64,000 nucleotides of DNA from NCBI GenBank assembly GCA_002841375.1, contig PGZO01000006.1:1-64000 (forward strand), given 5' to 3'. A program made the translations under genes and the position numbers. Below the pieces are notes generated by a model. It was not told the origin of the DNA. It saw only the letters and a list, made by a program, of their open reading frames with translations, and did not search any database. Numbering within the stretch: position 1 is the first letter of the stretch; each line of letters starts with the position of its first letter. This DNA is from Firmicutes bacterium HGW-Firmicutes-7. Its GTDB lineage: Bacteria > Bacillota > Clostridia > Lachnospirales > Vallitaleaceae. Shown one piece after another: positions 1-64,000 of this stretch.

Positions 1-188
1 CTGCTCATTTCCTATTTGGAAACTGTTCATTTTAAGCTGGAACAGAACTCGGGCGGCCATATTAAATAGTCTAAAAACTAGCTGTCTTATAACGTTTGCA
101 TTCACGACTGTCATTAATATCACCAGACTTGGATGGATTGGCGACTATTATGTCGTGAATAAAACATATCTCTGTTTTTTATCAAAAA

Positions 189-623
189 CTAAAACTCGAT
201 ATGATCTAACGGACTAATTATCTTGCTAATACTTCTGTTAGATACATGTGTATATATTTCAGTTGTTTTAGAACTTTTATGCCCTAACAACTCTTGTATA
301 TAACGAATATCCGTTCCTGCTTCTAGAAGATGTGTCGCAAAGCTATGCCTCAGTGAATGCACAGATACTTGTTTATTAATTCCAGCTTTTTGACATGAAT
401 TTTTGAAAATACGTTGCACTGTGCGGATAGTTAGTTGACTTCACTCAGTCTGACCTTCAAAAAGCCATTTCTTCGGTTTATATATCTTATAATAGTGCCT
501 TAACTGACCAAGTGCCTTGGAAGATAAAAGTGTATATCTATCTTTATATCCTTTACCTTGGAAAAGCTTTAGACTATTGATAGTTTGATTGATATGACTT
601 ATGATTTTGTTTTTACATTCCAT
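189..623 (-). pseudogene. Relict tyrosine recombinase (XerD/integrase family)
   Basis: The C-terminal catalytic half of a phage/XerD-type tyrosine recombinase is readable in one frame but interrupted by an in-frame TGA at 441-443. Upstream of the stop the frame reads GKGYKDRYTLLS and KPKKWLFEGQ, typical of the segment before the active site. After the stop come [17 protein letters not shown] (catalytic H-x-x-R), [17 protein letters not shown] (catalytic H and the tyrosine nucleophile). The N-terminal arm-binding and core domains are missing: the frame has no recognisable recombinase upstream of 623. A functional enzyme would be about 280 residues. It is probably a decayed mobile-element integrase; the low-confidence alternative is two separately translated fragments. 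Confidence 0.8.
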
Positions 624-769
624 TGGAGAATTGAACTCAGTTTTTTTAGTTCAGAGATTTCGAGAGTTGAACAATTAAAGATTTCAAAATACTCCCCAGT
701 ATTCCTTAGCTTCATGGATTTCCTCCATCATTTATATCTATTTTATAAATTGTTTAGTTAAAGGATATT

Positions 770-1047
770 CGCCCAACCCATCCCGTTACCAGCTCGTAAC
801 CTAACGCAAGCTTTGCTTGTCCATCAGTTGGGTTTGAATCCCCAATAATTTTGGAAGTAAGTTACCTCCACCTAACAGGTGGGGAACTTCCTTCTTTAGT
901 TAAAAATTTGTTCAGTTTTTATATCTATTTTGTAATATATTGTAATAAAATTATAATCCTTGTTGCAAGTAATGTCAATCTAAGAATTGTAATTGAAAAC
1001 AGCAATTTCGCCCGCCCCATCGCACTACGAGCTCGTAGTTAGGTTAG
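770..1047 (+). repeat. Region bracketed by a diverged direct repeat
   Basis: Two related segments of about 38 bp occur at 770-806 and 1009-1047. Both read CGCCC..CCCATC.. followed by a short palindrome around AGCTCGTA (GTTACCAGCTCGTAAC in the first, CTACGAGCTCGTAG in the second) and then CCTAACG or GTTAGGTTAG. They enclose the hairpin repeat at 799-897. No open reading frame in this 620-1100 stretch is convincing. This may be a small non-autonomous element lying next to the relict recombinase. Confidence 0.5.
799..897 (+). repeat. Dispersed hairpin repeat, copy A
   Basis: One of three dispersed copies of an about 100 bp unit (others at 60286-60396 and 63225-63342). The shared core is AACGCAAG.TTTG.TT..CCATCA, then a short G/C-rich hairpin, then ATTTTGGAAG.AAGTTAC, and a C-rich/G-rich hairpin ending in ACTTCCT. 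Copy A begins ACCTAACGC, the reverse complement of the GCGTTAGGT at the end of copy C. The architecture resembles the ends of IS200/IS605-type elements or PATE-like palindromic elements; no transposase is present. Confidence 0.7.
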
Positions 1048-1104
1048 AACAGATCAACTAATTAATTATTCTTTTTCTCAGATATCTTTTATTCTTTGAC
1101 GGAA

Positions 1105-1395
1105 TTAATATCCTTTTGATTCCATCTCCTCAACTCCATGAATTTCAATTTCATACTGCTCTTCAATATCTTTCATTACAAGCTCCAATACCTGTCTGCA
1201 CAAGGTCCAATTATTCCCCACCACGCCAATACCGATAACCCCTTTATTGATTACATCATTTTCTTCTATCTCAGCAATGCTGATATTATACTTACCGCTC
1301 ATCCTATTTATCATACTCTTTAAGACGCTTCTTTTATCTTTTAAGGACCTAGCGTCAAATATTAGGAAAGATACCTTAATGCATATGAATACCAT
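1105..1395 (-). CDS. DUF503 family protein (YlxP-like)
   Basis: A 96-residue protein with the DUF503/YlxP pattern: an N-terminal strand, then SRSLKDKR-like ARSLKDKRSVLKSM, NISIAEIEEND, and IGIGVVGNN. The family is a small ferredoxin-like fold protein found near translation factors in many Firmicutes; its function is not established, with a suggested ribosome-associated role. The start at 1395 is chosen because AGAGGTG sits seven bases upstream; an upstream ATG in frame (1422) has no such site. The gene stands alone, and the following gene ends about 90 bases away on the same strand. Confidence 0.8.
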   Translation of the reverse strand: MVFICIKVSFLIFDARSLKDKRSVLKSMINRMSGKYNISIAEIEENDVINKGVIGIGVVGNNWTLCRQVLELVMKDIEEQYEIEIHGVEEMESKGY

Positions 1396-1483
1396 GTATT
1401 TCACCTCTACAAATAATTTCAATATATCTCTTTATACCTAACCATTTTACATTTCTCCCTATAGTTATGTTCATGTAGGCGGT

Positions 1484-2542
1484 TTAGACTTCTAATTTCA
1501 TATCTCCAAGCTTAATCCAACCTTTCTTCCTCATAAATTCTGAAATAATCAGTGATATAATAGCTGGCAATATAAAATGTAACATAACAATCTCAATAAA
1601 TAAGATTATATTTGGCCTACTCCCAACCATCGTCTGCCAAGTCATTAACTGTCCTACTAATCCCGAGGTGCCCATTCCAGCCCCGGCCGAATTATTTTCC
1701 ATTACAAATATCTTTGTTGCAAGTGGTCCTAATAGTGCGCTTGCAACAATAGGTGGTATCCAGATTCTAGGATTTCGAACAATGTTAGGTACTTGCAACA
1801 TACTCGTCCCTAACCCTTGCGCCAACAATCCATTTAATTTGTTTTCTCGATAACTTATCACTGCAAAGCCAACCATTTGCGACGCACAGCCAACCGTTGC
1901 AGCACCTGCAGCCGTACCACTCAAACCTAAAATAATGGATAACGCTGCCGAACTAATTGGAAGGGTTAAGATGATGCCCATTAAGGTAGCTACCAAAATC
2001 CCCATAATAACTGGTGCTTGATCGGTAGTAACCATAATAAAACTTCCCAACCATCCCATAAATGAAGAAATTGGCGGACCCACTAACAAACCTGCTGTTC
2101 CACCTGTAATAATTGTTACCATCGGTGTTAACACAATATCTAGTTTCGTCTTTCCAGAAATAAATCTACCTACTTCTATTCCTACAACTGCTCCGACAAA
2201 TGCTCCTAACGGTTCGCCTGGACCGCTTAAAACAACGTTTGTTCCTTCAAAGACAACACCACTAATAATCTTGCTCGCATAAGCACCGATCATGCCTGAA
2301 ACAGCAGAGGCATAAATAACCAATGGTGCACTTTTAAATTTATTTGCAACACTAATACCAATCCCAGCCCCAGTGCAAATCGTTGCAATTGAACCGAGCC
2401 ATATTAATTGCTTCAAACCAATTAATGTACCTAATTGTTTTAAGATTAAGCCAACAATTAATGTTGAAAACAGACCTAATGCCATACCACTTAAACCATC
2501 AATTAAATATCGATTCGTATACTTCTTAACTATTTGTTTCAT
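1484..2542 (-). CDS. PTS transporter subunit IIC-like membrane protein (PTS_EIIC_2 family)
   Basis: A 352-residue, very hydrophobic, glycine-rich protein with about ten predicted membrane segments, resembling the PTS_EIIC_2 family of putative sugar-specific permeases. Recognisable stretches are LIDGLSGMALGLFSTLIVG near the start, GEPLGAFVGAVVGIEVG and a conserved SAGAGMGTSGLVGQ loop. No EIIA or EIIB partner lies beside it, so the substrate and even the phosphotransferase coupling are unknown. It is transcribed alone and is divergent from the small gene at 2684. The family match is from recognition of sequence style, not a search. Confidence 0.75.
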   Translation of the reverse strand: MKQIVKKYTNRYLIDGLSGMALGLFSTLIVGLILKQLGTLIGLKQLIWLGSIATICTGAGIGISVANKFKSAPLVIYASAVSGMIGAYASKIISGVVFEGTNVVLSGPGEPLGAFVGAVVGIEVGRFISGKTKLDIVLTPMVTIITGGTAGLLVGPPISSFMGWLGSFIMVTTDQAPVIMGILVATLMGIILTLPISSAALSIILGLSGTAAGAATVGCASQMVGFAVISYRENKLNGLLAQGLGTSMLQVPNIVRNPRIWIPPIVASALLGPLATKIFVMENNSAGAGMGTSGLVGQLMTWQTMVGSRPNIILFIEIVMLHFILPAIISLIISEFMRKKGWIKLGDMKLEV

Positions 2543-2683
2543 ACGTACTCCTCTATAGATTTTCTGTTTTGTCAGTTCTTTTGACGTGAATATACCATAT
2601 TAGAGATCTTAAATCAAGAGATGTTTATTCATTAAATAGCTTGGTTATACTAGTATTACCATATAAACTAAAAGGAGCTCATC

Positions 2684-2890
2684 ATGAAAAATTATGTAGA
2701 TCTGGACAAACTGGAAAAAGTACCAAAAGGTATATTGTTTGGTTATAGAGATGTCGTAGACGATACTTTAGACAATTCTGAACATTCTAAATATGGAGAA
2801 GTATTCAAGTCCCAAGTAGAAGAAGGTTTAATTAACAATGTTACAATAGAAAAAGAAACTGATGCTAGAATGCTTTATAAAAAATTATAA
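2684..2890 (+). CDS. Small hypothetical protein, 68 aa
   Basis: A short, charged, soluble protein with a strong ribosome site (AAAGGAG eight bases before the ATG) and a perfect terminator 14 bases after the stop, which together argue that it is a real monocistronic gene. I do not recognise the family. It is rich in D, E and K, has no cysteine, no signal peptide and no membrane segment. It is divergent from the PTS-like gene at 1484-2542 and precedes eutS by about 240 bases. Confidence 0.6.
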   Translation: MKNYVDLDKLEKVPKGILFGYRDVVDDTLDNSEHSKYGEVFKSQVEEGLINNVTIEKETDARMLYKKL

Positions 2891-2903
2891 TTACAGCTAT
2901 TAT

Positions 2904-2941
2904 AACAATCGAGGTGCTCTTTTAAAGGCACCTCGATTGTT
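2904..2941 (+). terminator. Rho-independent terminator after the 68-aa gene
   Basis: A perfect 14-bp stem (AACAATCGAGGTGC paired with GCACCTCGATTGTT) with a ten-base loop, followed by a T-rich stretch. It ends the small gene at 2684-2890 and separates it from eutS. Confidence 0.85.
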
Positions 2942-3134
2942 ATTTATTCTATCTTTTATAAAATATATCTTACTATAAAAAGACTGCTATCTTTCACCTT
3001 ATTACTTGGACAAAATTCTCCAATAATATGTCTATATATCTACTAACGACTGTTATACTGTATGGTTTATATTATAAAATAATAGATTGTTTTCATAAAT
3101 AATATCTAAATTAAGCTTCAAAAGGAGTACAAAT

Positions 3135-3512
3135 ATGGATTTTAAAAATAATTTACCACAGGAAGAAAAGATTAGAATCATACAAGAACTGGTGCCTGGC
3201 AAGCAAATTACTTTAGCTCATATCATAGCTAGTCCCGACCCTATTGTTTACAAAAAGTTAGGTCTAAACCCTGATTTAGATTATGCAAGAGCAGCTATTG
3301 GTATTTTAACAATGAGCCCAAGTGAAGTCTCTGTAATTGCTGGAGATTTAGCTATAAAGACTGCTAACGTCGAACTTGGCTTTATCGATAGGTTCAGTGG
3401 AACACTAATTATTACTGGAAAAGTTTCAGAAGTTGAAACCTCCATTCAAGCTATAATAAAATATACAAAGGAGAATCTTGGTTTCACAATATGTGCGATC
3501 ACAAGAACATAA
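3135..3512 (+). CDS. eutS: EutS/PduU-type bacterial microcompartment shell protein
   Basis: A 125-residue circularly permuted BMC-domain shell protein. The segments IIQELVPGKQITLAHIIASP, IGILTMSPSEVSVIAGDLA and GFIDRFSGTLIITG are characteristic of EutS/PduU. In ethanolamine or propanediol microcompartments this hexamer occupies facets of the shell. The start has AAAAGGAG eight bases upstream. It is followed after nine bases by eutP and then by an iron alcohol dehydrogenase, but no canonical BMC-H, BMC-T or pentamer gene and no ethanolamine lyase is in the window, so this is an isolated fragment of a eut-like set or a satellite locus. The length is slightly over the usual 111-116 because of an N-terminal extension. 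Confidence 0.92.
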   Translation: MDFKNNLPQEEKIRIIQELVPGKQITLAHIIASPDPIVYKKLGLNPDLDYARAAIGILTMSPSEVSVIAGDLAIKTANVELGFIDRFSGTLIITGKVSEVETSIQAIIKYTKENLGFTICAITRT

Positions 3513-3521
3513 AGTTAACCT

Positions 3522-3974
3522 ATGAAAAAGATTATTCTTATGGGTAAGAGTACTTGTGGTAAAACAACTTTAACCCAAGCACTTCAGGGCAAGAAGATTC
3601 AATATAGAAAAACACAATATATCAATCATTATGATGTTATTATAGATACGCCTGGAGAATATGCCGAAAATCATACTTTAGCTAGAGCTTTAGCATTATT
3701 TGCCTATGAAGCCGACGTCATAGGGTTTTTAATTAGTTCTACCGAACACTATTCTCTGTATCCCCCTTGTATCGTAGGACAAGTCACTCGACCTGTAATT
3801 GGTATTGTGACTCAAATTGATGCAAAAGAAGCTAATCCTAATCAAGCAGAAAAATGGCTTCGGTTAGTAGGCTGTACGGACATTTTTCATGTAAGTGCAT
3901 ATACTGGTGAAGGTGTAGGAGAAATACTTGAATACTTAAGAGATAAAAATGATGTACTCCCTTGGGATAGCTAG
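3522..3974 (+). CDS. eutP: EutP/PduV-type small GTPase-like protein
   Basis: A 150-residue P-loop protein of the EutP/PduV family. Walker A is GKSTCGKT at residues 8-15; DTPGEY is the G3-like motif and TQID the G4-like guanine specificity motif. Family members are linked to ethanolamine and propanediol microcompartments; for one EutP an acetate kinase activity has been reported, and PduV is linked to compartment positioning. It follows eutS by nine bases, without a strong ribosome site of its own, so translation is probably coupled. The downstream alcohol dehydrogenase starts 91 bases later. Confidence 0.9.
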   Translation: MKKIILMGKSTCGKTTLTQALQGKKIQYRKTQYINHYDVIIDTPGEYAENHTLARALALFAYEADVIGFLISSTEHYSLYPPCIVGQVTRPVIGIVTQIDAKEANPNQAEKWLRLVGCTDIFHVSAYTGEGVGEILEYLRDKNDVLPWDS

Positions 3975-4065
3975 AAATTAGCATTTCTTCAAAGAAGGAT
4001 GTAAACAGAAGTTGTATAATGCTTGTTTTAGTCCGCGTAAAAATCATTTATACTGGAGGTTATTT

Positions 4066-5202
4066 ATGTTAGATTTCACAATACATACAAAAGTTTTTTT
4101 TGGAGAAAATGCACTAGATGCATTAAGAACAATAAATATTAAAAAGGCATTCGTAGTTACAGATCCTTTTATGGTACAATCTGGTGCCATAAATAATTTA
4201 ACTGATATCTTGGATGATCTGCAAGTTCCGTACAGCATATTTCATGACATTGTTCCTGACCCACCCATAGAAAACGTTGGAGATGGTGTTATTGCATTCC
4301 TAAAGGCAGATCCAGATACAGTGATTGCCTTAGGCGGTGGCTCTGCTATAGATGCCGCTAAGGCGATTTCTGAGTTTGCTTTAAAAATAAGCGGAAAAAG
4401 CAATGCACATTGTATAGCTATTCCAACGACGAGTGGAACAGGTTCTGAGGTTACTTCTTTTGCTGTCATCTCAGATAAGCAAAACAATGTAAAGCATCCT
4501 CTTGTGAGCGACAGCTTACTTCCTGATATTGCTATACTAGATCCTAAATTGGTAATAACCGTTCCAAAAATTGTAACAGCTGATACAGGAATGGATGTGT
4601 TAACCCATGCGATGGAAGCTTATGTTTCCACTAAGAGCAATGACTTTAGTGATGCCCTAGCAGAAAAAGCTATTAGATTGGTCTGTGAAAATCTTCTATG
4701 CGCTTATTCTGACGGTACTAACCTATTCGCTAGAGAAAAAATACATAATGCATCTTGTATAGCAGGTATGGCATTTAACAACACCTCACTTGGGTTAAAT
4801 CATGGTTTAGCACATTCCTTAGGTGCTCAATTTAAAATTGCTCATGGAAGAATTAACGCTATCCTGCTACCACATATAATAAAATTCAATGCACAAGTCA
4901 AAGATCATGATAGTGAAACATACAACGATGCAGCCATTAAATATGCAAATATCTCTAAAATGTTAAATTTTCCAGCCTCAAATATAAGTGAAGCTGTCAA
5001 CAGTTTAGTAACTGCTATCATAAAGCTGCAAAAAGACATGAATATGCCAACATCCCTTTGTGAACAAGGTATTAATAAAGAGGACTTAAACTTATTCAAA
5101 AAAGAAATAGCTAAAAATGCATTACTAGATGCCACAACTAAAACAAATCCACGTACACCAACAATAAATGAAGTACTACAAATTATCGAGGATATATACT
5201 AG
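4066..5202 (+). CDS. Iron-containing alcohol dehydrogenase (EutG/PduQ-like)
   Basis: A 378-residue group III (iron-dependent) alcohol dehydrogenase. NAD-binding GGGSAIDAAK, the TSGTGSE motif, and metal ligands in GMDVLTHAMEAY, LNHGLAHSLG and AHGRINA are all present. Such enzymes reduce acetaldehyde or propionaldehyde to the alcohol; the neighbours eutS and eutP favour an EutG-like role, but butanol, 1,3-propanediol or lactaldehyde reductases look similar. The start at 4066 is preferred over an in-frame ATG at 4012 because ACTGGAGG lies eight bases upstream and the protein then begins like the family. It ends ten bases from the convergent MFS gene. Confidence 0.9.
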   Translation: MLDFTIHTKVFFGENALDALRTINIKKAFVVTDPFMVQSGAINNLTDILDDLQVPYSIFHDIVPDPPIENVGDGVIAFLKADPDTVIALGGGSAIDAAKAISEFALKISGKSNAHCIAIPTTSGTGSEVTSFAVISDKQNNVKHPLVSDSLLPDIAILDPKLVITVPKIVTADTGMDVLTHAMEAYVSTKSNDFSDALAEKAIRLVCENLLCAYSDGTNLFAREKIHNASCIAGMAFNNTSLGLNHGLAHSLGAQFKIAHGRINAILLPHIIKFNAQVKDHDSETYNDAAIKYANISKMLNFPASNISEAVNSLVTAIIKLQKDMNMPTSLCEQGINKEDLNLFKKEIAKNALLDATTKTNPRTPTINEVLQIIEDIY

Positions 5203-5211
5203 GTACAAATT

Positions 5212-6408
5212 TTAAATAATTGTATCCATATTTTCTTTTTTGCTTAACAAATTTAAAATCACACAAATAAGCATTAATACAATTGCACCTATAATCGCAC
5301 TCATACCAGCCAGAATTCCAAAGGCATCAGATAGTGCACCTGTTATAATTGGCATCATAATGGCACCAATACCGCTTATCATAAGCAATACACCCATTGA
5401 CATAGGATAAGCCTTAATTGTATCCCCAACAGTAGAAATCGTTGTGGGATATATGCCTGCCATAGAAAATCCTAATCCCATTATCGCTATAGTAATAATA
5501 ATTAAGTTTTGTGTAGAAAGCAATAACACGTAAAATGCAGCAGTACCAATACTGGTTGTCAAAAGCAATACTTTCTTAGATACTTTATTTCCCAAAAAGG
5601 CACAAGTTAATCTACCCGCAAGAATTACGACCCATAGCAAAGACGCAAGGATCTGCGCATATTGAATCGTCATAATTTTTGAATCCACAAAATATTTAAC
5701 CATCCATCCATTTATCGTCGCTTCTGCACATAAATAAAAGAACAAAATTCCAGCGCCAATCCAAAAATACTTATTTTTCAAAAATTCATAGGATATTATT
5801 TTCTTTTTCTTATTTTTAACTTCATCATCAATTTTCATTTTTGAAAAAAGAATTATGGAAATAATTGCAAGAATAATAATTACTCCAGCTGCTATTTTCC
5901 AACCAATATCCCCTGCAATAACTGTACTAAGAATAACTAAAAACGGAGCAAGTAATGCACCAATTGCAAAAATACTATGTAGTATATTAAGCGCTACAGG
6001 GCTACTGTTTGATACTTCATTTACAACAGTGTTGTTAAAATTAGAGATACTTCCTCTACTTAATCCAGTAAATAAAAATCCTAAAATCAATAGAACTGGA
6101 TTCCCTGTTAAAATCATAATCAAAAATCCCATTACAACAAAGCTACACAAAAACATGATTGCTTTTTTTCTTCCTAAATAAATGGGTAAAATACCTGCAA
6201 TAAACCCGGCTATTAAGTTCCCAACTTGGTGGGCAGAGAGTAGTGCGCCACTTGTTATATTGTTTAGTCCATATTCATTACTAATAAGGGGTAATAAAGA
6301 ACCTAAAATCATACCATATAAACCGTTGACTGCAAAAACAAAAAAGCAACATTTCAAAATGTATTGCTCTTGTTTATCAAGTTGCGTGTAGAATGATTGC
6401 TTTCCCAT
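5212..6408 (-). CDS. MFS family transporter
   Basis: A 398-residue major facilitator superfamily protein with about twelve predicted membrane helices and the inter-helix signature YLGRKKA between helices 2 and 3. The first half contains SRGSISNFNNTVVNEVS, a motif seen in FHS-like (sugar/H+ symporter-like) members; the second half starts after a lysine-rich loop (DDEVKNKKKK). The substrate cannot be assigned. The start at 6408 is favoured because AGGAGG lies ten bases upstream; the frame continues open further without a site. It faces the alcohol dehydrogenase gene and lies downstream of the YgjP-like gene. Confidence 0.8.
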   Translation of the reverse strand: MGKQSFYTQLDKQEQYILKCCFFVFAVNGLYGMILGSLLPLISNEYGLNNITSGALLSAHQVGNLIAGFIAGILPIYLGRKKAIMFLCSFVVMGFLIMILTGNPVLLILGFLFTGLSRGSISNFNNTVVNEVSNSSPVALNILHSIFAIGALLAPFLVILSTVIAGDIGWKIAAGVIIILAIISIILFSKMKIDDEVKNKKKKIISYEFLKNKYFWIGAGILFFYLCAEATINGWMVKYFVDSKIMTIQYAQILASLLWVVILAGRLTCAFLGNKVSKKVLLLTTSIGTAAFYVLLLSTQNLIIITIAIMGLGFSMAGIYPTTISTVGDTIKAYPMSMGVLLMISGIGAIMMPIITGALSDAFGILAGMSAIIGAIVLMLICVILNLLSKKENMDTII

Positions 6409-6507
6409 GCAAGTAAATCCTCCTAGTCTTAAGATGCTCAATGTCATTTATTATATCACGTTCTATGATCATTGGCTATTGATTAAATGCTAATCGTCCT
6501 TCCATAA

Positions 6508-7215
6508 TTATACAATCATTTTCCAACTTGATTGTGCTAACCAATTTTGTCTTTCTTCATAATCTGGAAGAAGCTTACCAACAAGTCGCCAAAACGATCG
6601 GTCATGATTCAGATGAACCATATGGCACATTTCATGTACTACTATGTAATCAATCACTTCAAGAGGTGCCATCGCCAACTTCCAATTAAATGTTAACTGT
6701 TGTTTTGAGTCACACGTACCCCAAGTACTTTTATTATCAGAAATTCGTATAGCGCGTGGTTTTAATTTAAAATTGCTTTGATATGCTCGAATTCGCGCCT
6801 CAACTAATAACTTACACTGCTGAAAATAAAACCGCTTTAGTGCTTGCTTTATTCGCTCAACTTCATGTTGTTTCACATATATATATAGCTTATCTTGTTC
6901 AAAGAGAACATAATCTTTTTTTATATTGATATCTGATAATATTTGTATTGGATAGACATTACCTAAATAAAGAAAAGTTTCACCATGGTCATAGACTTTT
7001 TCCTTATGCCCTGCTGTTCTTAGCTTCATTTCTTCTGTCTTTTTCAAGACCCAAGCCCACTTATCCTCTAATAATTGTCGTACACGTTCTTCTTTTGTAT
7101 CTTTAGGAACCCGCACTTCAATATGCCCATAAATATCAATATAAATACCTATCGTTTTACGCTTCTTATATATTAAGTTAAAGTCTATTGTTTCACCTAG
7201 AAATGTATGTGTCAT
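6508..7215 (-). CDS. YgjP-like zinc metallopeptidase family protein (DUF45/M48)
   Basis: A 235-residue protein of the YgjP/DUF45 family, often annotated as M48-family metallopeptidase. The zinc-binding HEMCH motif is at residues 194-198, followed by HLNHDRSFW, and WGTCDSKQQLTFNWKL precedes it as in the family. The physiological role is unknown; some relatives accompany restriction enzymes, but none is seen here. The gene has AGGAG six bases before its ATG, and is first in a loose minus-strand series with no clear functional link to the MFS gene downstream. Confidence 0.85.
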   Translation of the reverse strand: MTHTFLGETIDFNLIYKKRKTIGIYIDIYGHIEVRVPKDTKEERVRQLLEDKWAWVLKKTEEMKLRTAGHKEKVYDHGETFLYLGNVYPIQILSDINIKKDYVLFEQDKLYIYVKQHEVERIKQALKRFYFQQCKLLVEARIRAYQSNFKLKPRAIRISDNKSTWGTCDSKQQLTFNWKLAMAPLEVIDYIVVHEMCHMVHLNHDRSFWRLVGKLLPDYEERQNWLAQSSWKMIV

Positions 7216-7266
7216 ATAATCTCCTAAAGTATGCTAATCTTGACCCTAAGGATTTTCTTTAAATAT

Positions 7267-7461
7267 TTATTCTAATATTTCCTTAACTCTACCAACTACA
7301 CCACCTTGAAGCATAACTTTTATGCCATGTGGATGGTTGAATGAATTTGTAAGGATTTTTAAAACAACACCTTCCGTTAGTTTTCCAGTACGTTGGTCTT
7401 GTTTTTGAACAACATTCACTTTCGTACCTACTTTAATATCCTGCCTGTTCGTTCCAGCCAT
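7267..7461 (-). CDS. ywbE: YwbE family protein
   Basis: A 64-residue basic protein of the YwbE (DUF2196) family: NRQDIKVGTKVNVVQKQDQ, RTGKLTEGVV, NSFNHPHGIKVML and GRVKEIL match the family from end to end. The function is unknown; the fold is thought to be a small beta-barrel. The start at 7461 is chosen by comparison with the B. subtilis homologue and because AAGGAG lies ten bases upstream; two earlier in-frame ATG codons (7482 and 7467) are possible. It lies just downstream of the DUF4440 gene on the same strand. Confidence 0.8.
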   Translation of the reverse strand: MAGTNRQDIKVGTKVNVVQKQDQRTGKLTEGVVLKILTNSFNHPHGIKVMLQGGVVGRVKEILE

Positions 7462-7497
7462 ACGCATATTTCTCCTTGTCATTATTTGCTTTATCTA

Positions 7498-7878
7498 CTA
7501 ATTATCCATTTGCACTTCAATTTTATAAGCATGATCTGTCTGCTTTCGCCAAATTGTCATGTACCTACCTGTTTCTTTTATTTTCATTCCTGACTCATTG
7601 CGATAATGTCGAATATATTGCCCATACGTATACCCTAAATCACCAGCATCAGAAATACCCCCGTTCTCTGGTGACCAAAGGAGCGTAGATCCTTTTTGTT
7701 TAAAAAAAGTCTTCATAGCTGCATAAACATTCGGCTCACCAATAATATTTTCACCTAGTTTCACTAACATAACACCATTCATTGCATAATGGCTGCCCCA
7801 TGCTTTTTCACTTAATTTACTTACTGCTTCACAAAAGGAACGATCAAGTTCCATTAATTCATCTACTGTCATGATCAT
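7498..7878 (-). CDS. DUF4440/SnoaL-like (NTF2-fold) protein
   Basis: A 126-residue protein with the NTF2-like layout of DUF4440 members: an N-terminal helix VDELMELDRSFCEAV, a central FKQKGSTLLWSPENGG segment, and the C-terminal strands GYTYGQYIRHYR and GRYMTIWRKQTDHAYKIEVQ. Relatives are annotated as ketosteroid-isomerase-like or polyketide-cyclase-like, but no activity can be inferred. AAGGAG precedes two closely spaced ATG codons, so the protein may start at 7878 or 7872. It may be cotranscribed with ywbE, 37 bases downstream. Confidence 0.7.
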   Translation of the reverse strand: MIMTVDELMELDRSFCEAVSKLSEKAWGSHYAMNGVMLVKLGENIIGEPNVYAAMKTFFKQKGSTLLWSPENGGISDAGDLGYTYGQYIRHYRNESGMKIKETGRYMTIWRKQTDHAYKIEVQMDN

Positions 7879-7961
7879 CCATCTCCTTCCTAAGAGTATA
7901 TCACATTTTCAATCTTTTCTAATAAGTGTTGTTCAATATGTTAAAGAATTCAAAACCTCCG

Positions 7962-7982
7962 CATTCGCTACGGTTTTGTAAC
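7962..7982 (+). repeat. Short dispersed repeat CATTCGCTACGG, copy 1
   Basis: The 21-base segment CATTCGCTACGG followed by TTTTGTAAC recurs with one difference at 27819-27839. In this copy it sits inside a weak hairpin (CAAAACC at 7951-7957 against GGTTTTG). A more diverged form, CACCGCATTGGCTGCGG, lies upstream of hairpin repeat C near 63200. All copies are in intergenic DNA. Confidence 0.6.
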
Positions 7983-8032
7983 CCAAATAGTATGATGTTA
8001 GAATTAGTATCCTATGTTTATATTATACATTT

Positions 8033-8064
8033 AAAAACCGATGGCAAACAACCCATCGGTTTTT
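8033..8064. terminator. Bidirectional terminator
   Basis: A perfect 12-bp stem (AAAAACCGATGG with CCATCGGTTTTT) with an eight-base loop and A/T tails on both sides. On the minus strand it lies about 75 bases downstream of the acetate transporter gene, so it most likely ends that transcript. Confidence 0.8.
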
Positions 8065-8139
8065 AAAACTAATTTTCATATTATGATACGCGCTTTTAAT
8101 ATAACTGGTCAATAATATACAACCTTTACGTTCTTTAGG

Positions 8140-8733
8140 TTAAATATTAAATGGTTTCCCTACTGGCAAAAACTTTTTATTAAAATGTCCATTAAGAACT
8201 GCCGCAGCAGATCCGTAAAATGATAGTATAGAAATAATAAGCTCTGAATAAGCAGCTAGTTTATGTCCAAACTCTGGTGCTAAATTTAACGTACTAAGTG
8301 ATAGACCTATAAATAGTAAATCTATGAAAACAAAGATGAAAAATAGTACTTTGTGTACCGTCATTGCGCCAATTGTCATAAAAATACTAAAGATCAAATA
8401 ACCTACAAAAGCGAATCCTAATTGTTTTACATCAGCTTGTTCAGCCATTTTCTCGCCAAAAACGCCACCTTGAATAAGCCAAGTTAGTGCTACTGAAAAC
8501 CAAAAGAAGGCATAAGCACCAAATGCAGTTGCACCAAAAACATTATTTTTCTTTGCATCTTGAATCGATGCATATAGCTGTGCTGCAGCTCCTAAAAATA
8601 TTGCCCAAGGAATAATTAATGCTGTTCCTTCAGTTAGCCCAAGCTTTTGTGAAGAAGCTACTAAAGTAACCATAGCAAGTCCAAACAATCCTAACGCAGT
8701 TGGATCAGCAACGATAATTTTACGTTCATTCAT
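8140..8733 (-). CDS. Acetate/succinate uptake transporter (GPR1/FUN34/YaaH family)
   Basis: A 197-residue six-helix membrane protein of the AceTr family. The N-terminal signature is DPTALGLFGLAMVT (NPAPLGL in E. coli SatP). Helices with FGATAFGAYAFFWFSVALTW and the LNGHFNKKFLPVGK tail are typical. Members form hexameric channels for acetate or succinate. The start at 8733 has GGAGG eight bases upstream; the TTG at 8748 overlaps that site and is unlikely. It is monocistronic, with its own terminator. Confidence 0.9.
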   Translation of the reverse strand: MNERKIIVADPTALGLFGLAMVTLVASSQKLGLTEGTALIIPWAIFLGAAAQLYASIQDAKKNNVFGATAFGAYAFFWFSVALTWLIQGGVFGEKMAEQADVKQLGFAFVGYLIFSIFMTIGAMTVHKVLFFIFVFIDLLFIGLSLSTLNLAPEFGHKLAAYSELIISILSFYGSAAAVLNGHFNKKFLPVGKPFNI

Positions 8734-8889
8734 TGTTAAAGCCTCCAAATTATGTATTGTGCACTTAGATCCATCTCAAACTTTTTTTATTTTTATTCGA
8801 TATGAAATCTTAAATTGCAACCTGAGTATTTTAACACATCTATTATCTGCTTATCAACTGTTTTTTTAATAAAGTTATTTTCACTAAAC

Positions 8890-9465
8890 TTACCTAAGAA
8901 ACCATGCAATTTTTGTGCTTTCTTCCAACTCCTCAAGACTATAAAACGCAGACATCAAATCTGTTCCAGCCACTATAGGCCCATGGTTTTTCAGTATATA
9001 TCCATTCCCTTTATTTAATCTGTTCTTTAAATTAGAAAACAGTTCTTCTGTTCCTGGCTTTCCGTACTCTACTAAAGTTATCTTCCCAAGTTTCATTTCT
9101 AGATAAGGTGTAGGAGAATGAATAATGTCGTATACATCCTCATGTTCAATGCAAGACCATAAAGTGGAATAAAAACTATGAACATGAATTACAGCATTAG
9201 TATTAGGGTTGTTATTATATAAGATTAAGTGCATCTGCAGTTCTTTACTTGGTTTTATACCTCCAATATGTTCCCCTTCTAAGGATATTGTGGAAAAATC
9301 ATTTTGTGTCAGTCTTCCAAAGCAGGTATTAGTTCCTGAAATATATATTTTATCCTCATGTTTAAAACTTATGTTCGCTGAGGAACCCGACACCTTATTT
9401 CTATTAAATAATGAGTCAGAAATCCAAATCGCATCCAAAAATTTATTTTTTTTTCCGTTATCCAC
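8890..9465 (-). CDS. otnC: Class II aldolase family, 3-oxo-tetronate 4-phosphate decarboxylase-like
   Basis: A 191-residue class II aldolase/adducin-domain protein. The metal-binding HVH is at residues 94-96, Glu75 is the likely catalytic acid, and NHGPIVAG carries the third histidine. Next to a four-carbon acid sugar kinase, the best assignment is OtnC, which decarboxylates 3-oxo-tetronate 4-phosphate to dihydroxyacetone phosphate. The start is a GTG directly abutting the otnK stop codon, with AGGAGGAG inside the end of otnK, so the two are translationally coupled. L-fuculose-phosphate aldolase-like activity is an alternative. It is the last gene of the operon. Confidence 0.85.
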   Translation of the reverse strand: MDNGKKNKFLDAIWISDSLFNRNKVSGSSANISFKHEDKIYISGTNTCFGRLTQNDFSTISLEGEHIGGIKPSKELQMHLILYNNNPNTNAVIHVHSFYSTLWSCIEHEDVYDIIHSPTPYLEMKLGKITLVEYGKPGTEELFSNLKNRLNKGNGYILKNHGPIVAGTDLMSAFYSLEELEESTKIAWFLR

Positions 9466-10743
9466 CTATCGGCTCTCCTCCTTTGTAAATTCTACTGCTC
9501 TGTGGAAGAAATCTTTTTGACCAAAATTTCCTGATTTAAGCACTAACCTAATGTTTATATCTGAAACTGGAATCATAACTGGTACCCCTGGTGCAATACT
9601 ATCGCCCACTATATAACCTGTATAACCTAAAGTTTTTGTAACTGCACCAGATGTCTCCCCTCCAGCTACAATAATCCTATTATAACCCGAATTTATAGCA
9701 CTCTTTGCTATGTATGCGGCTGTCTCCTCAAGAAGATTCGAAATGTTTTCAGCTCCGTATTTCTGTGCATCCCTAACATTTTCAGCGTTATCAGAACTGT
9801 ATATTAGGATATTATTTGAATCCTTTGACTTGATTAAATTCCAGATATCTTCCTTAGTTTGCTTTTTATTATATATGTCTAACGGATTTATTTTGTACGA
9901 TTCATAACCCTTTTCAATATAATCTTCTATCTGCTCCAATGTTGCTTTCGAACAACTACCCGCAAGAATAATCGCCTTTCCATGTGTATTAGGTGAATAT
10001 GTGTTTTTAGTACTTTCATAATTGCTTTTATATCTAATCCCAATATCATACATAAGCCCTGACCCACCTGTGAGAAAAGGAAGTTGACCAAACAGATCTA
10101 CTATCTTCTTACCATCCTCATCTTCTACATAATCAGGAATCACATAAAAATGTTCATGATCTTTACCGAATTGATTTATTATTTCCATAATTTCTTCTTT
10201 ACTCTTTTTCATTGTTTCGCAATCAATTTTTATTGATTTATATTTACCTTGTGTTTCAATAAGTTTTGATAAATCAGAAGACCACATTGGCGTTAACGGA
10301 TGGTCCTTCATATGCGTTTCATGTAATGGCACTCCATTTAGTAATAAATGTCCATTCTTGACAATTCTTCCATTAACAGGTAGTGCTGGACATAGAATGG
10401 TGTATTTAAAATCATACTCTTCTAAAACAGCATCTATTACAGGACCAATATTCCCTTCTTTGGTTGAATCAAAAGTTGAACAGTATTTTGAAAACAGCAT
10501 TTTAGCCCCATTATCTTTCAACCATTTAAAAGCCTCAAGAGAATCCTTAATAGCGCTATTTTTATCGTCTGATCTAGTTTTTAAAGCAATTACAATTGCA
10601 ACATAATCATCTTTAAATTTAATTTTTTCCTTTGGAATACCGTTGAATAAATATGTGCTGATACCAGCTTTAACAAAAAAAGATGCTGCATCGCTAGATC
10701 CAGAAAAATCATCACCGACGCATCCTATAATAATTTTACTCAT
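9466..10743 (-). CDS. otnK: Four-carbon acid sugar kinase, 3-oxo-tetronate kinase-like
   Basis: A 425-residue member of the DUF1537 four-carbon acid sugar kinase family: N-terminal GCVGDDFSGSSDAASF (substrate domain) and C-terminal nucleotide-binding domain with VAGGETSGAVTKTLG. The family phosphorylates 3-oxo-tetronates or related C4 acids such as D-threonate and D-erythronate. Coupling to otnC favours OtnK, which produces the 3-oxo-tetronate 4-phosphate that OtnC decarboxylates. It follows the TRAP large permease by 36 bases. Because kinase specificities within the family vary, the exact acid is inferred from context only. Confidence 0.88.
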   Translation of the reverse strand: MSKIIIGCVGDDFSGSSDAASFFVKAGISTYLFNGIPKEKIKFKDDYVAIVIALKTRSDDKNSAIKDSLEAFKWLKDNGAKMLFSKYCSTFDSTKEGNIGPVIDAVLEEYDFKYTILCPALPVNGRIVKNGHLLLNGVPLHETHMKDHPLTPMWSSDLSKLIETQGKYKSIKIDCETMKKSKEEIMEIINQFGKDHEHFYVIPDYVEDEDGKKIVDLFGQLPFLTGGSGLMYDIGIRYKSNYESTKNTYSPNTHGKAIILAGSCSKATLEQIEDYIEKGYESYKINPLDIYNKKQTKEDIWNLIKSKDSNNILIYSSDNAENVRDAQKYGAENISNLLEETAAYIAKSAINSGYNRIIVAGGETSGAVTKTLGYTGYIVGDSIAPGVPVMIPVSDINIRLVLKSGNFGQKDFFHRAVEFTKEESR

Positions 10744-10779
10744 AATCTTTATCCTTTCTATTGTCGTTTATTATAAAAG

Positions 10780-12042
10780 CTATGATACAAAAAGCAGCGT
10801 AATTCCAGGAACAAATGTCACCAGAATCAAAACAGTTACCATGATCAACCAAAATGGCATTAGTTTTTTTGACAATTGCGTAATAGGTACACCTGATATA
10901 TTGCTTGCCACGTACATTGCTGTTCCTACAGGCGGTGTTAAAAGACCTATCGTCAGGTTAATTACCATAATGAGTCCAAATTGAACCATATTAACACCTA
11001 AACCACTTGCTACAGGAGCAAGAATTGGAGCCAGTAGCATGATTGCAGGCCCGCTATCTAAGAACATCCCTGCAAAGAGCAATAAGAGATTGATAATGAT
11101 TAATAATAAAATTGGATTATCTGTAATTGCAAGTAAATTTCTTGTAATTTCCTGTGGTATCTGTTCACTAGATAATAACCAACTAAACAAAGATGTCGCA
11201 CCAATAATTGTTGATATAGTTGCTGTGCTTATTGCTGCTTCAAAACATATTTTAGGGATATCCTTTAACTTTATTTCCTTATAAACAAACATACTTATAA
11301 GCAAAGAATAAACTGCAACTACAGCGCCACCTTCAGTAGCAGTGAATATGCCTCCTCGAATACCAACAATGATAATTATAGGCATTACCAAAGCCCATAT
11401 TGTTTCTTTGAAGCTTTTCCATCTTCCCCCCCAGCTTACTTTGCCTTCTTTAGGATAATCATACTTTTTAGCAACTAGGTAGGAATACACAAGAAATCCA
11501 AAACCAATAAGAATCCCCGGTATGATTCCTGCAACAAAAAGATCTCCAATAGAGGATTGGGTTGTAACACCATATATAATAAGCGCTATACTTGGCGGTA
11601 TAATAAGTCCGATACTTCCAGCTGCTGCCACAAGAGACGCAGAGAAACCTTTGTCGTATCCTCTTTTAGTCATTTCAGGTACCATAATCGAACCAAGTGC
11701 TGCTGTATCTGCTACGCCCGAACCGGATATCCCGCCCATTATAACTCCACTTATTGCCACAACATGGGATAAAGAACCTCTAATATTACCAACAAATGAT
11801 AAAGCAAAATCAATGATCCTACGTGTAATACCGCCCCTTCCCATTATTGTGCCGGCTAGCATAAACAGCGGTATTGCCATTAGAGGAAATGAATCAAGCG
11901 CCGTGAAAAACCTTTGACCTATTACTACCAATGGGTAATTAGAATAAAAGACTGCCCCCGTGGAGGATAATGCAAGGACAAACCCTATAGGTATACCCAA
12001 AATTAAGAGTATTACAAATAAACCGAATAGTATGGTTCCCAT
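10780..12042 (-). CDS. dctM: TRAP transporter large permease (DctM)
   Basis: A 420-residue DctM-type TRAP permease with about twelve membrane helices; typical motifs are GTIMGRGGITRRIIDFA, GISGSGVADTAALGSIMVP and LTPPVGTAMYVAS. With DctQ and DctP it forms a sodium-driven importer for an organic acid. The ATG overlaps the TAA of dctQ by one base, so translation is coupled. The operon context of otnK and otnC implies a C4 sugar acid such as threonate or erythronate as substrate. Confidence 0.93.
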   Translation of the reverse strand: MGTILFGLFVILLILGIPIGFVLALSSTGAVFYSNYPLVVIGQRFFTALDSFPLMAIPLFMLAGTIMGRGGITRRIIDFALSFVGNIRGSLSHVVAISGVIMGGISGSGVADTAALGSIMVPEMTKRGYDKGFSASLVAAAGSIGLIIPPSIALIIYGVTTQSSIGDLFVAGIIPGILIGFGFLVYSYLVAKKYDYPKEGKVSWGGRWKSFKETIWALVMPIIIIVGIRGGIFTATEGGAVVAVYSLLISMFVYKEIKLKDIPKICFEAAISTATISTIIGATSLFSWLLSSEQIPQEITRNLLAITDNPILLLIIINLLLLFAGMFLDSGPAIMLLAPILAPVASGLGVNMVQFGLIMVINLTIGLLTPPVGTAMYVASNISGVPITQLSKKLMPFWLIMVTVLILVTFVPGITLLFVS

Positions 12043-12518
12043 TAATTGTCACCCTCCTTTTGATTTAATAACTGTATTGTCTGACTTAATACAAAATACA
12101 CCAGTATAATTCCAGAAATTGGAATTACTATATATACAAACTGCATTGGAATTTTCAAAGTAGGACTGGTCTGTTTAGCACCTAATTTCACTAAATTTAT
12201 TCCACTATAAGTTAATATAAAACCAAAAAAAACAACAATCAGATTATTTAATACCATTAGTATTTTTTTACTAACATTCTTTAGTTTATTCACCAGAATA
12301 TCCAAAGCTACATGTGACCCTTTATGCATAGCAACTGCCATTCCTAAAAATGACATCCACACAAAAATATATCTTCCTAATTCCTCCGACCAAGATAATG
12401 GCTTTCCAAATGCATATCTCGAAACAACCTGCGTAAATATTATCGTTACCATCATGAACATCAAGAAAGCGCATGAATAATAAAGAATTTTCGCTACAAT
12501 TTCATCGACTTTTTTCAT
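12042..12518 (-). CDS. dctQ: TRAP transporter small permease (DctQ)
   Basis: A 158-residue, four-helix DctQ-family protein with the typical VVSRYAFGKPLSWSEELGRY segment after the first helix. It is the small membrane subunit of the TRAP importer. The start at 12518 has GGAG six bases upstream; the ATG two codons earlier overlaps that site. It follows the binding-protein gene after a stable intercistronic hairpin. Confidence 0.9.
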   Translation of the reverse strand: MKKVDEIVAKILYYSCAFLMFMMVTIIFTQVVSRYAFGKPLSWSEELGRYIFVWMSFLGMAVAMHKGSHVALDILVNKLKNVSKKILMVLNNLIVVFFGFILTYSGINLVKLGAKQTSPTLKIPMQFVYIVIPISGIILVYFVLSQTIQLLNQKEGDN

Positions 12519-12543
12519 AAGCATCTCCGATCTTTGATAAAAT

Positions 12544-12577
12544 TACAAAGGGTATGGATAAATCAATACCCTTTGTA
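12544..12577 (-). promoter_or_regulatory. Intercistronic hairpin between dctP and dctQ
   Basis: A 12-bp inverted repeat, TACAAAGGGTAT with ATACCCTTTGTA, directly after the dctP stop codon. There is no clear T-run on the minus strand, so it is better read as an mRNA-stabilising or partial-termination hairpin that raises the amount of binding protein relative to the permeases. Confidence 0.65.
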
Positions 12578-12583
12578 TTCCTA

Positions 12584-13597
12584 TTATTTATTAATTGCAT
12601 CAACAATTTTATTATATAAATCAATATCTATAGTTTTTGCAAAGTTTTCATGGGCTGTTTTTGCTGCAGCAACAAATTCTTTAGTGTTGGGCGTTGTTAC
12701 AGTAAGACCTTCTTGTTTCATAATTTCAAGTAGCTCATCTGTCTTATCATTGACTAAACCATTCTCATATTCTGTAGACACTTGAGCTGCTTCTTCAATT
12801 ATTTTTCTCTGCTCCTCTGTTAGTGTCTGCCATCTTTTATCACTCATCGAGATCGTAACATATTCATATTTGTGAGCCGTAAGGGCTAAATATTCTTGAA
12901 CCTCGTGAATTCGTCCTCCATAAATAAAAGGAATCGGATTTTCTTGGGCTTCAATAACATTTTGTTCAAGACCTGTGTACACCTCATTCCAAGCCATAGT
13001 TGTCGGGGATGCGCCCATTGCTTTCCAAGTATCAACCATGGCCTTAATTTCAGGAAGTCTTATTTTCAATCCCTGTATATCTTGCAACGTGTTAATTGGC
13101 TTGTTTGATGTAACATGTCTAGGTCCTCTATCCCAGTAAGTGAGTATTCTTATTCCTGATGCATTTAATACCCTGTCTGAGATTTCTTGACCAATTTCAC
13201 CATGTATTACTTTGTTGTATTGATCATAGTCACCAAAAAGATAAGGTAGCTCCAAGAGCTGTATAGAAGGCTCGAAATTTCCAAGTACCCCTGCTATCAG
13301 TGCAAAATCTACTGTGCCAATTTGAAGTCCTTCCGCCAAGTCTCGATCTGCTCCTAATGTTAAATTTGGATATATAGTGACCTTCATCTTACCATTTGAT
13401 TTTGTCTCCACAACTTCTTTGAACTTTAATGCACCTTCTTGCCATATATCGTTTTCAGATTGAATATGGCCTAACTTCAACTCAATGATCTCATCAGCGT
13501 TTTGATTTCCCCCCACACTTTTATTTTGTTGAGAACATCCGTTTAATACAGCTGTTAACATAGTAACTAGTAATACAAAAATCATTATTTTTTTCAT
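12584..13597 (-). CDS. dctP: TRAP transporter substrate-binding lipoprotein (DctP)
   Basis: A 337-residue DctP-family binding protein with a lipoprotein signal (VLNGC lipobox, Cys21) and a mature part with LKLGHIQSEND, FALIAGVLGNFEPS, and the family hallmark KIRLPEIKAMVDTWKAMGA with the arginine that binds the ligand carboxylate. It captures an organic acid outside the membrane and hands it to DctQM. The context suggests a C4 sugar acid. It follows the dehydrogenase gene by 21 bases. Confidence 0.92.
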   Translation of the reverse strand: MKKIMIFVLLVTMLTAVLNGCSQQNKSVGGNQNADEIIELKLGHIQSENDIWQEGALKFKEVVETKSNGKMKVTIYPNLTLGADRDLAEGLQIGTVDFALIAGVLGNFEPSIQLLELPYLFGDYDQYNKVIHGEIGQEISDRVLNASGIRILTYWDRGPRHVTSNKPINTLQDIQGLKIRLPEIKAMVDTWKAMGASPTTMAWNEVYTGLEQNVIEAQENPIPFIYGGRIHEVQEYLALTAHKYEYVTISMSDKRWQTLTEEQRKIIEEAAQVSTEYENGLVNDKTDELLEIMKQEGLTVTTPNTKEFVAAAKTAHENFAKTIDIDLYNKIVDAINK

Positions 13598-13618
13598 TTT
13601 TATTCCTCCTTTTTCATA

Positions 13619-14638
13619 TTAAATTTCAACAATGACCTTCACGACATTTTCTTTCTTTTCATTTAATACATTAAGTGCTTTTTGTGAACCCTCGAGGATT
13701 ATTTTTTGTGTTATAAAATCTGATAAGTCTAGTCCACTGTTAATCATTTCAACCGCTTTAATAAAATCGTTTGTTTCGTAAGTCATGGCTCCAAATAATG
13801 TGAGTTCGTTAAAAACAAAACTATAAGGATAAACCGGTATAGACTCTGTTATCATTGATACCATCCCAACTTCACCTCGTTTTCTCACAACAGCTGCAGC
13901 CTGATCAACAATATTTTTGGCATCAGCCATAATAAGAGCAACATCAGCACCTCTTCCATTTGTAAACTCCTTGACTTTTTGCACAACATCCTCTTTCAAG
14001 GGATTTATCGCAAGTATCGCACCTTGCTTTAATGCCATCTGAAGATTAAATTCCTGAGTATCTGTACATATAATACTCCTGTACCCGCTTTCTCTAGCAG
14101 CAACTAAAGTTAATAATCCAATCGTTCCTGATCCTAATATTACGAGAGTATCTTTTTCCTTGACTGTAATCCGATTGATGGCATGTACTGCAACTGCAAG
14201 GGGTTCAACTAACGTGGCCATTTCATAACTTATTTTGTCATTTATTTTATGTACTACTTTTTCTGGCGCATTAAAATACTCAGCAAAAGTTCCATTCCAG
14301 CTAGGTGTTCCCGGTGTTTTCTTACTTATACACAGGTTAATAAGATCTTGTTTACAGAATTCACATTCACCACATCCAATATGTGGTTCTACTGTTACTT
14401 TATCACCTATTTTCAAGTTCTTTACATTACTTCCAACTTCAATTATATCCCCAGCGACTTCATGTCCTAATATTGCTGGCGGCTTTCTAAATGGATGTGT
14501 CCCCTTGAATAAATGTAAGTCTGATCCACAGACTCCTACGGTTTTAACTTTAATTAATACCTCATCATTCTTAATTTTTGGAATCTCAATATCTCTGATT
14601 TCTACTTTTTCTTTTTCTACAACAAATGCAGCCTTCAT
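13619..14638 (-). CDS. Zinc-dependent medium-chain dehydrogenase (sugar acid/polyol type)
   Basis: A 339-residue MDR-family dehydrogenase. Catalytic zinc ligands are Cys37 and the GHE at 58-60; the structural zinc site is the four-cysteine GCGECEFCKQDLINLC loop; the NAD-binding motif is LGSGTIG. It is the first gene of the otn-TRAP operon, so it should oxidise the imported four-carbon acid to a 3-oxo (or 2-oxo) tetronate for otnK. Known threonate and erythronate routes use other dehydrogenase families, so this would be a variant. No OtnI isomerase gene is nearby. Confidence 0.85.
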   Translation of the reverse strand: MKAAFVVEKEKVEIRDIEIPKIKNDEVLIKVKTVGVCGSDLHLFKGTHPFRKPPAILGHEVAGDIIEVGSNVKNLKIGDKVTVEPHIGCGECEFCKQDLINLCISKKTPGTPSWNGTFAEYFNAPEKVVHKINDKISYEMATLVEPLAVAVHAINRITVKEKDTLVILGSGTIGLLTLVAARESGYRSIICTDTQEFNLQMALKQGAILAINPLKEDVVQKVKEFTNGRGADVALIMADAKNIVDQAAAVVRKRGEVGMVSMITESIPVYPYSFVFNELTLFGAMTYETNDFIKAVEMINSGLDLSDFITQKIILEGSQKALNVLNEKKENVVKVIVEI

Positions 14639-14674
14639 TCTATTAATCTCCTTTCAAGTTTTAACTACAAACGA

Positions 14675-14704
14675 ATTATACATTCCATTTTGGTACGGGG
14701 TCAA
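14675..14704 (-). promoter_or_regulatory. Sigma-70 type promoter of the otn-TRAP operon
   Basis: On the minus strand TTGACC and TATAAT are separated by 18 bases, 37 bases upstream of the dehydrogenase ATG. The near-consensus sigma-70 elements, and the absence of a GG-N10-GC sigma-54 element in this interval, agree with the regulator's missing sigma-54 contact loop. Two copies of TTTGAAACA (14733-14741 and 14804-14812) in the shared interval are candidate operator sites. Confidence 0.65.
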
Positions 14705-14763
14705 GTTTTCAAGGCGTGGTAATCGTGCTATTTTGAAACAATCACTATTTTAAATTTCATTAA

Positions 14764-14792
14764 TTGATTTTTTTTAACTATAGTGATATAAT
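14764..14792 (+). promoter_or_regulatory. Promoter of the PrpR-type regulator gene
   Basis: TTGATT and TATAAT separated by exactly 17 bases, 34 bases before the regulator ATG and divergent from the operon promoter. TTTGAAACA at 14804-14812 is just downstream, where a bound regulator would block its own synthesis. Confidence 0.65.
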
Positions 14793-14825
14793 TGGTTTAC
14801 ATTTGAAACACTAGGAGGTTCTATT

Positions 14826-16604
14826 ATGAGAAAAATAAAGATTCTTGCAATTGCTCCATATGCAGGACTCAGAGACTTAATAAATGATATTTCGCAAGAA
14901 AGAGATGACGTTGAAATCCATTCTTATATTTCAGACATGCATGACGGGTTAATGTTAGCAAAAGAGTTGGAACATAAAGGGTATGACGTTATCTTGTCAC
15001 GTGCAGGCACAGCAGAATTGATAAGAAAGGAATCTAAATTGCCCGTTATAGATATAAATTTGTCTTTGCTCGACATGATGAGGTCAATTAAACTTGCTCA
15101 AAACTATTCTGGAAAATTTGCAATCGTTGGATATAACACGATAACCAAAATAGCAAAACAAATATGTGAATTGCTTCAATACGACATCGAAATAAAAACA
15201 ATCAATAATATGGAGGAAATAGAAAAAACCCTTTTAGCGCTTAAGGATGGTGGTATAGGTTTGATTGTAGGAGACGTAATAACAAATACACATGCAAAAA
15301 AAATGGGACTAAATACAATATTAATTACTACAGGAAAAGAAAGCATAATAAACGCATTTGATGAAGCGAAAATCTTTTTCAAGTCATTGGAAAAGGTCGC
15401 ATTGAAGAATACTGTGATCAAAACCCTTTTAGAAAACTCTGGTTCATCAATAATATGCTTCGACGAACAAGACGCAATCATATATTCAAATCTAAAAGAA
15501 GACATCACAAATTTAAACAATATTATATCAGACTTAAAATACTTAAAAGGCACCCTCATTAAAAATACTGAAATTAAAATTCTCAAGAAATATAAAGATA
15601 CTAGCTTTTTAGTCAAAGGAATACTTTCAGTATTTGATGATGAAAAGTTTTTAACCTATTATATTTACAACCAAACCAACTCTATTAAACCTTTCGAAGA
15701 TGCAATACGCTTTAGCAGTGCGGAGGATTATCCACAGATAAACATCGATACGTTTAATTCCTCAAATATAACCTTTCAGAATATCATAGAAAACGCAAAA
15801 ACCTATGCACGTCTAAAATCTCCAATAATCATCATCGGTGAAAGAGGCACAGGAAAAGATACTATTGCTTATACCATCTATCAAAATGGTTTGAATAGCA
15901 AAAATCCATTAATAATAATAGATTCAAAATACATTAGCGAAAAAAAATGGCTTGAATTCTTCGAATCTGAACATTCTTTATTTTTAAATTCAAACTTTAC
16001 AATATATATCAAAAACATTCACCTGCTTGATGAAGGGTCACAAAAGATATTTGAATCATATTTAATTAATACTAATTTCTATAAAAGAAACAAGCTTATA
16101 TTTTCAATGGCATCGGGTTATTCAGAGAATTTTGATAATAGCTCCTTCTTATATTTTATTAAAAACAGAATAAATGCTTTACCTCTTTTAGTCCCCACCT
16201 TAAATCAGCGTCGCGAAGACATACCAAATCTTGTCAGCCTTTATTTAAATGAATTAAACCCGTCCTACAACAAGCAGGTAATAGGTTTAGAAAACGATGC
16301 AATAACGTTACTCCAGGACTTTGACTGGACAGAAAACATAGATCAGTTAAAACGTGTAATACGCGAATTAATAATTCTAACTGATAGTTCTTATATAAAA
16401 TATGAGACCGTCGAAAAAGTATTAAAGGACGAAACTCCTTCATCACCCATTTTAAAGTTTTATGATATAGATCTAAATAAAACGCTTGAGGAAATTTCAA
16501 ACGATATCATTAAAATTGTCTTAAAGGAAGAAAATTATAACACGACAAAGGCTGCTAAAAGACTAGGCATTAGTCGCAGTACTCTTTGGAGAAAGATTAA
16601 TTAA
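14826..16604 (+). CDS. PrpR N-terminal domain regulator with degenerate AAA+ domain
   Basis: A 592-residue regulator: PrpR_N sensory domain (about residues 1-195, with GYDVILSRAGTAELIR), a PAS-like segment (about 200-285), an AAA+ domain with Walker A GERGTGKD at 338-345 and a Walker B-like IYIKNIHLLDEG, and a Fis-type HTH at the C terminus (TTKAAKRLGISRSTLWRK). The GAFTGA loop that contacts sigma-54 is absent; the segment between Walker A and B is shortened. It is therefore unlikely to activate sigma-54 promoters. It is divergent from the four-carbon acid operon, which it probably controls. The ATG has AGGAGG eight bases upstream. Confidence 0.85.
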   Translation: MRKIKILAIAPYAGLRDLINDISQERDDVEIHSYISDMHDGLMLAKELEHKGYDVILSRAGTAELIRKESKLPVIDINLSLLDMMRSIKLAQNYSGKFAIVGYNTITKIAKQICELLQYDIEIKTINNMEEIEKTLLALKDGGIGLIVGDVITNTHAKKMGLNTILITTGKESIINAFDEAKIFFKSLEKVALKNTVIKTLLENSGSSIICFDEQDAIIYSNLKEDITNLNNIISDLKYLKGTLIKNTEIKILKKYKDTSFLVKGILSVFDDEKFLTYYIYNQTNSIKPFEDAIRFSSAEDYPQINIDTFNSSNITFQNIIENAKTYARLKSPIIIIGERGTGKDTIAYTIYQNGLNSKNPLIIIDSKYISEKKWLEFFESEHSLFLNSNFTIYIKNIHLLDEGSQKIFESYLINTNFYKRNKLIFSMASGYSENFDNSSFLYFIKNRINALPLLVPTLNQRREDIPNLVSLYLNELNPSYNKQVIGLENDAITLLQDFDWTENIDQLKRVIRELIILTDSSYIKYETVEKVLKDETPSSPILKFYDIDLNKTLEEISNDIIKIVLKEENYNTTKAAKRLGISRSTLWRKIN

Positions 16605-16619
16605 TTACTCAACTCGTTT

Positions 16620-16657
16620 AAAAACCTCCTTAGCAATTAGCGCAAAGGAGGTTTTTA
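16620..16657 (+). terminator. Terminator of the PrpR-type regulator gene
   Basis: A stem of AAAACCTCCTTN and AAAGGAGGTTTTT with a short loop, 15 bases after the stop codon, with T-run; it can also serve the opposite zinc-ribbon gene. Confidence 0.8.
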
Positions 16658-16693
16658 ATATCATATCAATATCTCAAATTTTCAAATCCGATG

Positions 16694-16990
16694 TTATCTT
16701 CCACTAGGTTGGTAACAGTCTTTACAATAAACTGGTTTCTCACCATTTGGCTTAAATGGAACCATTGTATCTTTTCCACATTCAGCACATACGGCTGGAA
16801 ACATTTCACGTTCTGCTCTTCCAAAACCACCTCTGTTGTTTCCTCTTGATTGTTGCTTTCTTGCTGCTCTACACTCAGGGCATTTTTGTGGTTCATTTTC
16901 AAAACCTTTTTCCTTGTAAAAAGCCTGTTCGCTTTCTGTAAAAACAAAATTTGAATTACAATTCTTGCATGAAATCGTCTTATCTGCCAT
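16694..16990 (-). CDS. Zinc-ribbon protein with two CxxC pairs
   Basis: A 98-residue basic protein with an N-terminal zinc ribbon (CKNCNSNF ... CPECRAARKQ) and a C-terminal one (CAECGKDT ... CKDCYQP), joined by a glycine/arginine-rich linker QSRGNNRGGFGRAE. It matches the CxxC-x-CxxC 'probable zinc-ribbon' proteins common in Firmicutes and candidate phyla, whose function is unknown; nucleic-acid binding is plausible from the RGG-like linker. AGGAGG lies eight bases before the ATG. An overlapping frame (16666-16947) is a shadow. Confidence 0.8.
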   Translation of the reverse strand: MADKTISCKNCNSNFVFTESEQAFYKEKGFENEPQKCPECRAARKQQSRGNNRGGFGRAEREMFPAVCAECGKDTMVPFKPNGEKPVYCKDCYQPSGR

Positions 16991-17425
16991 CTAATTTACC
17001 TCCTTGATTTATTTGGATTTAAGATTTAAAACCTTCTGCCCCCAATAAATCAAGGATAGATTTGTCTAAAATAATTCAATCCATTACTAACATAATAATT
17101 AGTACAAATTAACTTATGTCGTCAATATTATATCAATAATTCTGCAAAATCACAACAACAAAAATGCATTATTTTTTTTATCAAATTTAAGTATTATTTC
17201 AAAAAAATATTTAAAAATTAATATACTGAATTTTAATAAAGAAATTACAAATTTTTTAATATTATTCGAACTACTGCAAAGTAGTTTAAATATAAATAAG
17301 CACCGAAAAATGAATCATTTTCAGTGCTTATTCTTTAATATCAGTGTTTATAAAAACTTCATGTATGTATTATGCTGAACTTTTAATTTGTCATTTTTTA
17401 TACAAATCAATTTAGCACATGTTAT
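16991..17425. other. AT-rich intergenic region, 435 bp
   Basis: Very AT-rich spacer between the zinc-ribbon gene start and the lipoprotein gene end. It contains the terminator at 17295-17334 and presumably the zinc-ribbon promoter; I see no further gene, repeat or RNA structure. Confidence 0.6.
17295..17334. terminator. Hairpin terminator
   Basis: A long near-perfect stem, AATAAGCACCGAAAA paired with TTTTCAGTGCTTATT, with T-rich flanks. On the minus strand it lies about 90 bases beyond the lipoprotein gene end, so it probably terminates that transcript. Confidence 0.7.
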
Positions 17426-18001
17426 CTATTGAACTTCTTTTGCACCTGTTACAATGCCTGTTTCATCAAATACTGCTGAATCCATAAATTCTTGTGTTGA
17501 AAAGTAAACATTTCCTTCTACTGTTGCTGCACTTACAGTAAATCCGTTTGCTTCTACATAAACATCACCTACAAATGTACCGCCTTGTAGCTTAGTGTTC
17601 TCACTTTTCACAATTAATTTTGGTGCTGTAATTGTGAAAGATGCTGTAATGTTTCTTTCTTCATCTTGTGTATAAGGTGCTATTTTTCTAGCTACTACTT
17701 CTTTGTTCATAAATTCACCTTCAACTACTAAATCTTCAGTTAAAGTAATATCATTAAGCGTTGAAGCAATCCATGTTCCTTCAGCACTTAAAGCTTGAAC
17801 TAGTGCTTCCCCGTTATCAACTAAAGAAGCAGTTGTAACAACATCTACAGCTTCACCATCTTCTGGTGTTTCTGGCGTTTCTACTGGTGTTTCTGTTCCC
17901 ACCTCAGGTGTAACAGTAGTAGTATCTTCTTTCTTTCCACAACCTACTAGTAAAGTTGCAAATAAAGAGAATGTTAAAAATAAGACAATTGTTTTTTTCA
18001 T
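17426..18001 (-). CDS. Putative lipoprotein, 191 aa
   Basis: A secreted lipoprotein with a clear type II signal peptide (LLVGC, lipobox Cys21), a T/P/E-rich linker (residues about 28-50), then a domain with alternating short strands such as LVVEGEFMNKEVV, TITAPKLIVKSENTKLQGGTFVGDVYVEA. The strand pattern suggests a small parallel beta-helix or a polymer-forming (bactofilin-like) fold. I do not recognise the family. It is monocistronic with flanking terminators. Confidence 0.7.
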   Translation of the reverse strand: MKKTIVLFLTFSLFATLLVGCGKKEDTTTVTPEVGTETPVETPETPEDGEAVDVVTTASLVDNGEALVQALSAEGTWIASTLNDITLTEDLVVEGEFMNKEVVARKIAPYTQDEERNITASFTITAPKLIVKSENTKLQGGTFVGDVYVEANGFTVSAATVEGNVYFSTQEFMDSAVFDETGIVTGAKEVQ

Positions 18002-18203
18002 TATAAGTACTCCTTTTAATTTTAAAGTTAGTTTTTAACAACACAAATGGCATCATACCATGTTTTGTCAGATAATGATAGGTTTATATTTTGAATTTTT
18101 TGTGAACTTTTTTATTTGACTACTATTAAAACACCTATAAAGGCTTAACGCAAAGAATTAAAAACGCTATTCCAAAGCAAGCAAAAGAACTTTAATTCTC
18201 AAC

Positions 18204-18241
18204 AAAAACAGCCCTCTACTATAACGACAAAGGACTGTTTT
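18204..18241 (-). terminator. Terminator of the opuC operon
   Basis: On the minus strand AAAACAGTCCTT pairs with AGAGGGCTGTTTT, followed by TTTTTGTTG, 24 bases after the binding-protein stop codon. Confidence 0.75.
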
Positions 18242-18264
18242 ATACTTTTATATTGTTTTATGTA

Positions 18265-19182
18265 TTACTTGGATAGGCCTTTTTCAACTAAGAATGCTTT
18301 AGCAACGTCATAAGGTTTCTCACCATCTGCGTCCACCGCGTAGTTCATTTCAATCATAGTCATATTGTCAATTAAGCCTTCCAAACTAAGCAATATTTCT
18401 TCAAGATTTTTTGCTGAATCTGCATATTCTTCAAAAAATGTGTCTCGAATTAAGAAGGTACCGTAATATTGAGGGAAGAAAGAGAGATCATCTTCTAATA
18501 TGAGTAGATTGGACTTTTTATTCAGACCATCTGTTGAGTAAACCATAGTTACATCAATATTACCACTGTCTATTGCTGCATATTTTAGTCCAATATCAAT
18601 TGAACTACTATCTTTCCACGCTATACCATAGTGCTCATTAAATGGATTGAATCGCATTGTACCTTCTTCATCAAAAAACTCATGCTCTGCACCAAATATT
18701 AAATCCTTCGCAAATGGTTTCAAATCACTAATCGTTTTAATGTTATTTTCTATTGCAAACTCTTGACTAACTGCTAAAGCGTATGTATTTTCAAAACCAA
18801 ATTTTTCTGTTATAGTAAGTCCCTTTTCTTCACTACCAATTGTTTTGGTCCAATCAAAGAGATCTTCTCCCTCTGGAACATCACTTGGATCATGGCCTAA
18901 TATAGTAGTTAATAACGTACCATCATAACTAATATACAGATCAACCTCATCTGATGTAAGTGCATTTCCTGCTGCTACTGTATTCATTGAATCGTGGAAT
19001 GTAACTTTTAAATCAGTATTTTCTTCAATCAAGATGCCTGCCATCTGAATTAGAATATCAATTTCTGAAAATTGTCCTTCAAGTAATACAATTTCTGTAT
19101 TTTTCTTTTCTCCGCCACCACACCCCGCTAGCGTTCCTACCATTAAAGCTAAAATTAATAGAATAGATATTTTAGTTTTCAT
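18265..19182 (-). CDS. opuCC: Osmolyte (glycine betaine/carnitine/choline) ABC transporter binding lipoprotein
   Basis: A 305-residue OpuAC/OsmX-type binding protein with a lipobox (LAGC, Cys20). Motifs such as DLYISYDGTLLTTILGHDP, SQEFAIENNIKTISDLKPFA and NIDVTMVYSTDG are typical of the OpuCC/OsmF/YehZ group. It delivers glycine betaine, choline or similar compounds to the OpuC permease. It is the last gene of the four-gene operon, after the second permease. The precise osmolyte is not resolved. Confidence 0.88.
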   Translation of the reverse strand: MKTKISILLILALMVGTLAGCGGGEKKNTEIVLLEGQFSEIDILIQMAGILIEENTDLKVTFHDSMNTVAAGNALTSDEVDLYISYDGTLLTTILGHDPSDVPEGEDLFDWTKTIGSEEKGLTITEKFGFENTYALAVSQEFAIENNIKTISDLKPFAKDLIFGAEHEFFDEEGTMRFNPFNEHYGIAWKDSSSIDIGLKYAAIDSGNIDVTMVYSTDGLNKKSNLLILEDDLSFFPQYYGTFLIRDTFFEEYADSAKNLEEILLSLEGLIDNMTMIEMNYAVDADGEKPYDVAKAFLVEKGLSK

Positions 19183-19218
19183 ATAAATCTCCTTTTAAAT
19201 AAATTTGTTTGTATCTTC

Positions 19219-19806
19219 TTATCTGGCATTGAGCCTCTTTTCAACATAGCCCATACCAAAATCGAAGATGATTGCCATTGCCATAAGTGTTAATGTTGCT
19301 TGCATCAATGTCGTCATATCTTGTATTAATATTGCCCTACTTATCGTTGATCCTAGGCCTCCCCCTCCTACAACCGCACCAAAGACTGCGGTTCCAATTG
19401 AAGTTACTACAGCTATTCTAATTCCTGTAAATACTATAGGAAAAGACAATGGTAACTCAACTCTAAAAAGTCGCTGTAGTTTGGTCATACCCATGCCTTT
19501 CGCTGCCTCTTTAATGCCAGGATCAATATTTTCCAAACCTGTATAGGTGTTTCTAACGACTGGCAATAATGAATACAGCACAATACCAATAATAACTGTC
19601 GTGCTTGTTGCACCAAAAGCAATCATGATGATACCAAGTAATGCAAGTACTGGAATTGTCTGCATAATATCGACAACCCAGAGGATAGTAGGGCGAACAA
19701 ACTTAAAGATATAAGCAGTAGCGCCAAGTACCAACCCAATGATCGTCGTAAATACACAAGCAACTCCAACTAGATACAAATGCTGCCATACAAATCTCAT
19801 TTCCAT
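19219..19806 (-). CDS. Osmolyte ABC transporter permease (OpuCD-like)
   Basis: A 195-residue BPD-type permease with about five helices and the EAA loop EAAKGMGMTKLQRLFRVELP. It starts two bases after the stop of the preceding permease gene and has AAAGGGGG upstream. The paired permeases and the ATPase with CBS domains are the OpuC arrangement. Gene order is ATPase, permease, permease, binding protein, which differs from the B. subtilis order ATPase, permease, binding protein, permease. Confidence 0.88.
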   Translation of the reverse strand: MEMRFVWQHLYLVGVACVFTTIIGLVLGATAYIFKFVRPTILWVVDIMQTIPVLALLGIIMIAFGATSTTVIIGIVLYSLLPVVRNTYTGLENIDPGIKEAAKGMGMTKLQRLFRVELPLSFPIVFTGIRIAVVTSIGTAVFGAVVGGGGLGSTISRAILIQDMTTLMQATLTLMAMAIIFDFGMGYVEKRLNAR

Positions 19807-19807
19807 T

Positions 19808-20449
19808 TTATTTTCCCCCTTTCAAGCCACGCGGTGTTATTCTATTTTGAATGAAGTCAATAAAAAGTCCCAAAATAATTGCAAGTATCGCTGCTGGTAG
19901 TGCACCACCAATAATTAGAACCTTATTGTTGGTATCAATGCCTCTATAAACGAATTCTCCTAAGCCACCAAGCCCTATCATTGCTGCTAATACAGCCCAA
20001 CTCACCGTGTATATCGTAGACATCCTGACCCCACTAAATATAGCACCCATCGCAAGCGGAAGTTCAATTTTAAAAAGGATCTGTACGTTGCTCATGCCAC
20101 AACCACGTGCTGCTTCTTTCAAACTTTCATCCACATTGACGATACCCGTATAGGTGTTTTTTAATATGGGGAAAATGGCATAAATGGACAGGGCAATAAT
20201 AACTGTAATTGGCTTCATACCTAAATAAATAAATAAAACACCAATAAAAACCAGCCCTGGAATCGTTTGAAATACCCCAATTATTGGTATAACAATCTTC
20301 GAAATCTTCGGAACTCTAGACAACAATATGCCAAGTATTAAAGCAATGACAAGTCCAATGGTCACTGAAATAAAAACATATTGAAGGTGTACACCTATAG
20401 CTTTTATCAATTTGTCACCATACTTATCCAAAAAACCTAATATGCTCAA
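19808..20449 (-). CDS. Osmolyte ABC transporter permease (OpuCB-like)
   Basis: A 213-residue BPD-type permease with the EAA loop EAARGCGMSNVQILFKIELP and six helices. I prefer a TTG start at 20449, which overlaps the ATPase stop (TTGA) and follows a GGGGGGAAG site; a TTG at 20464 is also in frame. It pairs with the 19219-19806 permease; the two are clearly homologous. Confidence 0.87.
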   Translation of the reverse strand: MSILGFLDKYGDKLIKAIGVHLQYVFISVTIGLVIALILGILLSRVPKISKIVIPIIGVFQTIPGLVFIGVLFIYLGMKPITVIIALSIYAIFPILKNTYTGIVNVDESLKEAARGCGMSNVQILFKIELPLAMGAIFSGVRMSTIYTVSWAVLAAMIGLGGLGEFVYRGIDTNNKVLIIGGALPAAILAIILGLFIDFIQNRITPRGLKGGK

Positions 20450-21567
20450 TTTTCTTCCCCCCAAACAACACTAGCCAAAGCCTTGGTCATACTACTTCCA
20501 GTAATTATTCCAGCAACGGTTTTGTCTCGATCTAATACAACAAGATAATCTGCTTTTGTTTCTATTAACTTATCAAAAGCTTCTTTTGCATTGGTCGTAA
20601 TCATAACCGTTTCAATTTGAGTATCTAAAATCTTAGAGATCATCTCACCTGGTTTTCCATGCTCCCTAATATTCTCAATAGTAACCGCACCTTTAAACTT
20701 GTCATTAACATCTACAACAACTGCTGAATTAAGTTCCCTTTTTTTCATGAGCGCCACACACTCAAGTGTTTTTTTCGTTTCTGGTACAATAAGCACCTTC
20801 TTCTTCATGACATCAGCACAAGTTAAATCATTGCCGTTAGGGGAAAAGGAAAGTTTTCCCAAAAAGTTACTGATAATTGGGTCTGCAGGCTTATTTAGCA
20901 TTTCTTCTGGAGAAGCAACTTGTAGAACCTTCCCTTTAGACATAAATACAATCTTATCCGCCATATTTACCGCTTCATCCATATCATGTGTTACAAAAAT
21001 AATAGTTTTATGTAATTTCTTTTGAAGTACTTTCAATTCATCCTGCAAATTTTCCCTTGTTATTGGATCAAGCGCTCCAAAAGGTTCATCCATTAATATA
21101 ATTGGGGGCTCACCTGCTAGCGCCCTTAATACACCAATACGCTGCTGCTGCCCACCACTTAACTCATTTGGATATTTTTTTGCATTCTCTTCATATGGCA
21201 TGTTCACAAGTTCTAACAGCTCACAAACCCTTTGATGGCATTTTTCTTTGCTCCATTTTAATAATTTAGGAACAACAGATATATTTTCTTCAATGGTCAT
21301 GTTAGGAAAAAGTCCTATTTGTTGAATAACATAACCTATTTTTCTACGAAGCTCAACGGCATCTATGTTCATAATATTCTTATCATCGATGCTAATGGTC
21401 CCTTCATCCATTTTAATTAATTTATTAATTAATTTTAATGTCGTGGTTTTACCGCAACCAGAAGGTCCAATAAGTACAACAAACTCTCCATCATTAATGG
21501 TTAAGCTTAAGTTGTCAACAACTGTTACATCATTATATTTCTTACTTACATTTTCATATACAATCAT
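20446..21567 (-). CDS. opuCA: Osmolyte ABC transporter ATP-binding protein with CBS domains
   Basis: A 373-residue ABC ATPase: Walker A GPSGCGKTT at 34-42, signature LSGGQQQR, Walker B ILMDEPFGALD, followed by two CBS domains (about residues 250-373, with AVVVDVNDKFKGAVTIENI and ADYLVVLDRDKTVAGIITG). CBS domains in OpuA/OpuC-type importers sense ionic strength or cyclic-di-AMP. The start at 21567 is supported by GAGAGGAG seven bases upstream; in-frame codons further upstream lack a site. First gene of the operon, under the promoter at 21686-21714. Confidence 0.9.
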   Translation of the reverse strand: MIVYENVSKKYNDVTVVDNLSLTINDGEFVVLIGPSGCGKTTTLKLINKLIKMDEGTISIDDKNIMNIDAVELRRKIGYVIQQIGLFPNMTIEENISVVPKLLKWSKEKCHQRVCELLELVNMPYEENAKKYPNELSGGQQQRIGVLRALAGEPPIILMDEPFGALDPITRENLQDELKVLQKKLHKTIIFVTHDMDEAVNMADKIVFMSKGKVLQVASPEEMLNKPADPIISNFLGKLSFSPNGNDLTCADVMKKKVLIVPETKKTLECVALMKKRELNSAVVVDVNDKFKGAVTIENIREHGKPGEMISKILDTQIETVMITTNAKEAFDKLIETKADYLVVLDRDKTVAGIITGSSMTKALASVVWGEEN

Positions 21568-21672
21568 ATATAGCTCCTCTCTATCGATAGCATCATTCTC
21601 ATTTTCTAGGAATACTGATACCATTCACTTCTCAAGGTTCATAAACATCATTATTGTTTATCACCAAAACAT

Positions 21673-21714
21673 AACAGACAACTTAATAATACTACAAAGT
21701 TGTCTGTTTGTAAA
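21673..21714 (-). promoter_or_regulatory. opuC promoter with overlapping 12-bp inverted repeat
   Basis: On the minus strand TTTACA (21709-21714) and TATTAT (21686-21691) are 17 bases apart. A perfect inverted repeat AACAGACAACTT / AAGTTGTCTGTT (21673-21708) covers the spacer and the -10 region. This is the geometry of a repressor operator, for instance for a GbsR/OpcR-type osmolyte regulator, though no such gene is in the window. Confidence 0.65.
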
Positions 21715-21844
21715 CCTTAACACTGTATTTCGGCCTCTGATTAATGATGATTTTTGTAAACTGATACACTAGCATTAGAGGAATATAAATGAACTTTAAT
21801 GCAAATACTATTATTCGTTAAATCATATAAAGGAGCTTAATAAT

Positions 21845-22024
21845 ATGGATAAAAAACGGGCAATGGATATTGCTTCTTCACTCACTATGGCTAATGTAAC
21901 TTATAATGATGCACAAGTTTATATAGAAAATGTAAACGAAACCAAAGATGCTGCAAGTATCCATTTTCTTAATCAACCCGAAAAATCGCAAGAAGTATCT
22001 TTATCAAGCTTAGTTGAGCATTAG
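21845..22024 (+). CDS. sspH: H-type small acid-soluble spore protein
   Basis: A 59-residue protein matching the SspH family almost from end to end: MDKKRAMDIASSLTMANVTY, AQVYIENVNE, and the tail QEVSLSSLVEH; the family length is also 59. SspH is packed in the core of dormant endospores, so the gene marks the organism as a spore former. AAAGGAG lies ten bases before the ATG, and a terminator follows 30 bases after the stop. The gene is monocistronic and divergent from opuC. Confidence 0.92.
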   Translation: MDKKRAMDIASSLTMANVTYNDAQVYIENVNETKDAASIHFLNQPEKSQEVSLSSLVEH

Positions 22025-22054
22025 AAGAGTGAAAATATTATTTTATGACAGCAA

Positions 22055-22080
22055 AAAAGCAGGCTTTATAACCTGCTTTT
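22055..22080 (+). terminator. Terminator of sspH
   Basis: Stem AAAAGCAGG paired with CCTGCTTTT, eight-base loop, preceded by A-rich and followed by T-rich sequence; works on both strands and could also serve the minus-strand membrane protein gene at 22136. Confidence 0.8.
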
Positions 22081-22135
22081 AATATTTTATACTAACCAGC
22101 TTTCTCTCCTATCAAATGCTTTTCGATAGGTTCGT

Positions 22136-22405
22136 TCATTCCTCACTTAATCGTGTTCTGTTTAATAATTTTTTAATTTTATATTGATACAATGCGTAAG
22201 CCCAAAAAGCGAATAAAATAAAGCAATTAGCAATAGCAAATTTTATATTCATATTAAGGTTTTCCGAATATAAAAAAACAGGTATTAGAAATAATAATAT
22301 TGAAGCTGTAATAAACTTACTAAGTTCTTTCTTTAACTTCTTTCCAAACATTATTATTTTCACAAGCAAGCTAATAACAACACCCCACAAAAGAATATCA
22401 CTCAT
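22136..22405 (-). CDS. Small membrane protein, 89 aa
   Basis: A hydrophobic protein with three predicted membrane segments (about residues 3-20, 33-47 and 55-73) separated by a KKLKKELSK loop, and a basic tail. I do not recognise a family. AAAGGATGG lies upstream of the ATG and the gene follows the Gfo/Idh gene by 27 bases, so it is probably the last gene of the PTS operon. Its role there is unknown. Confidence 0.6.
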   Translation of the reverse strand: MSDILLWGVVISLLVKIIMFGKKLKKELSKFITASILLFLIPVFLYSENLNMNIKFAIANCFILFAFWAYALYQYKIKKLLNRTRLSEE

Positions 22406-22432
22406 TTTAATGCCATCCTTTCTAATTTATTC

Positions 22433-23461
22433 TTAATCAAGTTTACTGATTATTTCTTGACACTTTAACCCATCACCAAAATCAGCACCAATGCAATCTT
22501 TTACCCCATCAACCTTATTAGCAAAATCTATAATTGATGCAGTATGACAATTTTGAAAGAAACCTAGTGAATCCCTTTCCTTAGGATAAAAACGCATAGA
22601 TGGATGGTTGCCCGGTACTGCTTTAAAAAGTGTTGATCCCGTATTAAAATCATGGATTTGAAGGATATATGGATTTGATAAATCTACCTTAATACTCCCC
22701 GTAGTTCCATATAAAACAAATTCATCTGCATGCTTTTGCTCTGCAAATACTCTAGATACTCCAACACTTCCTATCGTACCATCATGAAGCACCATTTCTC
22801 CACGCGTTATTTCATCAACTTCATTTCTATCTTTGAAATGAATTCTTGATTGATACTGTATTTCTTTAATATCACCTAACGTATAGTGTATGAGATCTAT
22901 TAGATGAGAACCTAAGTCTAGTAACGCGCCTCCACCAGAAGTCTTTAGTGTTCTCCAAACGCCTTTCTTTTCTTTACTTAAATAACTATTATGATAAATC
23001 TTTATTTTAAAATCAATGATTGATCCAATTGTCTTATTTTCTAATTCTTCTTTTAACAATGATATAACAGGTAAAAATCGATACATAAAAGCAACGCCAT
23101 TTATAATATTGTTTTCACGAACGAACTTGTTCATTTTTTCAGCATCTTCTAACGTTGATGCTAAAGGTTTTTCACAATAAATTGCTTTCTTATAGGCTAT
23201 TGCTTGTTCAACGATTTCTACGTGAGATTCATTAGGTGTACAAATACTAATAAAATCTAGTTTTGGATCTTCTAATACCGTTTGAAGATTCGTTACATTC
23301 GTAATCCCAGGTATATTTACTTGAATTGGCTTTCTTGTTACAACGTACGAAAGATTCAAAGAATAAGGTAGGCTATATCTCAAGTTTGCGTCATATGCTG
23401 CTAGTGCATGCGTTCTCCCTATACCTCCAAAACCTATTATTGCATAGTTTATTGCATTCAT
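22433..23461 (-). CDS. Gfo/Idh/MocA family oxidoreductase
   Basis: A 342-residue NAD(P)-dependent sugar oxidoreductase: Rossmann motif IIGFGGIGRTHA near the N terminus, YCEKPLASTLEDAEKM with the catalytic-region EKP, and GGGALLDLGSHLIDLIHY with the conserved aspartate and histidine. It is in the operon of a fructose-like PTS adjacent to a PflD-type locus. 1,5-anhydro-D-fructose reductase, which makes 1,5-anhydro-D-mannitol, is a Gfo/Idh/MocA enzyme, so that is a reasonable hypothesis; inositol or other sugar dehydrogenase activity is equally compatible with the family. The start at 23461 has AGAGGTG six bases upstream. Confidence 0.85.
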   Translation of the reverse strand: MNAINYAIIGFGGIGRTHALAAYDANLRYSLPYSLNLSYVVTRKPIQVNIPGITNVTNLQTVLEDPKLDFISICTPNESHVEIVEQAIAYKKAIYCEKPLASTLEDAEKMNKFVRENNIINGVAFMYRFLPVISLLKEELENKTIGSIIDFKIKIYHNSYLSKEKKGVWRTLKTSGGGALLDLGSHLIDLIHYTLGDIKEIQYQSRIHFKDRNEVDEITRGEMVLHDGTIGSVGVSRVFAEQKHADEFVLYGTTGSIKVDLSNPYILQIHDFNTGSTLFKAVPGNHPSMRFYPKERDSLGFFQNCHTASIIDFANKVDGVKDCIGADFGDGLKCQEIISKLD

Positions 23462-23523
23462 AATTACACCTCTCATATCTAGTATTATTTCATTACCCGC
23501 TTATATTTGTTTGTTTTCCAAAG

Positions 23524-23552
23524 AATCCTCAACCCAAAAGGGATTGAGGGTT
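23524..23552 (-). terminator. Hairpin after the EIIB gene
   Basis: Stem CCCTCAATCC with GGTTGAGGATT on the minus strand, directly after the EIIB stop. It has only a short T-run, so it may attenuate transcription into the Gfo/Idh gene or protect the upstream PTS mRNA. Confidence 0.55.
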
Positions 23553-23558
23553 CTAACT

Positions 23559-23879
23559 TTACAATTTTTTACTGTTGATATACGCTTCAACTTTTTCAAC
23601 TACTTTTTCAGCTTTTTTCACTAGGTCACTGACACCCACTTTTACTATTGGTTTCCCATCAAAACGTTCCAAACCTTTAAGTCCAATGTCATTTGTTAAA
23701 ATGACAACATCTGCATCTTTAATATCTTCCATCGTTAATTTATTCTCTATACCTATTGAACCTTGAGTTTCTACCTTTACTATAATTCCTTTAGCTTTTG
23801 CCGCTCTTTCAAGGGCTTCTGCTGACATATATGTATGGGCTACACCTGATGGGCATGCTGTTACAGCTACTATCTTCAT
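23559..23879 (-). CDS. Fructose-like PTS EIIB component
   Basis: A 106-residue EIIB of the fructose family; the phosphorylated cysteine is Cys9 in VTACPSGVAHTYM. It passes phosphate from EIIA to the incoming sugar. It lies 32 bases downstream of EIIC. Separate EIIA, EIIB and EIIC genes resemble the E. coli frw and frv fructose-like systems, and frw is linked there to pflD and fsaB. Confidence 0.92.
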   Translation of the reverse strand: MKIVAVTACPSGVAHTYMSAEALERAAKAKGIIVKVETQGSIGIENKLTMEDIKDADVVILTNDIGLKGLERFDGKPIVKVGVSDLVKKAEKVVEKVEAYINSKKL

Positions 23880-23911
23880 TATTTCACCTCCTAAACAGAA
23901 TAAATAGTTTA

Positions 23912-24979
23912 TTATTCAAATGATAGTTCAACTTCTTCAGATTTTGATGTAGTCTTTATGATTCTTTCTAAAACCGGTTTTTTCAGCGCATTTACAAGGA
24001 AGGCAGTTGTAAGAGACCCAACAATTATTGAAATTATATATGCCATCTTGCCTTTAACGGCCATAATTACAATCAACCCTCCCCATGCTACCATATTTTC
24101 AACGCTAAGTATAGCAGCAGTAGCACATCCAACAGCAGCACCAATCATAATTGATGGAATTACTTTAAGCGGATCAGCCGCTGCAAAGGGAATTGCACCT
24201 TCTGTAATACCTACAAACCCCATTAATATTGAAGCTCTACCTGCTTCTTTTTCTTCATCTGTATATTTTTTAGGTGCTAAAAATGTTGCTAATCCCATTC
24301 CAATTGGAGGAACACAAACACCTACTGCATTGATACCACCAATTCTATACATTCCTTGTGATACGGCCATAATCGTAAAAGCAAAAGCAACTTTGTTTAC
24401 AGGGCCTCCCATATCAAATGCATCCATAAGCCCTAATATAATTGCTAATATAATAATATTTCCTTGAGATACTCCACCTAACCATGCAGTTAACCCTTCT
24501 TGAAGTAAAGCAATTGGCGCTCCTATAACCCATTGCATTAATCCAGCTACAACAAACGTACCAATAATCGGTATTACAAAGATTGGCATAACGGATCTAA
24601 ATACTGGTGGTACTTTGATTTTCTTTAAATAGAAAACAACAATACCAGCTAGTAAACCTGCAATAATTGCACCAAAGAAACCAGCGCCCATTGCATTACC
24701 AACAGCAGCAGCGATTGCAGCTGGAGCTATACCAGGTCTTTCAGCAATTGAATAGGCAATGAAACCTGCTAAAATAGGAATCATTAGTTCAAAACCTCTG
24801 ACACCAATAAAAAATAAATCAAATAACCATGTACCTTCTGGTGGAACACCTCCTTGTCCGTATATTACGACAGAAAGTGCTAATAAAATACCGCCTGCAA
24901 CAACAAATGGGATCATGTAAGATACCCCTGTCATGAGGTGTTGTCGTGTACCTTTCAAGATCTTTTTCAAATCATTCAT
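23912..24979 (-). CDS. Fructose-like PTS EIIC component
   Basis: A 355-residue EIIC permease of the fructose family with eight or more membrane segments; the family hallmarks MTGVSYMIPFVVAGGILLA, DAFDMGGPVNKVAF and ITEGAIPFAA are present. It forms the translocation unit for a sugar or sugar alcohol that is phosphorylated by EIIB. Location beside a PflD-type glycyl radical enzyme suggests 1,5-anhydromannitol as the substrate, by analogy with the E. coli frw-pflD locus; fructose or a hexitol is the alternative. Confidence 0.92.
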   Translation of the reverse strand: MNDLKKILKGTRQHLMTGVSYMIPFVVAGGILLALSVVIYGQGGVPPEGTWLFDLFFIGVRGFELMIPILAGFIAYSIAERPGIAPAAIAAAVGNAMGAGFFGAIIAGLLAGIVVFYLKKIKVPPVFRSVMPIFVIPIIGTFVVAGLMQWVIGAPIALLQEGLTAWLGGVSQGNIIILAIILGLMDAFDMGGPVNKVAFAFTIMAVSQGMYRIGGINAVGVCVPPIGMGLATFLAPKKYTDEEKEAGRASILMGFVGITEGAIPFAAADPLKVIPSIMIGAAVGCATAAILSVENMVAWGGLIVIMAVKGKMAYIISIIVGSLTTAFLVNALKKPVLERIIKTTSKSEEVELSFE

Positions 24980-25101
24980 TTTATTACCCCCAGTGATTTA
25001 GTTTGCTTTGTACTGAACCTATATATCCTAATGAACTTATATGTTAATTACAAAGCTAGATTTATAAATGAAATAGTGACAATCTCACTATAGCATTCCA
25101 A

Positions 25102-25554
25102 CTAAAAGGTTAGAACTCTCATAATTTCATCTACTGTTTTTGCTTCCTTAAGACTTAATCTGAATTCTTCTCTCATAATCGATCTTGATAATTGAGATAG
25201 AACTTTTAGATGTGTATCCCCTGCTTCTTTTTCAGGTACTGCGATCATAAAAACATAACGAACCATCTCATCTTCGCTCCAACATATTTCATTTTTCAGC
25301 CTTGCAAAAGCAATTGTTGATTTCTTCACATAATCACTCTTCCCATGAGGTATTGCAAATCCATAACCAATAGATGTTGGGAAAGTGGCTTCTCTATCAT
25401 ATACAGCTTTCAAAAAGCCATTATAACCATTTAGTCGCTCATCTTTTTCAATAGACCTTGCCAACGTACACATCACTTCATCTTTATTATTCACTTCAAG
25501 ATCCATCATTATTACATTTTTACTAATCAGCTCTGACATCACTAGATTTTCCAT
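25102..25554 (-). CDS. Fructose-like PTS EIIA component
   Basis: A 150-residue EIIA of the fructose/mannitol family with the phosphohistidine in IGYGFAIPHGKS (His70). The ATG at 25554 has GGAGG eight bases upstream; the gene begins 32 bases inside the end of the PRD regulator gene, so the two are tightly coupled. It donates phosphate to EIIB and probably also to the regulator. Confidence 0.9.
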   Translation of the reverse strand: MENLVMSELISKNVIMMDLEVNNKDEVMCTLARSIEKDERLNGYNGFLKAVYDREATFPTSIGYGFAIPHGKSDYVKKSTIAFARLKNEICWSEDEMVRYVFMIAVPEKEAGDTHLKVLSQLSRSIMREEFRLSLKEAKTVDEIMRVLTF

Positions 25555-27616
25555 CTTCTATTCCTCCGTTTATAAGTAATTTCATTATTTGCACTTCATC
25601 TTTTGCCTCAATTATTTTTTGCACTGTTTCTTCATCTTCAAGAACAGAGTAAAAACTATTAAAAAATGATCTAAGGGCTTTACCATCCTCAAGTTTGAGC
25701 GCAAGCAGAAATATTAACTTAATTTCATTTTTATTCCATTTAATTGGATGTTCGAGCTTTATAATGCATATTTTAGACTTATTTACCAAGCTGTCTCTTC
25801 CATGTGGTATTGCTATACCTTTTCCAATATAAGTAGATCCTTTCTTTTCCCTTTCAAGAACATCTTGAATAAATCCTTCTTTTACATATCCAGCTTCAAT
25901 TAGTTTAATACCACAATCATGCATAATATTAATAAATGAATCCTTTTCGTGATATATAAAACATAGGTTTTGATCTATGATCCCGTTCAAGGGACTGTTG
26001 TCTAATTGTCTAGGTGGAAGACTTAATTGTTTTTTTACTTTATTACCTATATGGTTTTTTATTTTTAACACATCACTATCATCTAATAAATTACTCGTAT
26101 AAAGAACCTTTTCACTTTTTATTGGAAAATTAACAGTAGATATAATAATATCAGCTTCGTTAATAATATCCTCATTCAAGTAATTTATTGGTAAAACCGC
26201 AATGACTTGTATTTCTTCAATTTTATTTTCTAGTCTTGATCTTACTAGCTGTGAAGTACCCAACCCACTCGAACAAACAAGTACTGCCTTAATTTTATTG
26301 CTTTGTCTAGCTACACTTACAGCAAGATGCATTGATATATAAGCAACTTCATCTTCATTAATAAATAAGCCATAATTTCTTTCAAAAATCATGTTACATG
26401 CCCAGGCAGCTCCAAAGATACTGGTATATTCTTTTTTGATGATTTTAAGAATTGGATTCCTTAGTTTTAAACCATATTTCAATCGAACAACTGTTGGTTT
26501 TAAATGAAGTACGAGAGAGGTTAACAGCAATTGATCTTTCGTCAAATCAATATTTAAAATATCACTAGTGAGCTTAATAATATCAACAGCTAAGGTAATA
26601 AACTCTTCATTTTCGTTTAAAAACAACATATCTGAATTATTATTATTAAAATCTTCTTGGATTTTGGCCCCAAGTATGTGTAAGGAAATATATACGATTT
26701 CATCTTCAGTAAAACGAACACTTAACCCTACACTTAATTCATCCATTATCCATTTCGCTATAGCATATTCATACTTATCCTTAATTGAATCAAGTGTTCC
26801 TTCCATTAACACTACTATCTGTTTGATTTTGGTTCTTTCTATAGCAATGGCAATATGCGTAATGAGATTTATAAAAGCTTGATCAGTAAAATAGTATCCT
26901 AGTTTATCTTCAGCTTTTTTAACTGTTTGTTGGATTTTTATTAAATCAATACTAGGAAACAATTCTTTAATTTTCTTAAAGCTGACTAAGTCAAATCTGT
27001 AATCAAGTAGCATACTATCTATTGCTAAAACCGAGTTATCAAGCTCTAAATCTACACCTCTATACTGATATAATAAATCTACTAAAGCTTTCCTATAATT
27101 CCTTTCATCACCTTCTACCCAAAGACCTTGGTTTTGCTTTTTAACCAAAGCTAATCCTCTAGCTTCAAGCCACTGTTCCACTTGTACCAAGTCATTTGCA
27201 ATCGTACTTTTACTGCAAAATAATTCTTCTGCAAACAATGAAATTGTATATAAAAAATCACTCCTAAGTAATATAGAAAGCATATAGAACAATCGATAAT
27301 CAGTGGAATAACTTCGTATTACCTCCGTATCTAACTTTCGTTTCAACTCAGCTCTTTGCTCAGGGCTTATTTTCAAAAACACGCCTACATTTGGCTTAAT
27401 TACAAGTTCAATTCCATCTTCTAATAGTTCTGTTCTCAATTCGCTCAAGTATGTTCTTATCGTTCTACTTGACTTTTCATTTGATTCCGTCAACTCACAT
27501 ACAGTCGTTACTTCTTCGTTGTCAACTAACCACATCAGTAAATTTCTTTTTAAAGCAGCTTTGTTTTTAATTGTAATCACTCCCAATTTTAGTCTTGTAA
27601 TAAACATCTTGGGCAA
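25523..27616 (-). CDS. PRD-containing PTS-linked transcription regulator (MtlR/BglG type)
   Basis: A 697-residue multidomain regulator: N-terminal winged helix domains (about residues 15-170), two PRDs (about 180-400), an EIIB-like domain with the phosphocysteine motif CSSGLGTS (about 410-500), and a C-terminal EIIA-like domain with GKGIAIPHGRDS (about 545-690). Such proteins are activators switched by PTS phosphorylation. It sits first of the PTS block and overlaps EIIA. The start is unclear: the frame opens at 27616 without a ribosome site, and a GTG or ATT near 27575 after GGGAG is possible. Confidence 0.88.
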   Translation of the reverse strand: MPKMFITRLKLGVITIKNKAALKRNLLMWLVDNEEVTTVCELTESNEKSSRTIRTYLSELRTELLEDGIELVIKPNVGVFLKISPEQRAELKRKLDTEVIRSYSTDYRLFYMLSILLRSDFLYTISLFAEELFCSKSTIANDLVQVEQWLEARGLALVKKQNQGLWVEGDERNYRKALVDLLYQYRGVDLELDNSVLAIDSMLLDYRFDLVSFKKIKELFPSIDLIKIQQTVKKAEDKLGYYFTDQAFINLITHIAIAIERTKIKQIVVLMEGTLDSIKDKYEYAIAKWIMDELSVGLSVRFTEDEIVYISLHILGAKIQEDFNNNNSDMLFLNENEEFITLAVDIIKLTSDILNIDLTKDQLLLTSLVLHLKPTVVRLKYGLKLRNPILKIIKKEYTSIFGAAWACNMIFERNYGLFINEDEVAYISMHLAVSVARQSNKIKAVLVCSSGLGTSQLVRSRLENKIEEIQVIAVLPINYLNEDIINEADIIISTVNFPIKSEKVLYTSNLLDDSDVLKIKNHIGNKVKKQLSLPPRQLDNSPLNGIIDQNLCFIYHEKDSFINIMHDCGIKLIEAGYVKEGFIQDVLEREKKGSTYIGKGIAIPHGRDSLVNKSKICIIKLEHPIKWNKNEIKLIFLLALKLEDGKALRSFFNSFYSVLEDEETVQKIIEAKDEVQIMKLLINGGIEDGKSSDVRAD

Positions 27617-27751
27617 CTAACTATTGATTCAATCTAATTCAACTTGTTTTTTATTGTTTCGATGTTATTATCATAGCATCTCACTTTATAGATGTACATA
27701 GATCAAAGTTTAGTTTTGTTGCCACATCAATGTGGAAATTTCCTAGTAATA

Positions 27752-27782
27752 AAAGGGATGCTTCCTCAAATGGAATCACCCC
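27752..27782 (-). terminator. Probable terminator after the DeoR gene
   Basis: On the minus strand AGGGGTGATTCC pairs imperfectly with GGAAGCATCCCT and is followed by TTTTATT. It lies about 90 bases after the DeoR gene stop and before the PRD regulator. Confidence 0.5.
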
Positions 27783-27818
27783 TAATTTTTTTTCTGTGTT
27801 TATAATACTCAACATCTT

Positions 27819-27873
27819 CATTCGCTACGGTTTCGTAACGAGATGAAATAAGCTATGATTATTTCATCTCGTT
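27819..27873. repeat. Short repeat copy 2 joined to a perfect 15-bp inverted repeat
   Basis: The repeat CATTCGCTACGG followed by TTTCGTAAC (27819-27839) matches 7962-7982 with one change. It runs straight into the perfect inverted repeat AACGAGATGAAATAA / TTATTTCATCTCGTT (27837-27873), whose right end contains the stop codon of the DeoR gene. Without a T-run it is more like a mobile palindromic element than a terminator. Confidence 0.6.
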
Positions 27874-28633
27874 ATACCAAATTCACATTAAATTGTTCTA
27901 ATAGATATTCTACTTTTGGATCAGGCATCTCATCTACAACAATTGTATCAAAATCATAAATCTCAGCAAACTTGTAAACACCATCTGAATAAAACTTCTT
28001 TGAACCTATAACGAGGTAGGTCTTTTTGCTTGCATTCATAATAGCACGTTTGGTATTACCATCCTCCACTAAAAATGTTGTTATGCTATGATCTGCCACA
28101 TCAACTCCACAACTTCCAATAAAGGCTCGGTCAACTTTATATTTAGATATATATTCAATTGTAGATGACCCAATAAATCCACTCAGTTCTTTATTTAGAA
28201 CACCTCCAATACCAATTACTTCAACATTAGGACATTGGGATAGTATTTGAATGACATCTACCATATTTGAAATAACTGTCATTTTTTTCCTACCTTGCGC
28301 AATATATTCTGCTACCACAATATTTGTTGAAGCAATGTCTAAAAATATAGTCTCCCTCTCTTTAATAATCTCATACACCTTCTCAGCTATACGCTGTTTT
28401 GATTCAATATCCAAATTCTTCCTGCTAACGATCGTCCTGTTCAAGCTAGATTCTCTTGACAAAACAGCACCACCATAAGTCCGTTTTATTAACCCATTTT
28501 TTTCGAGTATTTTCAAATCTTTACGAATACAATCTTCCGTAACATCAAACTTTATACTTAGATCTTTTACAATTATTTTTCCATTTAAATTAAGTAAATT
28601 GATAATTTCTTGTAATCTTTCTTCAACAAACAA
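27872..28633 (-). CDS. DeoR-family regulator
   Basis: A 253-residue DeoR-type repressor: N-terminal HTH with VKDLSIKFDVTEDCIRKDLK and the RTYGGAVL linker, then the DeoRC sugar-phosphate sensor domain (RKNLDIESKQRIAEKVYEII, VVAEYIAQGRKKMTVISN). The start is a TTG at 28633 with GGAGG seven bases upstream; an in-frame ATG at 28651 overlaps this site. It lies between the HAD phosphatase and PTS genes on the same strand, and likely responds to a phosphorylated sugar of this locus. Confidence 0.87.
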   Translation of the reverse strand: MFVEERLQEIINLLNLNGKIIVKDLSIKFDVTEDCIRKDLKILEKNGLIKRTYGGAVLSRESSLNRTIVSRKNLDIESKQRIAEKVYEIIKERETIFLDIASTNIVVAEYIAQGRKKMTVISNMVDVIQILSQCPNVEVIGIGGVLNKELSGFIGSSTIEYISKYKVDRAFIGSCGVDVADHSITTFLVEDGNTKRAIMNASKKTYLVIGSKKFYSDGVYKFAEIYDFDTIVVDEMPDPKVEYLLEQFNVNLV

Positions 28634-28718
28634 GATAAATCCTCCATTCATACTTATTGCTTCTTATTTCATCTTATTATATCTTATTGAAAATCTTTTT
28701 TCAAATTCTTTTTCGTAT

Positions 28719-29600
28719 TTAAAGGTATTTATTAATAGCATAAGCAACACCATTTTCTTGATTTGTTAACGTTATATCATCTGCAATTTCTTTTACCTGC
28801 TCATATGCATTGCCCATCGCAATTCCCAAACCAGCGTATTCTATCATATGTATATCATTTCCTGAATCTCCTATACAAATGATTTCTTCTTTTGAGATAT
28901 TATATAGCTTCGCTACTTCTTTTACGCCCACAGCTTTATTACACTTTTTATTTAGAATTTCCAAGCAAAAAGTTAAGGGTCTTACAACTGTATGGTTATT
29001 AATTATATCTTTTGGAAACCGCCACAATTCACCTAATAAGTCTTTATTAAAATTAGCTTTTGGCCTCATATACATTCCTTCAAGTTGAATTGCCGGAAAA
29101 TATTCACGCATCTGCTCCATGATCTCCATAGATTCATTGATAAGATTTACTTTATAAACTGCCCGATCAGGATTTAGTTGATGAAAATCAACTTTTTCCA
29201 AAGGAGCATAATTTGCAACAGCATCATACCTACTAAATAAGTTTTCTCTATGAATTAGAATACTTTCTTTTGTATATGCACTCATATCAAGATTGAAGTC
29301 TTCACACATTGCATGAATTTTCATTAAATCTTCATATTGAATCCGTATTCCATGAAAAACTTGACGCGTCTTGTTATCTAGTGCTAAGGCACCACTACAG
29401 GCAATAGAATAATTTCCCTCTTTCACTAAGTCAAGCTCCTTAAGATAAGGAAGTACCCCTTCAAAAGAACGCCCAGTAGCAAGCACCACTTTAATTCCTT
29501 TCTTAATTGCTTTTTTAACAGCAATTATATTTTCTTTAGAGATTTTTTGTCTCTCATTTAACAATGTTCCATCCATATCTAACACGAGCATTCGGTACAT
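28719..29600 (-). CDS. HAD superfamily Cof-type sugar phosphatase
   Basis: A 293-residue HAD hydrolase of the Cof/YidA (IIB cap) type. Motif I is DMDGTLLN (Asp8 nucleophile), the threonine motif is LATGRS, and GDSGNDIHMIEYAG is motif III/IV. Such enzymes dephosphorylate sugar phosphates, and may relieve phosphosugar stress in the PTS pathway. AGGAG lies seven bases before the ATG. The insertion sequence is inserted only 22 bases upstream of the ATG, separating it from its likely promoter at 31431-31460. Confidence 0.87.
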   Translation of the reverse strand: MYRMLVLDMDGTLLNERQKISKENIIAVKKAIKKGIKVVLATGRSFEGVLPYLKELDLVKEGNYSIACSGALALDNKTRQVFHGIRIQYEDLMKIHAMCEDFNLDMSAYTKESILIHRENLFSRYDAVANYAPLEKVDFHQLNPDRAVYKVNLINESMEIMEQMREYFPAIQLEGMYMRPKANFNKDLLGELWRFPKDIINNHTVVRPLTFCLEILNKKCNKAVGVKEVAKLYNISKEEIICIGDSGNDIHMIEYAGLGIAMGNAYEQVKEIADDITLTNQENGVAYAINKYL

Positions 29601-29622
29601 TTCAATTCTCCTTTTATGTTTT

Positions 29623-31428
29623 GAGCACTCTCGGAAACTCTAAAAAGCCCGAGTTTGCTCTTTTTTATTTATTAATGTTCCTTTGTTTTTCTCCAACTTT
29701 TCTGCATATTTTTTCAAATAGACTTGACAAATGTATAAAAATTTGCGGCGAAGCCCTTATCAAAAATATATTTTTTTGGAGGTGCTTCATACATGCTGAA
29801 AAATTGGACTTCTCATGCTGAATATCATCAATTTATTACTAACGCTGTTTCCGCTCTTAACGAGTCACAGCTAAAAAAATTCAATTCTTATTCCAACTCT
29901 CTGGCAAAACTTACTTCGTTAAACCTCGACCCACTTGCTGTTCATCTTGCGCCTTATTATTCTTCTACCGGAAGACCTGCTTTGCATCAGCCTGAAATTT
30001 TCCGTTCCTTTATTTTAATGTTGGATCAAAATATTACAAGCATTGATCTATGGGTAAAAATATTATTAAATGACGATCTCCTTGCCCTGCTTATCGGTTG
30101 CCATCCTGATGAACTTCCACCTTTAGGTTCTTACTATGATTTCATTGACCGCCTTTGGCTCCATCACAAAGATTTGGATAAAACCGACAGGAATAAACTC
30201 TATCATTTCCCTAAGAACAAGCGCCCCAGTTCAAAGCCCGGAAAGGGTAAAAAGCTTTCCAACAGACATCCCGATATTGTAAAGAAAGTGGTTTCTTTTG
30301 TTCTTGATGAAAGGGAATTCCCTTTTCATTATGAACAGCTTCTTCAAGAAATTTTCTCACTTATTGCAATTGTACCTTCACTAGAATTAAACCTTTTTTC
30401 TTCCGATTCTCTTACTCTCTCAGGCGACGGCACTTGTGTCCATTGTCATTCCGATACGCTTGGTACTAAGGTCTGCAACTGCAAATCTAACGGTGTTTAC
30501 GACTGCAAGTGTGATCGCAAATTCTCTGATCCCGATGCTTCTTTTGGTTGGGACAGTGACCTCGCTGCTTGGTATTTTGGTTACACGCTTTACATGCTTT
30601 CTACCTATAATCCCACTTATCATATAGACTTGCCTCTACATATCCGCTTTCTTGATGCAAGACGTCATGATAGCATCAATGCCATTGTGGCTCTTTCGGA
30701 GTTTAGAAAATTAAATTCAAACATTCCCATTACTAATCTCTGTCTGGACTCGGCTAATGACAATTACCCAACCTATGAACTGTGCAATAAATGGAACATC
30801 ATTCCTTTTATAGATTTGAACGCCAACCGCGGTCATCCTAAATCACTTCCTCAGACTATGGCTTTCTCCAAAGAAGGCCTTCCTCTTTGTAGCGCCGGTC
30901 TTGAAATGGTATTGCAAGGCTTCTGTACGGGACGTTCCCGCCACAAATGGCGTTGTCCCGCCATGTGTGGCATTGTTGATGAATGTCCCCTTGGTACTTC
31001 CTGCTCTCCCTCTTCATATGGGCGAGTAGTTTATACTAAACCGGACTGGGATGTTCGTCTCTTCCCACCTGTTCCACGAGGCACAAAAGCTTGGAAGGAT
31101 GTTTACAGTACCCGAACCAGTTCAGAACGTGTTAACAATCGCTTTCTCAATGACTATCGTTTACATAATATGAGAATTCGGGGCAAAAAACGTTATTCGT
31201 TTATCGCTATGATGATCGGTATCAATATCCATTTGGATGCCAGAATTAAAAAAGCTAAAATAGATGCTGCTTAATCATTTGATTCAATCCTTTTCAAAAG
31301 TCTGCTAACGGGAGGTTTGTTTCTTATGCCCTATTTCAAATATCTCGTTTCAAAAATCAGGCACATTCCCTATTTGCAGAAAATTGCATAAAATCTCAAG
31401 CTTTATTCATTAGTTTCCGAGAGTACTC
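29623..31428 (+). mobile_element. Complete insertion sequence, 1806 bp, with TIRs and 5-bp TSD
   Basis: The ends are GAGCACTCTCGGAAACT at 29623-29639 and its inverse (GAGTACTCTCGGAAACT read on the minus strand) at 31412-31428: 16 of 17 bases match. GTTTT occurs immediately outside both ends (29618-29622 and 31429-31433), a 5-bp target duplication. The single long frame inside encodes a transposase. The clean duplication and intact frame suggest a recent insertion. The family is DDE-type, IS1182-like or a relative; I cannot fix it without a search. Confidence 0.85.
29793..31274 (+). CDS. DDE transposase of the insertion sequence
   Basis: A 493-residue transposase. The N-terminal part (YYSSTGRPALHQPEIFRSF, then LGSYYDFIDRLW) resembles the DUF772-type helical domain of IS1182/IS5-group transposases; the core has an LSGDGTCVHCHSD aspartate motif and FLDARRHDS, LCLDSANDNYP. 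A cysteine cluster (CVHCHSD, CNCKSNG, CKCDRKF) interrupts the core and another (CPAMC, DECPLGTSC) follows, suggesting bound zinc. The C terminus (TSSERVNNRFLNDYRLHNMR) carries the Glu of the DDE triad. GGAGGTG precedes the ATG. Codon use appears less AT-biased than in the neighbours. Confidence 0.85.
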   Translation: MLKNWTSHAEYHQFITNAVSALNESQLKKFNSYSNSLAKLTSLNLDPLAVHLAPYYSSTGRPALHQPEIFRSFILMLDQNITSIDLWVKILLNDDLLALLIGCHPDELPPLGSYYDFIDRLWLHHKDLDKTDRNKLYHFPKNKRPSSKPGKGKKLSNRHPDIVKKVVSFVLDEREFPFHYEQLLQEIFSLIAIVPSLELNLFSSDSLTLSGDGTCVHCHSDTLGTKVCNCKSNGVYDCKCDRKFSDPDASFGWDSDLAAWYFGYTLYMLSTYNPTYHIDLPLHIRFLDARRHDSINAIVALSEFRKLNSNIPITNLCLDSANDNYPTYELCNKWNIIPFIDLNANRGHPKSLPQTMAFSKEGLPLCSAGLEMVLQGFCTGRSRHKWRCPAMCGIVDECPLGTSCSPSSYGRVVYTKPDWDVRLFPPVPRGTKAWKDVYSTRTSSERVNNRFLNDYRLHNMRIRGKKRYSFIAMMIGINIHLDARIKKAKIDAA

Positions 31429-31430
31429 GT

Positions 31431-31460
31431 TTTATGTCTAAATATTAATTGTAATGTCAA
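31431..31460 (-). promoter_or_regulatory. Stranded promoter of the HAD-DeoR-PTS operon
   Basis: On the minus strand a consensus -35 TTGACA (31455-31460) and a -10 like CATAAA (31431-31436) are 18 bases apart and point at the insertion sequence. Removing the element would place the promoter about 30 bases before the HAD start codon. Transcripts would now run antisense into the transposase gene. Confidence 0.55.
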
Positions 31461-31571
31461 TAATTAGCTTTTTTAGCAAACACCAAATCTATAATGCTAC
31501 TTTACAATTAAAATCGTCAAACTGCAACTAGTATTCCTAACCTTAAATTATTAATTTATTAAAAATTGTTG

Positions 31572-31600
31572 TTGCAATCTCGACAACATAATCATATAAT
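31572..31600 (+). promoter_or_regulatory. Promoter of the pflD operon
   Basis: TTGCAA and TATAAT separated by 17 bases, 88 bases before the ATG. A small inverted repeat GTTG..CGACAAC overlaps the -35 and spacer, and a tandem AATACAAATC (two copies, 31621-31640) lies downstream; these are candidate regulator sites. Confidence 0.65.
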
Positions 31601-31688
31601 AATATCAAGTAATAATCAACAATACAAATCAATACAAATCAATTTATACGAATCGTTGACTTAATATGCTAAAAAGGAGGAATAATAC

Positions 31689-33989
31689 ATGAGTTTTTCA
31701 AGAATTGAGGCTTTAAAAAAACAGCTTTTCGAAAACCCCAGGGAAGTGTCTATAGAAAGAGCGCTACTTTATATGCAGAGCCATAAAGAAACAGAAGGCG
31801 ATCCTATTATTCTAAGACGCGCTAAAGCTACCGCTTATATATTGGATCATGTCAATATATCAATAAGAAAAAGCGAACTTATTGCAGGAAATAGAACCAT
31901 CAAGCCAAGAAGCGGAATCATTTCTCCGGAGATGTCTCCTTACTGGATTAATAATGAAATAGACACACTTGCCACCAGGCCTCAAGATCATTTCATTTTT
32001 AACGATGAAGACAAAAAAACATTTTCTGAAGTACTCTATCCTTATTGGAAAGGGCGTTCCTTAAAAGATTACATAAGTGACAAGTTAACAGATGAAGTGA
32101 AAGCTACTACCCGTTTAAAGATTGTTACACTAAATCAAACCGACAAAGGACAAGGTCATATTATACCTGATTTTGAAAACATATTAAAAAAAGGATTAGG
32201 AACTATTGTTGATGAGCTAAAGAACTATCACAAAAAAGATCAAACCAATCATTTTTATCAAGCCGCAATAATTGTTCACGAGGCAACTAAACGTCATATT
32301 TCAAGATATGCTATCTTAGCAAAATTAGAGGCTTCTAATACTACTGATGAAACACGAAAATCAGAATTGCTTGCTATCGCAACAATTTCCGAAAAAATTA
32401 CTACACAGGCTCCTGATACTTTTTATGAAGCTTGCCAACTAATATGGTTTATATGCATTGCTTTACAATATGAATCTAATGCCAGCTCTATATCCTTAGG
32501 ACAATTTGATAAATATATGTATCCATATTATAAAAAGGATATTGAACGAGGTATTCCATTAAGTGCGCTAAAAGAGATTCTCAAATGCCTTTGGATCAAA
32601 ACAAATGACGTTGTTCTTATTCGCAGTGAAAACAGCGCAAAATATTTTGCAGGTTTTCCAACTGGTTATACGATTACTTTAGGGGGGCTAACTTCAAATG
32701 GTCGTTGTGCAGTAAACGACTTATCTTACCTTGCATTGGAAACCTATCAAGATATTCGTCTTCCCCAACCTAATCTTGGCGTTAGAATAAATGAATTAAT
32801 ACCACGAGACTTTTTACTTAAGACAGCAGAAACGATTCGATTAGGAACAGGTATCCCTCAAATATTCAACGATGAAGTTGTTGTTCCTGCTTTCCTAAAT
32901 CGAGGTGTTAGCCTTGAAGATGCAAGAGATTATTCTGTTGTTGGTTGTGTAGAATTGACGATACCAGGAAAAACATACGGTTTACATGATATTGCGCTAT
33001 TCAACCTCCTTAAGGTTATGGAAGTTAGTTTAAAGGAACTAGAAGATGTTCCAAACATTGGGTTTGATCAAATTATCGAATTTATCAAGAAAAATATCGA
33101 GTATCATGTAAATCTGATGGTTAAGGGAAGTAATTTAGTAGATATTGGTCATAGAGAATATGCCCCTGTTCCCCTTCTCTCTAGTATAATAGACAACTGC
33201 TTAGAAAAAGGCTTAGACATTACCGAAGGTGGTGCAAAATACAATTTTTCTGGTGTTCAAGGTATTGGTATTGCAAACCTTAGCGATTCTCTTTATGCAC
33301 TTAAAAAAATTGTCTATGAAGAGAAAAGAATCTCCTTCAAGGAACTCATTATAGCTTTAGATAATAACTTTGAGGGAGAAGAAAACCGTTTATTACAGGC
33401 AAGGCTTATTAATAAATATGATAAATATGGAAATGATATTGATGAAGTTGATTATATAAGCTCGGATTTATTACGCTATTATTCAAAGGTAGTGGAAAAA
33501 CATCTCACACCAAGAGGCGGTCACTTTACCCCCGGCTCTTACACCGTTTCAGCACACATCCCTCTTGGTGAAGCAGTTGGTGCTACACCTGATGGTCGAA
33601 ATGCAGCGGAACAATTAGCAGACGGTGGGCTTTCTCCGATGGTAGGAAGAGATTCCCATGGCCCTACTGCTGCCCTAAAAAGCGTAAGTAAGTTAGATGG
33701 GTATTTATTAAGTAATGGAAGCTTATTAAATGTTAAGTTCAGTCCCAGTGCCCTGGCCAAAGAAGATGGTTTACATAAATTAGCCGATTTCTTACTAGCT
33801 TTTATGAAGCTTAAAATACTCCATGTTCAATTCAATGTAGTTAACGCTAAAACCTTAAAAGAGGCACAAAAAAATCCAAGTAAATATAGCGGTCTAGTAG
33901 TTAGAGTTGCTGGGTATAGTGCTTTTTTCAGCGATTTAAGTATACAGATCCAAAATGATATCATCGAAAGAACAGAACATGAGTTATAA
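31689..33989 (+). CDS. pflD: PflD-type glycyl radical enzyme, probable 1,5-anhydromannitol-6-phosphate lyase
   Basis: A 766-residue glycyl radical enzyme. The catalytic Cys420 and base Glu422 lie in SVVGCVELTIPGKTYG and the radical glycine is Gly742 in VVRVAGYSAFF. It lacks the paired cysteines of pyruvate formate-lyase. From memory of the E. coli protein it aligns along its length with PflD (ILRRAKATAYILDHV, LIAGNRTIKPRSGI, LDYSVVGCVEL-like segment), which has been reported to open the ring of 1,5-anhydromannitol 6-phosphate to 1-deoxyfructose 6-phosphate. AAAGGAGGA precedes the ATG. First gene of an operon with its activase and an aldolase; the fructose-like PTS operon is divergent. Confidence 0.9.
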   Translation: MSFSRIEALKKQLFENPREVSIERALLYMQSHKETEGDPIILRRAKATAYILDHVNISIRKSELIAGNRTIKPRSGIISPEMSPYWINNEIDTLATRPQDHFIFNDEDKKTFSEVLYPYWKGRSLKDYISDKLTDEVKATTRLKIVTLNQTDKGQGHIIPDFENILKKGLGTIVDELKNYHKKDQTNHFYQAAIIVHEATKRHISRYAILAKLEASNTTDETRKSELLAIATISEKITTQAPDTFYEACQLIWFICIALQYESNASSISLGQFDKYMYPYYKKDIERGIPLSALKEILKCLWIKTNDVVLIRSENSAKYFAGFPTGYTITLGGLTSNGRCAVNDLSYLALETYQDIRLPQPNLGVRINELIPRDFLLKTAETIRLGTGIPQIFNDEVVVPAFLNRGVSLEDARDYSVVGCVELTIPGKTYGLHDIALFNLLKVMEVSLKELEDVPNIGFDQIIEFIKKNIEYHVNLMVKGSNLVDIGHREYAPVPLLSSIIDNCLEKGLDITEGGAKYNFSGVQGIGIANLSDSLYALKKIVYEEKRISFKELIIALDNNFEGEENRLLQARLINKYDKYGNDIDEVDYISSDLLRYYSKVVEKHLTPRGGHFTPGSYTVSAHIPLGEAVGATPDGRNAAEQLADGGLSPMVGRDSHGPTAALKSVSKLDGYLLSNGSLLNVKFSPSALAKEDGLHKLADFLLAFMKLKILHVQFNVVNAKTLKEAQKNPSKYSGLVVRVAGYSAFFSDLSIQIQNDIIERTEHEL

Positions 33990-33999
33990 GGAGAATACG

Positions 34000-34821
34000 A
34001 TGAAAGGACTTATCTTTAATATTCAGCGATATTCTCTGCACGACGGAGGTGGCGTAAGAACAATGATTTTCTTTAAGGGTTGTCCGCTACATTGTCCTTG
34101 GTGTTCTAATCCAGAGTCCCAACGCTTTCAAGTTGAAGAAGTTCGAATGCTCACTAAGTGTTTACATTGTAAAACTTGTACTAAAAATGTGGAAGAATGC
34201 CCCTCAGGAGCAATGGTCCGTTTCGGTACTTATATGTCAATAAAAGAAATTATTGATATAGTCCTAAAGGACATGGTTTTTTACAGAACAACTGGTGGCG
34301 GTGTAACGCTATCTGGCGGCGAAGTTCTCTCTCAACCAGAATTTGCAATTGAGTTGTTAAAAGAGCTTAAAACCCTTGGCATCCATACAGCAATTGAAAC
34401 TTCTGGTCAAGGCAATACAAATGCATTAATGGCAATAGTAAATCATTTAGATGTAGTCTTATATGATTTAAAAATAATGGACCCAACGTTGGCTAAAGAA
34501 CTTTTAAATGCAGATAGTTCTCTTATAGAGGCGAATTTAATTGCTTTGGTTAAAAAAGAAAAAAAGGTCATTCCTAGAATCCCTTTAGTTCCAGGTCATA
34601 CAATGAATATGGATAATATGAACGCCATAATGAACCTTGTTCTGAAATTAAACCTTAAAGAAATACATTTACTCCCCCTTCATCATTATGGGGCTACTAA
34701 ATATGATGCTTTAAATATCCCTTATAAAGCAAAAGATATTAAAGTTCCTACCGAGAAAGAAATTGCCAAACTTAAGGCTTTCTTCGAAGGAAATGGATTA
34801 AAAGTTTGTATAGGTGGTTAA
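34000..34821 (+). CDS. pflC: Glycyl radical enzyme activase (radical SAM), PflC-like
   Basis: A 273-residue radical SAM activase. The SAM iron-sulfur motif is CPLHCPWC, with the preceding DGGGVRTMIFFKG typical of GRE activases, and a shortened ferredoxin-like insert carries CLHCKTC and ECPSGAM. TLSGGEVLSQPEF and DLKIMDP complete the family pattern. It abstracts a hydrogen from the radical glycine of the upstream enzyme. The start at 34000 has AAGGAG seven bases upstream and falls ten bases after the pflD stop. Confidence 0.92.
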   Translation: MKGLIFNIQRYSLHDGGGVRTMIFFKGCPLHCPWCSNPESQRFQVEEVRMLTKCLHCKTCTKNVEECPSGAMVRFGTYMSIKEIIDIVLKDMVFYRTTGGGVTLSGGEVLSQPEFAIELLKELKTLGIHTAIETSGQGNTNALMAIVNHLDVVLYDLKIMDPTLAKELLNADSSLIEANLIALVKKEKKVIPRIPLVPGHTMNMDNMNAIMNLVLKLNLKEIHLLPLHHYGATKYDALNIPYKAKDIKVPTEKEIAKLKAFFEGNGLKVCIGG

Positions 34822-34854
34822 ATACTTAAATAAAAATTTAAAGGAGTTAAAAAA

Positions 34855-35724
34855 ATGAAAAAAATACTTTTAACAGGTGGACTAGGTTTCTTTTGTACAC
34901 GTTTTACTGAAAGGTATCAACATACTTTTCAAATATTATCAACAGACAAGGATGATTTAGATATTGTTGACGAGCAAAGCGTATTAGAAACCTTTAAAAT
35001 GTTCAAACCTGATTATGTCATTCATGCTGCTGCAATCGCAGATACTGATTTTTGTAACAAGCATCCAGAAATTGCGTACAAAATTAATGTTACTGGTGCA
35101 ATCAATGTAGCGAAAGCCTGTAAGGCAACTGGTGCAAAAATGGTTTTCATCAGCACCGAACAAGTTTTCAATGGAAATAAAGAATCTGGCCCATATAACG
35201 AAACAAATTTACCAATACCCAATACTGTTTATGGAGAAAACAAACTTGAAGCAGAAGGTCTATTAAGAAACATATTAGATGATTTATGGATACTACGCTT
35301 CACATGGTTATTTGGTTTACCCGAGAGAAACTGTAGCATTAATCCAAATATTTTATGGAATACTTTAGCATTAGCAATAAAAGGTGAAAAAACAAAAATA
35401 ACAACAAACGAATATCGTGGTCTTACCTATGTACATGAGCTAATTGATCAATTTTCTATGATTTTCGAACTACCTTTTGATACATATCATGTTGGTAGCC
35501 ATAATAATTTAAGTCGCTATGATATAACAGCTTACATCTTAAAGGAACTAGGTTTAGCCAACCGTATTGCTGCACTTATTGAAAAAGATACGGATAAATA
35601 CAGCGATCAACCTAGAGATGCAAGACTTTGTACAAATAAAATCAGACAATTTGGTTTTCATTTTTCAGATACGACCGATTCAATAACACAATGCTTAAAA
35701 GAATTTCAATTTAATATAAAATAA
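34855..35724 (+). CDS. SDR family protein, RmlD-like
   Basis: A 289-residue extended short-chain dehydrogenase with an N-terminal LLTGGLGFFCTRF nucleotide-binding motif, PDYVIHAAAIADTDFC, STEQVFNG, and the YGENK pair (Tyr-x-x-x-Lys). It is closest in style to dTDP-4-dehydrorhamnose reductases, but the first glycine motif departs from GxxGxxG (GGLGFFC). No rhamnose genes are nearby. It lies between the pflD activase and the aldolase in the same operon, so it may reduce an intermediate such as hydroxyacetone or prepare the substrate; that is inference. Confidence 0.8.
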   Translation: MKKILLTGGLGFFCTRFTERYQHTFQILSTDKDDLDIVDEQSVLETFKMFKPDYVIHAAAIADTDFCNKHPEIAYKINVTGAINVAKACKATGAKMVFISTEQVFNGNKESGPYNETNLPIPNTVYGENKLEAEGLLRNILDDLWILRFTWLFGLPERNCSINPNILWNTLALAIKGEKTKITTNEYRGLTYVHELIDQFSMIFELPFDTYHVGSHNNLSRYDITAYILKELGLANRIAALIEKDTDKYSDQPRDARLCTNKIRQFGFHFSDTTDSITQCLKEFQFNIK

Positions 35725-35754
35725 ATACCAATGAAATAAGAAGGAGAATTACCT

Positions 35755-36435
35755 ATGCTATATTTATTAGATACCGCGAACTTATCAGAAATAAGAAAGG
35801 CTTATGATTTATATCCTATGGACGGTGTAACTACTAATCCTACGCTCATCGCAAATGAACAAGTAAATTTTATCGATCATTTAAAAGAAATACGTTTAAT
35901 TATCGGTGAAGAATCCATGTTACACGCTCAAGTCTTAAGTAATACAGCTGAAACAATGATTGAAGAAGCACAATATCTTCTGGAAAAAATAGGAGGAAAT
36001 TTATATATTAAAATTCCCGCTACTTCTCAAGGTATAAAAGCTATAAAAATATTAAGCCAAAAAGGCATTAAACTTACTGCAACTGCTATCTTTACAGCTC
36101 AACAAGCATTGATGGCAGCAAAAGCTGGTGCTGCATTTGTTGCACCTTATGTAAATCGAATTGATAACATAAGCGGAAGTGGTGTTTCTGTTGTAGAAGA
36201 CATTGTTCGACTATTTGACACCTTTGACATAAATACAAAAGTATTAGCTGCATCCTTTAAAAACGTGCAACTAGTACACAATTCTTTATTAACGGGTGCA
36301 CATTCAATTACTGTAAATATGGAAACATTTGATATGCTTATCGAACACCCTCTTACCGATTGGAGTGTTGATCAATTTGTTAAAGATTGGGAGCTGCAAT
36401 ATGGACGTGGAAAAACTGTTTTAGATATGATTTAG
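35755..36435 (+). CDS. fsa: Fructose-6-phosphate aldolase/transaldolase-like (FSA)
   Basis: A 226-residue small transaldolase-family protein of the FSA type: LDTANLSEI, DGVTTNPTLIA, Schiff-base Lys86 in YIKIPAT, and the GAAFVAPYVNRID segment. E. coli FsaA and FsaB have been reported to split 1-deoxyfructose 6-phosphate to glyceraldehyde 3-phosphate and hydroxyacetone, following YbiW and PflD. It follows pflD in this operon and is the only aldolase of this kind in the window, so it would serve both glycyl radical loci. AGAAGGAG precedes the ATG. Confidence 0.92.
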   Translation: MLYLLDTANLSEIRKAYDLYPMDGVTTNPTLIANEQVNFIDHLKEIRLIIGEESMLHAQVLSNTAETMIEEAQYLLEKIGGNLYIKIPATSQGIKAIKILSQKGIKLTATAIFTAQQALMAAKAGAAFVAPYVNRIDNISGSGVSVVEDIVRLFDTFDINTKVLAASFKNVQLVHNSLLTGAHSITVNMETFDMLIEHPLTDWSVDQFVKDWELQYGRGKTVLDMI

Positions 36436-36484
36436 ACCTATATTATTTTATTCACTGGAGGATTAATCGTAGTAAGAATATCAA

Positions 36485-36516
36485 TTGAGCAGGAAACGAT
36501 TAAGTGACCTGCTCAA
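36485..36516 (+). terminator. Weak hairpin after the fsa gene
   Basis: TTGAGCAGG and CCTGCTCAA form a 9-bp stem with a 14-base loop, about 50 bases after the fsa stop, followed by ATATTTATA. A terminator for the pflD operon is plausible but the T-run is poor. Confidence 0.5.
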
Positions 36517-36578
36517 TATTTATACTAAACTACCACTTTTCCAATTGCTTGTAGAACTTTCTTAGTAACCAAAAAAGG

Positions 36579-37235
36579 CTAGCCCTTCTTTTTGGCATGT
36601 CCGGTACAATCATCATTATTCCATGATTGTGATTGGAAGGCAAGAAAAATACCCACCCATTCGTCTTTAGATGGGAAATGTATCAAAATACATCCATCCT
36701 GCCATACCCCATCATCATTTTTCCAATGTTTTGTATTTCCCTGATTCATATGTATATCATGCATTCCCATCGATGGATGAAAACCAAATATTCGATCTGG
36801 TTTACAGTAATTGTTAGACTTCCATTTAGAACCAAACACGTACATATCAATGTCCTCACTTACAGTCGCTTGATTCATATAATGGGTTAACTTTTCATTT
36901 AAATCATTATTAGGGCCTGGTCGATCACAAATAATTTTATTCATGTCTGCCCTTTCAAACCCCATTTCTCCTCTTATATAGTCTATTGAAACATCTTGAC
37001 TAACGAAAAATCCATAGGGCAAATCACTAATTTTTGAGGTTATGTCGTGTTGAAAATCCTCGATTGTATAAAACAGTAATTCAGATGGAGAAGTATCTGA
37101 TTTAATATTTATTGAAATTCTGTATTGTTCAGTTCCTGCTCGTGCATGAATATTGTAATGCGGTCGATTAAGACCCCTTTCCTCTTTTGTGCTAATGACC
37201 TTGCATTTTAAAAGTCCATAAGATTGTAAACTCAT
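36579..37235 (-). CDS. DUF2278 family protein (YukJ-like)
   Basis: A 218-residue soluble protein of the DUF2278/YukJ family, recognised by PHYNIHARAGTEQYRISINI at the N terminus and by PDRIFGFHPSMGMHDIHMNQG, DGVWQDGCILIHFP and WVGIFLAFQSQSW. The function is unknown. It stands alone between the fsa gene (convergent) and the transketolase gene (same strand). Confidence 0.85.
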   Translation of the reverse strand: MSLQSYGLLKCKVISTKEERGLNRPHYNIHARAGTEQYRISINIKSDTSPSELLFYTIEDFQHDITSKISDLPYGFFVSQDVSIDYIRGEMGFERADMNKIICDRPGPNNDLNEKLTHYMNQATVSEDIDMYVFGSKWKSNNYCKPDRIFGFHPSMGMHDIHMNQGNTKHWKNDDGVWQDGCILIHFPSKDEWVGIFLAFQSQSWNNDDCTGHAKKKG

Positions 37236-37431
37236 GTCTCTAAGTACCTCCTAATAAGGTTTCTTACCAAGTATTTACGTCTGTCCCTAGTTTAAATTAT
37301 TTTACAACAAATTTCAATCTAATTCGGATGGCAATCATAACCATGAATACAATTTCATTCCAATGTTTCTTCACCAAATAAGAAAAAACGTCAATAATAC
37401 AAATTGTTCACGTACGTTACGTTAAATTAAT

Positions 37432-37470
37432 AGGAAGTGAGCAAAATAATTACCCACTTCCTGTTTTTTA
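37432..37470. terminator. Hairpin downstream of transketolase
   Basis: AGGAAGTG and CACTTCCT with an intervening loop, followed on the plus strand by GTTTTTTATT. On the minus strand the tail is only moderately T-rich, but it lies about 50 bases after the transketolase stop and is the best candidate for its terminator. Confidence 0.5.
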
Positions 37471-37513
37471 TTAATAAGATTAAGTACTACGAAACCTATA
37501 CATAATATTTATA

Positions 37514-39508
37514 TTAAATTGTTAACAACGCTTCTGCTTCTTTCATAATCATTTCAACAGTTAGCCCCATATACTCATAGACTTTTTCAGCAGGACCTGA
37601 TGCCCCGAAGCTATCAATTCCAATGGCTTTATCAACATATCGATGCCATCCATGAGTAGAACCAGCTTCTACAGACATTTTCTTAATTGATGAAGGAAAT
37701 ATTTCATTTTTATATGCCACATCTTGGTCTTCAAATAATTTCCAGGAGGGCATACTTACAACTCTCGTTGAAATGCCTTTTTCTTCTAAACTCTCTGCTA
37801 CTTTATAAATTAGCTCAACTTCCGAACCCGTTGCAACTAATATAAGCTTTGGCTTACTACTCGCTTCCTTCAAAATATAAGCACCTTTATATAAGCCTTC
37901 TCCACTACCTTCATATTGCATCAAGTTTTGTCTTGATAGAATAAGGGCTGTCGGTGTCTTTTTGCTCGTCTGTGCAATATACCATGCTGCCGCTGTTTCC
38001 TTATAATCCGCTGGCCTTATAACGTTGAAGTTAGGTATTGAACGTAGGGTGATCAAATGTTCGATTGGTTGATGCGTTGGACCGTCTTCACCAACGCCAA
38101 TACTATCATGTGTCATAATGTAAGTTACAGGAAGGTTCATTATTGCAGCCATTCTCATTGCAGGTTTCATATAATCACAAAATACAAAGAATCCCGCCAC
38201 ATACGGCTTTAATCCACCATGTAAGGAAATACCATTGGCAATGGCCGTCATAGCATGTTCTCGAACACCAAAGTGAAGGTTAGAACCTGAATGATCTTCT
38301 GCTGTAAAATGTCCTCGTCCATCCATAATCGTTTTTGTAGATGGTGATAAGTCTGCCGATCCACCTATTAAATTAGGCAGACACCTTGCGATTTTATTTA
38401 GCACTTCTTGAGATGAAACCCTCGTAGCCTTTGCTCCTTCATAGTTCCAATAATCTTCAATATCTAAGATATTATTCGCATATTCATCATTAATCCATTT
38501 CATTAATTCAAATGCTAGCTCCGGAAACTGCTTAGAATACGCTTTGAAGGAATGATTCCATCTATTTTCTTCGTCAGTTAGCTTTGATACAAGCACTTTC
38601 ATATTTTCTTTTACCTCTTCAGGTACACAGAATTCTTCCTCTGTCCAATTCAGAAATTTCTTTGTCTCTTCAAGGTTCGCTTTTCCTAATGGTTCACCAT
38701 GAGCACCTGCAGTACCTTGTTTTGCTATACACCCATATCCAATAGTAGTTGTCACTTTAATAAGTGTCGGTTTATTTTTTTCTTCTTTAGCCTTTATAAT
38801 TGCTTCTTCAATAGCTACTGTATCATTGCCATCAGCAACTTTTATGACTTGCCATCCATACGCTTCATATCTCTTAGAAACATTCTCTCTAAAAGCAATA
38901 TCTGTACTGCCTTCTATTGAAATAGAATTCGAATCATACAAAACAATGAGCTTTCCGAGTCGAAGTGTTCCCGCTAAAGATGCTGCTTCCCCAGATATAC
39001 CTTCCATTAAGCAACCATCACCACATAGCGAATAAGTATAATGATCAATCACACGAAAGGTTTCCTTATTGAACTTTTCTGCCAAATAAGCTTCTGAAAG
39101 CGCCATACCTACTGCAGATGAAATACCCTGACCAAGGGGACCTGTTGTCATTTCAACGCCGATAGTATGCCCAAACTCAGGATGTCCTGGTGTTTTACTG
39201 CCTAGTTGTCTAAACGCTTTTATATCTTCCATTGTTAGACCATAATCAAATAAATGTAATAGGCTGTAGAGCAACATAGACCCATGTCCTGCCGATAGCA
39301 CAAATCGATCTCTATCAAACCAATTTGGATTCTTTGGATTATGTTTCATTTGTTTTGACCATAGGGTATAGACCATTGGTGCCGCACCCATAGGCAACCC
39401 AGGATGCCCTGAATTTGCCTTTTGAATCGCCTCTGCTGAAATAATTCTAATCGCGTTTATTGTATTTGATTCAACCTTTAACTTGTTGATTATTTCTTCA
39501 TTTTTCAT
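37514..39508 (-). CDS. tkt: Transketolase
   Basis: A 664-residue full-length transketolase in one chain: N-terminal AEAIQKANSGHPGLPMGAAP, thiamine diphosphate motif GDGCLMEGISGEAASLAGT, central LSPSTKTIM and FVFCDYM, TIMTHDSIGVGEDGPTHQP. It exchanges two-carbon units in the pentose phosphate pathway. The start at 39508 has GGAGG six bases upstream; the preceding ATG overlaps that site. It is 25 bases after the fused E1 gene, the last gene of the lip-dehydrogenase operon. Confidence 0.95.
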   Translation of the reverse strand: MKNEEIINKLKVESNTINAIRIISAEAIQKANSGHPGLPMGAAPMVYTLWSKQMKHNPKNPNWFDRDRFVLSAGHGSMLLYSLLHLFDYGLTMEDIKAFRQLGSKTPGHPEFGHTIGVEMTTGPLGQGISSAVGMALSEAYLAEKFNKETFRVIDHYTYSLCGDGCLMEGISGEAASLAGTLRLGKLIVLYDSNSISIEGSTDIAFRENVSKRYEAYGWQVIKVADGNDTVAIEEAIIKAKEEKNKPTLIKVTTTIGYGCIAKQGTAGAHGEPLGKANLEETKKFLNWTEEEFCVPEEVKENMKVLVSKLTDEENRWNHSFKAYSKQFPELAFELMKWINDEYANNILDIEDYWNYEGAKATRVSSQEVLNKIARCLPNLIGGSADLSPSTKTIMDGRGHFTAEDHSGSNLHFGVREHAMTAIANGISLHGGLKPYVAGFFVFCDYMKPAMRMAAIMNLPVTYIMTHDSIGVGEDGPTHQPIEHLITLRSIPNFNVIRPADYKETAAAWYIAQTSKKTPTALILSRQNLMQYEGSGEGLYKGAYILKEASSKPKLILVATGSEVELIYKVAESLEEKGISTRVVSMPSWKLFEDQDVAYKNEIFPSSIKKMSVEAGSTHGWHRYVDKAIGIDSFGASGPAEKVYEYMGLTVEMIMKEAEALLTI

Positions 39509-39533
39509 ATAATCCTCCATTTGATTATGTTCG

Positions 39534-42002
39534 TTAAATTCCTAGCTTGTTTCGTCTAATCATTTCTAGATCAGTAAAATTATTTTGCCCTACATAATCC
39601 TTTAATGGAAGTATTTTTTCATGAATTGCATCTATAATCCAATCGGCTTGAGGGAAGAAACTTCTTTCTAATTCATAGGCTGGCGTAATCCAATTCTTCG
39701 CACCAACTACCACTGGAGGTGCATCTAAATAGTCAAAGGTAAGCTCATTAATTGTTTGAGCCATTTCTTTAAGAATCGAACCCCTATCACATGCATCACT
39801 AACCAATACTACTTTACCCGTTTTCTTAACTGATTCCATCACTTTTTCATAATTAAAGGGAACAATACTTCTAGCATCAATTATTTCTACTGATAGTCCA
39901 AATTCTTCTTCCAATCTTTCTGCAGCTTCTATAGCAGTATACAACGTAGCGCCGATTGTAAGGATTGTAATATCCTTCCCTATTTTCTTAATATCTGGTT
40001 CGCCTAATGGTATTTCATAATAATCAGATGGAACACCACCTTCGTTAAATATCTCACCAATATCATATAGTCTTTGGCTTTCAAGAAAAATAACTGGGTC
40101 AGTTCCTGCTAAAGCAGCATTCATCAAACCTTTTGCATCATAAGGGGTTACTGGAAATACAACCTTTAAGCCCGGAATATGACTAACAAGCGCTGACCAA
40201 TCTTGTGAATGCTGTGCACCGTACTTTGATCCTACTGATACTCTTACAACAACTGGCATTTTCACTAGACCAGCACTCATTGCTTGCCATTTTGCGATTT
40301 GGTTGAAGATTTCATCCCCTGCTCTACCAAGGAAATCACAGTACATCAATTCAATAAGAACACGTCCCCCACACATACCATATCCTGCAGCTGAACCTGC
40401 AATAGCTCCTTCTGAAATAGAAGCGTTGAATAAACGATGGTATGGTAATGCTTCCGTTAGTCCTCTATAAACTGCGAAAGCGCCTCCCCAATCACGATTT
40501 TCTTCACCATATGCAATAAAGGTAGGATCTTCATAGAATTTATGAATTACTGCCTCAAAAACAGCATCTCTGTAGGCAAATATTTTATTCTTTGGAACTG
40601 GCTTACCATTTTGAAAAGCCGTTCTAATTTTTTTGCTGTTACGAATAACTTGTTCATTTTCTTCTTTTGGCATCAAAACATCACAAACTCTATCTTCCAT
40701 TTTTGGCATATTCGTGTTAGAAAACATATATTTTGAGATAGAATCAGGTTCTTTTTTCATATCCATGATTGGTGATATATTATCATCAATAGCAAGCTTA
40801 AAAGCACTAGTGATCAATTCTTTTACATTTGCAAGGATTTCATCAAACTGAACATCCTTACAAATATTTGCTTTGACCAAGTTCAATCGATATTCAATTA
40901 AGGAATCATTTCTCATCCACTCTTCTACTTCTTCTTTTGAACGATAACTTGATGCATCAGAGGGGGAATGTCCTGTGAATCTATACGTCACAGTATCAAG
41001 TAATACTGGACCGTTTTTTTCTTCAAGTATTTGTTTCTTCCTTTTTATCGCATCAATGACTGCTAAAGGATTGTACCCATCGATTCTTTCAGAATGCATC
41101 TGTTCCGGATTCACGCCTGCGCCAAGACGAGCTAGGAATTCATAACCCATTGTTTCACCATTGGTTTGGCCACCCATGCCATACTGGTTGTTAAAGATGT
41201 TGATAATGAGCTTAAGTCCACCCTTCATATCCCCTTCCCACAACTTCTTATATTGATCCATTGTAGCTAGGCAAATACCTTCCCAAACAGGACCACAACC
41301 TATGGACGCATCTCCAATGTTCGCAATGACAATTCCTTTTTTCCTATTTACTTTCTTAAACAAAGCCGCTCCAACTGAAATATCAACTGAACCACCTACT
41401 ATGGCATTATTTGGATAAATACCAAATGGCAAAAAGAAAGCATGCATGGAACCACCAAGGCCCTTTTGAAAGCCCGTTCTTCTTGCAAAAATTTCTGCAA
41501 GTGTACCATAGATAAGAAAGTCTACCGCCATTTCTTTTACAGTATTATACTTCTTATTTTTAGTAATGATTCTTACAATCTCACCCTCAAAAAAGTTTTC
41601 CATAACTTCAAGCAGCTCTTGATCATCAAGTTTTTCAATCGCTGATAGACCTTTTGCTAATATCTCACCATGACTTCTATGTGAACCGAAAATAAAATCA
41701 TCTCTGTCTAATAAATATGCTTGACCAACACTTGATGCTTCTTGACCAATTGATAAATGTGCAGGTCCTGGATGGTTATATGCAATTCCACTATATTCTC
41801 CCGTTGTCTTAACTAAATTAAGCATATTTTCAAATTCACAAATAATAGCCATATCTCTGAAAATTCTTACAAAATCGTCATTTGAGAAATTTTCTTTTTC
41901 CTGTTCGATTGTTTTGTCATATTGATTCACTGGAATATCCTTAAACTTTATTACTGATTTAGCCCTTATTACCGCAGGGTCAACGTATTGTGATTTTGGC
42001 AT
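39534..42002 (-). CDS. Fused E1 alpha-beta of a 2-oxoacid dehydrogenase complex
   Basis: An 822-residue thiamine-diphosphate enzyme in which the alpha part (about residues 1-460, with GDASIGCGPVWEG and IFNNQYGMGGQTNGE) and the beta part (about 480-822, with YGEENRDWGGAFAVYRGL and LFNASISEGAIAGSAAGY) are one chain. It decarboxylates a 2-oxoacid and passes the acyl group to E2. The branched-chain, pyruvate or acetoin complexes cannot be told apart from sequence style. It is preceded by a 120-bp palindrome after the E3 gene and followed by transketolase. Confidence 0.88.
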   Translation of the reverse strand: MPKSQYVDPAVIRAKSVIKFKDIPVNQYDKTIEQEKENFSNDDFVRIFRDMAIICEFENMLNLVKTTGEYSGIAYNHPGPAHLSIGQEASSVGQAYLLDRDDFIFGSHRSHGEILAKGLSAIEKLDDQELLEVMENFFEGEIVRIITKNKKYNTVKEMAVDFLIYGTLAEIFARRTGFQKGLGGSMHAFFLPFGIYPNNAIVGGSVDISVGAALFKKVNRKKGIVIANIGDASIGCGPVWEGICLATMDQYKKLWEGDMKGGLKLIINIFNNQYGMGGQTNGETMGYEFLARLGAGVNPEQMHSERIDGYNPLAVIDAIKRKKQILEEKNGPVLLDTVTYRFTGHSPSDASSYRSKEEVEEWMRNDSLIEYRLNLVKANICKDVQFDEILANVKELITSAFKLAIDDNISPIMDMKKEPDSISKYMFSNTNMPKMEDRVCDVLMPKEENEQVIRNSKKIRTAFQNGKPVPKNKIFAYRDAVFEAVIHKFYEDPTFIAYGEENRDWGGAFAVYRGLTEALPYHRLFNASISEGAIAGSAAGYGMCGGRVLIELMYCDFLGRAGDEIFNQIAKWQAMSAGLVKMPVVVRVSVGSKYGAQHSQDWSALVSHIPGLKVVFPVTPYDAKGLMNAALAGTDPVIFLESQRLYDIGEIFNEGGVPSDYYEIPLGEPDIKKIGKDITILTIGATLYTAIEAAERLEEEFGLSVEIIDARSIVPFNYEKVMESVKKTGKVVLVSDACDRGSILKEMAQTINELTFDYLDAPPVVVGAKNWITPAYELERSFFPQADWIIDAIHEKILPLKDYVGQNNFTDLEMIRRNKLGI

Positions 42003-42039
42003 AATTTTTATTATCCTTTCAAAATTAAATTTAGTTATT

Positions 42040-42159
42040 GGTTATAGTGTCAAAAGTATATAGTTGTTCTTTCTTGCAGAACATATAGTGTATGGATGCT
42101 TTAACCATCGCTATATGTTCTGTAAGAATTAGAACTAACTTGCTTTTGATGCTACAACC
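42040..42159. repeat. 120-bp imperfect palindrome between E3 and E1 genes
   Basis: GGTTATAGTGTCAAAAG (42040-42056) is inverted as CTTTTGATGCTACAACC (42143-42159), and inner arms TTGCAGAACATATAG and CTATATGTTCTGTAAG also pair. A second direct copy GGTTATAGTGTCAAAGG lies at 42162-42178 beside the lpd stop codon. The whole looks like a MITE or a long intercistronic hairpin that shapes E1 mRNA levels. Confidence 0.6.
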
Positions 42160-42178
42160 ATGGTTATAGTGTCAAAGG

Positions 42179-43540
42179 TTATATTTCAAATAATGCTTCT
42201 CTTATAACCTCACAGACTGTAGGATGAGGGAAAACCAATTCCTTAATATCCTCAACCCTAAGCTCTGTTTCGATCATTAAGCCTGCCCCATAAATCATCT
42301 CCGAGACGTAGCTTCCAATCATATGTACACCTACGATTCGATTGTATTTTTGATCTAAAATGACCTTTATTAATCCTTCACCTTTTTCATTCTCCGCAAC
42401 ATATCTTCCGCTATAAACCATAGGAAGCTTAATTGTTTTTATATCAATCCCTTTTTCTTTTGCACTTTCTTCTGTTTCTCCAACGGTCGCCACTTCAGGA
42501 TAGGTGTAAATAACAGCCGGAATAGCCGAGTATCGCATTCTATCTTTTTTTCCTAAAATATGATTGATACATACTTCAGCTTCTCTATAAGCAGTATGTG
42601 CTAACATGGATTTTCCATTAACGTCTCCTGCTGCATAAACACCTGAAATATTCGTTCTACCTACTTCATCTGTCGGGATCGCACCTCTATTGGTTTCAAC
42701 TCCTATGTTTTCAAGGCCTACTCCATCCGTTGAAGCTCTTCTACCAATACTTAGCAACACTTTATCTGCTACCAATTGATTTACTTTGCCTTGTTTTTCA
42801 TAAGAAATTGTTGCCTCCTCTATCGCAGTTACTTTCGCTTCTAATTCAAAAACAATACCTTTTTTCTCTAAGGATTTTTTAAGCACCCTAGAAATTTCTT
42901 GATCTGTTGGTCCGGCTATATGATCAAGCATTTCAATAACTGTTACCTGACTACCTGCACAATTATAGTAATAAGCCATTTCCAGACCAATCACACCGCC
43001 ACCAATAATTGTTAATTTCTTGGGGACCTCTATTAAATCAAGAATTTCCCTATTCGTTAGGGTAAATCCATTTTCTAAAGATTTTTTTAATCCGGGAATA
43101 CCTGGAACAACTGGAATAGAACCAGTTGCAACAAGAAGATGTTTTCCAATATATTTTTCTGAAGCGGCTTCAACAACAAAGCCTTCGCTATTTCGTTCTA
43201 AAATTGTTGCTTCTGTTTGAAGGATTGTTACTTTGTTTTTTTTCATTTTTGCTTTAATACCGCTAACAAGTGTCTCTACAACTTTGGCTTTTCTTTCAAT
43301 TACTTTTTTGTGATCAAGTCGTACTGCATCCACAAAAACGCCATAATCACGCCCATGCATGGCATAGTCATATATTTTAGCAGCGTTGAGTAATGCTTTG
43401 GATGGAATACATCCTTCATTCAAACAAACACCACCGAGATTTCTTTTTTCTATTAATAAGGTTTTAAGCCCTGCATGACCAGCTCTTTCAGCAGCAATAT
43501 ACCCTGCTGGTCCACCACCAATAACAATTAAATCAAACAT
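42179..43540 (-). CDS. lpdA: Dihydrolipoyl dehydrogenase (E3)
   Basis: A 453-residue flavin disulfide reductase: FAD motif IVIGGGPAGYIAAERAG, redox pair Cys39/Cys44 in GGVCLNEGCIPSK, NAD motif IIGGGVIGLEMA, and C-terminal HPTVCEVI with the catalytic histidine. It reoxidises the lipoyl group of E2. The start at 43540 has GAGGTG eight bases upstream. It lies between the E2 gene (upstream) and the fused E1 gene. Confidence 0.94.
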   Translation of the reverse strand: MFDLIVIGGGPAGYIAAERAGHAGLKTLLIEKRNLGGVCLNEGCIPSKALLNAAKIYDYAMHGRDYGVFVDAVRLDHKKVIERKAKVVETLVSGIKAKMKKNKVTILQTEATILERNSEGFVVEAASEKYIGKHLLVATGSIPVVPGIPGLKKSLENGFTLTNREILDLIEVPKKLTIIGGGVIGLEMAYYYNCAGSQVTVIEMLDHIAGPTDQEISRVLKKSLEKKGIVFELEAKVTAIEEATISYEKQGKVNQLVADKVLLSIGRRASTDGVGLENIGVETNRGAIPTDEVGRTNISGVYAAGDVNGKSMLAHTAYREAEVCINHILGKKDRMRYSAIPAVIYTYPEVATVGETEESAKEKGIDIKTIKLPMVYSGRYVAENEKGEGLIKVILDQKYNRIVGVHMIGSYVSEMIYGAGLMIETELRVEDIKELVFPHPTVCEVIREALFEI

Positions 43541-43621
43541 TTTACATTCACCTCGTTTTTTTATGATTATTACCCATGAAGTAACTGTCAATATATGTAC
43601 CTAAGACTTTTTGGGCAATAA

Positions 43622-44956
43622 TTATTTCATTAATAAAATTGAAAAGTTCTCAAGTGCACTAGTAAGTGCTTTTAAGAATCTTGCAGCTGGCGCTCCATCT
43701 ATTGCTCTATGATCAAAGGTTAAGGATAAGCCCATTGCTGGATAAGTTGATATCACACCATTTACTTCTCTCATTCTAGTAATAATTGTATTAACACCTA
43801 GAATGCCTGTTTGTGGCGGATTAATTACTGGTGTAAAAGACTCAATACCTAACGTACCTAGATTAGTGATTGTAAAACTTGCTCCTGTTAAATAATCCGG
43901 ACTAATGGAGCCTTCCTTACTCTTTTCTGCCAAATCTTTTGTTTCAATAGACATTTGAACAAGTGATTTTTGATTTGCATTAAATAGTGTTGGCACCAAC
44001 AATCCTCTGTCTGTATCTACTGCAATACCAAGATGTACATGATCAAAATATTTCATCGTATCATCAATAAGATGTGCATTTAATAGTTCAAAATCTTTTA
44101 GTACTCTTGATACAGCAAATAAGATCATGTCGTTAAGTGTAATATTAAATTCAAATTTTTCTTTTTTTAGTTTCTTTCTAATTTCCATAAGCTCTGTCGC
44201 ATCAAATGAAGTGTTTAGTGTCAATTGTGCTGTTGTTGATAACGAGGTATGCATCGCCTTAGCAATAAACTTGCGAATATTAGAGATTTTTTCTTCTCTA
44301 TATCCTGATGTATTGAGTAATGGTGCCTTAATCATCGGCGTAATTATTGCAGCCTTTACATCTTGACTTCCTATATCTGAAACGATTACTCTACCGCCTA
44401 AACCACTTCCATTAGCAGGTAATGCTTGACCACTTGCTAAAGCAGCGGGCGTAGCAAGAACACCCTGTTCCTTCATTTTTAGTATGTCTCTTTCAATAAC
44501 TCTATCCTTTGGACCAGTCGCTTGAGCCAACCTGTAATCGATACTAAGTTTACTCGCTAAATTCTTCGCTCTAGGTGAAACCTTATCGGAATAAGTAGAT
44601 GTAATCGCTTCTTGATCTAATACACCTTCTTTGCTTTCAATTACTACGTCTTCGGTTTGTACAACCTCATCTTTAATTTCTTGTGTAGTAGTTGATATAA
44701 ATGCTGAAATATCATCTCCTTGGCTTCCTATTACACAAACATTTTGTAAACAAGGCACATCATCGTCTTCTTTAAACAAAAGTGCTAAAATAGTGCCACT
44801 AATTGATGACTCTTCTTCAAAAGAAGCCTTATCCGTTTCATAAGTGAATAAAACATCTCCTTCTTTTACTTGATCACCTACTGCTTTGTGCCATTTTGTT
44901 ATAATACAGCTTTCAACGGATTGACCTTGTCTTGGCATAATAATTGGTGTTGCCAT
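43622..44956 (-). CDS. Dihydrolipoamide acyltransferase (E2)
   Basis: A 444-residue E2 with one N-terminal lipoyl domain (lipoyl Lys43 in YETDKASFE), a peripheral subunit-binding domain (SPRAKNLASKLSIDY, residues about 140-175) and a catalytic domain ending in TFDHRAIDGAPAARFL with the H-x-x-x-D-G motif. It forms the core of the complex with the E1 and E3 next door. The acyl specificity is not determined. The lipA and lipB genes immediately upstream provide its lipoate. Confidence 0.92.
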   Translation of the reverse strand: MATPIIMPRQGQSVESCIITKWHKAVGDQVKEGDVLFTYETDKASFEEESSISGTILALLFKEDDDVPCLQNVCVIGSQGDDISAFISTTTQEIKDEVVQTEDVVIESKEGVLDQEAITSTYSDKVSPRAKNLASKLSIDYRLAQATGPKDRVIERDILKMKEQGVLATPAALASGQALPANGSGLGGRVIVSDIGSQDVKAAIITPMIKAPLLNTSGYREEKISNIRKFIAKAMHTSLSTTAQLTLNTSFDATELMEIRKKLKKEKFEFNITLNDMILFAVSRVLKDFELLNAHLIDDTMKYFDHVHLGIAVDTDRGLLVPTLFNANQKSLVQMSIETKDLAEKSKEGSISPDYLTGASFTITNLGTLGIESFTPVINPPQTGILGVNTIITRMREVNGVISTYPAMGLSLTFDHRAIDGAPAARFLKALTSALENFSILLMK

Positions 44957-45031
44957 AGTATCCTCCTTTAAATGATTGTTATTTTTCTATTTCAAACAAT
45001 GTCAAACCAAAGATACAAACCTCCACATTGG

Positions 45032-45943
45032 TTAGGTTACATAAAATGAATCTGAAATTGTCTTACTTTCTAAATCGTTTATATCGAAGTCAAATAACTT
45101 CGCTTCCTTCATTGCATCGTCAGCATGGTATGAACTTCTAACTAAAGGACCAGAGGCTACATGTAAAAATCCCAATTTTAGTGCAACTTTTTTTATTTGT
45201 TCAAATTCATCTGGATGCACATAACGCGCCATGGCATAATGCTGTTTAGACGGTGCAAGATATTGCCCTACTGTTAGCAAGTCACATCCTACACTTCTTA
45301 AATCCTTTAGAACTTGTATAATTTCATCAAAGTTCTCACCAAGGCCTAACATCATTCCTGATTTTGTATAGATGTGATCACCTCTCCTTTTGATAAATGA
45401 CAAAACTTCTAATGATCTTTCATAATTTGCTTGCGGTCTAACTTTATTATATAGGCTTTCAATCGTTTCAATATTATGTGCTATTATATGAGGCTTGGCC
45501 TTAATAACAGTTTCAAGTGCGTTCTGCTCTCCCTTTAAATCTGGGATTAAAACCTCGATACTTGTATCATGATTTAATTCCTTTATCGCCTTGATTGTAT
45601 TGGCAAAATGGCCAGCTCCACCATCCTCTAAGTCATCTCTTGTTACAGAAGTAACGACAACATGTTTTAGATTCAGTTTTTTTACCGCCTTCGCAACTTC
45701 AAAGCCTTCATTTTCATCTATATTACTTGGCATACCCTCAATAACGTTACAAAAAGCACATCCACGTGTACAAGTTGCACCAAGAATCATAAAAGTAGCG
45801 GTTCTTCTACCAAAACATTCAACCATATTCGGACAAGCTGCTTCTTGGCACACCGTATTCAGTTTTAGATCAGCAATCATCTGCATGACTTCATCTCGTT
45901 CTTTCATTGAGTTTCCTCTAATTTTAAGCCATTCTGGTTTCAT
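45032..45943 (-). CDS. lipA: Lipoyl synthase
   Basis: A 303-residue radical SAM lipoyl synthase: auxiliary cluster CQEAACPNMVEC, SAM cluster CTRGCAFC, and the C-terminal VRSSYHAD with the serine ligand. It inserts sulfur into the octanoyl chain on E2. The start at 45943 has AAGGA seven bases upstream and overlaps the lipB stop by four bases; the ATG at 45949 is too near that site. Confidence 0.95.
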   Translation of the reverse strand: MKPEWLKIRGNSMKERDEVMQMIADLKLNTVCQEAACPNMVECFGRRTATFMILGATCTRGCAFCNVIEGMPSNIDENEGFEVAKAVKKLNLKHVVVTSVTRDDLEDGGAGHFANTIKAIKELNHDTSIEVLIPDLKGEQNALETVIKAKPHIIAHNIETIESLYNKVRPQANYERSLEVLSFIKRRGDHIYTKSGMMLGLGENFDEIIQVLKDLRSVGCDLLTVGQYLAPSKQHYAMARYVHPDEFEQIKKVALKLGFLHVASGPLVRSSYHADDAMKEAKLFDFDINDLESKTISDSFYVT

Positions 45944-46635
45944 ATACATTCCTTTCGCAGTGAGGCTAAAAAGGTTTTCGCATCTTCCTCATAAGCTGTA
46001 ACATTAAATGCGTTTTCAAATTGTTGAACGATTAACTTCATTAAAAGGTCTATATCTTCTGACTTTCCAGTAAGCTTTTCGATTGAAGTAACTCCTTTGT
46101 CTTGAAGTCCACAGGGTACAATCCACTTAAAGTGGTCCAAGCAAGTATTTACATTAAAAGCAAACCCATGCATCGTCACCCAGCTATTAACCGCTATCCC
46201 AATTGCTAAAATCTTATTTTGATCAACAAACACACCTGTATATTTTCCATTCTCTGTATGGGTTTTAATCTTAAAATTTTGATCCAAAATATGAATGAAA
46301 ATACTTTGAATTTTATGTATGAAACTTCTAATATCTTTATCATAATTTTTCAAATTCATAATCGGATAACCTACAATCTGACCTGGACCATGGTAAGTTA
46401 CATCTCCACCTCTATTGCATTCAACAATTTTCACACCTTGTTCAATTAACAGTTGTTGATCTATTAAAATGTTAGATGTTTCACCACGAGTACCGAGCGT
46501 AATAACAGGCTTGTGTTCTAATAATAAAAGGGTATCCTCACATTTGGATTCAATTCTTTGTTGTTGGAGTGTATATTGAAGTTGTAAAGCTTCTTCATAA
46601 TCAATCAAACCCAGTTTTACGATTCTTAGCTTCAT
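45940..46635 (-). CDS. lipB: Octanoyltransferase
   Basis: A 231-residue LipB: LGLIDYEEALQLQ, CNRGGDVTYHGPGQIVGYPI, GKYTGVFVDQNKILAIGI and the catalytic region HGFAFNVNTCLDHFKWIVPCG with the cysteine. It transfers octanoate from ACP to the E2 lysine. The start at 46635 has AGGAGG eight bases upstream. It is first of the operon lipB-lipA-E2-lpdA-E1-tkt. Confidence 0.94.
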   Translation of the reverse strand: MKLRIVKLGLIDYEEALQLQYTLQQQRIESKCEDTLLLLEHKPVITLGTRGETSNILIDQQLLIEQGVKIVECNRGGDVTYHGPGQIVGYPIMNLKNYDKDIRSFIHKIQSIFIHILDQNFKIKTHTENGKYTGVFVDQNKILAIGIAVNSWVTMHGFAFNVNTCLDHFKWIVPCGLQDKGVTSIEKLTGKSEDIDLLMKLIVQQFENAFNVTAYEEDAKTFLASLRKECI

Positions 46636-46698
46636 AGTTAAATTTCCTCCTTCAATCAAAAACTATGTATCAGTGGTATCAGAACACTCTGTAGTTAT

Positions 46699-46727
46699 AT
46701 AATATCACATTAATGTTATTTTGTCAC
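46699..46727 (-). promoter_or_regulatory. Promoter of the lipB operon
   Basis: On the minus strand GTGACA (46722-46727) and TATTAT (46699-46704) are 17 bases apart, about 65 bases before lipB. Its placement and near-consensus elements make it the probable start of the whole lip-dehydrogenase-transketolase mRNA. Confidence 0.6.
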
Positions 46728-46824
46728 ATATAATGTTACTTATTTTCAATTTTCTTTATGTAACAACTCATTTTTAATTTTCAAGACCTACTGTGTGATT
46801 TTTCATTGTCAATAATCGTTTGAA

Positions 46825-46885
46825 AGCTTGTCAAACCGTAGTTATATTTTAGCAAGTTGAGCTTATCAAATCGTAGCTTTATTTT
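46825..46885 (+). repeat. Two tandem 26-bp direct repeats, 35-bp period
   Basis: AGCTTGTCAAACCGTAGTTA and its continuation ATTTT at 46825-46850 recur with a few changes at 46860-46885 (AGCTTATCAAATCGTAGCTT, then TATTTT). They lie between the divergent lipB and DeoR promoters and could be paired regulator sites, possibly for the DeoR protein next door. Confidence 0.55.
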
Positions 46886-46988
46886 GTAAATCAAGCTTAT
46901 ATGCCTTAAATACCAACTTAAGCCCTTCAATAGAATTATAGCAAATGATAATTATTAACATTGTTATGTTATAGCTAACAAAAACCGT

Positions 46989-47018
46989 TTGCAATTAGCC
47001 ACATAATCATGCTATACT
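46989..47018 (+). promoter_or_regulatory. Promoter of the DeoR-phosphofructokinase operon
   Basis: TTGCAA and TATACT separated by 18 bases, about 80 bases before the DeoR gene. An inverted repeat AATGCTATT / AATAGCATT at 47037-47073 sits just downstream, a candidate operator or leader hairpin. Confidence 0.6.
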
Positions 47019-47036
47019 ATAGCCATCTGAACACTT

Positions 47037-47073
47037 AATGCTATTAATAGGTCAATTTAGCACTAATAGCATT
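47037..47073 (+). promoter_or_regulatory. Leader inverted repeat, candidate operator
   Basis: AATGCTATT and AATAGCATT arms separated by 19 bases, between the promoter and the ribosome site of the DeoR gene. Autoregulation by the DeoR protein would fit this position. Confidence 0.5.
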
Positions 47074-47095
47074 TCTTTCAATTGGAGGTTTTCCT

Positions 47096-47860
47096 ATGTC
47101 AGGTAATAGATTAAAAATCATTACAGATCTTTTAGATGAAACAGGTTCTGTTTCACTTAACGAATTAAGTAAAGTTTTCCCCGATGTATCCGTCATGACG
47201 CTCCGACGTGATCTAATCCAACTTGAAAACGAAGGTACTGTTATAAGAACCCATGGCGGAGCTGTTAAAACCAACAAATTACCAGAGTTCATTGGAGAAG
47301 AAAGCGCTTATCAAGCTAGAGAAAACGAACACAAGGAAGCAAAAAAAACGATCGCTAAAAAGGCTCTTGCTTATGTAGAAACAGGAAGATCCATTTTTTT
47401 TGATTCAGGTTCGACCATTATGAGCTTAACGAATCTTTTGCCCGATGAAACCTTTTCTATTATTACGAGCGGCGTAAATATAGCCGAAGCTCTATTAAAA
47501 AAGCAAAACCCATCCGTTATTGTATTAGGTGGTTTTGCAAATAAGCATACTTTTTCTATGTCAGGACCACTGTCGTCCACCATACTTGATACGCTAAATA
47601 TCGATATCGCATTTATGTCAGCATCTGGTTTTTCATTTGATAATAATTTTACAGTATCAAATATATATGAAGCTGAATTAAAGAAAAAAGTCATAGCAAA
47701 AGCAAAAAAAGTTGTCATCCTGATGGATACAAGTAAAATCAACAAGGTTTTACCCTATACCTTTGCAGCTCTTAATGAAGTAAATATTTTAATAACTGAA
47801 GGTGATCTACCTTTAGATATTAAAAATTCCATTCAAGAAGCTGCTGTAACCTTAATATAG
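47096..47860 (+). CDS. DeoR-family regulator of the phosphofructokinase operon
   Basis: A 254-residue DeoR-type repressor: HTH with LNELSKVFPDVSVMTLRRDL, RTHGGAV linker, and a DeoRC domain with SIFFDSGSTIMSLTNLL. The nearest functional analogues are FruR/AgaR-type regulators of sugar-phosphate genes. It shares an operon with pfp, but a MITE-like palindrome now separates the two genes. The stop codon TAG uses the first two bases of that palindrome. Confidence 0.87.
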   Translation: MSGNRLKIITDLLDETGSVSLNELSKVFPDVSVMTLRRDLIQLENEGTVIRTHGGAVKTNKLPEFIGEESAYQARENEHKEAKKTIAKKALAYVETGRSIFFDSGSTIMSLTNLLPDETFSIITSGVNIAEALLKKQNPSVIVLGGFANKHTFSMSGPLSSTILDTLNIDIAFMSASGFSFDNNFTVSNIYEAELKKKVIAKAKKVVILMDTSKINKVLPYTFAALNEVNILITEGDLPLDIKNSIQEAAVTLI

Positions 47861-47979
47861 ATTATCGACCATAAAGTAAGAATCACTATATTAAGCTAAA
47901 ATATATAGTAATCCAGAAACGTTGATATACTATATATTCTAGCTTAATGTGATACTAAATACTTTCTGGTCGATAATCT
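47859..47979. repeat. MITE-like palindrome with 12-bp TIRs and TAATAT duplication
   Basis: A 121-bp element with perfect ends AGATTATCGACC / GGTCGATAATCT and arms that pair over about 55 bases (ATTAAGCTA, ATATATAGTA). It is flanked by TAATAT on both sides (47853-47858 and 47980-47985), a target duplication. Deleting element plus one duplicate restores a short 25-base spacer before the pfp gene and leaves a TAA stop at the same codon, so the DeoR reading frame is unharmed. The spacer transcript would form a long hairpin. Confidence 0.8.
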
Positions 47980-48010
47980 TAATATAATTTTCACTTTAAA
48001 GGAGATTCAT

Positions 48011-49255
48011 ATGTCTAATTGTATTATTGCTCAATCTGGAGGACCTACCGCTGCAATCAACGCATCTTTGGCAGGCGTTATCGAAGCAGCTATAGAATCC
48101 TCAAAAATAGAGAAAATCTATGGTTCAATCAATGGAATTGAAGGCGTATTTAAAAACCAAGTTATTGATTTAGGAAACTTTTTTTCTGATTATCCAGAGG
48201 ACTTAGATACGCTCAAAAAAACACCTGCTATGTATCTTGGTTCATGTCGTTACAAGTTACCAGAATACGATAAAGCCCCTGAAGTCTATGACAATCTATT
48301 CCAATTTTTTAATAAGTTAAACATTTCCTATTTTTTCTATATAGGTGGAAATGATTCTATGGATACCGTTCTTAAGCTTTCTCAACACGCAAAGAGAATT
48401 GAATCATCTATCCGTTTTATAGGCATTCCCAAAACAATTGATAACGATTTACCCGGTACTGATCATACGCCAGGCTTTGGATCAGCAGCAAAATTCATTG
48501 CAACAGCGATTTTAGAAATTGCGCACGATACGTATATTTATGATTTGCAAAGTGTTACAATCGTTGAAATAATGGGTAGAAATGCCGGCTGGTTAACCGC
48601 TGCATCCGCATTGGCTCGTACAACTTATAGCAATGCTCCTGACTTAATCTATTTACCTGAAGTTTCATTCTCAAAAGATTTATTCCTTCAAGATATAAAG
48701 CAACTCCAAAAAACTAAAAGGCATATCATCATTGCAGTATCAGAAGGTATTAAGGATAGCAATGGTCAATATATCGCTGCTGCTGAAGCTAAAAGTAAAA
48801 CAGATCAATTTGGGCACGCTCAACTAAGTGGTGTTGCCAAAACACTTGAAGCGATTGTTTCAAATGAAATTGGCTGCAAGGTTCGCTCTATAGAAATCAG
48901 CACACTACAAAGAAGCGCTATGCATAGTGGATCATTAACTGATATTAACGAAGCCGTTTTAGTTGGTAGAACTGCAGTTAAAAAAGCTGAAGAAAATCAG
49001 ACAGGAATTATGATGACGATTGTCCGAACGATCGATTCCCCTTATACCGTTGAATTTAAATCTGATTTGATTGAAAATGTTGCCAATAAAGAAAAATGCG
49101 TCCCCCTAGAATGGATTACAGAATCAAAAAATGACGTGCGGTCCGAATTAATTGATTATGTCTTTCCGCTAATTCAAGGTGAACCTTCACTTACTTACAA
49201 AAATGGTATACCGAATTTTTTAAGTATTAAAAATGCATCCAAATATATGATTTAA
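48011..49255 (+). CDS. pfp: 6-phosphofructokinase, PPi-dependent type
   Basis: A 414-residue phosphofructokinase. The GGNDS motif is at residues 112-116 (Asp115 where ATP enzymes have Gly) and PKTIDND at 140-146 (Lys141 where ATP enzymes have Gly); this Asp/Lys pair marks PPi as phosphoryl donor. GIPKTIDNDLPGT and SVTIVEIMGRNAGWL confirm the fold. It would phosphorylate fructose 6-phosphate reversibly without ATP. The asparagine in GGNDS (usually Asp or Glu) is unusual. AAGGAG is six bases from the ATG. Confidence 0.9.
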   Translation: MSNCIIAQSGGPTAAINASLAGVIEAAIESSKIEKIYGSINGIEGVFKNQVIDLGNFFSDYPEDLDTLKKTPAMYLGSCRYKLPEYDKAPEVYDNLFQFFNKLNISYFFYIGGNDSMDTVLKLSQHAKRIESSIRFIGIPKTIDNDLPGTDHTPGFGSAAKFIATAILEIAHDTYIYDLQSVTIVEIMGRNAGWLTAASALARTTYSNAPDLIYLPEVSFSKDLFLQDIKQLQKTKRHIIIAVSEGIKDSNGQYIAAAEAKSKTDQFGHAQLSGVAKTLEAIVSNEIGCKVRSIEISTLQRSAMHSGSLTDINEAVLVGRTAVKKAEENQTGIMMTIVRTIDSPYTVEFKSDLIENVANKEKCVPLEWITESKNDVRSELIDYVFPLIQGEPSLTYKNGIPNFLSIKNASKYMI

Positions 49256-49288
49256 CCTACTGAAGCAGCAGGTGTATAAATAGGCGCT

Positions 49289-49321
49289 AAAAATCCACTC
49301 AAGGTAATTGAGTGGATTTTT
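49289..49321 (+). terminator. Terminator between pfp and the NIPSNAP gene
   Basis: A perfect 14-bp stem, AAAAATCCACTCAA with TTGAGTGGATTTTT, loop GGTAA. It serves the plus-strand pfp gene; it can also end the minus-strand ABC operon. Confidence 0.88.
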
Positions 49322-49368
49322 AATAATTATATTTACTTATATACGTTCCTACATCGTTATCTCGAAAA

Positions 49369-49698
49369 TTATAGACCCTTATTATTTGGTGAATATGGTA
49401 CTCGGTTCATAAAAGAAGACTCAATTTTTTCAACAATAGGTCCATCTAGCTCTGAAAGATCCCTAACTTCAATCCACTCAGGATCGTTTACAAATGTTTT
49501 AAAATTTATATTCCTAGCTTCCATATCCTTATGTTCTATTACGTAATAAATCTTATTCTTGCCTTCTGCATCCTCCCAAAAATCAATAATTTTTAGGTCA
49601 TGCTTTAAAAATAAGGCTACTGTATGGTTACTAAATCTCTTATGGATCGCTTCCATCCTGTTGGGGTACATATAGTATATCCTCAATTCATATATCAT
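49369..49698 (-). CDS. NIPSNAP family protein
   Basis: A 109-residue protein with the NIPSNAP ferredoxin-like fold pattern: YELRIYYMYPNRMEAIHKRF, HTVALFLKHDLKIIDFWEDAE and YYVIEHKDMEAR. The function of bacterial members is unknown; some accompany sugar or aromatic pathways. It follows the second sugar permease by 77 bases on the same strand, so is likely cotranscribed with the ABC transporter. Confidence 0.82.
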   Translation of the reverse strand: MIYELRIYYMYPNRMEAIHKRFSNHTVALFLKHDLKIIDFWEDAEGKNKIYYVIEHKDMEARNINFKTFVNDPEWIEVRDLSELDGPIVEKIESSFMNRVPYSPNNKGL

Positions 49699-49775
49699 TT
49701 ATTTTCCATCCTTTCTTTGATTTAACCTAACGAAGGAAATCCCTCAAATTAATTTTTTTATGCAGCAGGGTATAT

Positions 49776-50744
49776 TTACACAGCCTCACGCCTTCTTTTT
49801 CTGCCATAGCAGTCAAGACAGATGATGCCAGCGATTACGATTCCTTGGCAGATTATCTGTATATAGGAAGCAATACCCAACATGTTCATACCGTTTTGTA
49901 GAACGCCGAATACAAGTAAGCCAATCGCAGACTGTGGCACACCACCAATACCGCCTGCGAAGGATGTACCACCTACTACTACTCCACAATTAACCACAAG
50001 CGCAGTAGTATCCCCATATGTAGAAGATCCAGAATTCAGCATAGATGAGAGCATAACGCCACCCAGCGCAGCAACAACGCTACAAAGCACAAAGGTTGCC
50101 ATTTTAAGACGACGGACATTGATTCCAGAATACTTGGCCACCTCGTAGTCACCGCCAATTGCATAACAATTTCTACCAAATGAAGTATACCGCAATACCC
50201 AATGAATAACCAAGAACACAATAATCATCACGATTACAAGATGAGGTATTGTATTAAAAAGCTTACCATTGGCAATCTTCGAAAAATCAGGATTTGTACA
50301 AGGAATTGGGTGCGCATCAGTTATCATCTGCGCTACACCCGTGAGTAGCATGCCCATTCCCAATGTAATGATAAAGGGCTCTGTCTTTTGATATACCGTT
50401 AAATAACCGTTTATAGTACCGACAACGGCACCAACAAGTAATGCACATAATATAGCAATCCAAATAGGTATATTATTATTCATCAACTTGATTACCACAA
50501 TCCCAGAAACAACCATAACTCCACCAATAGACAAATCAACCCCGCCAGCGACAAGAACTACTGTAACACCAAAAGCGAGAATCATCAGTATGGACGATGA
50601 GTTCATCAGATCGAACAGATTATATGATGTGTAAAAGTTTGTTTGATTAAAAAGCATAATGACAAGCATCGCAATAACAGCCAAAAAGGCTTTCTGCTTT
50701 GTTGCAATTTTAAGAAGCTTTTTAAACGTATTAAAATTATTCAT
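49776..50744 (-). CDS. Sugar ABC transporter permease (RbsC-like)
   Basis: A 322-residue BPD_transp_2 family permease with about ten helices; VVLVAGGVDLSIGGVMVVSG and the YKGINV-like AKYSGINVRRLKMATF are typical of ribose/galactose-type permeases. It partners the similar permease just upstream (13 bases away) and the double-domain ATPase. Two different permeases form the membrane domain, as in the autoinducer-2 (Lsr) and some sugar systems. Confidence 0.9.
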   Translation of the reverse strand: MNNFNTFKKLLKIATKQKAFLAVIAMLVIMLFNQTNFYTSYNLFDLMNSSSILMILAFGVTVVLVAGGVDLSIGGVMVVSGIVVIKLMNNNIPIWIAILCALLVGAVVGTINGYLTVYQKTEPFIITLGMGMLLTGVAQMITDAHPIPCTNPDFSKIANGKLFNTIPHLVIVMIIVFLVIHWVLRYTSFGRNCYAIGGDYEVAKYSGINVRRLKMATFVLCSVVAALGGVMLSSMLNSGSSTYGDTTALVVNCGVVVGGTSFAGGIGGVPQSAIGLLVFGVLQNGMNMLGIASYIQIICQGIVIAGIICLDCYGRKRRREAV

Positions 50745-50756
50745 TCAGATTTCCTC

Positions 50757-51731
50757 CTAAAGTTGCTTGCGATTATCAAGCCAGATGGCTAGTATTAAAA
50801 TAGCACCCTTCATTATGTATTGCATATAAACTGAAACGCCCAGCAAATTCAAACAGTTGGACATTAGGATTACCAATAAAGTTCCTAATACAGTACGTAG
50901 TACACTTCCTTTTCCACCTACCAGCGTTGTACCACCAACAACTACTGCAAGGATAGCGTTTGTTTCATACCCTTTACCGATGACAGGTGATGCAGTAGTC
51001 ACCCGAGAGAAAAGGACGATTGCACCAAGTGCAGTCATAAAACCAGAAATCGTATAGATAAATGCAATACTACGATTGATAGGTATACCCGCCAATTTTG
51101 CCGCTGTTTTATTTCCTCCAGTCAAACAAATGGCTCTGCCCATAAATGTCTTGTTTTGAAATACGTAAAGCAAAACAAGGATGCCAAGAAACATAACGAA
51201 AGAAACAGAAAGGATTCCAATGTTTCCCGAACCTATCTCTTTAAACAGCGAAGTGTCAGCTTTAATCCCACTCATCTGCTTGGTTGAACCTCCGCTGAAA
51301 ATCAGCGCCAAACCACCATACACCACGCTCATTCCGTAAGTGATAAACAACGCCTCAGCTTGGGTCATTGCGCCACTGATTACCACTAACACACTGTTTA
51401 AATATCCACAAAAGGCACCCAAACAAAGACCGATAAGAAGCGCAGGGACCTGTCCTAATGGTTCAATTAGGGAAATGGTTACAACCGCTATTAGAGAAAG
51501 CATGCCCGCCACCGACAGATCAATGAAGCCCCCTATGATTACAAAAGTCATACCAAGGGCAACCATAATCAACGGTCCAAACTGACGCATAACGTTGTTT
51601 AGATTTTGAGGTGATAGGAATTTTGGCTCTAAAATAGCAGTAACAAGCACGAGCATAGCAATCCCAACCAAGACCAAATATTCACTAAATATAATCTGTA
51701 TTATCTTTTTTCCATTTAATTGCTCGCTCAT
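50757..51731 (-). CDS. Sugar ABC transporter permease (RbsC-like), second subunit
   Basis: A 324-residue BPD_transp_2 permease with FVIIGGFIDLSVAGMLSLIA and VGGTTLVGGKGSVLRTVLG. The ATG overlaps the ATPase TGA by four bases. Together with the 49776-50744 permease it builds the channel. Lacking a ribose kinase, the locus probably carries another sugar; the opposite operon with a YbiW-type enzyme suggests 1,5-anhydroglucitol. Confidence 0.9.
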   Translation of the reverse strand: MSEQLNGKKIIQIIFSEYLVLVGIAMLVLVTAILEPKFLSPQNLNNVMRQFGPLIMVALGMTFVIIGGFIDLSVAGMLSLIAVVTISLIEPLGQVPALLIGLCLGAFCGYLNSVLVVISGAMTQAEALFITYGMSVVYGGLALIFSGGSTKQMSGIKADTSLFKEIGSGNIGILSVSFVMFLGILVLLYVFQNKTFMGRAICLTGGNKTAAKLAGIPINRSIAFIYTISGFMTALGAIVLFSRVTTASPVIGKGYETNAILAVVVGGTTLVGGKGSVLRTVLGTLLVILMSNCLNLLGVSVYMQYIMKGAILILAIWLDNRKQL

Positions 51732-53233
51732 GATTTAAGTTCCTCCTTGCCTAATCCAAGTGCTTTCTCCATAATCTGATCTGGTGTTACTGCTTGAGGA
51801 TTAAATTCACCCGTTATTCGCCCCTCGTTGATGGTCAATACTCGATTACTCATATTAAGCACCTCCGGAAGCTCTGAGGAAATCAGTATCACAGATCCTC
51901 CACTTTCGGCGATTTGCTTCATCAAAACATAGATTTCGTATTTAGCGCCTACGTCTATCCCCCTTGTAGGCTCATCCAAAATAAGAATACGTGGGTTGTT
52001 TTCCAGCCATCGTCCTACAATGCATTTCTGCTGATTCCCACCTGAAAGACTCTTGACCTTCGTCTTGATAGACGGAGTCTTCACACCAAGTGCCTTCACT
52101 TGGCGTTCAGCTATTTCCTTTTCAGTGGATCTTTTCAAAAAGCCAAACTTTGTCATCTTTTCAAAGCTTGCCATAGAGATGTTAGCTTCAACCGAGAATG
52201 GAAGCACAAGTCCTTGTAGCTTTCGATCCTCTGGCACTAGTGCCATACCAGCGTTCTTTGCATCTATAGGCTTATTTATTTTAACAAGCTTTCCATCGAT
52301 GAAGAGTTGCTGACCCTTTACCTTATCCGCACCAAATATCGCTCTAACAATCTCAGTTCTTCCAGCGCCAACAAGCCCCACCAATCCCAAAATCTCGCCT
52401 TTTTTCAGCTCAAAGGAGATATCATGCAGTTTATTCGTATTAAGTGATCGAACTTCCAACAACGTTTCACCTACGCAATGGGGACGCTCAGGATACTCAT
52501 TTTCAATTGTACGACCAACCATTTTTGCGATCATATCGCTTCGCGTAAACGCTGAGGTAGGCTTTGTATCAATAACATGTCCGTCTCGCATAACAGTAAC
52601 TATATCGCAGAAGTCAAATATTTCGTCCAGTTTATGACTAATATAAATTATTGAAATACCTTGCTCTTTAAGATGATGGATAATATTAACCAACTCTTTC
52701 ATTTCATCAGCAGTCAGACTGCTACTCGGCTCATCCATGATAATAAGCTTAGAATCAAAGGACAAAGCCTTTGTGATCTCAACCATTTGCTTTTCCGAAA
52801 CACTTAATTCAGAAACTAGCTTATAAGTGTCGATAGTACAACCGATGCTTTCGAGCAACTCCTTCGCCTTTGTGTGCGTGCCCCGCATACCATCCATCTC
52901 TCTGAAGCGCCCAAGATAAATGTTTTCCCCAACACTCATGGTATTTACAAGGTTTAATTCTTGATATATGATACTCAGTCCACTTTTCATTGATTGGATG
53001 GGAGATGTGTTTTTAATCGTCTCGCCGTCAAAAATGACAGTGCCTGATTCTTTCTGGAATACGCCAGACAATATTTTCATAAGCGTCGATTTACCTGCGC
53101 CGTTCTCTCCAACGACACCATGCACAGTACCGCGCAAGACGTCAATAGATACCTGATCCAGTGCCTTGACTCCTGGAAAGGATTTACTCACGTCTTTGAT
53201 GCTAAGAATAACTTCTTGTTTCTTCTTTTCCAT
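51728..53233 (-). CDS. Sugar ABC transporter ATP-binding protein, two ATPase domains
   Basis: A 501-residue RbsA/MglA-type protein with duplicated ABC domains. The first has Walker A GENGAGKST, signature LSVSEKQMVE and Walker B IIMDEPSSSLT; the second has a degenerate Walker A (GLVGAGRTE), signature LSGGNQQK and Walker B LILDEPTRGID. It powers the two permeases. It is 95 bases downstream of the binding-protein gene after a strong hairpin. Confidence 0.92.
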   Translation of the reverse strand: MEKKKQEVILSIKDVSKSFPGVKALDQVSIDVLRGTVHGVVGENGAGKSTLMKILSGVFQKESGTVIFDGETIKNTSPIQSMKSGLSIIYQELNLVNTMSVGENIYLGRFREMDGMRGTHTKAKELLESIGCTIDTYKLVSELSVSEKQMVEITKALSFDSKLIIMDEPSSSLTADEMKELVNIIHHLKEQGISIIYISHKLDEIFDFCDIVTVMRDGHVIDTKPTSAFTRSDMIAKMVGRTIENEYPERPHCVGETLLEVRSLNTNKLHDISFELKKGEILGLVGLVGAGRTEIVRAIFGADKVKGQQLFIDGKLVKINKPIDAKNAGMALVPEDRKLQGLVLPFSVEANISMASFEKMTKFGFLKRSTEKEIAERQVKALGVKTPSIKTKVKSLSGGNQQKCIVGRWLENNPRILILDEPTRGIDVGAKYEIYVLMKQIAESGGSVILISSELPEVLNMSNRVLTINEGRITGEFNPQAVTPDQIMEKALGLGKEELKS

Positions 53234-53268
53234 TTGAGATAACCTCTTTCAAATATAATTTTATTAGC

Positions 53269-53303
53269 AAAGCTCGTTTCAACTCAGTGTTGAAACGAGC
53301 TTT
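53269..53303 (-). promoter_or_regulatory. Intercistronic hairpin after the sugar-binding protein gene
   Basis: A perfect 14-bp stem AAAGCTCGTTTCAA / TTGAAACGAGCTTT without a T-run on the minus strand that would stop all transcription. It probably protects the binding-protein mRNA or reduces read-through to the ATPase. Confidence 0.7.
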
Positions 53304-53328
53304 ATGACAAAATTTTATATGACTACTT

Positions 53329-54330
53329 TTACCATTCAGGAGCTGTAAATGTGTCAATGTTGCCTATGTCAACGATATCTAGTGGAACGAAGTTCTGCTG
53401 TTCAACTGCTTCCCCATCAATAACTTTTCTAGCCATCTCAAGAGATTTTTGAGTCATGGTTGTAAAGTTTTGCATGATGGTTACACTTTGATCACCTGAT
53501 GTTACTTGATTGAAACCAGCTCTACATCCATCAACACCCACTACGAACACATCTTTCATGTCTGCAGCCATTAGGGCTTGAATAACACCTGTAGCACCAT
53601 TATCCCAATGGCAAAATACGCCATCTATCTCATCACCGTTCTTGACAATCATATCTTCCATAATAGCCATAGCCTCGGCAGTGGACCATGTATTTGTTGC
53701 TTTGAAATCAATAACATTGATATTAGTACCTGAAATAATATTGTTAAATCCATCATGACGTTTGATCTGCGCATCATGACCTGATTGTCCACCAATCTCC
53801 ACGATATTTGCACCATCTGGGAACTTATTCAAGAAAGCTTGTGCAGCTGCTTCACCTGCCATATTATCATTTACGCCGACAAAGAAATCACGTGCATCTG
53901 TTTTATCTGCTGGCAAGTCAGAAGAAAACATACCTACCACAATTCCTACTTGCTTTGCTTCTGTCAATGCTGGAATAATAGCATTGATATCGTTAGGGTT
54001 AACAAAAATTGCTTTTACACCTTGCGCTATGGCATTCTTAACCGCTTGAGTCTCAGCCTGGGCATCCCCTTTCGCATCAAGAATAACTACTTCGAAGTTG
54101 TAATCCTTTGCATACTGTTGAAACTGTTTTGACGCAAAAGCTTGAGACTCGTTAGCCATGTCAGCAACGATAAAGGCAATTTTCTCAAATTCATCAGTTG
54201 TTCCTACAGGGGTGTCTTCACCTGGCGTATCAGTTGTAGATTCTGTTGGCGTAGTTTTCCCACATCCTACTAAACCTATAACCAAGAGAGCTGTCAATAA
54301 CATAGTGATAATTTTAATTTTCTTATTCAT
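53329..54330 (-). CDS. Sugar-binding lipoprotein of an ABC transporter (RbsB-like)
   Basis: A 333-residue periplasmic-binding-protein type I domain lipoprotein with lipobox GLVGC (Cys23), a T/P-rich linker, then KIAFIVADMANESQAF, VEIGGQSGHDAQIKRHDGF and NGDEIDGVFCHWDNGATG. It captures a monosaccharide-like ligand. First gene of the ABC operon. The AGGAGGA ribosome site and the promoter at 54645-54673 suggest strong expression. Confidence 0.9.
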   Translation of the reverse strand: MNKKIKIITMLLTALLVIGLVGCGKTTPTESTTDTPGEDTPVGTTDEFEKIAFIVADMANESQAFASKQFQQYAKDYNFEVVILDAKGDAQAETQAVKNAIAQGVKAIFVNPNDINAIIPALTEAKQVGIVVGMFSSDLPADKTDARDFFVGVNDNMAGEAAAQAFLNKFPDGANIVEIGGQSGHDAQIKRHDGFNNIISGTNINVIDFKATNTWSTAEAMAIMEDMIVKNGDEIDGVFCHWDNGATGVIQALMAADMKDVFVVGVDGCRAGFNQVTSGDQSVTIMQNFTTMTQKSLEMARKVIDGEAVEQQNFVPLDIVDIGNIDTFTAPEW

Positions 54331-54644
54331 TTCTAAAATCCTCCTCTTTTTTAAGTTTTGATTTTACAACATTTATCTTGAGGCTAAAGAACGATATACA
54401 GAAATCATTTTTTTAGCCATAGATACAAATTATTAACGAGTAAAAATCCTAGAAATTTGAAACTCTTTTTTATCAATGCAGTAAGACAGAAACTTCTTTG
54501 CATTCCCTTTCCGTCTTGAACTGCTTTTCTCGCACAGCTGTTTAATATATTTTCTATTACGTATGTTGAATGTTTTCTTTTATATGAAACTATTTGTAGT
54601 TACGTATTCCGTATAAAACACTTACGAATTGCTTATCTGGACTA

Positions 54645-54673
54645 ATTATATATCACATATTTGCAAATTGCAA
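54645..54673 (-). promoter_or_regulatory. Promoter of the sugar ABC operon
   Basis: On the minus strand TTGCAA (54668-54673) and TATAAT (54645-54650) are exactly 17 bases apart, 315 bases before the binding-protein ATG. That leaves a long leader containing TTACGTAT-type repeats but no clear hairpin. Confidence 0.6.
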
Positions 54674-54701
54674 TACTAAAATGTGTTATATGTAAATTAT
54701 T

Positions 54702-54719
54702 ATCTTTCATATGAAAGAT
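54702..54719. promoter_or_regulatory. Candidate operator palindrome ATCTTTCATATGAAAGAT
   Basis: A perfect 18-base palindrome between the divergent ABC and DeoR promoters. The core TTTCATATGAAA recurs as ACTTTCATATGAAT (55876-55889, in the activase promoter), TTTTATATGAAAC (54579-54591) and TTTTATTTGAAAC (54850-54862, in the DeoR promoter spacer). The common occurrence at all three transcription starts makes it the likely operator of the DeoR protein at 54974. Confidence 0.65.
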
Positions 54720-54843
54720 TTTAACATTGTTTTGTAACTCTATAATTGTAATACAATAGCACTTAAATCTTTGAGAAACAGCTCTATCTTGCCTACTACT
54801 GGGGAATATCGAATGAGCAATACACGTTTTCTACGTAAGTGTA

Positions 54844-54872
54844 TTGCGTTTTATTTGAAACTATAATATAAT
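54844..54872 (+). promoter_or_regulatory. Promoter of the DeoR gene at 54974
   Basis: TTGCGT and TATAAT with a 17-base spacer that contains a TTTTATTTGAAA operator-like half site. It lies about 100 bases before the coding start. The remainder of the 620-bp interval holds the ABC promoter and operator and no gene I can recognise. Confidence 0.55.
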
Positions 54873-54973
54873 TATGTAAAGTTCTTTCAATAATTTGAAT
54901 GTCTTTTATATAAGCCATATTGGTCTATCTAATAAACATTTCGATTAAATCTTAAATGCTTGGGGATGATTTT

Positions 54974-55717
54974 TTGCACGAAAGACAACTCGCAATTTTA
55001 AATATGGTTGCCAATTCTCCCAAAATTAACGTATCTAGCTTATCCAAGGAACTTGGTGTATCTCAGGTCACAATCAGACAAGACCTTAGAACCCTTGAAA
55101 ATAACGGTATGTTAAAACGGTTTCATGGAGGGGCAATGCCCGTTTCCGATGATGATATGATGAAAAGGCTGTCCTTTAATTTTGAAGTAAAAACTGCAAT
55201 CGCGCAGGAAGCTGCATCGCTTGTAAATAACGGCGAAACCGTTTTAATCGAATCAGGCTCAACAAATGTACTTTTAGCTGTTGAACTCGCAAAAAAGAGC
55301 AACATTACAATAATAACCAATTCAGCCTTTATTAGTAGGTATATAAGCGGCATGAACAATGTTAAGATTATATTACTTGGCGGTGATTACCAACACGAAT
55401 CAGAAGTATTGGTCGGCCCCCTTACTAGAAAATGCCTAAAGGAATTTCATGTTGATAAGGTTTTTATTGGTGTTGATGGCTTTAGCCCAAATACAGGTTT
55501 CACCTGCGTCAACCTTATGAGGGCAGAAGTTGCCCATGCAATGGCCGAACAGGCTGACAAAGTAATTATTGTTACAGATTCCTCCAAATTTAATATGCTC
55601 GGAGTCGCTAGTCAGCTTCAAGCTGAAGATGTCGACATGGTAATTACAGATACCAACATTTCAGCAAAGGATTTAGATATATTAAAGAGTTTTGATATCG
55701 AAGTTAGATCTGTATAA
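54974..55717 (+). CDS. DeoR-family regulator of the YbiW-type locus
   Basis: A 247-residue DeoR-type repressor: HTH with VSSLSKELGVSQVTIRQDLR, KRFHGGAM linker, and the DeoRC domain with NGETVLIESGSTNVLLAVEL. I favour a TTG start at 54974 (frame LHERQLAIL, with GGGGATG upstream, as in relatives); an ATG at 54956 is possible. It lies between the divergent sugar ABC operon and the glycyl radical enzyme operon, and probably controls both. Confidence 0.87.
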   Translation: MHERQLAILNMVANSPKINVSSLSKELGVSQVTIRQDLRTLENNGMLKRFHGGAMPVSDDDMMKRLSFNFEVKTAIAQEAASLVNNGETVLIESGSTNVLLAVELAKKSNITIITNSAFISRYISGMNNVKIILLGGDYQHESEVLVGPLTRKCLKEFHVDKVFIGVDGFSPNTGFTCVNLMRAEVAHAMAEQADKVIIVTDSSKFNMLGVASQLQAEDVDMVITDTNISAKDLDILKSFDIEVRSV

Positions 55718-55738
55718 CATCTTTCTAAGAAAGAAAAA

Positions 55739-55770
55739 GAAAGCGGATGCCCCGTGGGATTCCGCTTTCT
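55739..55770 (+). terminator. Terminator of the DeoR gene
   Basis: Stem GAAAGCGGA with TCCGCTTTC and a 13-base loop, followed by a T-run that merges into the pentanucleotide repeat. It separates the DeoR gene from the activase-GRE operon. Confidence 0.8.
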
Positions 55771-55775
55771 TTTTT

Positions 55776-55814
55776 CTTTTCTTTTCTTTTCTTTTCTTTT
55801 CTTTTCTTTTCTTT
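55776..55814 (+). repeat. Pentanucleotide tandem repeat, CTTTT about eight times
   Basis: Eight consecutive CTTTT units (C at 55776, 55781, and every fifth base to 55811), immediately after the terminator and 60 bases upstream of the activase promoter. The near-perfect tract is a candidate for slipped-strand length change. Confidence 0.85.
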
Positions 55815-55872
55815 ATATGTTATATCCAATTAGCGCCACTTTGAAGATTACTTATTTTCACTTGAAGTTTAA

Positions 55873-55901
55873 TTGACTTTCATATGAATCTATGATAAGT
55901 T
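55873..55901 (+). promoter_or_regulatory. Promoter with operator for the activase-GRE-ROK operon
   Basis: TTGACT (55873-55878) and a weak TAAGTT (55896-55901) are 17 bases apart; TATGAT at 55891 is an alternative -10 with poor spacing. The operator-like ACTTTCATATGAAT lies across the -35 and spacer, a position suited to repression. Confidence 0.55.
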
Positions 55902-55953
55902 ATTGTTATATTTAACTTATTTCTATCATAAATCAAACACGAGGAATAAAAAA

Positions 55954-56844
55954 ATGATTTTTAACATCCAAAGATTTTCAACACATGACGGTAAAGGTAT
56001 TAGAACGAATATTTTCTTCAAAGGTTGTCCATTAAGATGTAAATGGTGCAATAATCCCGAAAGCCAAAATATGCAACCGGAGATTTTTTTCACGCCAAGC
56101 AAGTGCATTCTTTGTATGGAGTGTGTCAAAAGCTCTAAGAATAATGAATTTTATTTAGAGAACGAAAAAATCGCACTTCATAGAGAATCAGTAAAAACCC
56201 CCGAGATTTTCAGGGATATTTGTCCAACTAAGGCAATTGAAGTTGTTGGCAACAAAGCCACCGTTGAAAATATAATAGAAGAAGTTATAAAAGACCTTCC
56301 TTTTTTCAACAACAGTGATGGTGGCGTAACAGTTTCTGGTGGAGAGGTCTTCTTTCAGCCTGAGCTTCTTGAAGCTTTAACAAAAGCGCTTAAAAAGCAC
56401 AATATAAATATTTCTGCAGAAACTTGTCTAGATGTACCTTGGAATAACATCAAAAGATCTGCGCAAAATATAGATGTTTTTTTGGCAGACTTAAAACACA
56501 TTGATCATTCGAAGTTCAAAGAATTCACAAACGGAAACTTGACTCAAGTATTGTCAAACTTTATAGAACTGGAACATCTAGGCGCAAATGTAATTGTCAG
56601 AATTCCCGTAATTAATGGATTCAATGCTTCTGAACATGAAATGTATTCCATCCTTGACTTTGCGGCAGGATTAAGTAATGTAAGCGAAGTTAATCTTCTT
56701 CCCTATCATAGCTTTGGCACCGGAAAATACACGCTATTAGGAAGAATTTATGATTTACATAATGGTTCAGTTGATGATGAATTAATAAATAATTGTATTA
56801 ATTATGCTAAAAAAATAGGTCTAAAAGCAAATATAGGAGGTTAA
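55954..56844 (+). CDS. Glycyl radical enzyme activase (radical SAM), YbiY/PflE-like
   Basis: A 296-residue radical SAM activase with DGKGIRTNIFFKG, the cluster motif CPLRCKWC, a ferredoxin-like insert with CILCMEC and DICPTKAI, and VTVSGGEVFFQPEL. It activates the glycyl radical enzyme encoded three bases downstream. In E. coli the ybiW neighbour is ybiY. The start at 55954 has GAGG nine bases upstream; an earlier in-frame ATG at 55903 lacks a site. Confidence 0.92.
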   Translation: MIFNIQRFSTHDGKGIRTNIFFKGCPLRCKWCNNPESQNMQPEIFFTPSKCILCMECVKSSKNNEFYLENEKIALHRESVKTPEIFRDICPTKAIEVVGNKATVENIIEEVIKDLPFFNNSDGGVTVSGGEVFFQPELLEALTKALKKHNINISAETCLDVPWNNIKRSAQNIDVFLADLKHIDHSKFKEFTNGNLTQVLSNFIELEHLGANVIVRIPVINGFNASEHEMYSILDFAAGLSNVSEVNLLPYHSFGTGKYTLLGRIYDLHNGSVDDELINNCINYAKKIGLKANIGG

Positions 56845-56846
56845 TC

Positions 56847-59261
56847 ATGATAGCTACGAATAATGATTTAGTTTATTCAAACAGAATAAAAAAGTTGAGG
56901 GACAAGGTACTTGATACCAAACCTTCGGTTTGTACGGAAAGAGCCCGGTTTTATACTGAAATCTACAGAAAAAACGAAGCAATGCCAGTTCCGATAAAAC
57001 GCGCTCTTGCACTTGAAGAAACACTGAAAAATATGAGCATTTATATTGATGAAGGCGAACTCATCGTGGGCAATCATTCCTCAAAGCTGAATGCTGCGCC
57101 CTTTTTTCCTGAATATGCTGTTGAATGGATGCTCAAAGAACTTGACGAATTTGACAAAAGACCAGGAGATGCCTTCTATCTTACAGAAAAAACAAAAGAA
57201 GAAATAAGACAAATTTGTCCTTTTTGGGAAGGCAGAACTACCTTAGATAAAGGATATGCATTGATGCCTAATGAATATAAAGAAGTTCACAGAGCAGGAA
57301 TCATCCGTGCTGAAGGTAATTTAACTTCTGGGGATGCTCATATCGCTGTTAATTATGAAAAAATATTAGCCCTCGGATTAAATGGATATCTTGACTCAGT
57401 ATCCCATCATAGAAATACCCTTGATTTAACCGACTATAATGATTTAAAGAAGGAACAGTTTTACAAATCTTTAATAATTGCTTTAAAGGCACTTCAGCAG
57501 TTCATTAAGCGATTTGAACACCTTTCCTTAGAACGAAGCAAATCAGAATCAGATCCGAAAAGAAAACTTGAGTTACTTAAAATCAGTGAAAACTGCAGTT
57601 ACATATCAGAAAATCCACCGAATGACTTCTACCAAGGACTTCAACTAGTTTATTTTGTTCAACTTGTACTTCAGATAGAGAGCAACGGTCATTCTGTGTC
57701 CTTTGGCAGAATGGATCAATACTTATATAAATTTTATAAAAGAGATAAAGCTGCTAATTTAATCACCGAAGCATTTGCAATGGAGCTCTTAGAAAGCACC
57801 TGGGTTAAACTAATGTCTGTTAAAAAAATCCGCTCTTGGTCTCACACAAAGTTTTCAGCAGGTGGACCATTATATCAAAATGTAACAATCGGTGGTCAGA
57901 CGACAACTAGAGAAGATGCAGTAAATGATTTGAGTCTACTTATTTTGAAATCAGTTGGAAACACCAAACTGACACAGCCCAACTTATCAGTTAGATTTCA
58001 TCAAAATTTAAGCCAAGACTTCATGCTGGAGTGTATGAAGGTTATCGAAAAGGGGTTTGGAATGCCAGCATTCAATAATGATGAAATCGTAATTCCCCAA
58101 TTAATAAATCTTGGCGTTGAAGAGGATGATGCTTATAATTATTCAGCAATTGGCTGTATTGAGATTGCTGTTCCTGGAAAATGGGGTTACAGATGTACTG
58201 GAATGAGCTTCCTCAACTTTATGCGTGTTTTCATGGCTTCAATAAATGATGGCATTGACAATATATCTGGCAAGGTATTTCACAAAGGAAAAGGAACCTT
58301 AAATGATTTCAAATCCTTCGAAGAATTGTTAGATGCTTGGAAAGACCAAATAGCCTATTATGCCAAAGTAACTATTGCCATTGATACCGCCATTGATACC
58401 GTACTCGAAGAAAATGTACCCGATATACTCTGTTCCACCTTCGTAGACAATTGTATCCCTAGAGGAAAGTTTATTAAAGAAGGCGGCAGTAAATACGATT
58501 TCATTTCAGGGCTTCAAGTTGGAATAGCCAACCTTGGCAACTCACTTGTTGCAATTAAAAAACTTGTTTTTGAAGAAAAGAGAATATCAAGTTCTGAACT
58601 AACGGACGCCCTTGATAATGATTTTGAAGGCATACAGGGTGAAAAGATAAGGCAAATACTACTAAACTATGCGCCCAAATTTGGCAACGACGATGATGAT
58701 GTAGATCTACTTTTAAAAGATGCATACATGGACTTTATCAATGAACTAGCTCAATACCATACAACAAGATTTGGGAGAGGACCTATCGGATGTAAATACT
58801 ATGCTGGAACATCAAGTATATCCTCTAATGTTCCTTCAGGTGCAGTAGTCAAAGCAACCCCTGATGGTAGAAAAGCTTATATGCCTCTAGCAGAGGGCAG
58901 CTCACCTTCCTCTGGGACAGATATATTAGGTCCAACTGCCGTTTTTAAATCAATCTCTAAATTACCCGTGGAAAAGATTCTTGGAGGGATTTTATTAAAT
59001 CAAAAGCTTAATCCACAGTCCATAAAAAATGAAAGTGATAAAAATAAACTAATTTCAATGTTAAGAACTTTTTTTACTGATTTAAAAGGCTGGCATGTCC
59101 AATACAATATTGTTTCAAGAGAGACTCTTTTAGATGCAAAAAAAAATCCAGAACAATATAGAGATCTTATTATAAGGGTAGCTGGTTATTCCGCGTTTTT
59201 CAATACACTGTCTCCCGATACGCAGGATGACATAATATCAAGAACTGAACATTCGATATAA
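56847..59261 (+). CDS. ybiW: YbiW-type glycyl radical enzyme, probable 1,5-anhydroglucitol-6-phosphate lyase
   Basis: An 804-residue glycyl radical enzyme. Catalytic Cys437 and Glu439 lie in SAIGCIEIAVPGKWGYRCTG and the radical Gly780 in IRVAGYSAFF. From memory of the E. coli protein it aligns with YbiW (PflF) along its length: VCTERARFYTE, IKAEGN-like IRAEGNLTSGDAHIAVN, GKWGYRCTGMSF, and the C-terminal DDIISRTEHSI. YbiW has been reported to open 1,5-anhydroglucitol 6-phosphate to 1-deoxyfructose 6-phosphate. It differs from the PflD-type enzyme at 31689, so the two serve different epimers. GGAGG precedes the ATG. Confidence 0.9.
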   Translation: MIATNNDLVYSNRIKKLRDKVLDTKPSVCTERARFYTEIYRKNEAMPVPIKRALALEETLKNMSIYIDEGELIVGNHSSKLNAAPFFPEYAVEWMLKELDEFDKRPGDAFYLTEKTKEEIRQICPFWEGRTTLDKGYALMPNEYKEVHRAGIIRAEGNLTSGDAHIAVNYEKILALGLNGYLDSVSHHRNTLDLTDYNDLKKEQFYKSLIIALKALQQFIKRFEHLSLERSKSESDPKRKLELLKISENCSYISENPPNDFYQGLQLVYFVQLVLQIESNGHSVSFGRMDQYLYKFYKRDKAANLITEAFAMELLESTWVKLMSVKKIRSWSHTKFSAGGPLYQNVTIGGQTTTREDAVNDLSLLILKSVGNTKLTQPNLSVRFHQNLSQDFMLECMKVIEKGFGMPAFNNDEIVIPQLINLGVEEDDAYNYSAIGCIEIAVPGKWGYRCTGMSFLNFMRVFMASINDGIDNISGKVFHKGKGTLNDFKSFEELLDAWKDQIAYYAKVTIAIDTAIDTVLEENVPDILCSTFVDNCIPRGKFIKEGGSKYDFISGLQVGIANLGNSLVAIKKLVFEEKRISSSELTDALDNDFEGIQGEKIRQILLNYAPKFGNDDDDVDLLLKDAYMDFINELAQYHTTRFGRGPIGCKYYAGTSSISSNVPSGAVVKATPDGRKAYMPLAEGSSPSSGTDILGPTAVFKSISKLPVEKILGGILLNQKLNPQSIKNESDKNKLISMLRTFFTDLKGWHVQYNIVSRETLLDAKKNPEQYRDLIIRVAGYSAFFNTLSPDTQDDIISRTEHSI

Positions 59262-59275
59262 AAAGGAGATTAATA

Positions 59276-60244
59276 ATGGAAAAACTTCTCTGTGGAGTAG
59301 ATTTAGGTGGTACCAAGCTTTCTGCCGGACTAGTTACTTTAGACGGAACAGTTATCGATGAAATATGTACTTATGACCATACTCAAAAAGATAGTGACGG
59401 AATTGTAATGGACATTGTCACATTGGTTGATTCTCTTTTGAAAAAAAACGCGCTAACAGAAAACAACTTGCTTGGAATAGGTGTCGGCTTCGCTGGACAC
59501 GTTAGATATAAAGATGGAACCACCATTACTTCCAGTAATCTGGTAGCCGGTTTCAAAAACTATCCTTTTAAAGCAAACATTCAAAAACATTTTGATACAG
59601 TAAAGGTTTTTGTCGATAACGACGCCAATGCTCAGACCTACGCCGAATACAAGTACGGAGCCGGCAAAGGGTATGATGATATGATTTTTGTAACCATTAG
59701 TACAGGAATAGGCGCTGGAATCATATGTAACGGAAAACTTCTACGCGGAATTACAGGTACTGCTGGCGAAGTTGGACACACGATTATAAGACCTGAGTCA
59801 GATCGCAAATGCGGTTGTGGTAATTATGGTTGCCTAATGACGCAAGCTTGTGGACTCTTTCTAGCTGATATCGCAATAGATAAAATTAGATCAGGAATAA
59901 AAAGCAAACTAGGCGTAACCATTGAGAATGCTCACGAAAAAATAAACGGTGTTACTGTTAAAATGGGCCTCGATGATGGAGACGAACTTTCCAAAGCCAT
60001 CGTATTTGAGAGTGCTGATTCGATAGCGATCGCGTTGTATAATCTTTTCCAATTATATAATCCTCCAATAATCGTATTAGGTGGTGGGCTGATTAATTGG
60101 GGATCAATTTATATCGATAGAATTCGTGAGAAATTTCATTTACTAGCAAAAGACATGCTTAATGATCAGATTAAAATTGAGTTTACTGCAATAGGAAAAA
60201 GCGCTGGTATAATTGGCGCAGCTTCCCTTCCGTTAGAAGGATGA
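59276..60244 (+). CDS. ROK family sugar kinase
   Basis: A 322-residue ROK-family kinase: N-terminal VDLGGTKLSAG (phosphate motif), catalytic Asp116 in FVDNDANAQT, and the zinc site His168 with Cys179, Cys181 and Cys186 in KCGCGNYGCL. ROK kinases phosphorylate glucose, N-acetylglucosamine, fructose or related sugars. It follows the YbiW-type enzyme by 14 bases, so the most economical role is ATP-dependent phosphorylation of ABC-imported 1,5-anhydroglucitol at C6 to give the enzyme's substrate. A glucokinase role is the alternative. Confidence 0.88.
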   Translation: MEKLLCGVDLGGTKLSAGLVTLDGTVIDEICTYDHTQKDSDGIVMDIVTLVDSLLKKNALTENNLLGIGVGFAGHVRYKDGTTITSSNLVAGFKNYPFKANIQKHFDTVKVFVDNDANAQTYAEYKYGAGKGYDDMIFVTISTGIGAGIICNGKLLRGITGTAGEVGHTIIRPESDRKCGCGNYGCLMTQACGLFLADIAIDKIRSGIKSKLGVTIENAHEKINGVTVKMGLDDGDELSKAIVFESADSIAIALYNLFQLYNPPIIVLGGGLINWGSIYIDRIREKFHLLAKDMLNDQIKIEFTAIGKSAGIIGAASLPLEG

Positions 60245-60285
60245 TGTTTCTAACCCTCCAATGTTAGATATAAAATAGTAGCAAA

Positions 60286-60396
60286 GCTACTATAAGCCAA
60301 AACGCAAGCTTTGCTTGCCCATCAGCGTGTGCTCCCACACCCACTGATTTTGGAAGTAAGTTACCCCCCCTTAAAGAAGTGGGGTAACTTACTTTG
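60286..60396 (+). repeat. Dispersed hairpin repeat, copy B
   Basis: Second copy of the unit described at 799-897. It begins GCTACTATAAGCCAAAACG and ends with a perfect 14-bp hairpin AAGTAAGTTACCCC / GGGGTAACTTACTT. It lies between the convergent ROK kinase and P-type ATPase genes and may also act as a terminator for both. Confidence 0.75.
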
Positions 60397-60401
60397 TCCT
60401 T

Positions 60402-62267
60402 TTATTTCTGTTTCCAATTTAATAATAGTGATGAGTTTATAATAACCACTACTGAGCCCACATTATGTACCAATGCCCCTAGAACTGGATTTAGAATACC
60501 AGTCATCGCTAATAGAATGGCTCCAAAGTTAAGCGTCATTGAAAGTATTAAATTCGTCTTAATGGTTTTCATCGTTTTTCGTGACAGCCTCAGCAAGTGT
60601 GGAATACACTTAACATCGTCACTCACAAGGGCAATATCCGCTGCATCCACAGCGATATCACTGCCGATTCCACCCATTGCAACTCCTACATAAGCTCTTT
60701 TCAAGGCTAGTGCATCATTTACGCCATCACCTACCATGCACACCATTTCACCATTATTTTGATATTGTTCAATCGCAGTCATTTTATCTTCTGGCAAACA
60801 ATTCACGTGAATATTACTGATACCTAAAACCTTCGCGATATGAGACGCCGCATGCTGATTATCGCCCGTTAACATAACACATCTCACACCTATTTCTTTT
60901 ACACGCATTATCATATTGGCAGCATCGGAGCGCAATGAATCTGCGAGGGCAACAAATCCTACAGCATGGTCATCCATGGCAATATAGATTATAGTACAGC
61001 CGTTATTTTTATATGCTTCAGCTTTATTAATCATTTCCTCATTCATCACAATTAAATATTCAGATAACATTTCTATATTTCCCGCAAGTACTTTACGACC
61101 ATCTACGGTCGCGTTAACACCCCGCCCTGCAATCATTTTAAAGTTTTCCACTTCCTGTGGTAGTGTATTGGAAACAGCCTTAAAGTGAGCAACAATCGCT
61201 TTTCCCAACGGATGCTCCGAGCGCAGTTCAGCAGCAGCTGCGAAGGACAATAGTTGTTCTGAAGACATATTTTGATCAAATATTTCAACCGCTATAACAG
61301 CAGGCTTACCATAAGTAAGCGTTCCAGTCTTGTCAAATGCAATATGGCTTACCTTAGCGAGCTTTTCCAATGCATCTCCTTGGCGAATTAAAATACCGTA
61401 TTTTGTAGCATTACCTATCCCTGCCATAATCGCAGTAGGCGTTGCAAGAACCAACGCACAGGGACAAAATACTACCAAGATGGTGACAGAACGTATGATT
61501 TCACCAGTAAATAAATATGTAACAACAGCAGAGATTAACGCAATCACAACAATCCAAGTAGCCCATCTATCTGCAATTCCGACAATTTTTGCTTTACTAG
61601 CATCAGCCGACTCCACCAATCTAATCATTCTTTGCAGCGAACTGTCCTCGTCAACCTTTGTAGCTTGCATTTCAAATGTTCCAAATTGATTCACTGTACC
61701 ACTGGAAACCTCATCACCTACATCTTTATCCACCGGCAGGGATTCACCCGTCATCACCGACTGATCGATGGAGGTCTGCCCGTTAATGATCACACCATCC
61801 ACTGCGATGGTTTCCCCTGCAAGTACACGAAGGATATCTCCAACCTTTACCTGTTCAGCAGGAATAATGCTTTCCACTTTGTCCCATACAACCCTTGCTG
61901 TTCGAGGGGAAAGATGAATTAATTTCTCAATACCTGCACGAGCCTTCGCTGCAGTTCTTTCCTCCAACAAAGCACCAATAATCATAATAAAAGCTACTTC
62001 GCCCGCCGCAAAAATTTCACCAATAAATACGGCTGCAATTAGAGCAATAGAAACCAAAACGTCTGCTTTTATATCAAATTGACGAACCAGACCTTCCAAA
62101 GCGCCCTTTAAGATAGGAATACCGCAAAGAATAATGGCTACCCAAGCGGCATCAATTGGAAACTTTCCAATATTAAAAAAACTAACTATCAAAGAGATCG
62201 CCGAAAGTATAATTAATATACCATGTCGTTTTTCTGGGTTTTCAAAAAAATACTTTAATTTTTCCAT
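60402..62267 (-). CDS. Heavy-metal P1B-type ATPase
   Basis: A 621-residue P1B-ATPase without an N-terminal metal-binding domain. MTGESLPVDK (actuator), FCPCALVLATP (membrane metal site), DKTGTLT (phosphorylation), SEHPLGKAI (nucleotide site) and GDGVNDALALKRA are present. The last membrane helix reads LVHNVGSVVVIINSS, which differs from the M-x-x-S-S of copper pumps and the Asp of zinc pumps; the metal is uncertain, with a manganese- or zinc-type site possible. It lies six bases downstream of the csoR-like gene, in one operon. Confidence 0.88.
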   Translation of the reverse strand: MEKLKYFFENPEKRHGILIILSAISLIVSFFNIGKFPIDAAWVAIILCGIPILKGALEGLVRQFDIKADVLVSIALIAAVFIGEIFAAGEVAFIMIIGALLEERTAAKARAGIEKLIHLSPRTARVVWDKVESIIPAEQVKVGDILRVLAGETIAVDGVIINGQTSIDQSVMTGESLPVDKDVGDEVSSGTVNQFGTFEMQATKVDEDSSLQRMIRLVESADASKAKIVGIADRWATWIVVIALISAVVTYLFTGEIIRSVTILVVFCPCALVLATPTAIMAGIGNATKYGILIRQGDALEKLAKVSHIAFDKTGTLTYGKPAVIAVEIFDQNMSSEQLLSFAAAAELRSEHPLGKAIVAHFKAVSNTLPQEVENFKMIAGRGVNATVDGRKVLAGNIEMLSEYLIVMNEEMINKAEAYKNNGCTIIYIAMDDHAVGFVALADSLRSDAANMIMRVKEIGVRCVMLTGDNQHAASHIAKVLGISNIHVNCLPEDKMTAIEQYQNNGEMVCMVGDGVNDALALKRAYVGVAMGGIGSDIAVDAADIALVSDDVKCIPHLLRLSRKTMKTIKTNLILSMTLNFGAILLAMTGILNPVLGALVHNVGSVVVIINSSLLLNWKQK

Positions 62268-62273
62268 TGATAT

Positions 62274-62549
62274 TTACCCCATCCTGGAAAAATGCTCAAC
62301 TGCTTTTGCAAATTCAGCAATTGTTTTATCCGCATCACCATGCTCGATCCCATCGCGAACACAATGGTTTAAGTGACCCTCTAACACCATCTGGCCCACT
62401 TTGTGCAAAGCACTCTTAGAAGCATTGACTTGAATCAAAATATCCTCACAAGGAACATCCTTGTCCACCATTTCAGAAATAGCTCTAAGCTGTCCTTGAA
62501 TTTTTTTAATTCTGGTTTGTATATTGGTAATGTCCATACATTGACGCAT
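62274..62549 (-). CDS. csoR: CsoR/RcnR/FrmR-family metal-sensing repressor
   Basis: A 91-residue DUF156 repressor. The candidate metal ligands Cys34, His59 and Cys63 have the spacing of the copper-sensing CsoR triad (Cys-x24-His-x3-Cys). Helical segments IQTRIKKIQGQLRAISEMV and LEGHLNHCVRDGI are typical. It represses its own operon with the P-type ATPase through the palindrome at 62576-62613. AGGAGG precedes the ATG. Confidence 0.9.
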   Translation of the reverse strand: MRQCMDITNIQTRIKKIQGQLRAISEMVDKDVPCEDILIQVNASKSALHKVGQMVLEGHLNHCVRDGIEHGDADKTIAEFAKAVEHFSRMG

Positions 62550-62575
62550 AATTATATCCTCCTACGCTTTATCTC

Positions 62576-62634
62576 GTTAAAGTATACCCATAGGGGTATG
62601 AGTATACTTTAACATAGGCTGATTTTCTTGTCAA
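62576..62634 (-). promoter_or_regulatory. CsoR-type promoter and operator
   Basis: The nested palindrome GTTAAAGTATACCC..GGGTATGAGTATACTTTAAC (62576-62613) contains the G/C core TACCC-N4-GGGTA typical of CsoR operators. On the minus strand TTGACA (62629-62634) and TAAAGT (62606-62611) with a 17-base spacer place the -10 within the palindrome, so bound repressor would block transcription. Confidence 0.85.
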
Positions 62635-62743
62635 TAAAGATTTAAGTAGTTAATACTGAATAAAAACTTTTGAACTTTTATTAGATCTGGTATATAATTA
62701 AAATTTAACAAGAATCTTTTTGAAGAATAGGAGATAAGCTAAT

Positions 62744-63121
62744 ATGGCTATTCAAGCGTCTGGTGAAGACTATTTAGAAACTATACTTGAGCTCGAGGAT
62801 CAAAATGGTCTCGTACGTTCCGTTGAAATAGCAAGAAAATTAGGGGTATCTCGTCCAAGCGTAAATAAAGCAATGAACATCCTCAAAGAAGCTGGAATGA
62901 TATATCATGAGTCTTACGGTGACATATCCCTTACAGATAAGGGCCGGGAACGTGCTAACGAAACAATAAAAAGGCATCGAATCCTCAAAACATTTTTGAT
63001 AGATATTTTAAAAATAGATGAGATAACCGCAGACGAAGATGCCTGTAAAATGGAACATGTAATTAGCGACGTAACTATTGCTAAGTGGGAAAGCTTTATT
63101 GAGGCTTATCTCAACAAATAA
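62744..63121 (+). CDS. DtxR/MntR-family metal-dependent regulator
   Basis: A 125-residue DtxR-type regulator: winged helix with SVEIARKLGVSRPSVNKAMNIL and the dimerisation domain with HESYGDISLTDKGRERA and DEDACKMEHVIS. It lacks the C-terminal SH3-like domain, like MntR. Metal ligands in ITADEDACKMEHVIS and nearby positions point to manganese or iron sensing. No metal transporter is adjacent other than the P-type ATPase on the opposite strand. A terminator follows. Confidence 0.87.
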   Translation: MAIQASGEDYLETILELEDQNGLVRSVEIARKLGVSRPSVNKAMNILKEAGMIYHESYGDISLTDKGRERANETIKRHRILKTFLIDILKIDEITADEDACKMEHVISDVTIAKWESFIEAYLNK

Positions 63122-63140
63122 AACATACTTTTCCAGCAGA

Positions 63141-63170
63141 AAAACAACAGCAATCAGGCTGTTGTTTTTA
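63141..63170 (+). terminator. Terminator of the DtxR-family gene
   Basis: AAAACAACAGC and GCTGTTGTTTT form an 11-bp stem with a six-base loop and T-rich tail, 20 bases after the stop. Confidence 0.85.
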
Positions 63171-63224
63171 GTTTGCAGAACTCAGTTTATGATACAAAAC
63201 CACCGCATTGGCTGCGGGAAAAGT

Positions 63225-63342
63225 AGAAGCTACTATAAGCCCAAAACGCAAGATTTGTTTTTCCATCAATGAGTGCCCCCACACCCACTATTTTGGAAGC
63301 AAGTTACACCCATTTAAAGAAGTGGGGGACTTCCTGCGTTAG
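63225..63342 (+). repeat. Dispersed hairpin repeat, copy C
   Basis: Third copy of the unit at 799-897 and 60286-60396. It starts AGAAGCTACTATAAGCCC and ends GACTTCCTGCGTTAGGT, the inverse of the ACCTAACGC at the start of copy A. It lies between the DtxR-family and flavodoxin genes, at convergent ends, as copy B does. A diverged CACCGCATTGGCTGCGG segment precedes it. Confidence 0.75.
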
Positions 63343-63343
63343 G

Positions 63344-63772
63344 TTAAAACGTTACAAATCCGCCACCAAATATTCTACACTTTTCTAAGCCTTCTTCATC
63401 AGGACTCTCATTGATAATTAACCCTTCTGAAAACAATTGAGCGCCACTTCTAGTAACCCGATCTTGCCAATCTTTCATCCATTGGCCGTCGCCCCAACCG
63501 TAAGAGCCAAATAATGCAATCTTTTTACCTTCAATTAGCCCTTCTACTACTGCAAAAAATGGTTCGAATTCATCCTCTTCTAATACTTCATCCCCCATAG
63601 ATGGACAACCAAAAACAATGCAATTGTATTTATTAACTTCCTCAGGGCTTATCTCTGAAACATTTTTCACTACTGCAGCAAAACCTGCATTTTTAATGCC
63701 TTCCGAAATGGCTAACGCCATATCTTCTGTATTTCCAGTACCTGACCAAAAAACCACTAATATTTCATTCAT
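63344..63772 (-). CDS. Flavodoxin
   Basis: A 142-residue flavodoxin with the FMN-phosphate loop WSGTGNTED (residues 9-17) and the FGSYGWGDGQWM flavin-stacking loop. It carries single electrons at low potential in place of ferredoxin; donors to radical SAM activases are a possible use, but nothing in the context proves that. GGAGG is seven bases from the ATG. It stands alone. Confidence 0.92.
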   Translation of the reverse strand: MNEILVVFWSGTGNTEDMALAISEGIKNAGFAAVVKNVSEISPEEVNKYNCIVFGCPSMGDEVLEEDEFEPFFAVVEGLIEGKKIALFGSYGWGDGQWMKDWQDRVTRSGAQLFSEGLIINESPDEEGLEKCRIFGGGFVTF

Positions 63773-63823
63773 AAAATTCCTCCATTGAATTAATAATTAA
63801 TAAACTACTCAATCCCTATCAAA

Positions 63824-64000
63824 TTAAAACTCAACACAAACAAATAGCTCCTGTTTCATATTATCTAATACTCTATGCCCGTTTTTGATCTGTTCACATA
63901 AATGATGTCTTAACGAATCGTATCTTCTAAAACGCTGTTTGGTGTTTTCTAGATTAGCGTAGACTTTCCAATACCCACAAAGCATATAATTTTGCCCAGA
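63824..64000 (-). CDS. 3' end of an unidentified gene (partial at window edge)
   Basis: An open frame of 58 codons ending in TAA at 63824-63826 runs off the right edge of the window on the minus strand. The readable part contains YWKVYANLENTKQRFRRYD and HHLCEQIKNGHRVLDN, ending LFVCVEF. It has no stop codon within the window and is rich in basic and aromatic residues. I do not recognise the family. Non-coding chance openness cannot be excluded. Confidence 0.5.
   Translation of the reverse strand, partial: SGQNYMLCGYWKVYANLENTKQRFRRYDSLRHHLCEQIKNGHRVLDNMKQELFVCVEF

Follow-up and report, generated by a model that had tools for sequence, protein, structure and literature searches.

An frw/pflD-type locus of Firmicutes bacterium HGW-Firmicutes-7 as a probable variant of anhydroglycolysis, with two added reductase genes and a second glycyl-radical arm

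1,5-Anhydrofructose is a product of starch and glycogen lyases, and the aldolases FsaA and FsaB carry out an aldol reaction that gives glyceraldehyde-3-phosphate and hydroxyacetone. Anhydroglycolysis was described only in 2024. Section 5.1 of PMC12441222, citing Ma et al. 2024, reports that Escherichia coli PflD cleaves 1,5-anhydromannitol-6-phosphate (AM6P), and likewise describes the activity of YbiW and uptake through the PTS. In E. coli ptsA-fsaB-gldA is divergent from frwC-frwB-pflD-pflC-frwD, and the original prediction was therefore correct in placing the frw PTS genes by pflD-pflC and near fsaB. The E. coli and Salmonella PflD loci hold neither an SDR nor a Gfo/Idh gene, which indicates that both are dispensable for the pathway.

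The window analysed here (the whole stretch of 64,000 nucleotides) contains a divergent locus at 22433-36435. Family scans with Pfam and NCBIfam models agree with its gene assignments, and every gene named previously lies at the coordinates and on the strand given for it, but an insertion sequence (29623-31428) and a second glycyl-radical locus (49776-60244) had been overlooked. On the minus strand are found a Gfo/Idh/MocA oxidoreductase of 347 amino acids (22433-23476; PF01408, PF22725), which may feed the pathway as a reductase of NADP(H) type; a PTS EIIB of FrwB type (23559-23879; PRK10474 165.6 bits, cut-off 135; 69% to E. coli FrwB); an EIIC of FrwC type (23912-24979; PRK10478 502.1 bits, cut-off 426; 57% to FrwC and 63% to Vibrio); a stand-alone EIIA of fructose type (25102-25554; TIGR00848 121.6 bits, cut-off 103.5); a PRD regulator in which Pfam recognises an HTH, two PRDs and domains like EIIB and EIIA (25523-27616); a DeoR-family regulator (27872-28651; Pfam DeoRC, HTH_DeoR); and a Cof-type HAD sugar phosphatase (28719-29600; TIGR00099 186.9 bits, cut-off 137). 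The plus strand carries a PflD ortholog, a putative glycyl-radical AM6P lyase (31689-33989; PRK09983 1307.8 bits, cut-off 1109), overlapping by 35 bp with the PflC radical-SAM activating enzyme (33955-34821; PRK10076 350.5 bits, cut-off 326), then after 33 bp an RmlD-like extended SDR with a YxxxK motif (34855-35724; PF04321) and after a further 30 bp fsa, for an aldolase of fructose-6-phosphate-aldolase type (35755-36435; TIGR00875 249.6 bits, cut-off 245.95). With FrwB, FrwC, PflD, PflC and FSA all above curated cut-offs, the earlier view that these genes form a catabolic locus is borne out. Almost the same set of genes is found again in a genome of another genus (G003), where the HAD gene is absent, and on a Vibrio plasmid, so the arrangement goes beyond chance.

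As judged from sequence, the core of the locus is orthologous to E. coli frw/pflD. The window PflD is 64.6% identical to E. coli PflD and joins the E. coli, Salmonella and Vibrio PflDs in a clade of six rows (support 100/100) in a tree of 28. Its translation matches Gly_radical (PF01228), with pflC directly next to its gene, and carries the motifs GCVE and RVAGYS, which we take to be the active-site cysteine and the glycyl radical motif of PflD. Since the core is orthologous and AM6P cleavage has been reported for E. coli PflD (PMC12441222, section 5.1), the substrate of the locus is most likely 1,5-anhydromannitol. The multiphosphoryl protein PtsA and FrwD were not found among the ORFs of the locus, in which a stand-alone EIIA is present. 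The aldolase is 57% identical to the Vibrio FSA and 38-39% to FsaA/FsaB, and it retains the FsaA residues Q59, K85, Y131 and R134; Q59 and Y131 together with K85 are presumably the residues typical of the FSA type. An FSA of 55% identity sits in a glucitol PTS cluster of Priestia megaterium, so the clade of the window's aldolase is not pathway-specific. A search of genome contigs with poorly conserved PflD peptides gave seven distant glycyl-radical enzymes (GREs; 28-37%), and the loci of six, all but L016, were annotated.

We suggest, with a probability of about 0.7, that the locus encodes a variant of anhydroglycolysis comprising PTS import, PflD cleavage and the aldolase reaction. From the orthology of FrwB and FrwC, the PTS would bring in 1,5-anhydromannitol as AM6P. 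PflD, an ortholog of the E. coli enzyme and activated by PflC, would then open the ring, breaking a C-O bond by glycyl-radical chemistry and yielding 1-deoxyfructose-6-phosphate, as section 5.1 of PMC12441222 reports for E. coli. The aldolase, in view of its FSA motifs, would split this into glyceraldehyde-3-phosphate and hydroxyacetone. The pathway itself is known; new here are the two added reductase genes, SDR and Gfo/Idh, and a second arm in the window.

The insertion sequence (plus strand, 1806 bp) has imperfect 17-bp terminal inverted repeats, 16 of 17 positions matching, and a transposase ORF (29793-31274) that scores 21.9 bits against PF13751, under the cut-off of 25.1. It lies between the HAD gene and pflD, 22 bp upstream of the HAD start and within the divergent promoter region, and is absent at the corresponding place in the congener G002. 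It may silence the HAD-to-Gfo operon in the strain studied. A candidate -35/-10 promoter of pflD, TTGCAA-17-TATAAT (31572-31600, plus strand), is conserved in G002 and intact despite the insertion; promoter-type matches in the scanned region numbered six, not above shuffles (mean 6.9).

In the second arm an rbs-like sugar ABC transporter with two permeases, an ATPase (PF00005) and a binding protein (PF13407) occupies ORFs at 49776-54330 on the minus strand. The remaining genes are on the plus strand: a DeoR-family regulator (54956-55717; 70% ortholog in G005 and G007), a YbiY-like activating enzyme for glycyl-radical proteins (55903-56844; 44% to YbiY), a YbiW ortholog that is a putative 1,5-anhydroglucitol-6-phosphate (AG6P) lyase (56847-59261; 57.7% to YbiW) and a ROK sugar kinase, a candidate anhydroglucitol kinase (59276-60244; PF00480; TIGR00744 202.5 bits, below the cut-off of 260). 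The YbiW ortholog is sister to E. coli YbiW (100/99; 28 rows), and the YbiW structures 8ID7/8YJN are its second PDB match at 1032 bits, after 6XS4 at 1035. This arm would process 1,5-anhydroglucitol as the first does 1,5-anhydromannitol, using the same aldolase and SDR. The DeoR regulator of the first arm has orthologs of 69-70% in G005 and G007, adjoining a ROK kinase gene near a YbiW-branch locus. A shared operator of the two arms was considered as evidence of coregulation and dropped, no common 11-mer being found between the regions upstream of pflD and of the second arm.

The original prediction also tied the Gfo/Idh protein to 1,5-anhydrofructose, and this tie holds for gene context but not for sequence, as 1,5-anhydrofructose reductase (AFR) is not its nearest relative. 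The protein has the EKP lysine (K103) and D187/H191, and its cofactor loop reads T-R-K-P after beta-2, where an acidic residue is absent, which may speak for NADP(H). Of its 45 PDB matches the AFR structures 2GLX and 4KOA rank only 10th and 22nd. In a tree of 23 rows from a short region of 145 columns, in which 2GLX took part as a partial sequence (residues 3-254) and 4KOA was left out, AFR branches from an unresolved fork and is not part of the 11-row set to which the window clade belongs. The expected grouping with 2GLX did not appear, and other families score higher; nor did the protein cluster with inositol or other dehydrogenases, its clade of four rows standing separately (96/93). Single-sequence AlphaFold models of Gfo/Idh and SDR (mean pLDDT 38.0 and 40.6, respectively) were unusable for fold comparison, and a search of viral contigs returned one partial relative of Gfo/Idh and none of SDR.

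Among 22 genomes of the family three, our own included, have a PflD ortholog of at least 69%, and the same three have a Gfo ortholog at about 60% or more. Orthologs of the window Gfo/Idh lie within the pflD locus in G002 (83%) and G003 (59-60%), and in G002 the gene remains with pflD although the frw PTS has been lost. The order pflD-pflC-SDR-fsa plus a Gfo/Idh gene is also seen in G003 and Vibrio sp. THAF190c. G058 lacks a PflD ortholog, the six GREs found there being at most 45% identical to PflD, though it does have Gfo, SDR and PTS. All five SDR-bearing frw/PflD loci have Gfo/Idh genes, as against none of the three SDR-bearing YbiW-branch loci, and these genes belong to three unrelated, non-orthologous clades (19-24% identity). 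In Vibrio the gene has SIS, pfkB and HbpS-like genes as neighbours and might function with them instead. From this context it may be proposed, tentatively and at somewhat less than even odds, that Gfo/Idh, with its NADP(H)-like motif, supplies the manno arm, reducing 1,5-anhydrofructose to anhydromannitol or the corresponding 6-phosphate to AM6P.

It is also conceivable, but rather unlikely, that Gfo/Idh acts on some other sugar or polyol, such as inositol, levoglucosan or a glycoside, and owes its place in the locus only to regulation or chance. This would fit its best PDB matches, namely 6A3F, the nearest and presumably a levoglucosan dehydrogenase, 4H3V, 4GQA and 5YA8 (scyllo-inositol dehydrogenase), and the position of its relatives in G657 (37-38%) and G014 (28-32%), both away from GRE genes in the surroundings read. 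However, the curated models of levoglucosan dehydrogenase (NF052479; 122.8 bits, cut-off 650) and inositol 2-dehydrogenase (IolG, TIGR04380; 91.3 bits, cut-off 355) are far from being reached, and the gene is retained in the pflD locus in three of three family genomes having either ortholog. Improbable too is an interconversion of C2 epimers, in which Gfo/Idh would either produce the C2 ketone by oxidising anhydroglucitol (or AG6P) or reduce that ketone to the manno form, and so shunt glucitol-type substrate to PflD. The association of Gfo/Idh genes with PflD/frw-type rather than YbiW-branch SDR loci would be explained, as would G002, which retains Gfo and PflD and holds an AG-type ABC/ROK locus; yet the window and G002 each own a YbiW ortholog, making epimerisation unneeded, and the NADP(H)-like motif would suit reduction more than oxidation.

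The SDR scores 155.2 bits against the RmlD (dTDP-4-dehydrorhamnose reductase) model TIGR01214, under the cut-off of 224.05, and its Y126 and K130 are invariant across ten aligned rows. It is 60% identical to the Vibrio SDR in the equivalent place between pflC and fsa, and 74-75% to SDRs beside fsa in YbiW-branch loci. At E 1e-60 seven of the order's 315 genomes, ours among them, contain it: three in PflD loci, three beside fsa in YbiW-branch loci and one beside a frw-type PTS. Relatives in Enterococcus raffinosus (36%), two Persicobacter records (41-43% to the Vibrio SDR) and G430 (41%) were rejected as orthologs; no frw/pflD locus was present in the three neighbourhoods read, those of E. raffinosus, G430 and one of the Persicobacter records. 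A YbiW-branch GRE lies 6.4 kb from the E. raffinosus relative.

A gldA ortholog gave no match at E 1e-15 in our genome, an assembly of 89 contigs, and is missing in five of the seven SDR-bearing genomes (our own, G002, G005, G006 and G007). Three of eight SDR-bearing cases (G003, G058 and Vibrio) also hold gldA, so the SDR is not simply a GldA substitute; G019 and G020 have neither. Because the SDR adjoins fsa in PflD-type as well as YbiW-branch loci, and in a genome without a gldA ortholog, it probably serves a step common to both arms, and this step is perhaps the reduction of hydroxyacetone to 1,2-propanediol, which we would put at nearly even odds. Other dehydrogenases, for example ORF 4012-5202, could reduce hydroxyacetone. 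A less probable role for the SDR is the reduction of the C2 ketone of 1,5-anhydrofructose-6-phosphate, with hydroxyacetone reduced by a dehydrogenase elsewhere; this would agree with its RmlD fold family, RmlD acting on a pyranose ketone, and with gldA in the Vibrio locus and in G003 and G058, but a reductase forming AM6P has no obvious use beside fsa in YbiW-branch loci, and our own genome is without gldA. The current annotation, which would make the locus a plain PTS of fructose type accompanied by an enzyme like pyruvate formate-lyase, follows RefSeq in naming E. coli PflD 'putative formate acetyltransferase 2' and NCBIfam in naming PRK09983 formate C-acetyltransferase, but is very hard to sustain when the nearest PDB chains are PflD (8YJO, the best, and 8ID0), E. 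coli PFL (1H16) reaches only 130 bits, and PflD activity is as described in section 5.1 of PMC12441222.

The added reductases may let the bacterium channel more starch-derived sugar into anhydroglycolysis. The recurring SDR is a concrete candidate for the hydroxyacetone-reducing step and the recurring unrelated Gfo/Idh genes are candidates for 1,5-anhydrofructose entry; if these roles are true, starch lysis would be linked to a glycolysis forming 1,2-propanediol in anaerobes. A bolder and on balance doubtful extension is a three-entry system. Anhydromannitol would enter through the PTS, anhydroglucitol through the ABC transporter together with the ROK kinase, and anhydrofructose (free or as its 6-phosphate) through a Gfo/Idh of a new clade that reduces it to the manno form, so that what glucan lyases release from starch would flow into radical-mediated glycolysis. 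A new RmlD-like SDR would replace GldA as the shared hydroxyacetone reductase, and Gfo/Idh enzymes would have been taken up three times or more to perform this one entry step.

Compared with known systems, the window Gfo/Idh resembles AFR (2GLX/4KOA) in family, EKP lysine and D...H motif, and 2GLX in its non-acidic cofactor loop, but is only 31% identical to 2GLX over 141 aligned residues and not its sister in the tree. The second arm resembles the 1,5-anhydroglucitol arm of E. coli (ybiV/ybiW/ybiY/fsaA) in its YbiW ortholog and its YbiY-like activase, but includes an ABC transporter and a ROK kinase beside these and has no neighbouring fsa; the E. coli HAD gene ybiV adjoins ybiW, and the window HAD is only 26% identical to YbiV. 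With the 1,5-anhydromannitol arm of E. coli K-12 (frw/pflD/fsaB/gldA) the locus has in common its divergent layout and the genes for FrwB, FrwC, PflD, PflC and an aldolase of FSA type, but it lacks PtsA, FrwD and GldA and has instead a stand-alone EIIA, PRD and DeoR regulators, the RmlD-like SDR, Gfo/Idh and HAD. The pflD locus of Vibrio sp. THAF190c (plasmid pTHAF190c_b) differs in its Gfo/Idh, which is of another clade (24%), and in its ptsP, gldA, pfkB, SIS and HbpS-like genes and AraC regulator, but is like the window in its frw-type PTS, its pflD-pflC-SDR-fsa order with SDR at 60% and FSA at 57%, and the presence of a Gfo/Idh gene.

The frw/pflD locus of the window is most likely, in its predicted enzyme activities, an anhydromannitol locus, because its glycyl-radical enzyme (GRE; 31689-33989) is an ortholog of PflD and PflD is reported to act on 1,5-anhydromannitol-6-phosphate. 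According to section 5.1 of a review (PMC12441222), which credits Ma et al. (J Am Chem Soc 2024), PflD cleaves this compound to 1-deoxyfructose-6-phosphate after PTS uptake, and YbiW forms the same product from 1,5-anhydroglucitol-6-phosphate, also after PTS uptake. The window PflD scores 1307.8 bits against the curated cut-off of 1109 for PRK09983, the solved structure closest to it is that of E. coli PflD (8YJO), and in a tree of 28 GREs it falls in a clade with the PflD of E. coli, Salmonella, Vibrio sp. THAF190c, a congener (G002) and a member of another genus (G003), with support of 100/100. FrwB, FrwC, PflC and FSA of the window are each above the cut-off of their own curated model. In partial genome samples (n = 392 and 315 for the order; 398, 378 and 249 for the phylum), where only the best first-look candidates were scored, PflD of this kind is rare among related genomes, occurring in three of 392 order genomes at E 1e-250, its own included, and in three of 398 phylum genomes at E 1e-220, these being its own and two at 49% identity.

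Open reading frames and family scans confirmed that all the genes named in the original prediction are present. Gfo/Idh (22433-23476), EIIB, EIIC, EIIA, the PRD regulator, DeoR and the HAD phosphatase (28719-29600) lie on the minus strand, and pflD, pflC, an RmlD-like SDR (34855-35724) and an FSA-type aldolase (35755-36435) on the plus strand. Absent from that prediction was an insertion sequence (29623-31428), which carries terminal repeats of 17 bp, encodes a transposase of 493 aa and separates HAD from pflD at a position where G002 has a short intergenic region. Since it lies 22 bp upstream of HAD, within the divergent promoter region, it may have cut the HAD-to-Gfo operon off from its promoter or silenced it in this strain. 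A promoter-like site for pflD (31572-31600) is left in place and is conserved in G002; promoter-like matches in the scanned region are no commoner than in shuffles (6 vs a shuffle mean of 6.9).

It had also been proposed that the locus might use 1,5-anhydrofructose from starch breakdown, given that 1,5-anhydrofructose reductase (AFR) belongs to the Gfo/Idh family. Descent of the window protein from the AFR lineage is not borne out. In a 145-column tree of 23 sequences, the proteins of the window, G002, G003 and a further genome, G657, form a clade set apart at 96/93, and AFR lies outside it, in an unresolved fork; six of the 20 inner branches are well supported. Among PDB matches 6A3F, which we take to be levoglucosan dehydrogenase, ranks first (96.2 bits), and the AFR structures 2GLX and 4KOA rank 10th of 45 (61.6 bits) and 22nd (44.9 bits). 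As far as this tree and ranking allow a test, the window Gfo/Idh would be no AFR by descent. It keeps K103, D187 and H191, presumably its catalytic residues, and its cofactor loop, T-R-K-P, has no acidic residue, from which a preference for NADP(H) may be read. On chemical grounds AFR activity would be a good fit, because the Sinorhizobium reductase, according to the review (PMC12441222), converts anhydrofructose to anhydromannitol, the sugar of the PflD arm. The same source, in a section on reduction to anhydroglucitol, describes DHDH as an efficient anhydrofructose reductase; as DHDH is the animal protein nearest to the Gfo group of another compared genome, G058, in the tree, anhydrofructose reduction may have evolved repeatedly within this family.

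Gfo orthologs at 60% identity or above occur in three of 22 family genomes (own included), and the same three alone carry a PflD ortholog at 69% or above; in the phylum sample two of 378 genomes matched at E 1e-55, its own and G657 at 38%. The G002 locus has lost EIIA, EIIB, EIIC and PRD yet retains Gfo, DeoR, HAD and the pflD operon; no frw-type EIIC was found elsewhere in that genome (best match 47%). A profile whose source sequences were also among those compared (E 1e-10; ORFs of at least 120 aa) placed a Gfo/Idh gene in five of 19 locus groups: the window, G002, G003, Vibrio and G058. It was present in all five surveyed frw/PflD loci bearing the SDR at 56% or above, in four of six true-PflD loci, and in none of the three SDR-bearing loci of the YbiW branch (G005, G006, G007); the E. 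coli and Salmonella PflD loci had neither Gfo/Idh nor SDR. Among the loci outside this survey were G430, a Persicobacter record, the loci L014-L019, another two of G058 and the Gfo loci of G657 and G014. Close kinship among three of the five positives makes the count weak. At 19-24% identity, the Gfo/Idh proteins of Vibrio and G058 are not orthologous to that of the window, and they group in the 23-sequence tree with YhhX (98/94) and with 2HO5 (94/88), near DHDH (93/90), respectively. Since they fall in other groups, this type of locus repeatedly carries unrelated Gfo/Idh genes, which suggests a real step; each could also serve something else. The two relatives of the window Gfo whose surroundings were read, in G657 and G014, lie away from glycyl-radical genes, and in G058 no GRE gene is on the 6.6-kb contig that carries the PTS, SDR, Gfo and DeoR genes, and none of the six GREs found in the rest of that genome exceeds 45% identity to PflD.

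A second arm of the window (49776-60244) comprises a YbiW-ortholog GRE, a YbiY-like activase, an rbs-like ABC transporter, DeoR and a ROK kinase. This GRE (56847-59261) shares 57.7% identity with YbiW and is sister to it in the GRE tree (100/99). No aldolase gene adjoins it in the window, and this arm would treat anhydroglucitol by drawing on the SDR and aldolase encoded at 34855-36435. The two DeoR regulators of the window have orthologs (68-70%) in G005 and G007 that stand near one another with the YbiW-branch gene, an arrangement that fits a joint regulon of the two arms; a search for an operator common to both found none. Between the arms (37514-46659) are transketolase, a fused E1 alpha-beta (822 aa), E2, E3 and lipoate-synthesis-like genes, and G005 and G007 have a similar 2-oxoacid dehydrogenase set close to their YbiW-branch loci. 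An osmoprotectant-type ABC system precedes Gfo/Idh in the window (18265-21624) and directly follows the second-arm ROK gene in G002 (L081, 3035-6407), pointing to rearrangement between the congeners.

Among the other loci compared, a GRE clade near PflD (42-45% identity; L054 9818-12208, L076 14759-17149, L060 9086-11479, L104 9078-11420), with an FSA gene nearby in G014 and G058, is possibly a lyase for another anhydro-sugar phosphate. Two apparent operons, in G392 (L050 8627-15040) and G689 (L051 9173-15742), hold two different GREs each, together with a probable sugar kinase, a ROK kinase and an ABC transporter. In the pflD locus of Vibrio (L047), SIS-domain and HbpS-like genes (5208-6274) separate Gfo/Idh from pfkB. 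An HbpS-like gene also adjoins the SDR in G058, and GREs in G005, G006 and G007.

The window SDR is 60% identical to the Vibrio gene in the same pflC-SDR-fsa position. At E 1e-60 it occurs in seven of 315 order genomes, its own included, the other six at 56-89% identity; in the phylum sample two of 249 matched, the non-own match being at 41% and unlinked. It lies within PflD loci in the window genome, G002 and G003, adjoins a frw-type PTS in G058, and is beside fsa and a YbiW-branch GRE gene in G005, G006 and G007, an assignment made in the GRE tree for G005 and G007 and from a 55% fragment at a contig end for G006. Because the SDR accompanies fsa in both arms, it most likely serves a step common to both. 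Hydroxyacetone reduction is our leading guess for that step and stays a guess, given a position beside fsa in both arms and a mixed gldA pattern: GldA orthologs were found in three of ten genomes searched (G003, G014, G058) and not in five of the seven SDR-bearing genomes (the window's, G002, G005, G006, G007) nor in G019 and G020, both without the SDR, and in Vibrio gldA adjoins the SDR cluster. Elsewhere in the window (3135-5202) an EutS-like microcompartment shell protein and a small GTPase-like ORF accompany an iron alcohol dehydrogenase, a further candidate for reducing hydroxyacetone or lactaldehyde. As for the steps beyond 1-deoxyfructose-6-phosphate, Ma and co-workers (2024) are said to have assigned them to FSA, giving glyceraldehyde-3-phosphate and hydroxyacetone, and then to GldA, and the E. 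coli gene order, ptsA-fsaB-gldA / frwC-frwB-pflD-pflC-frwD, is consistent with both.
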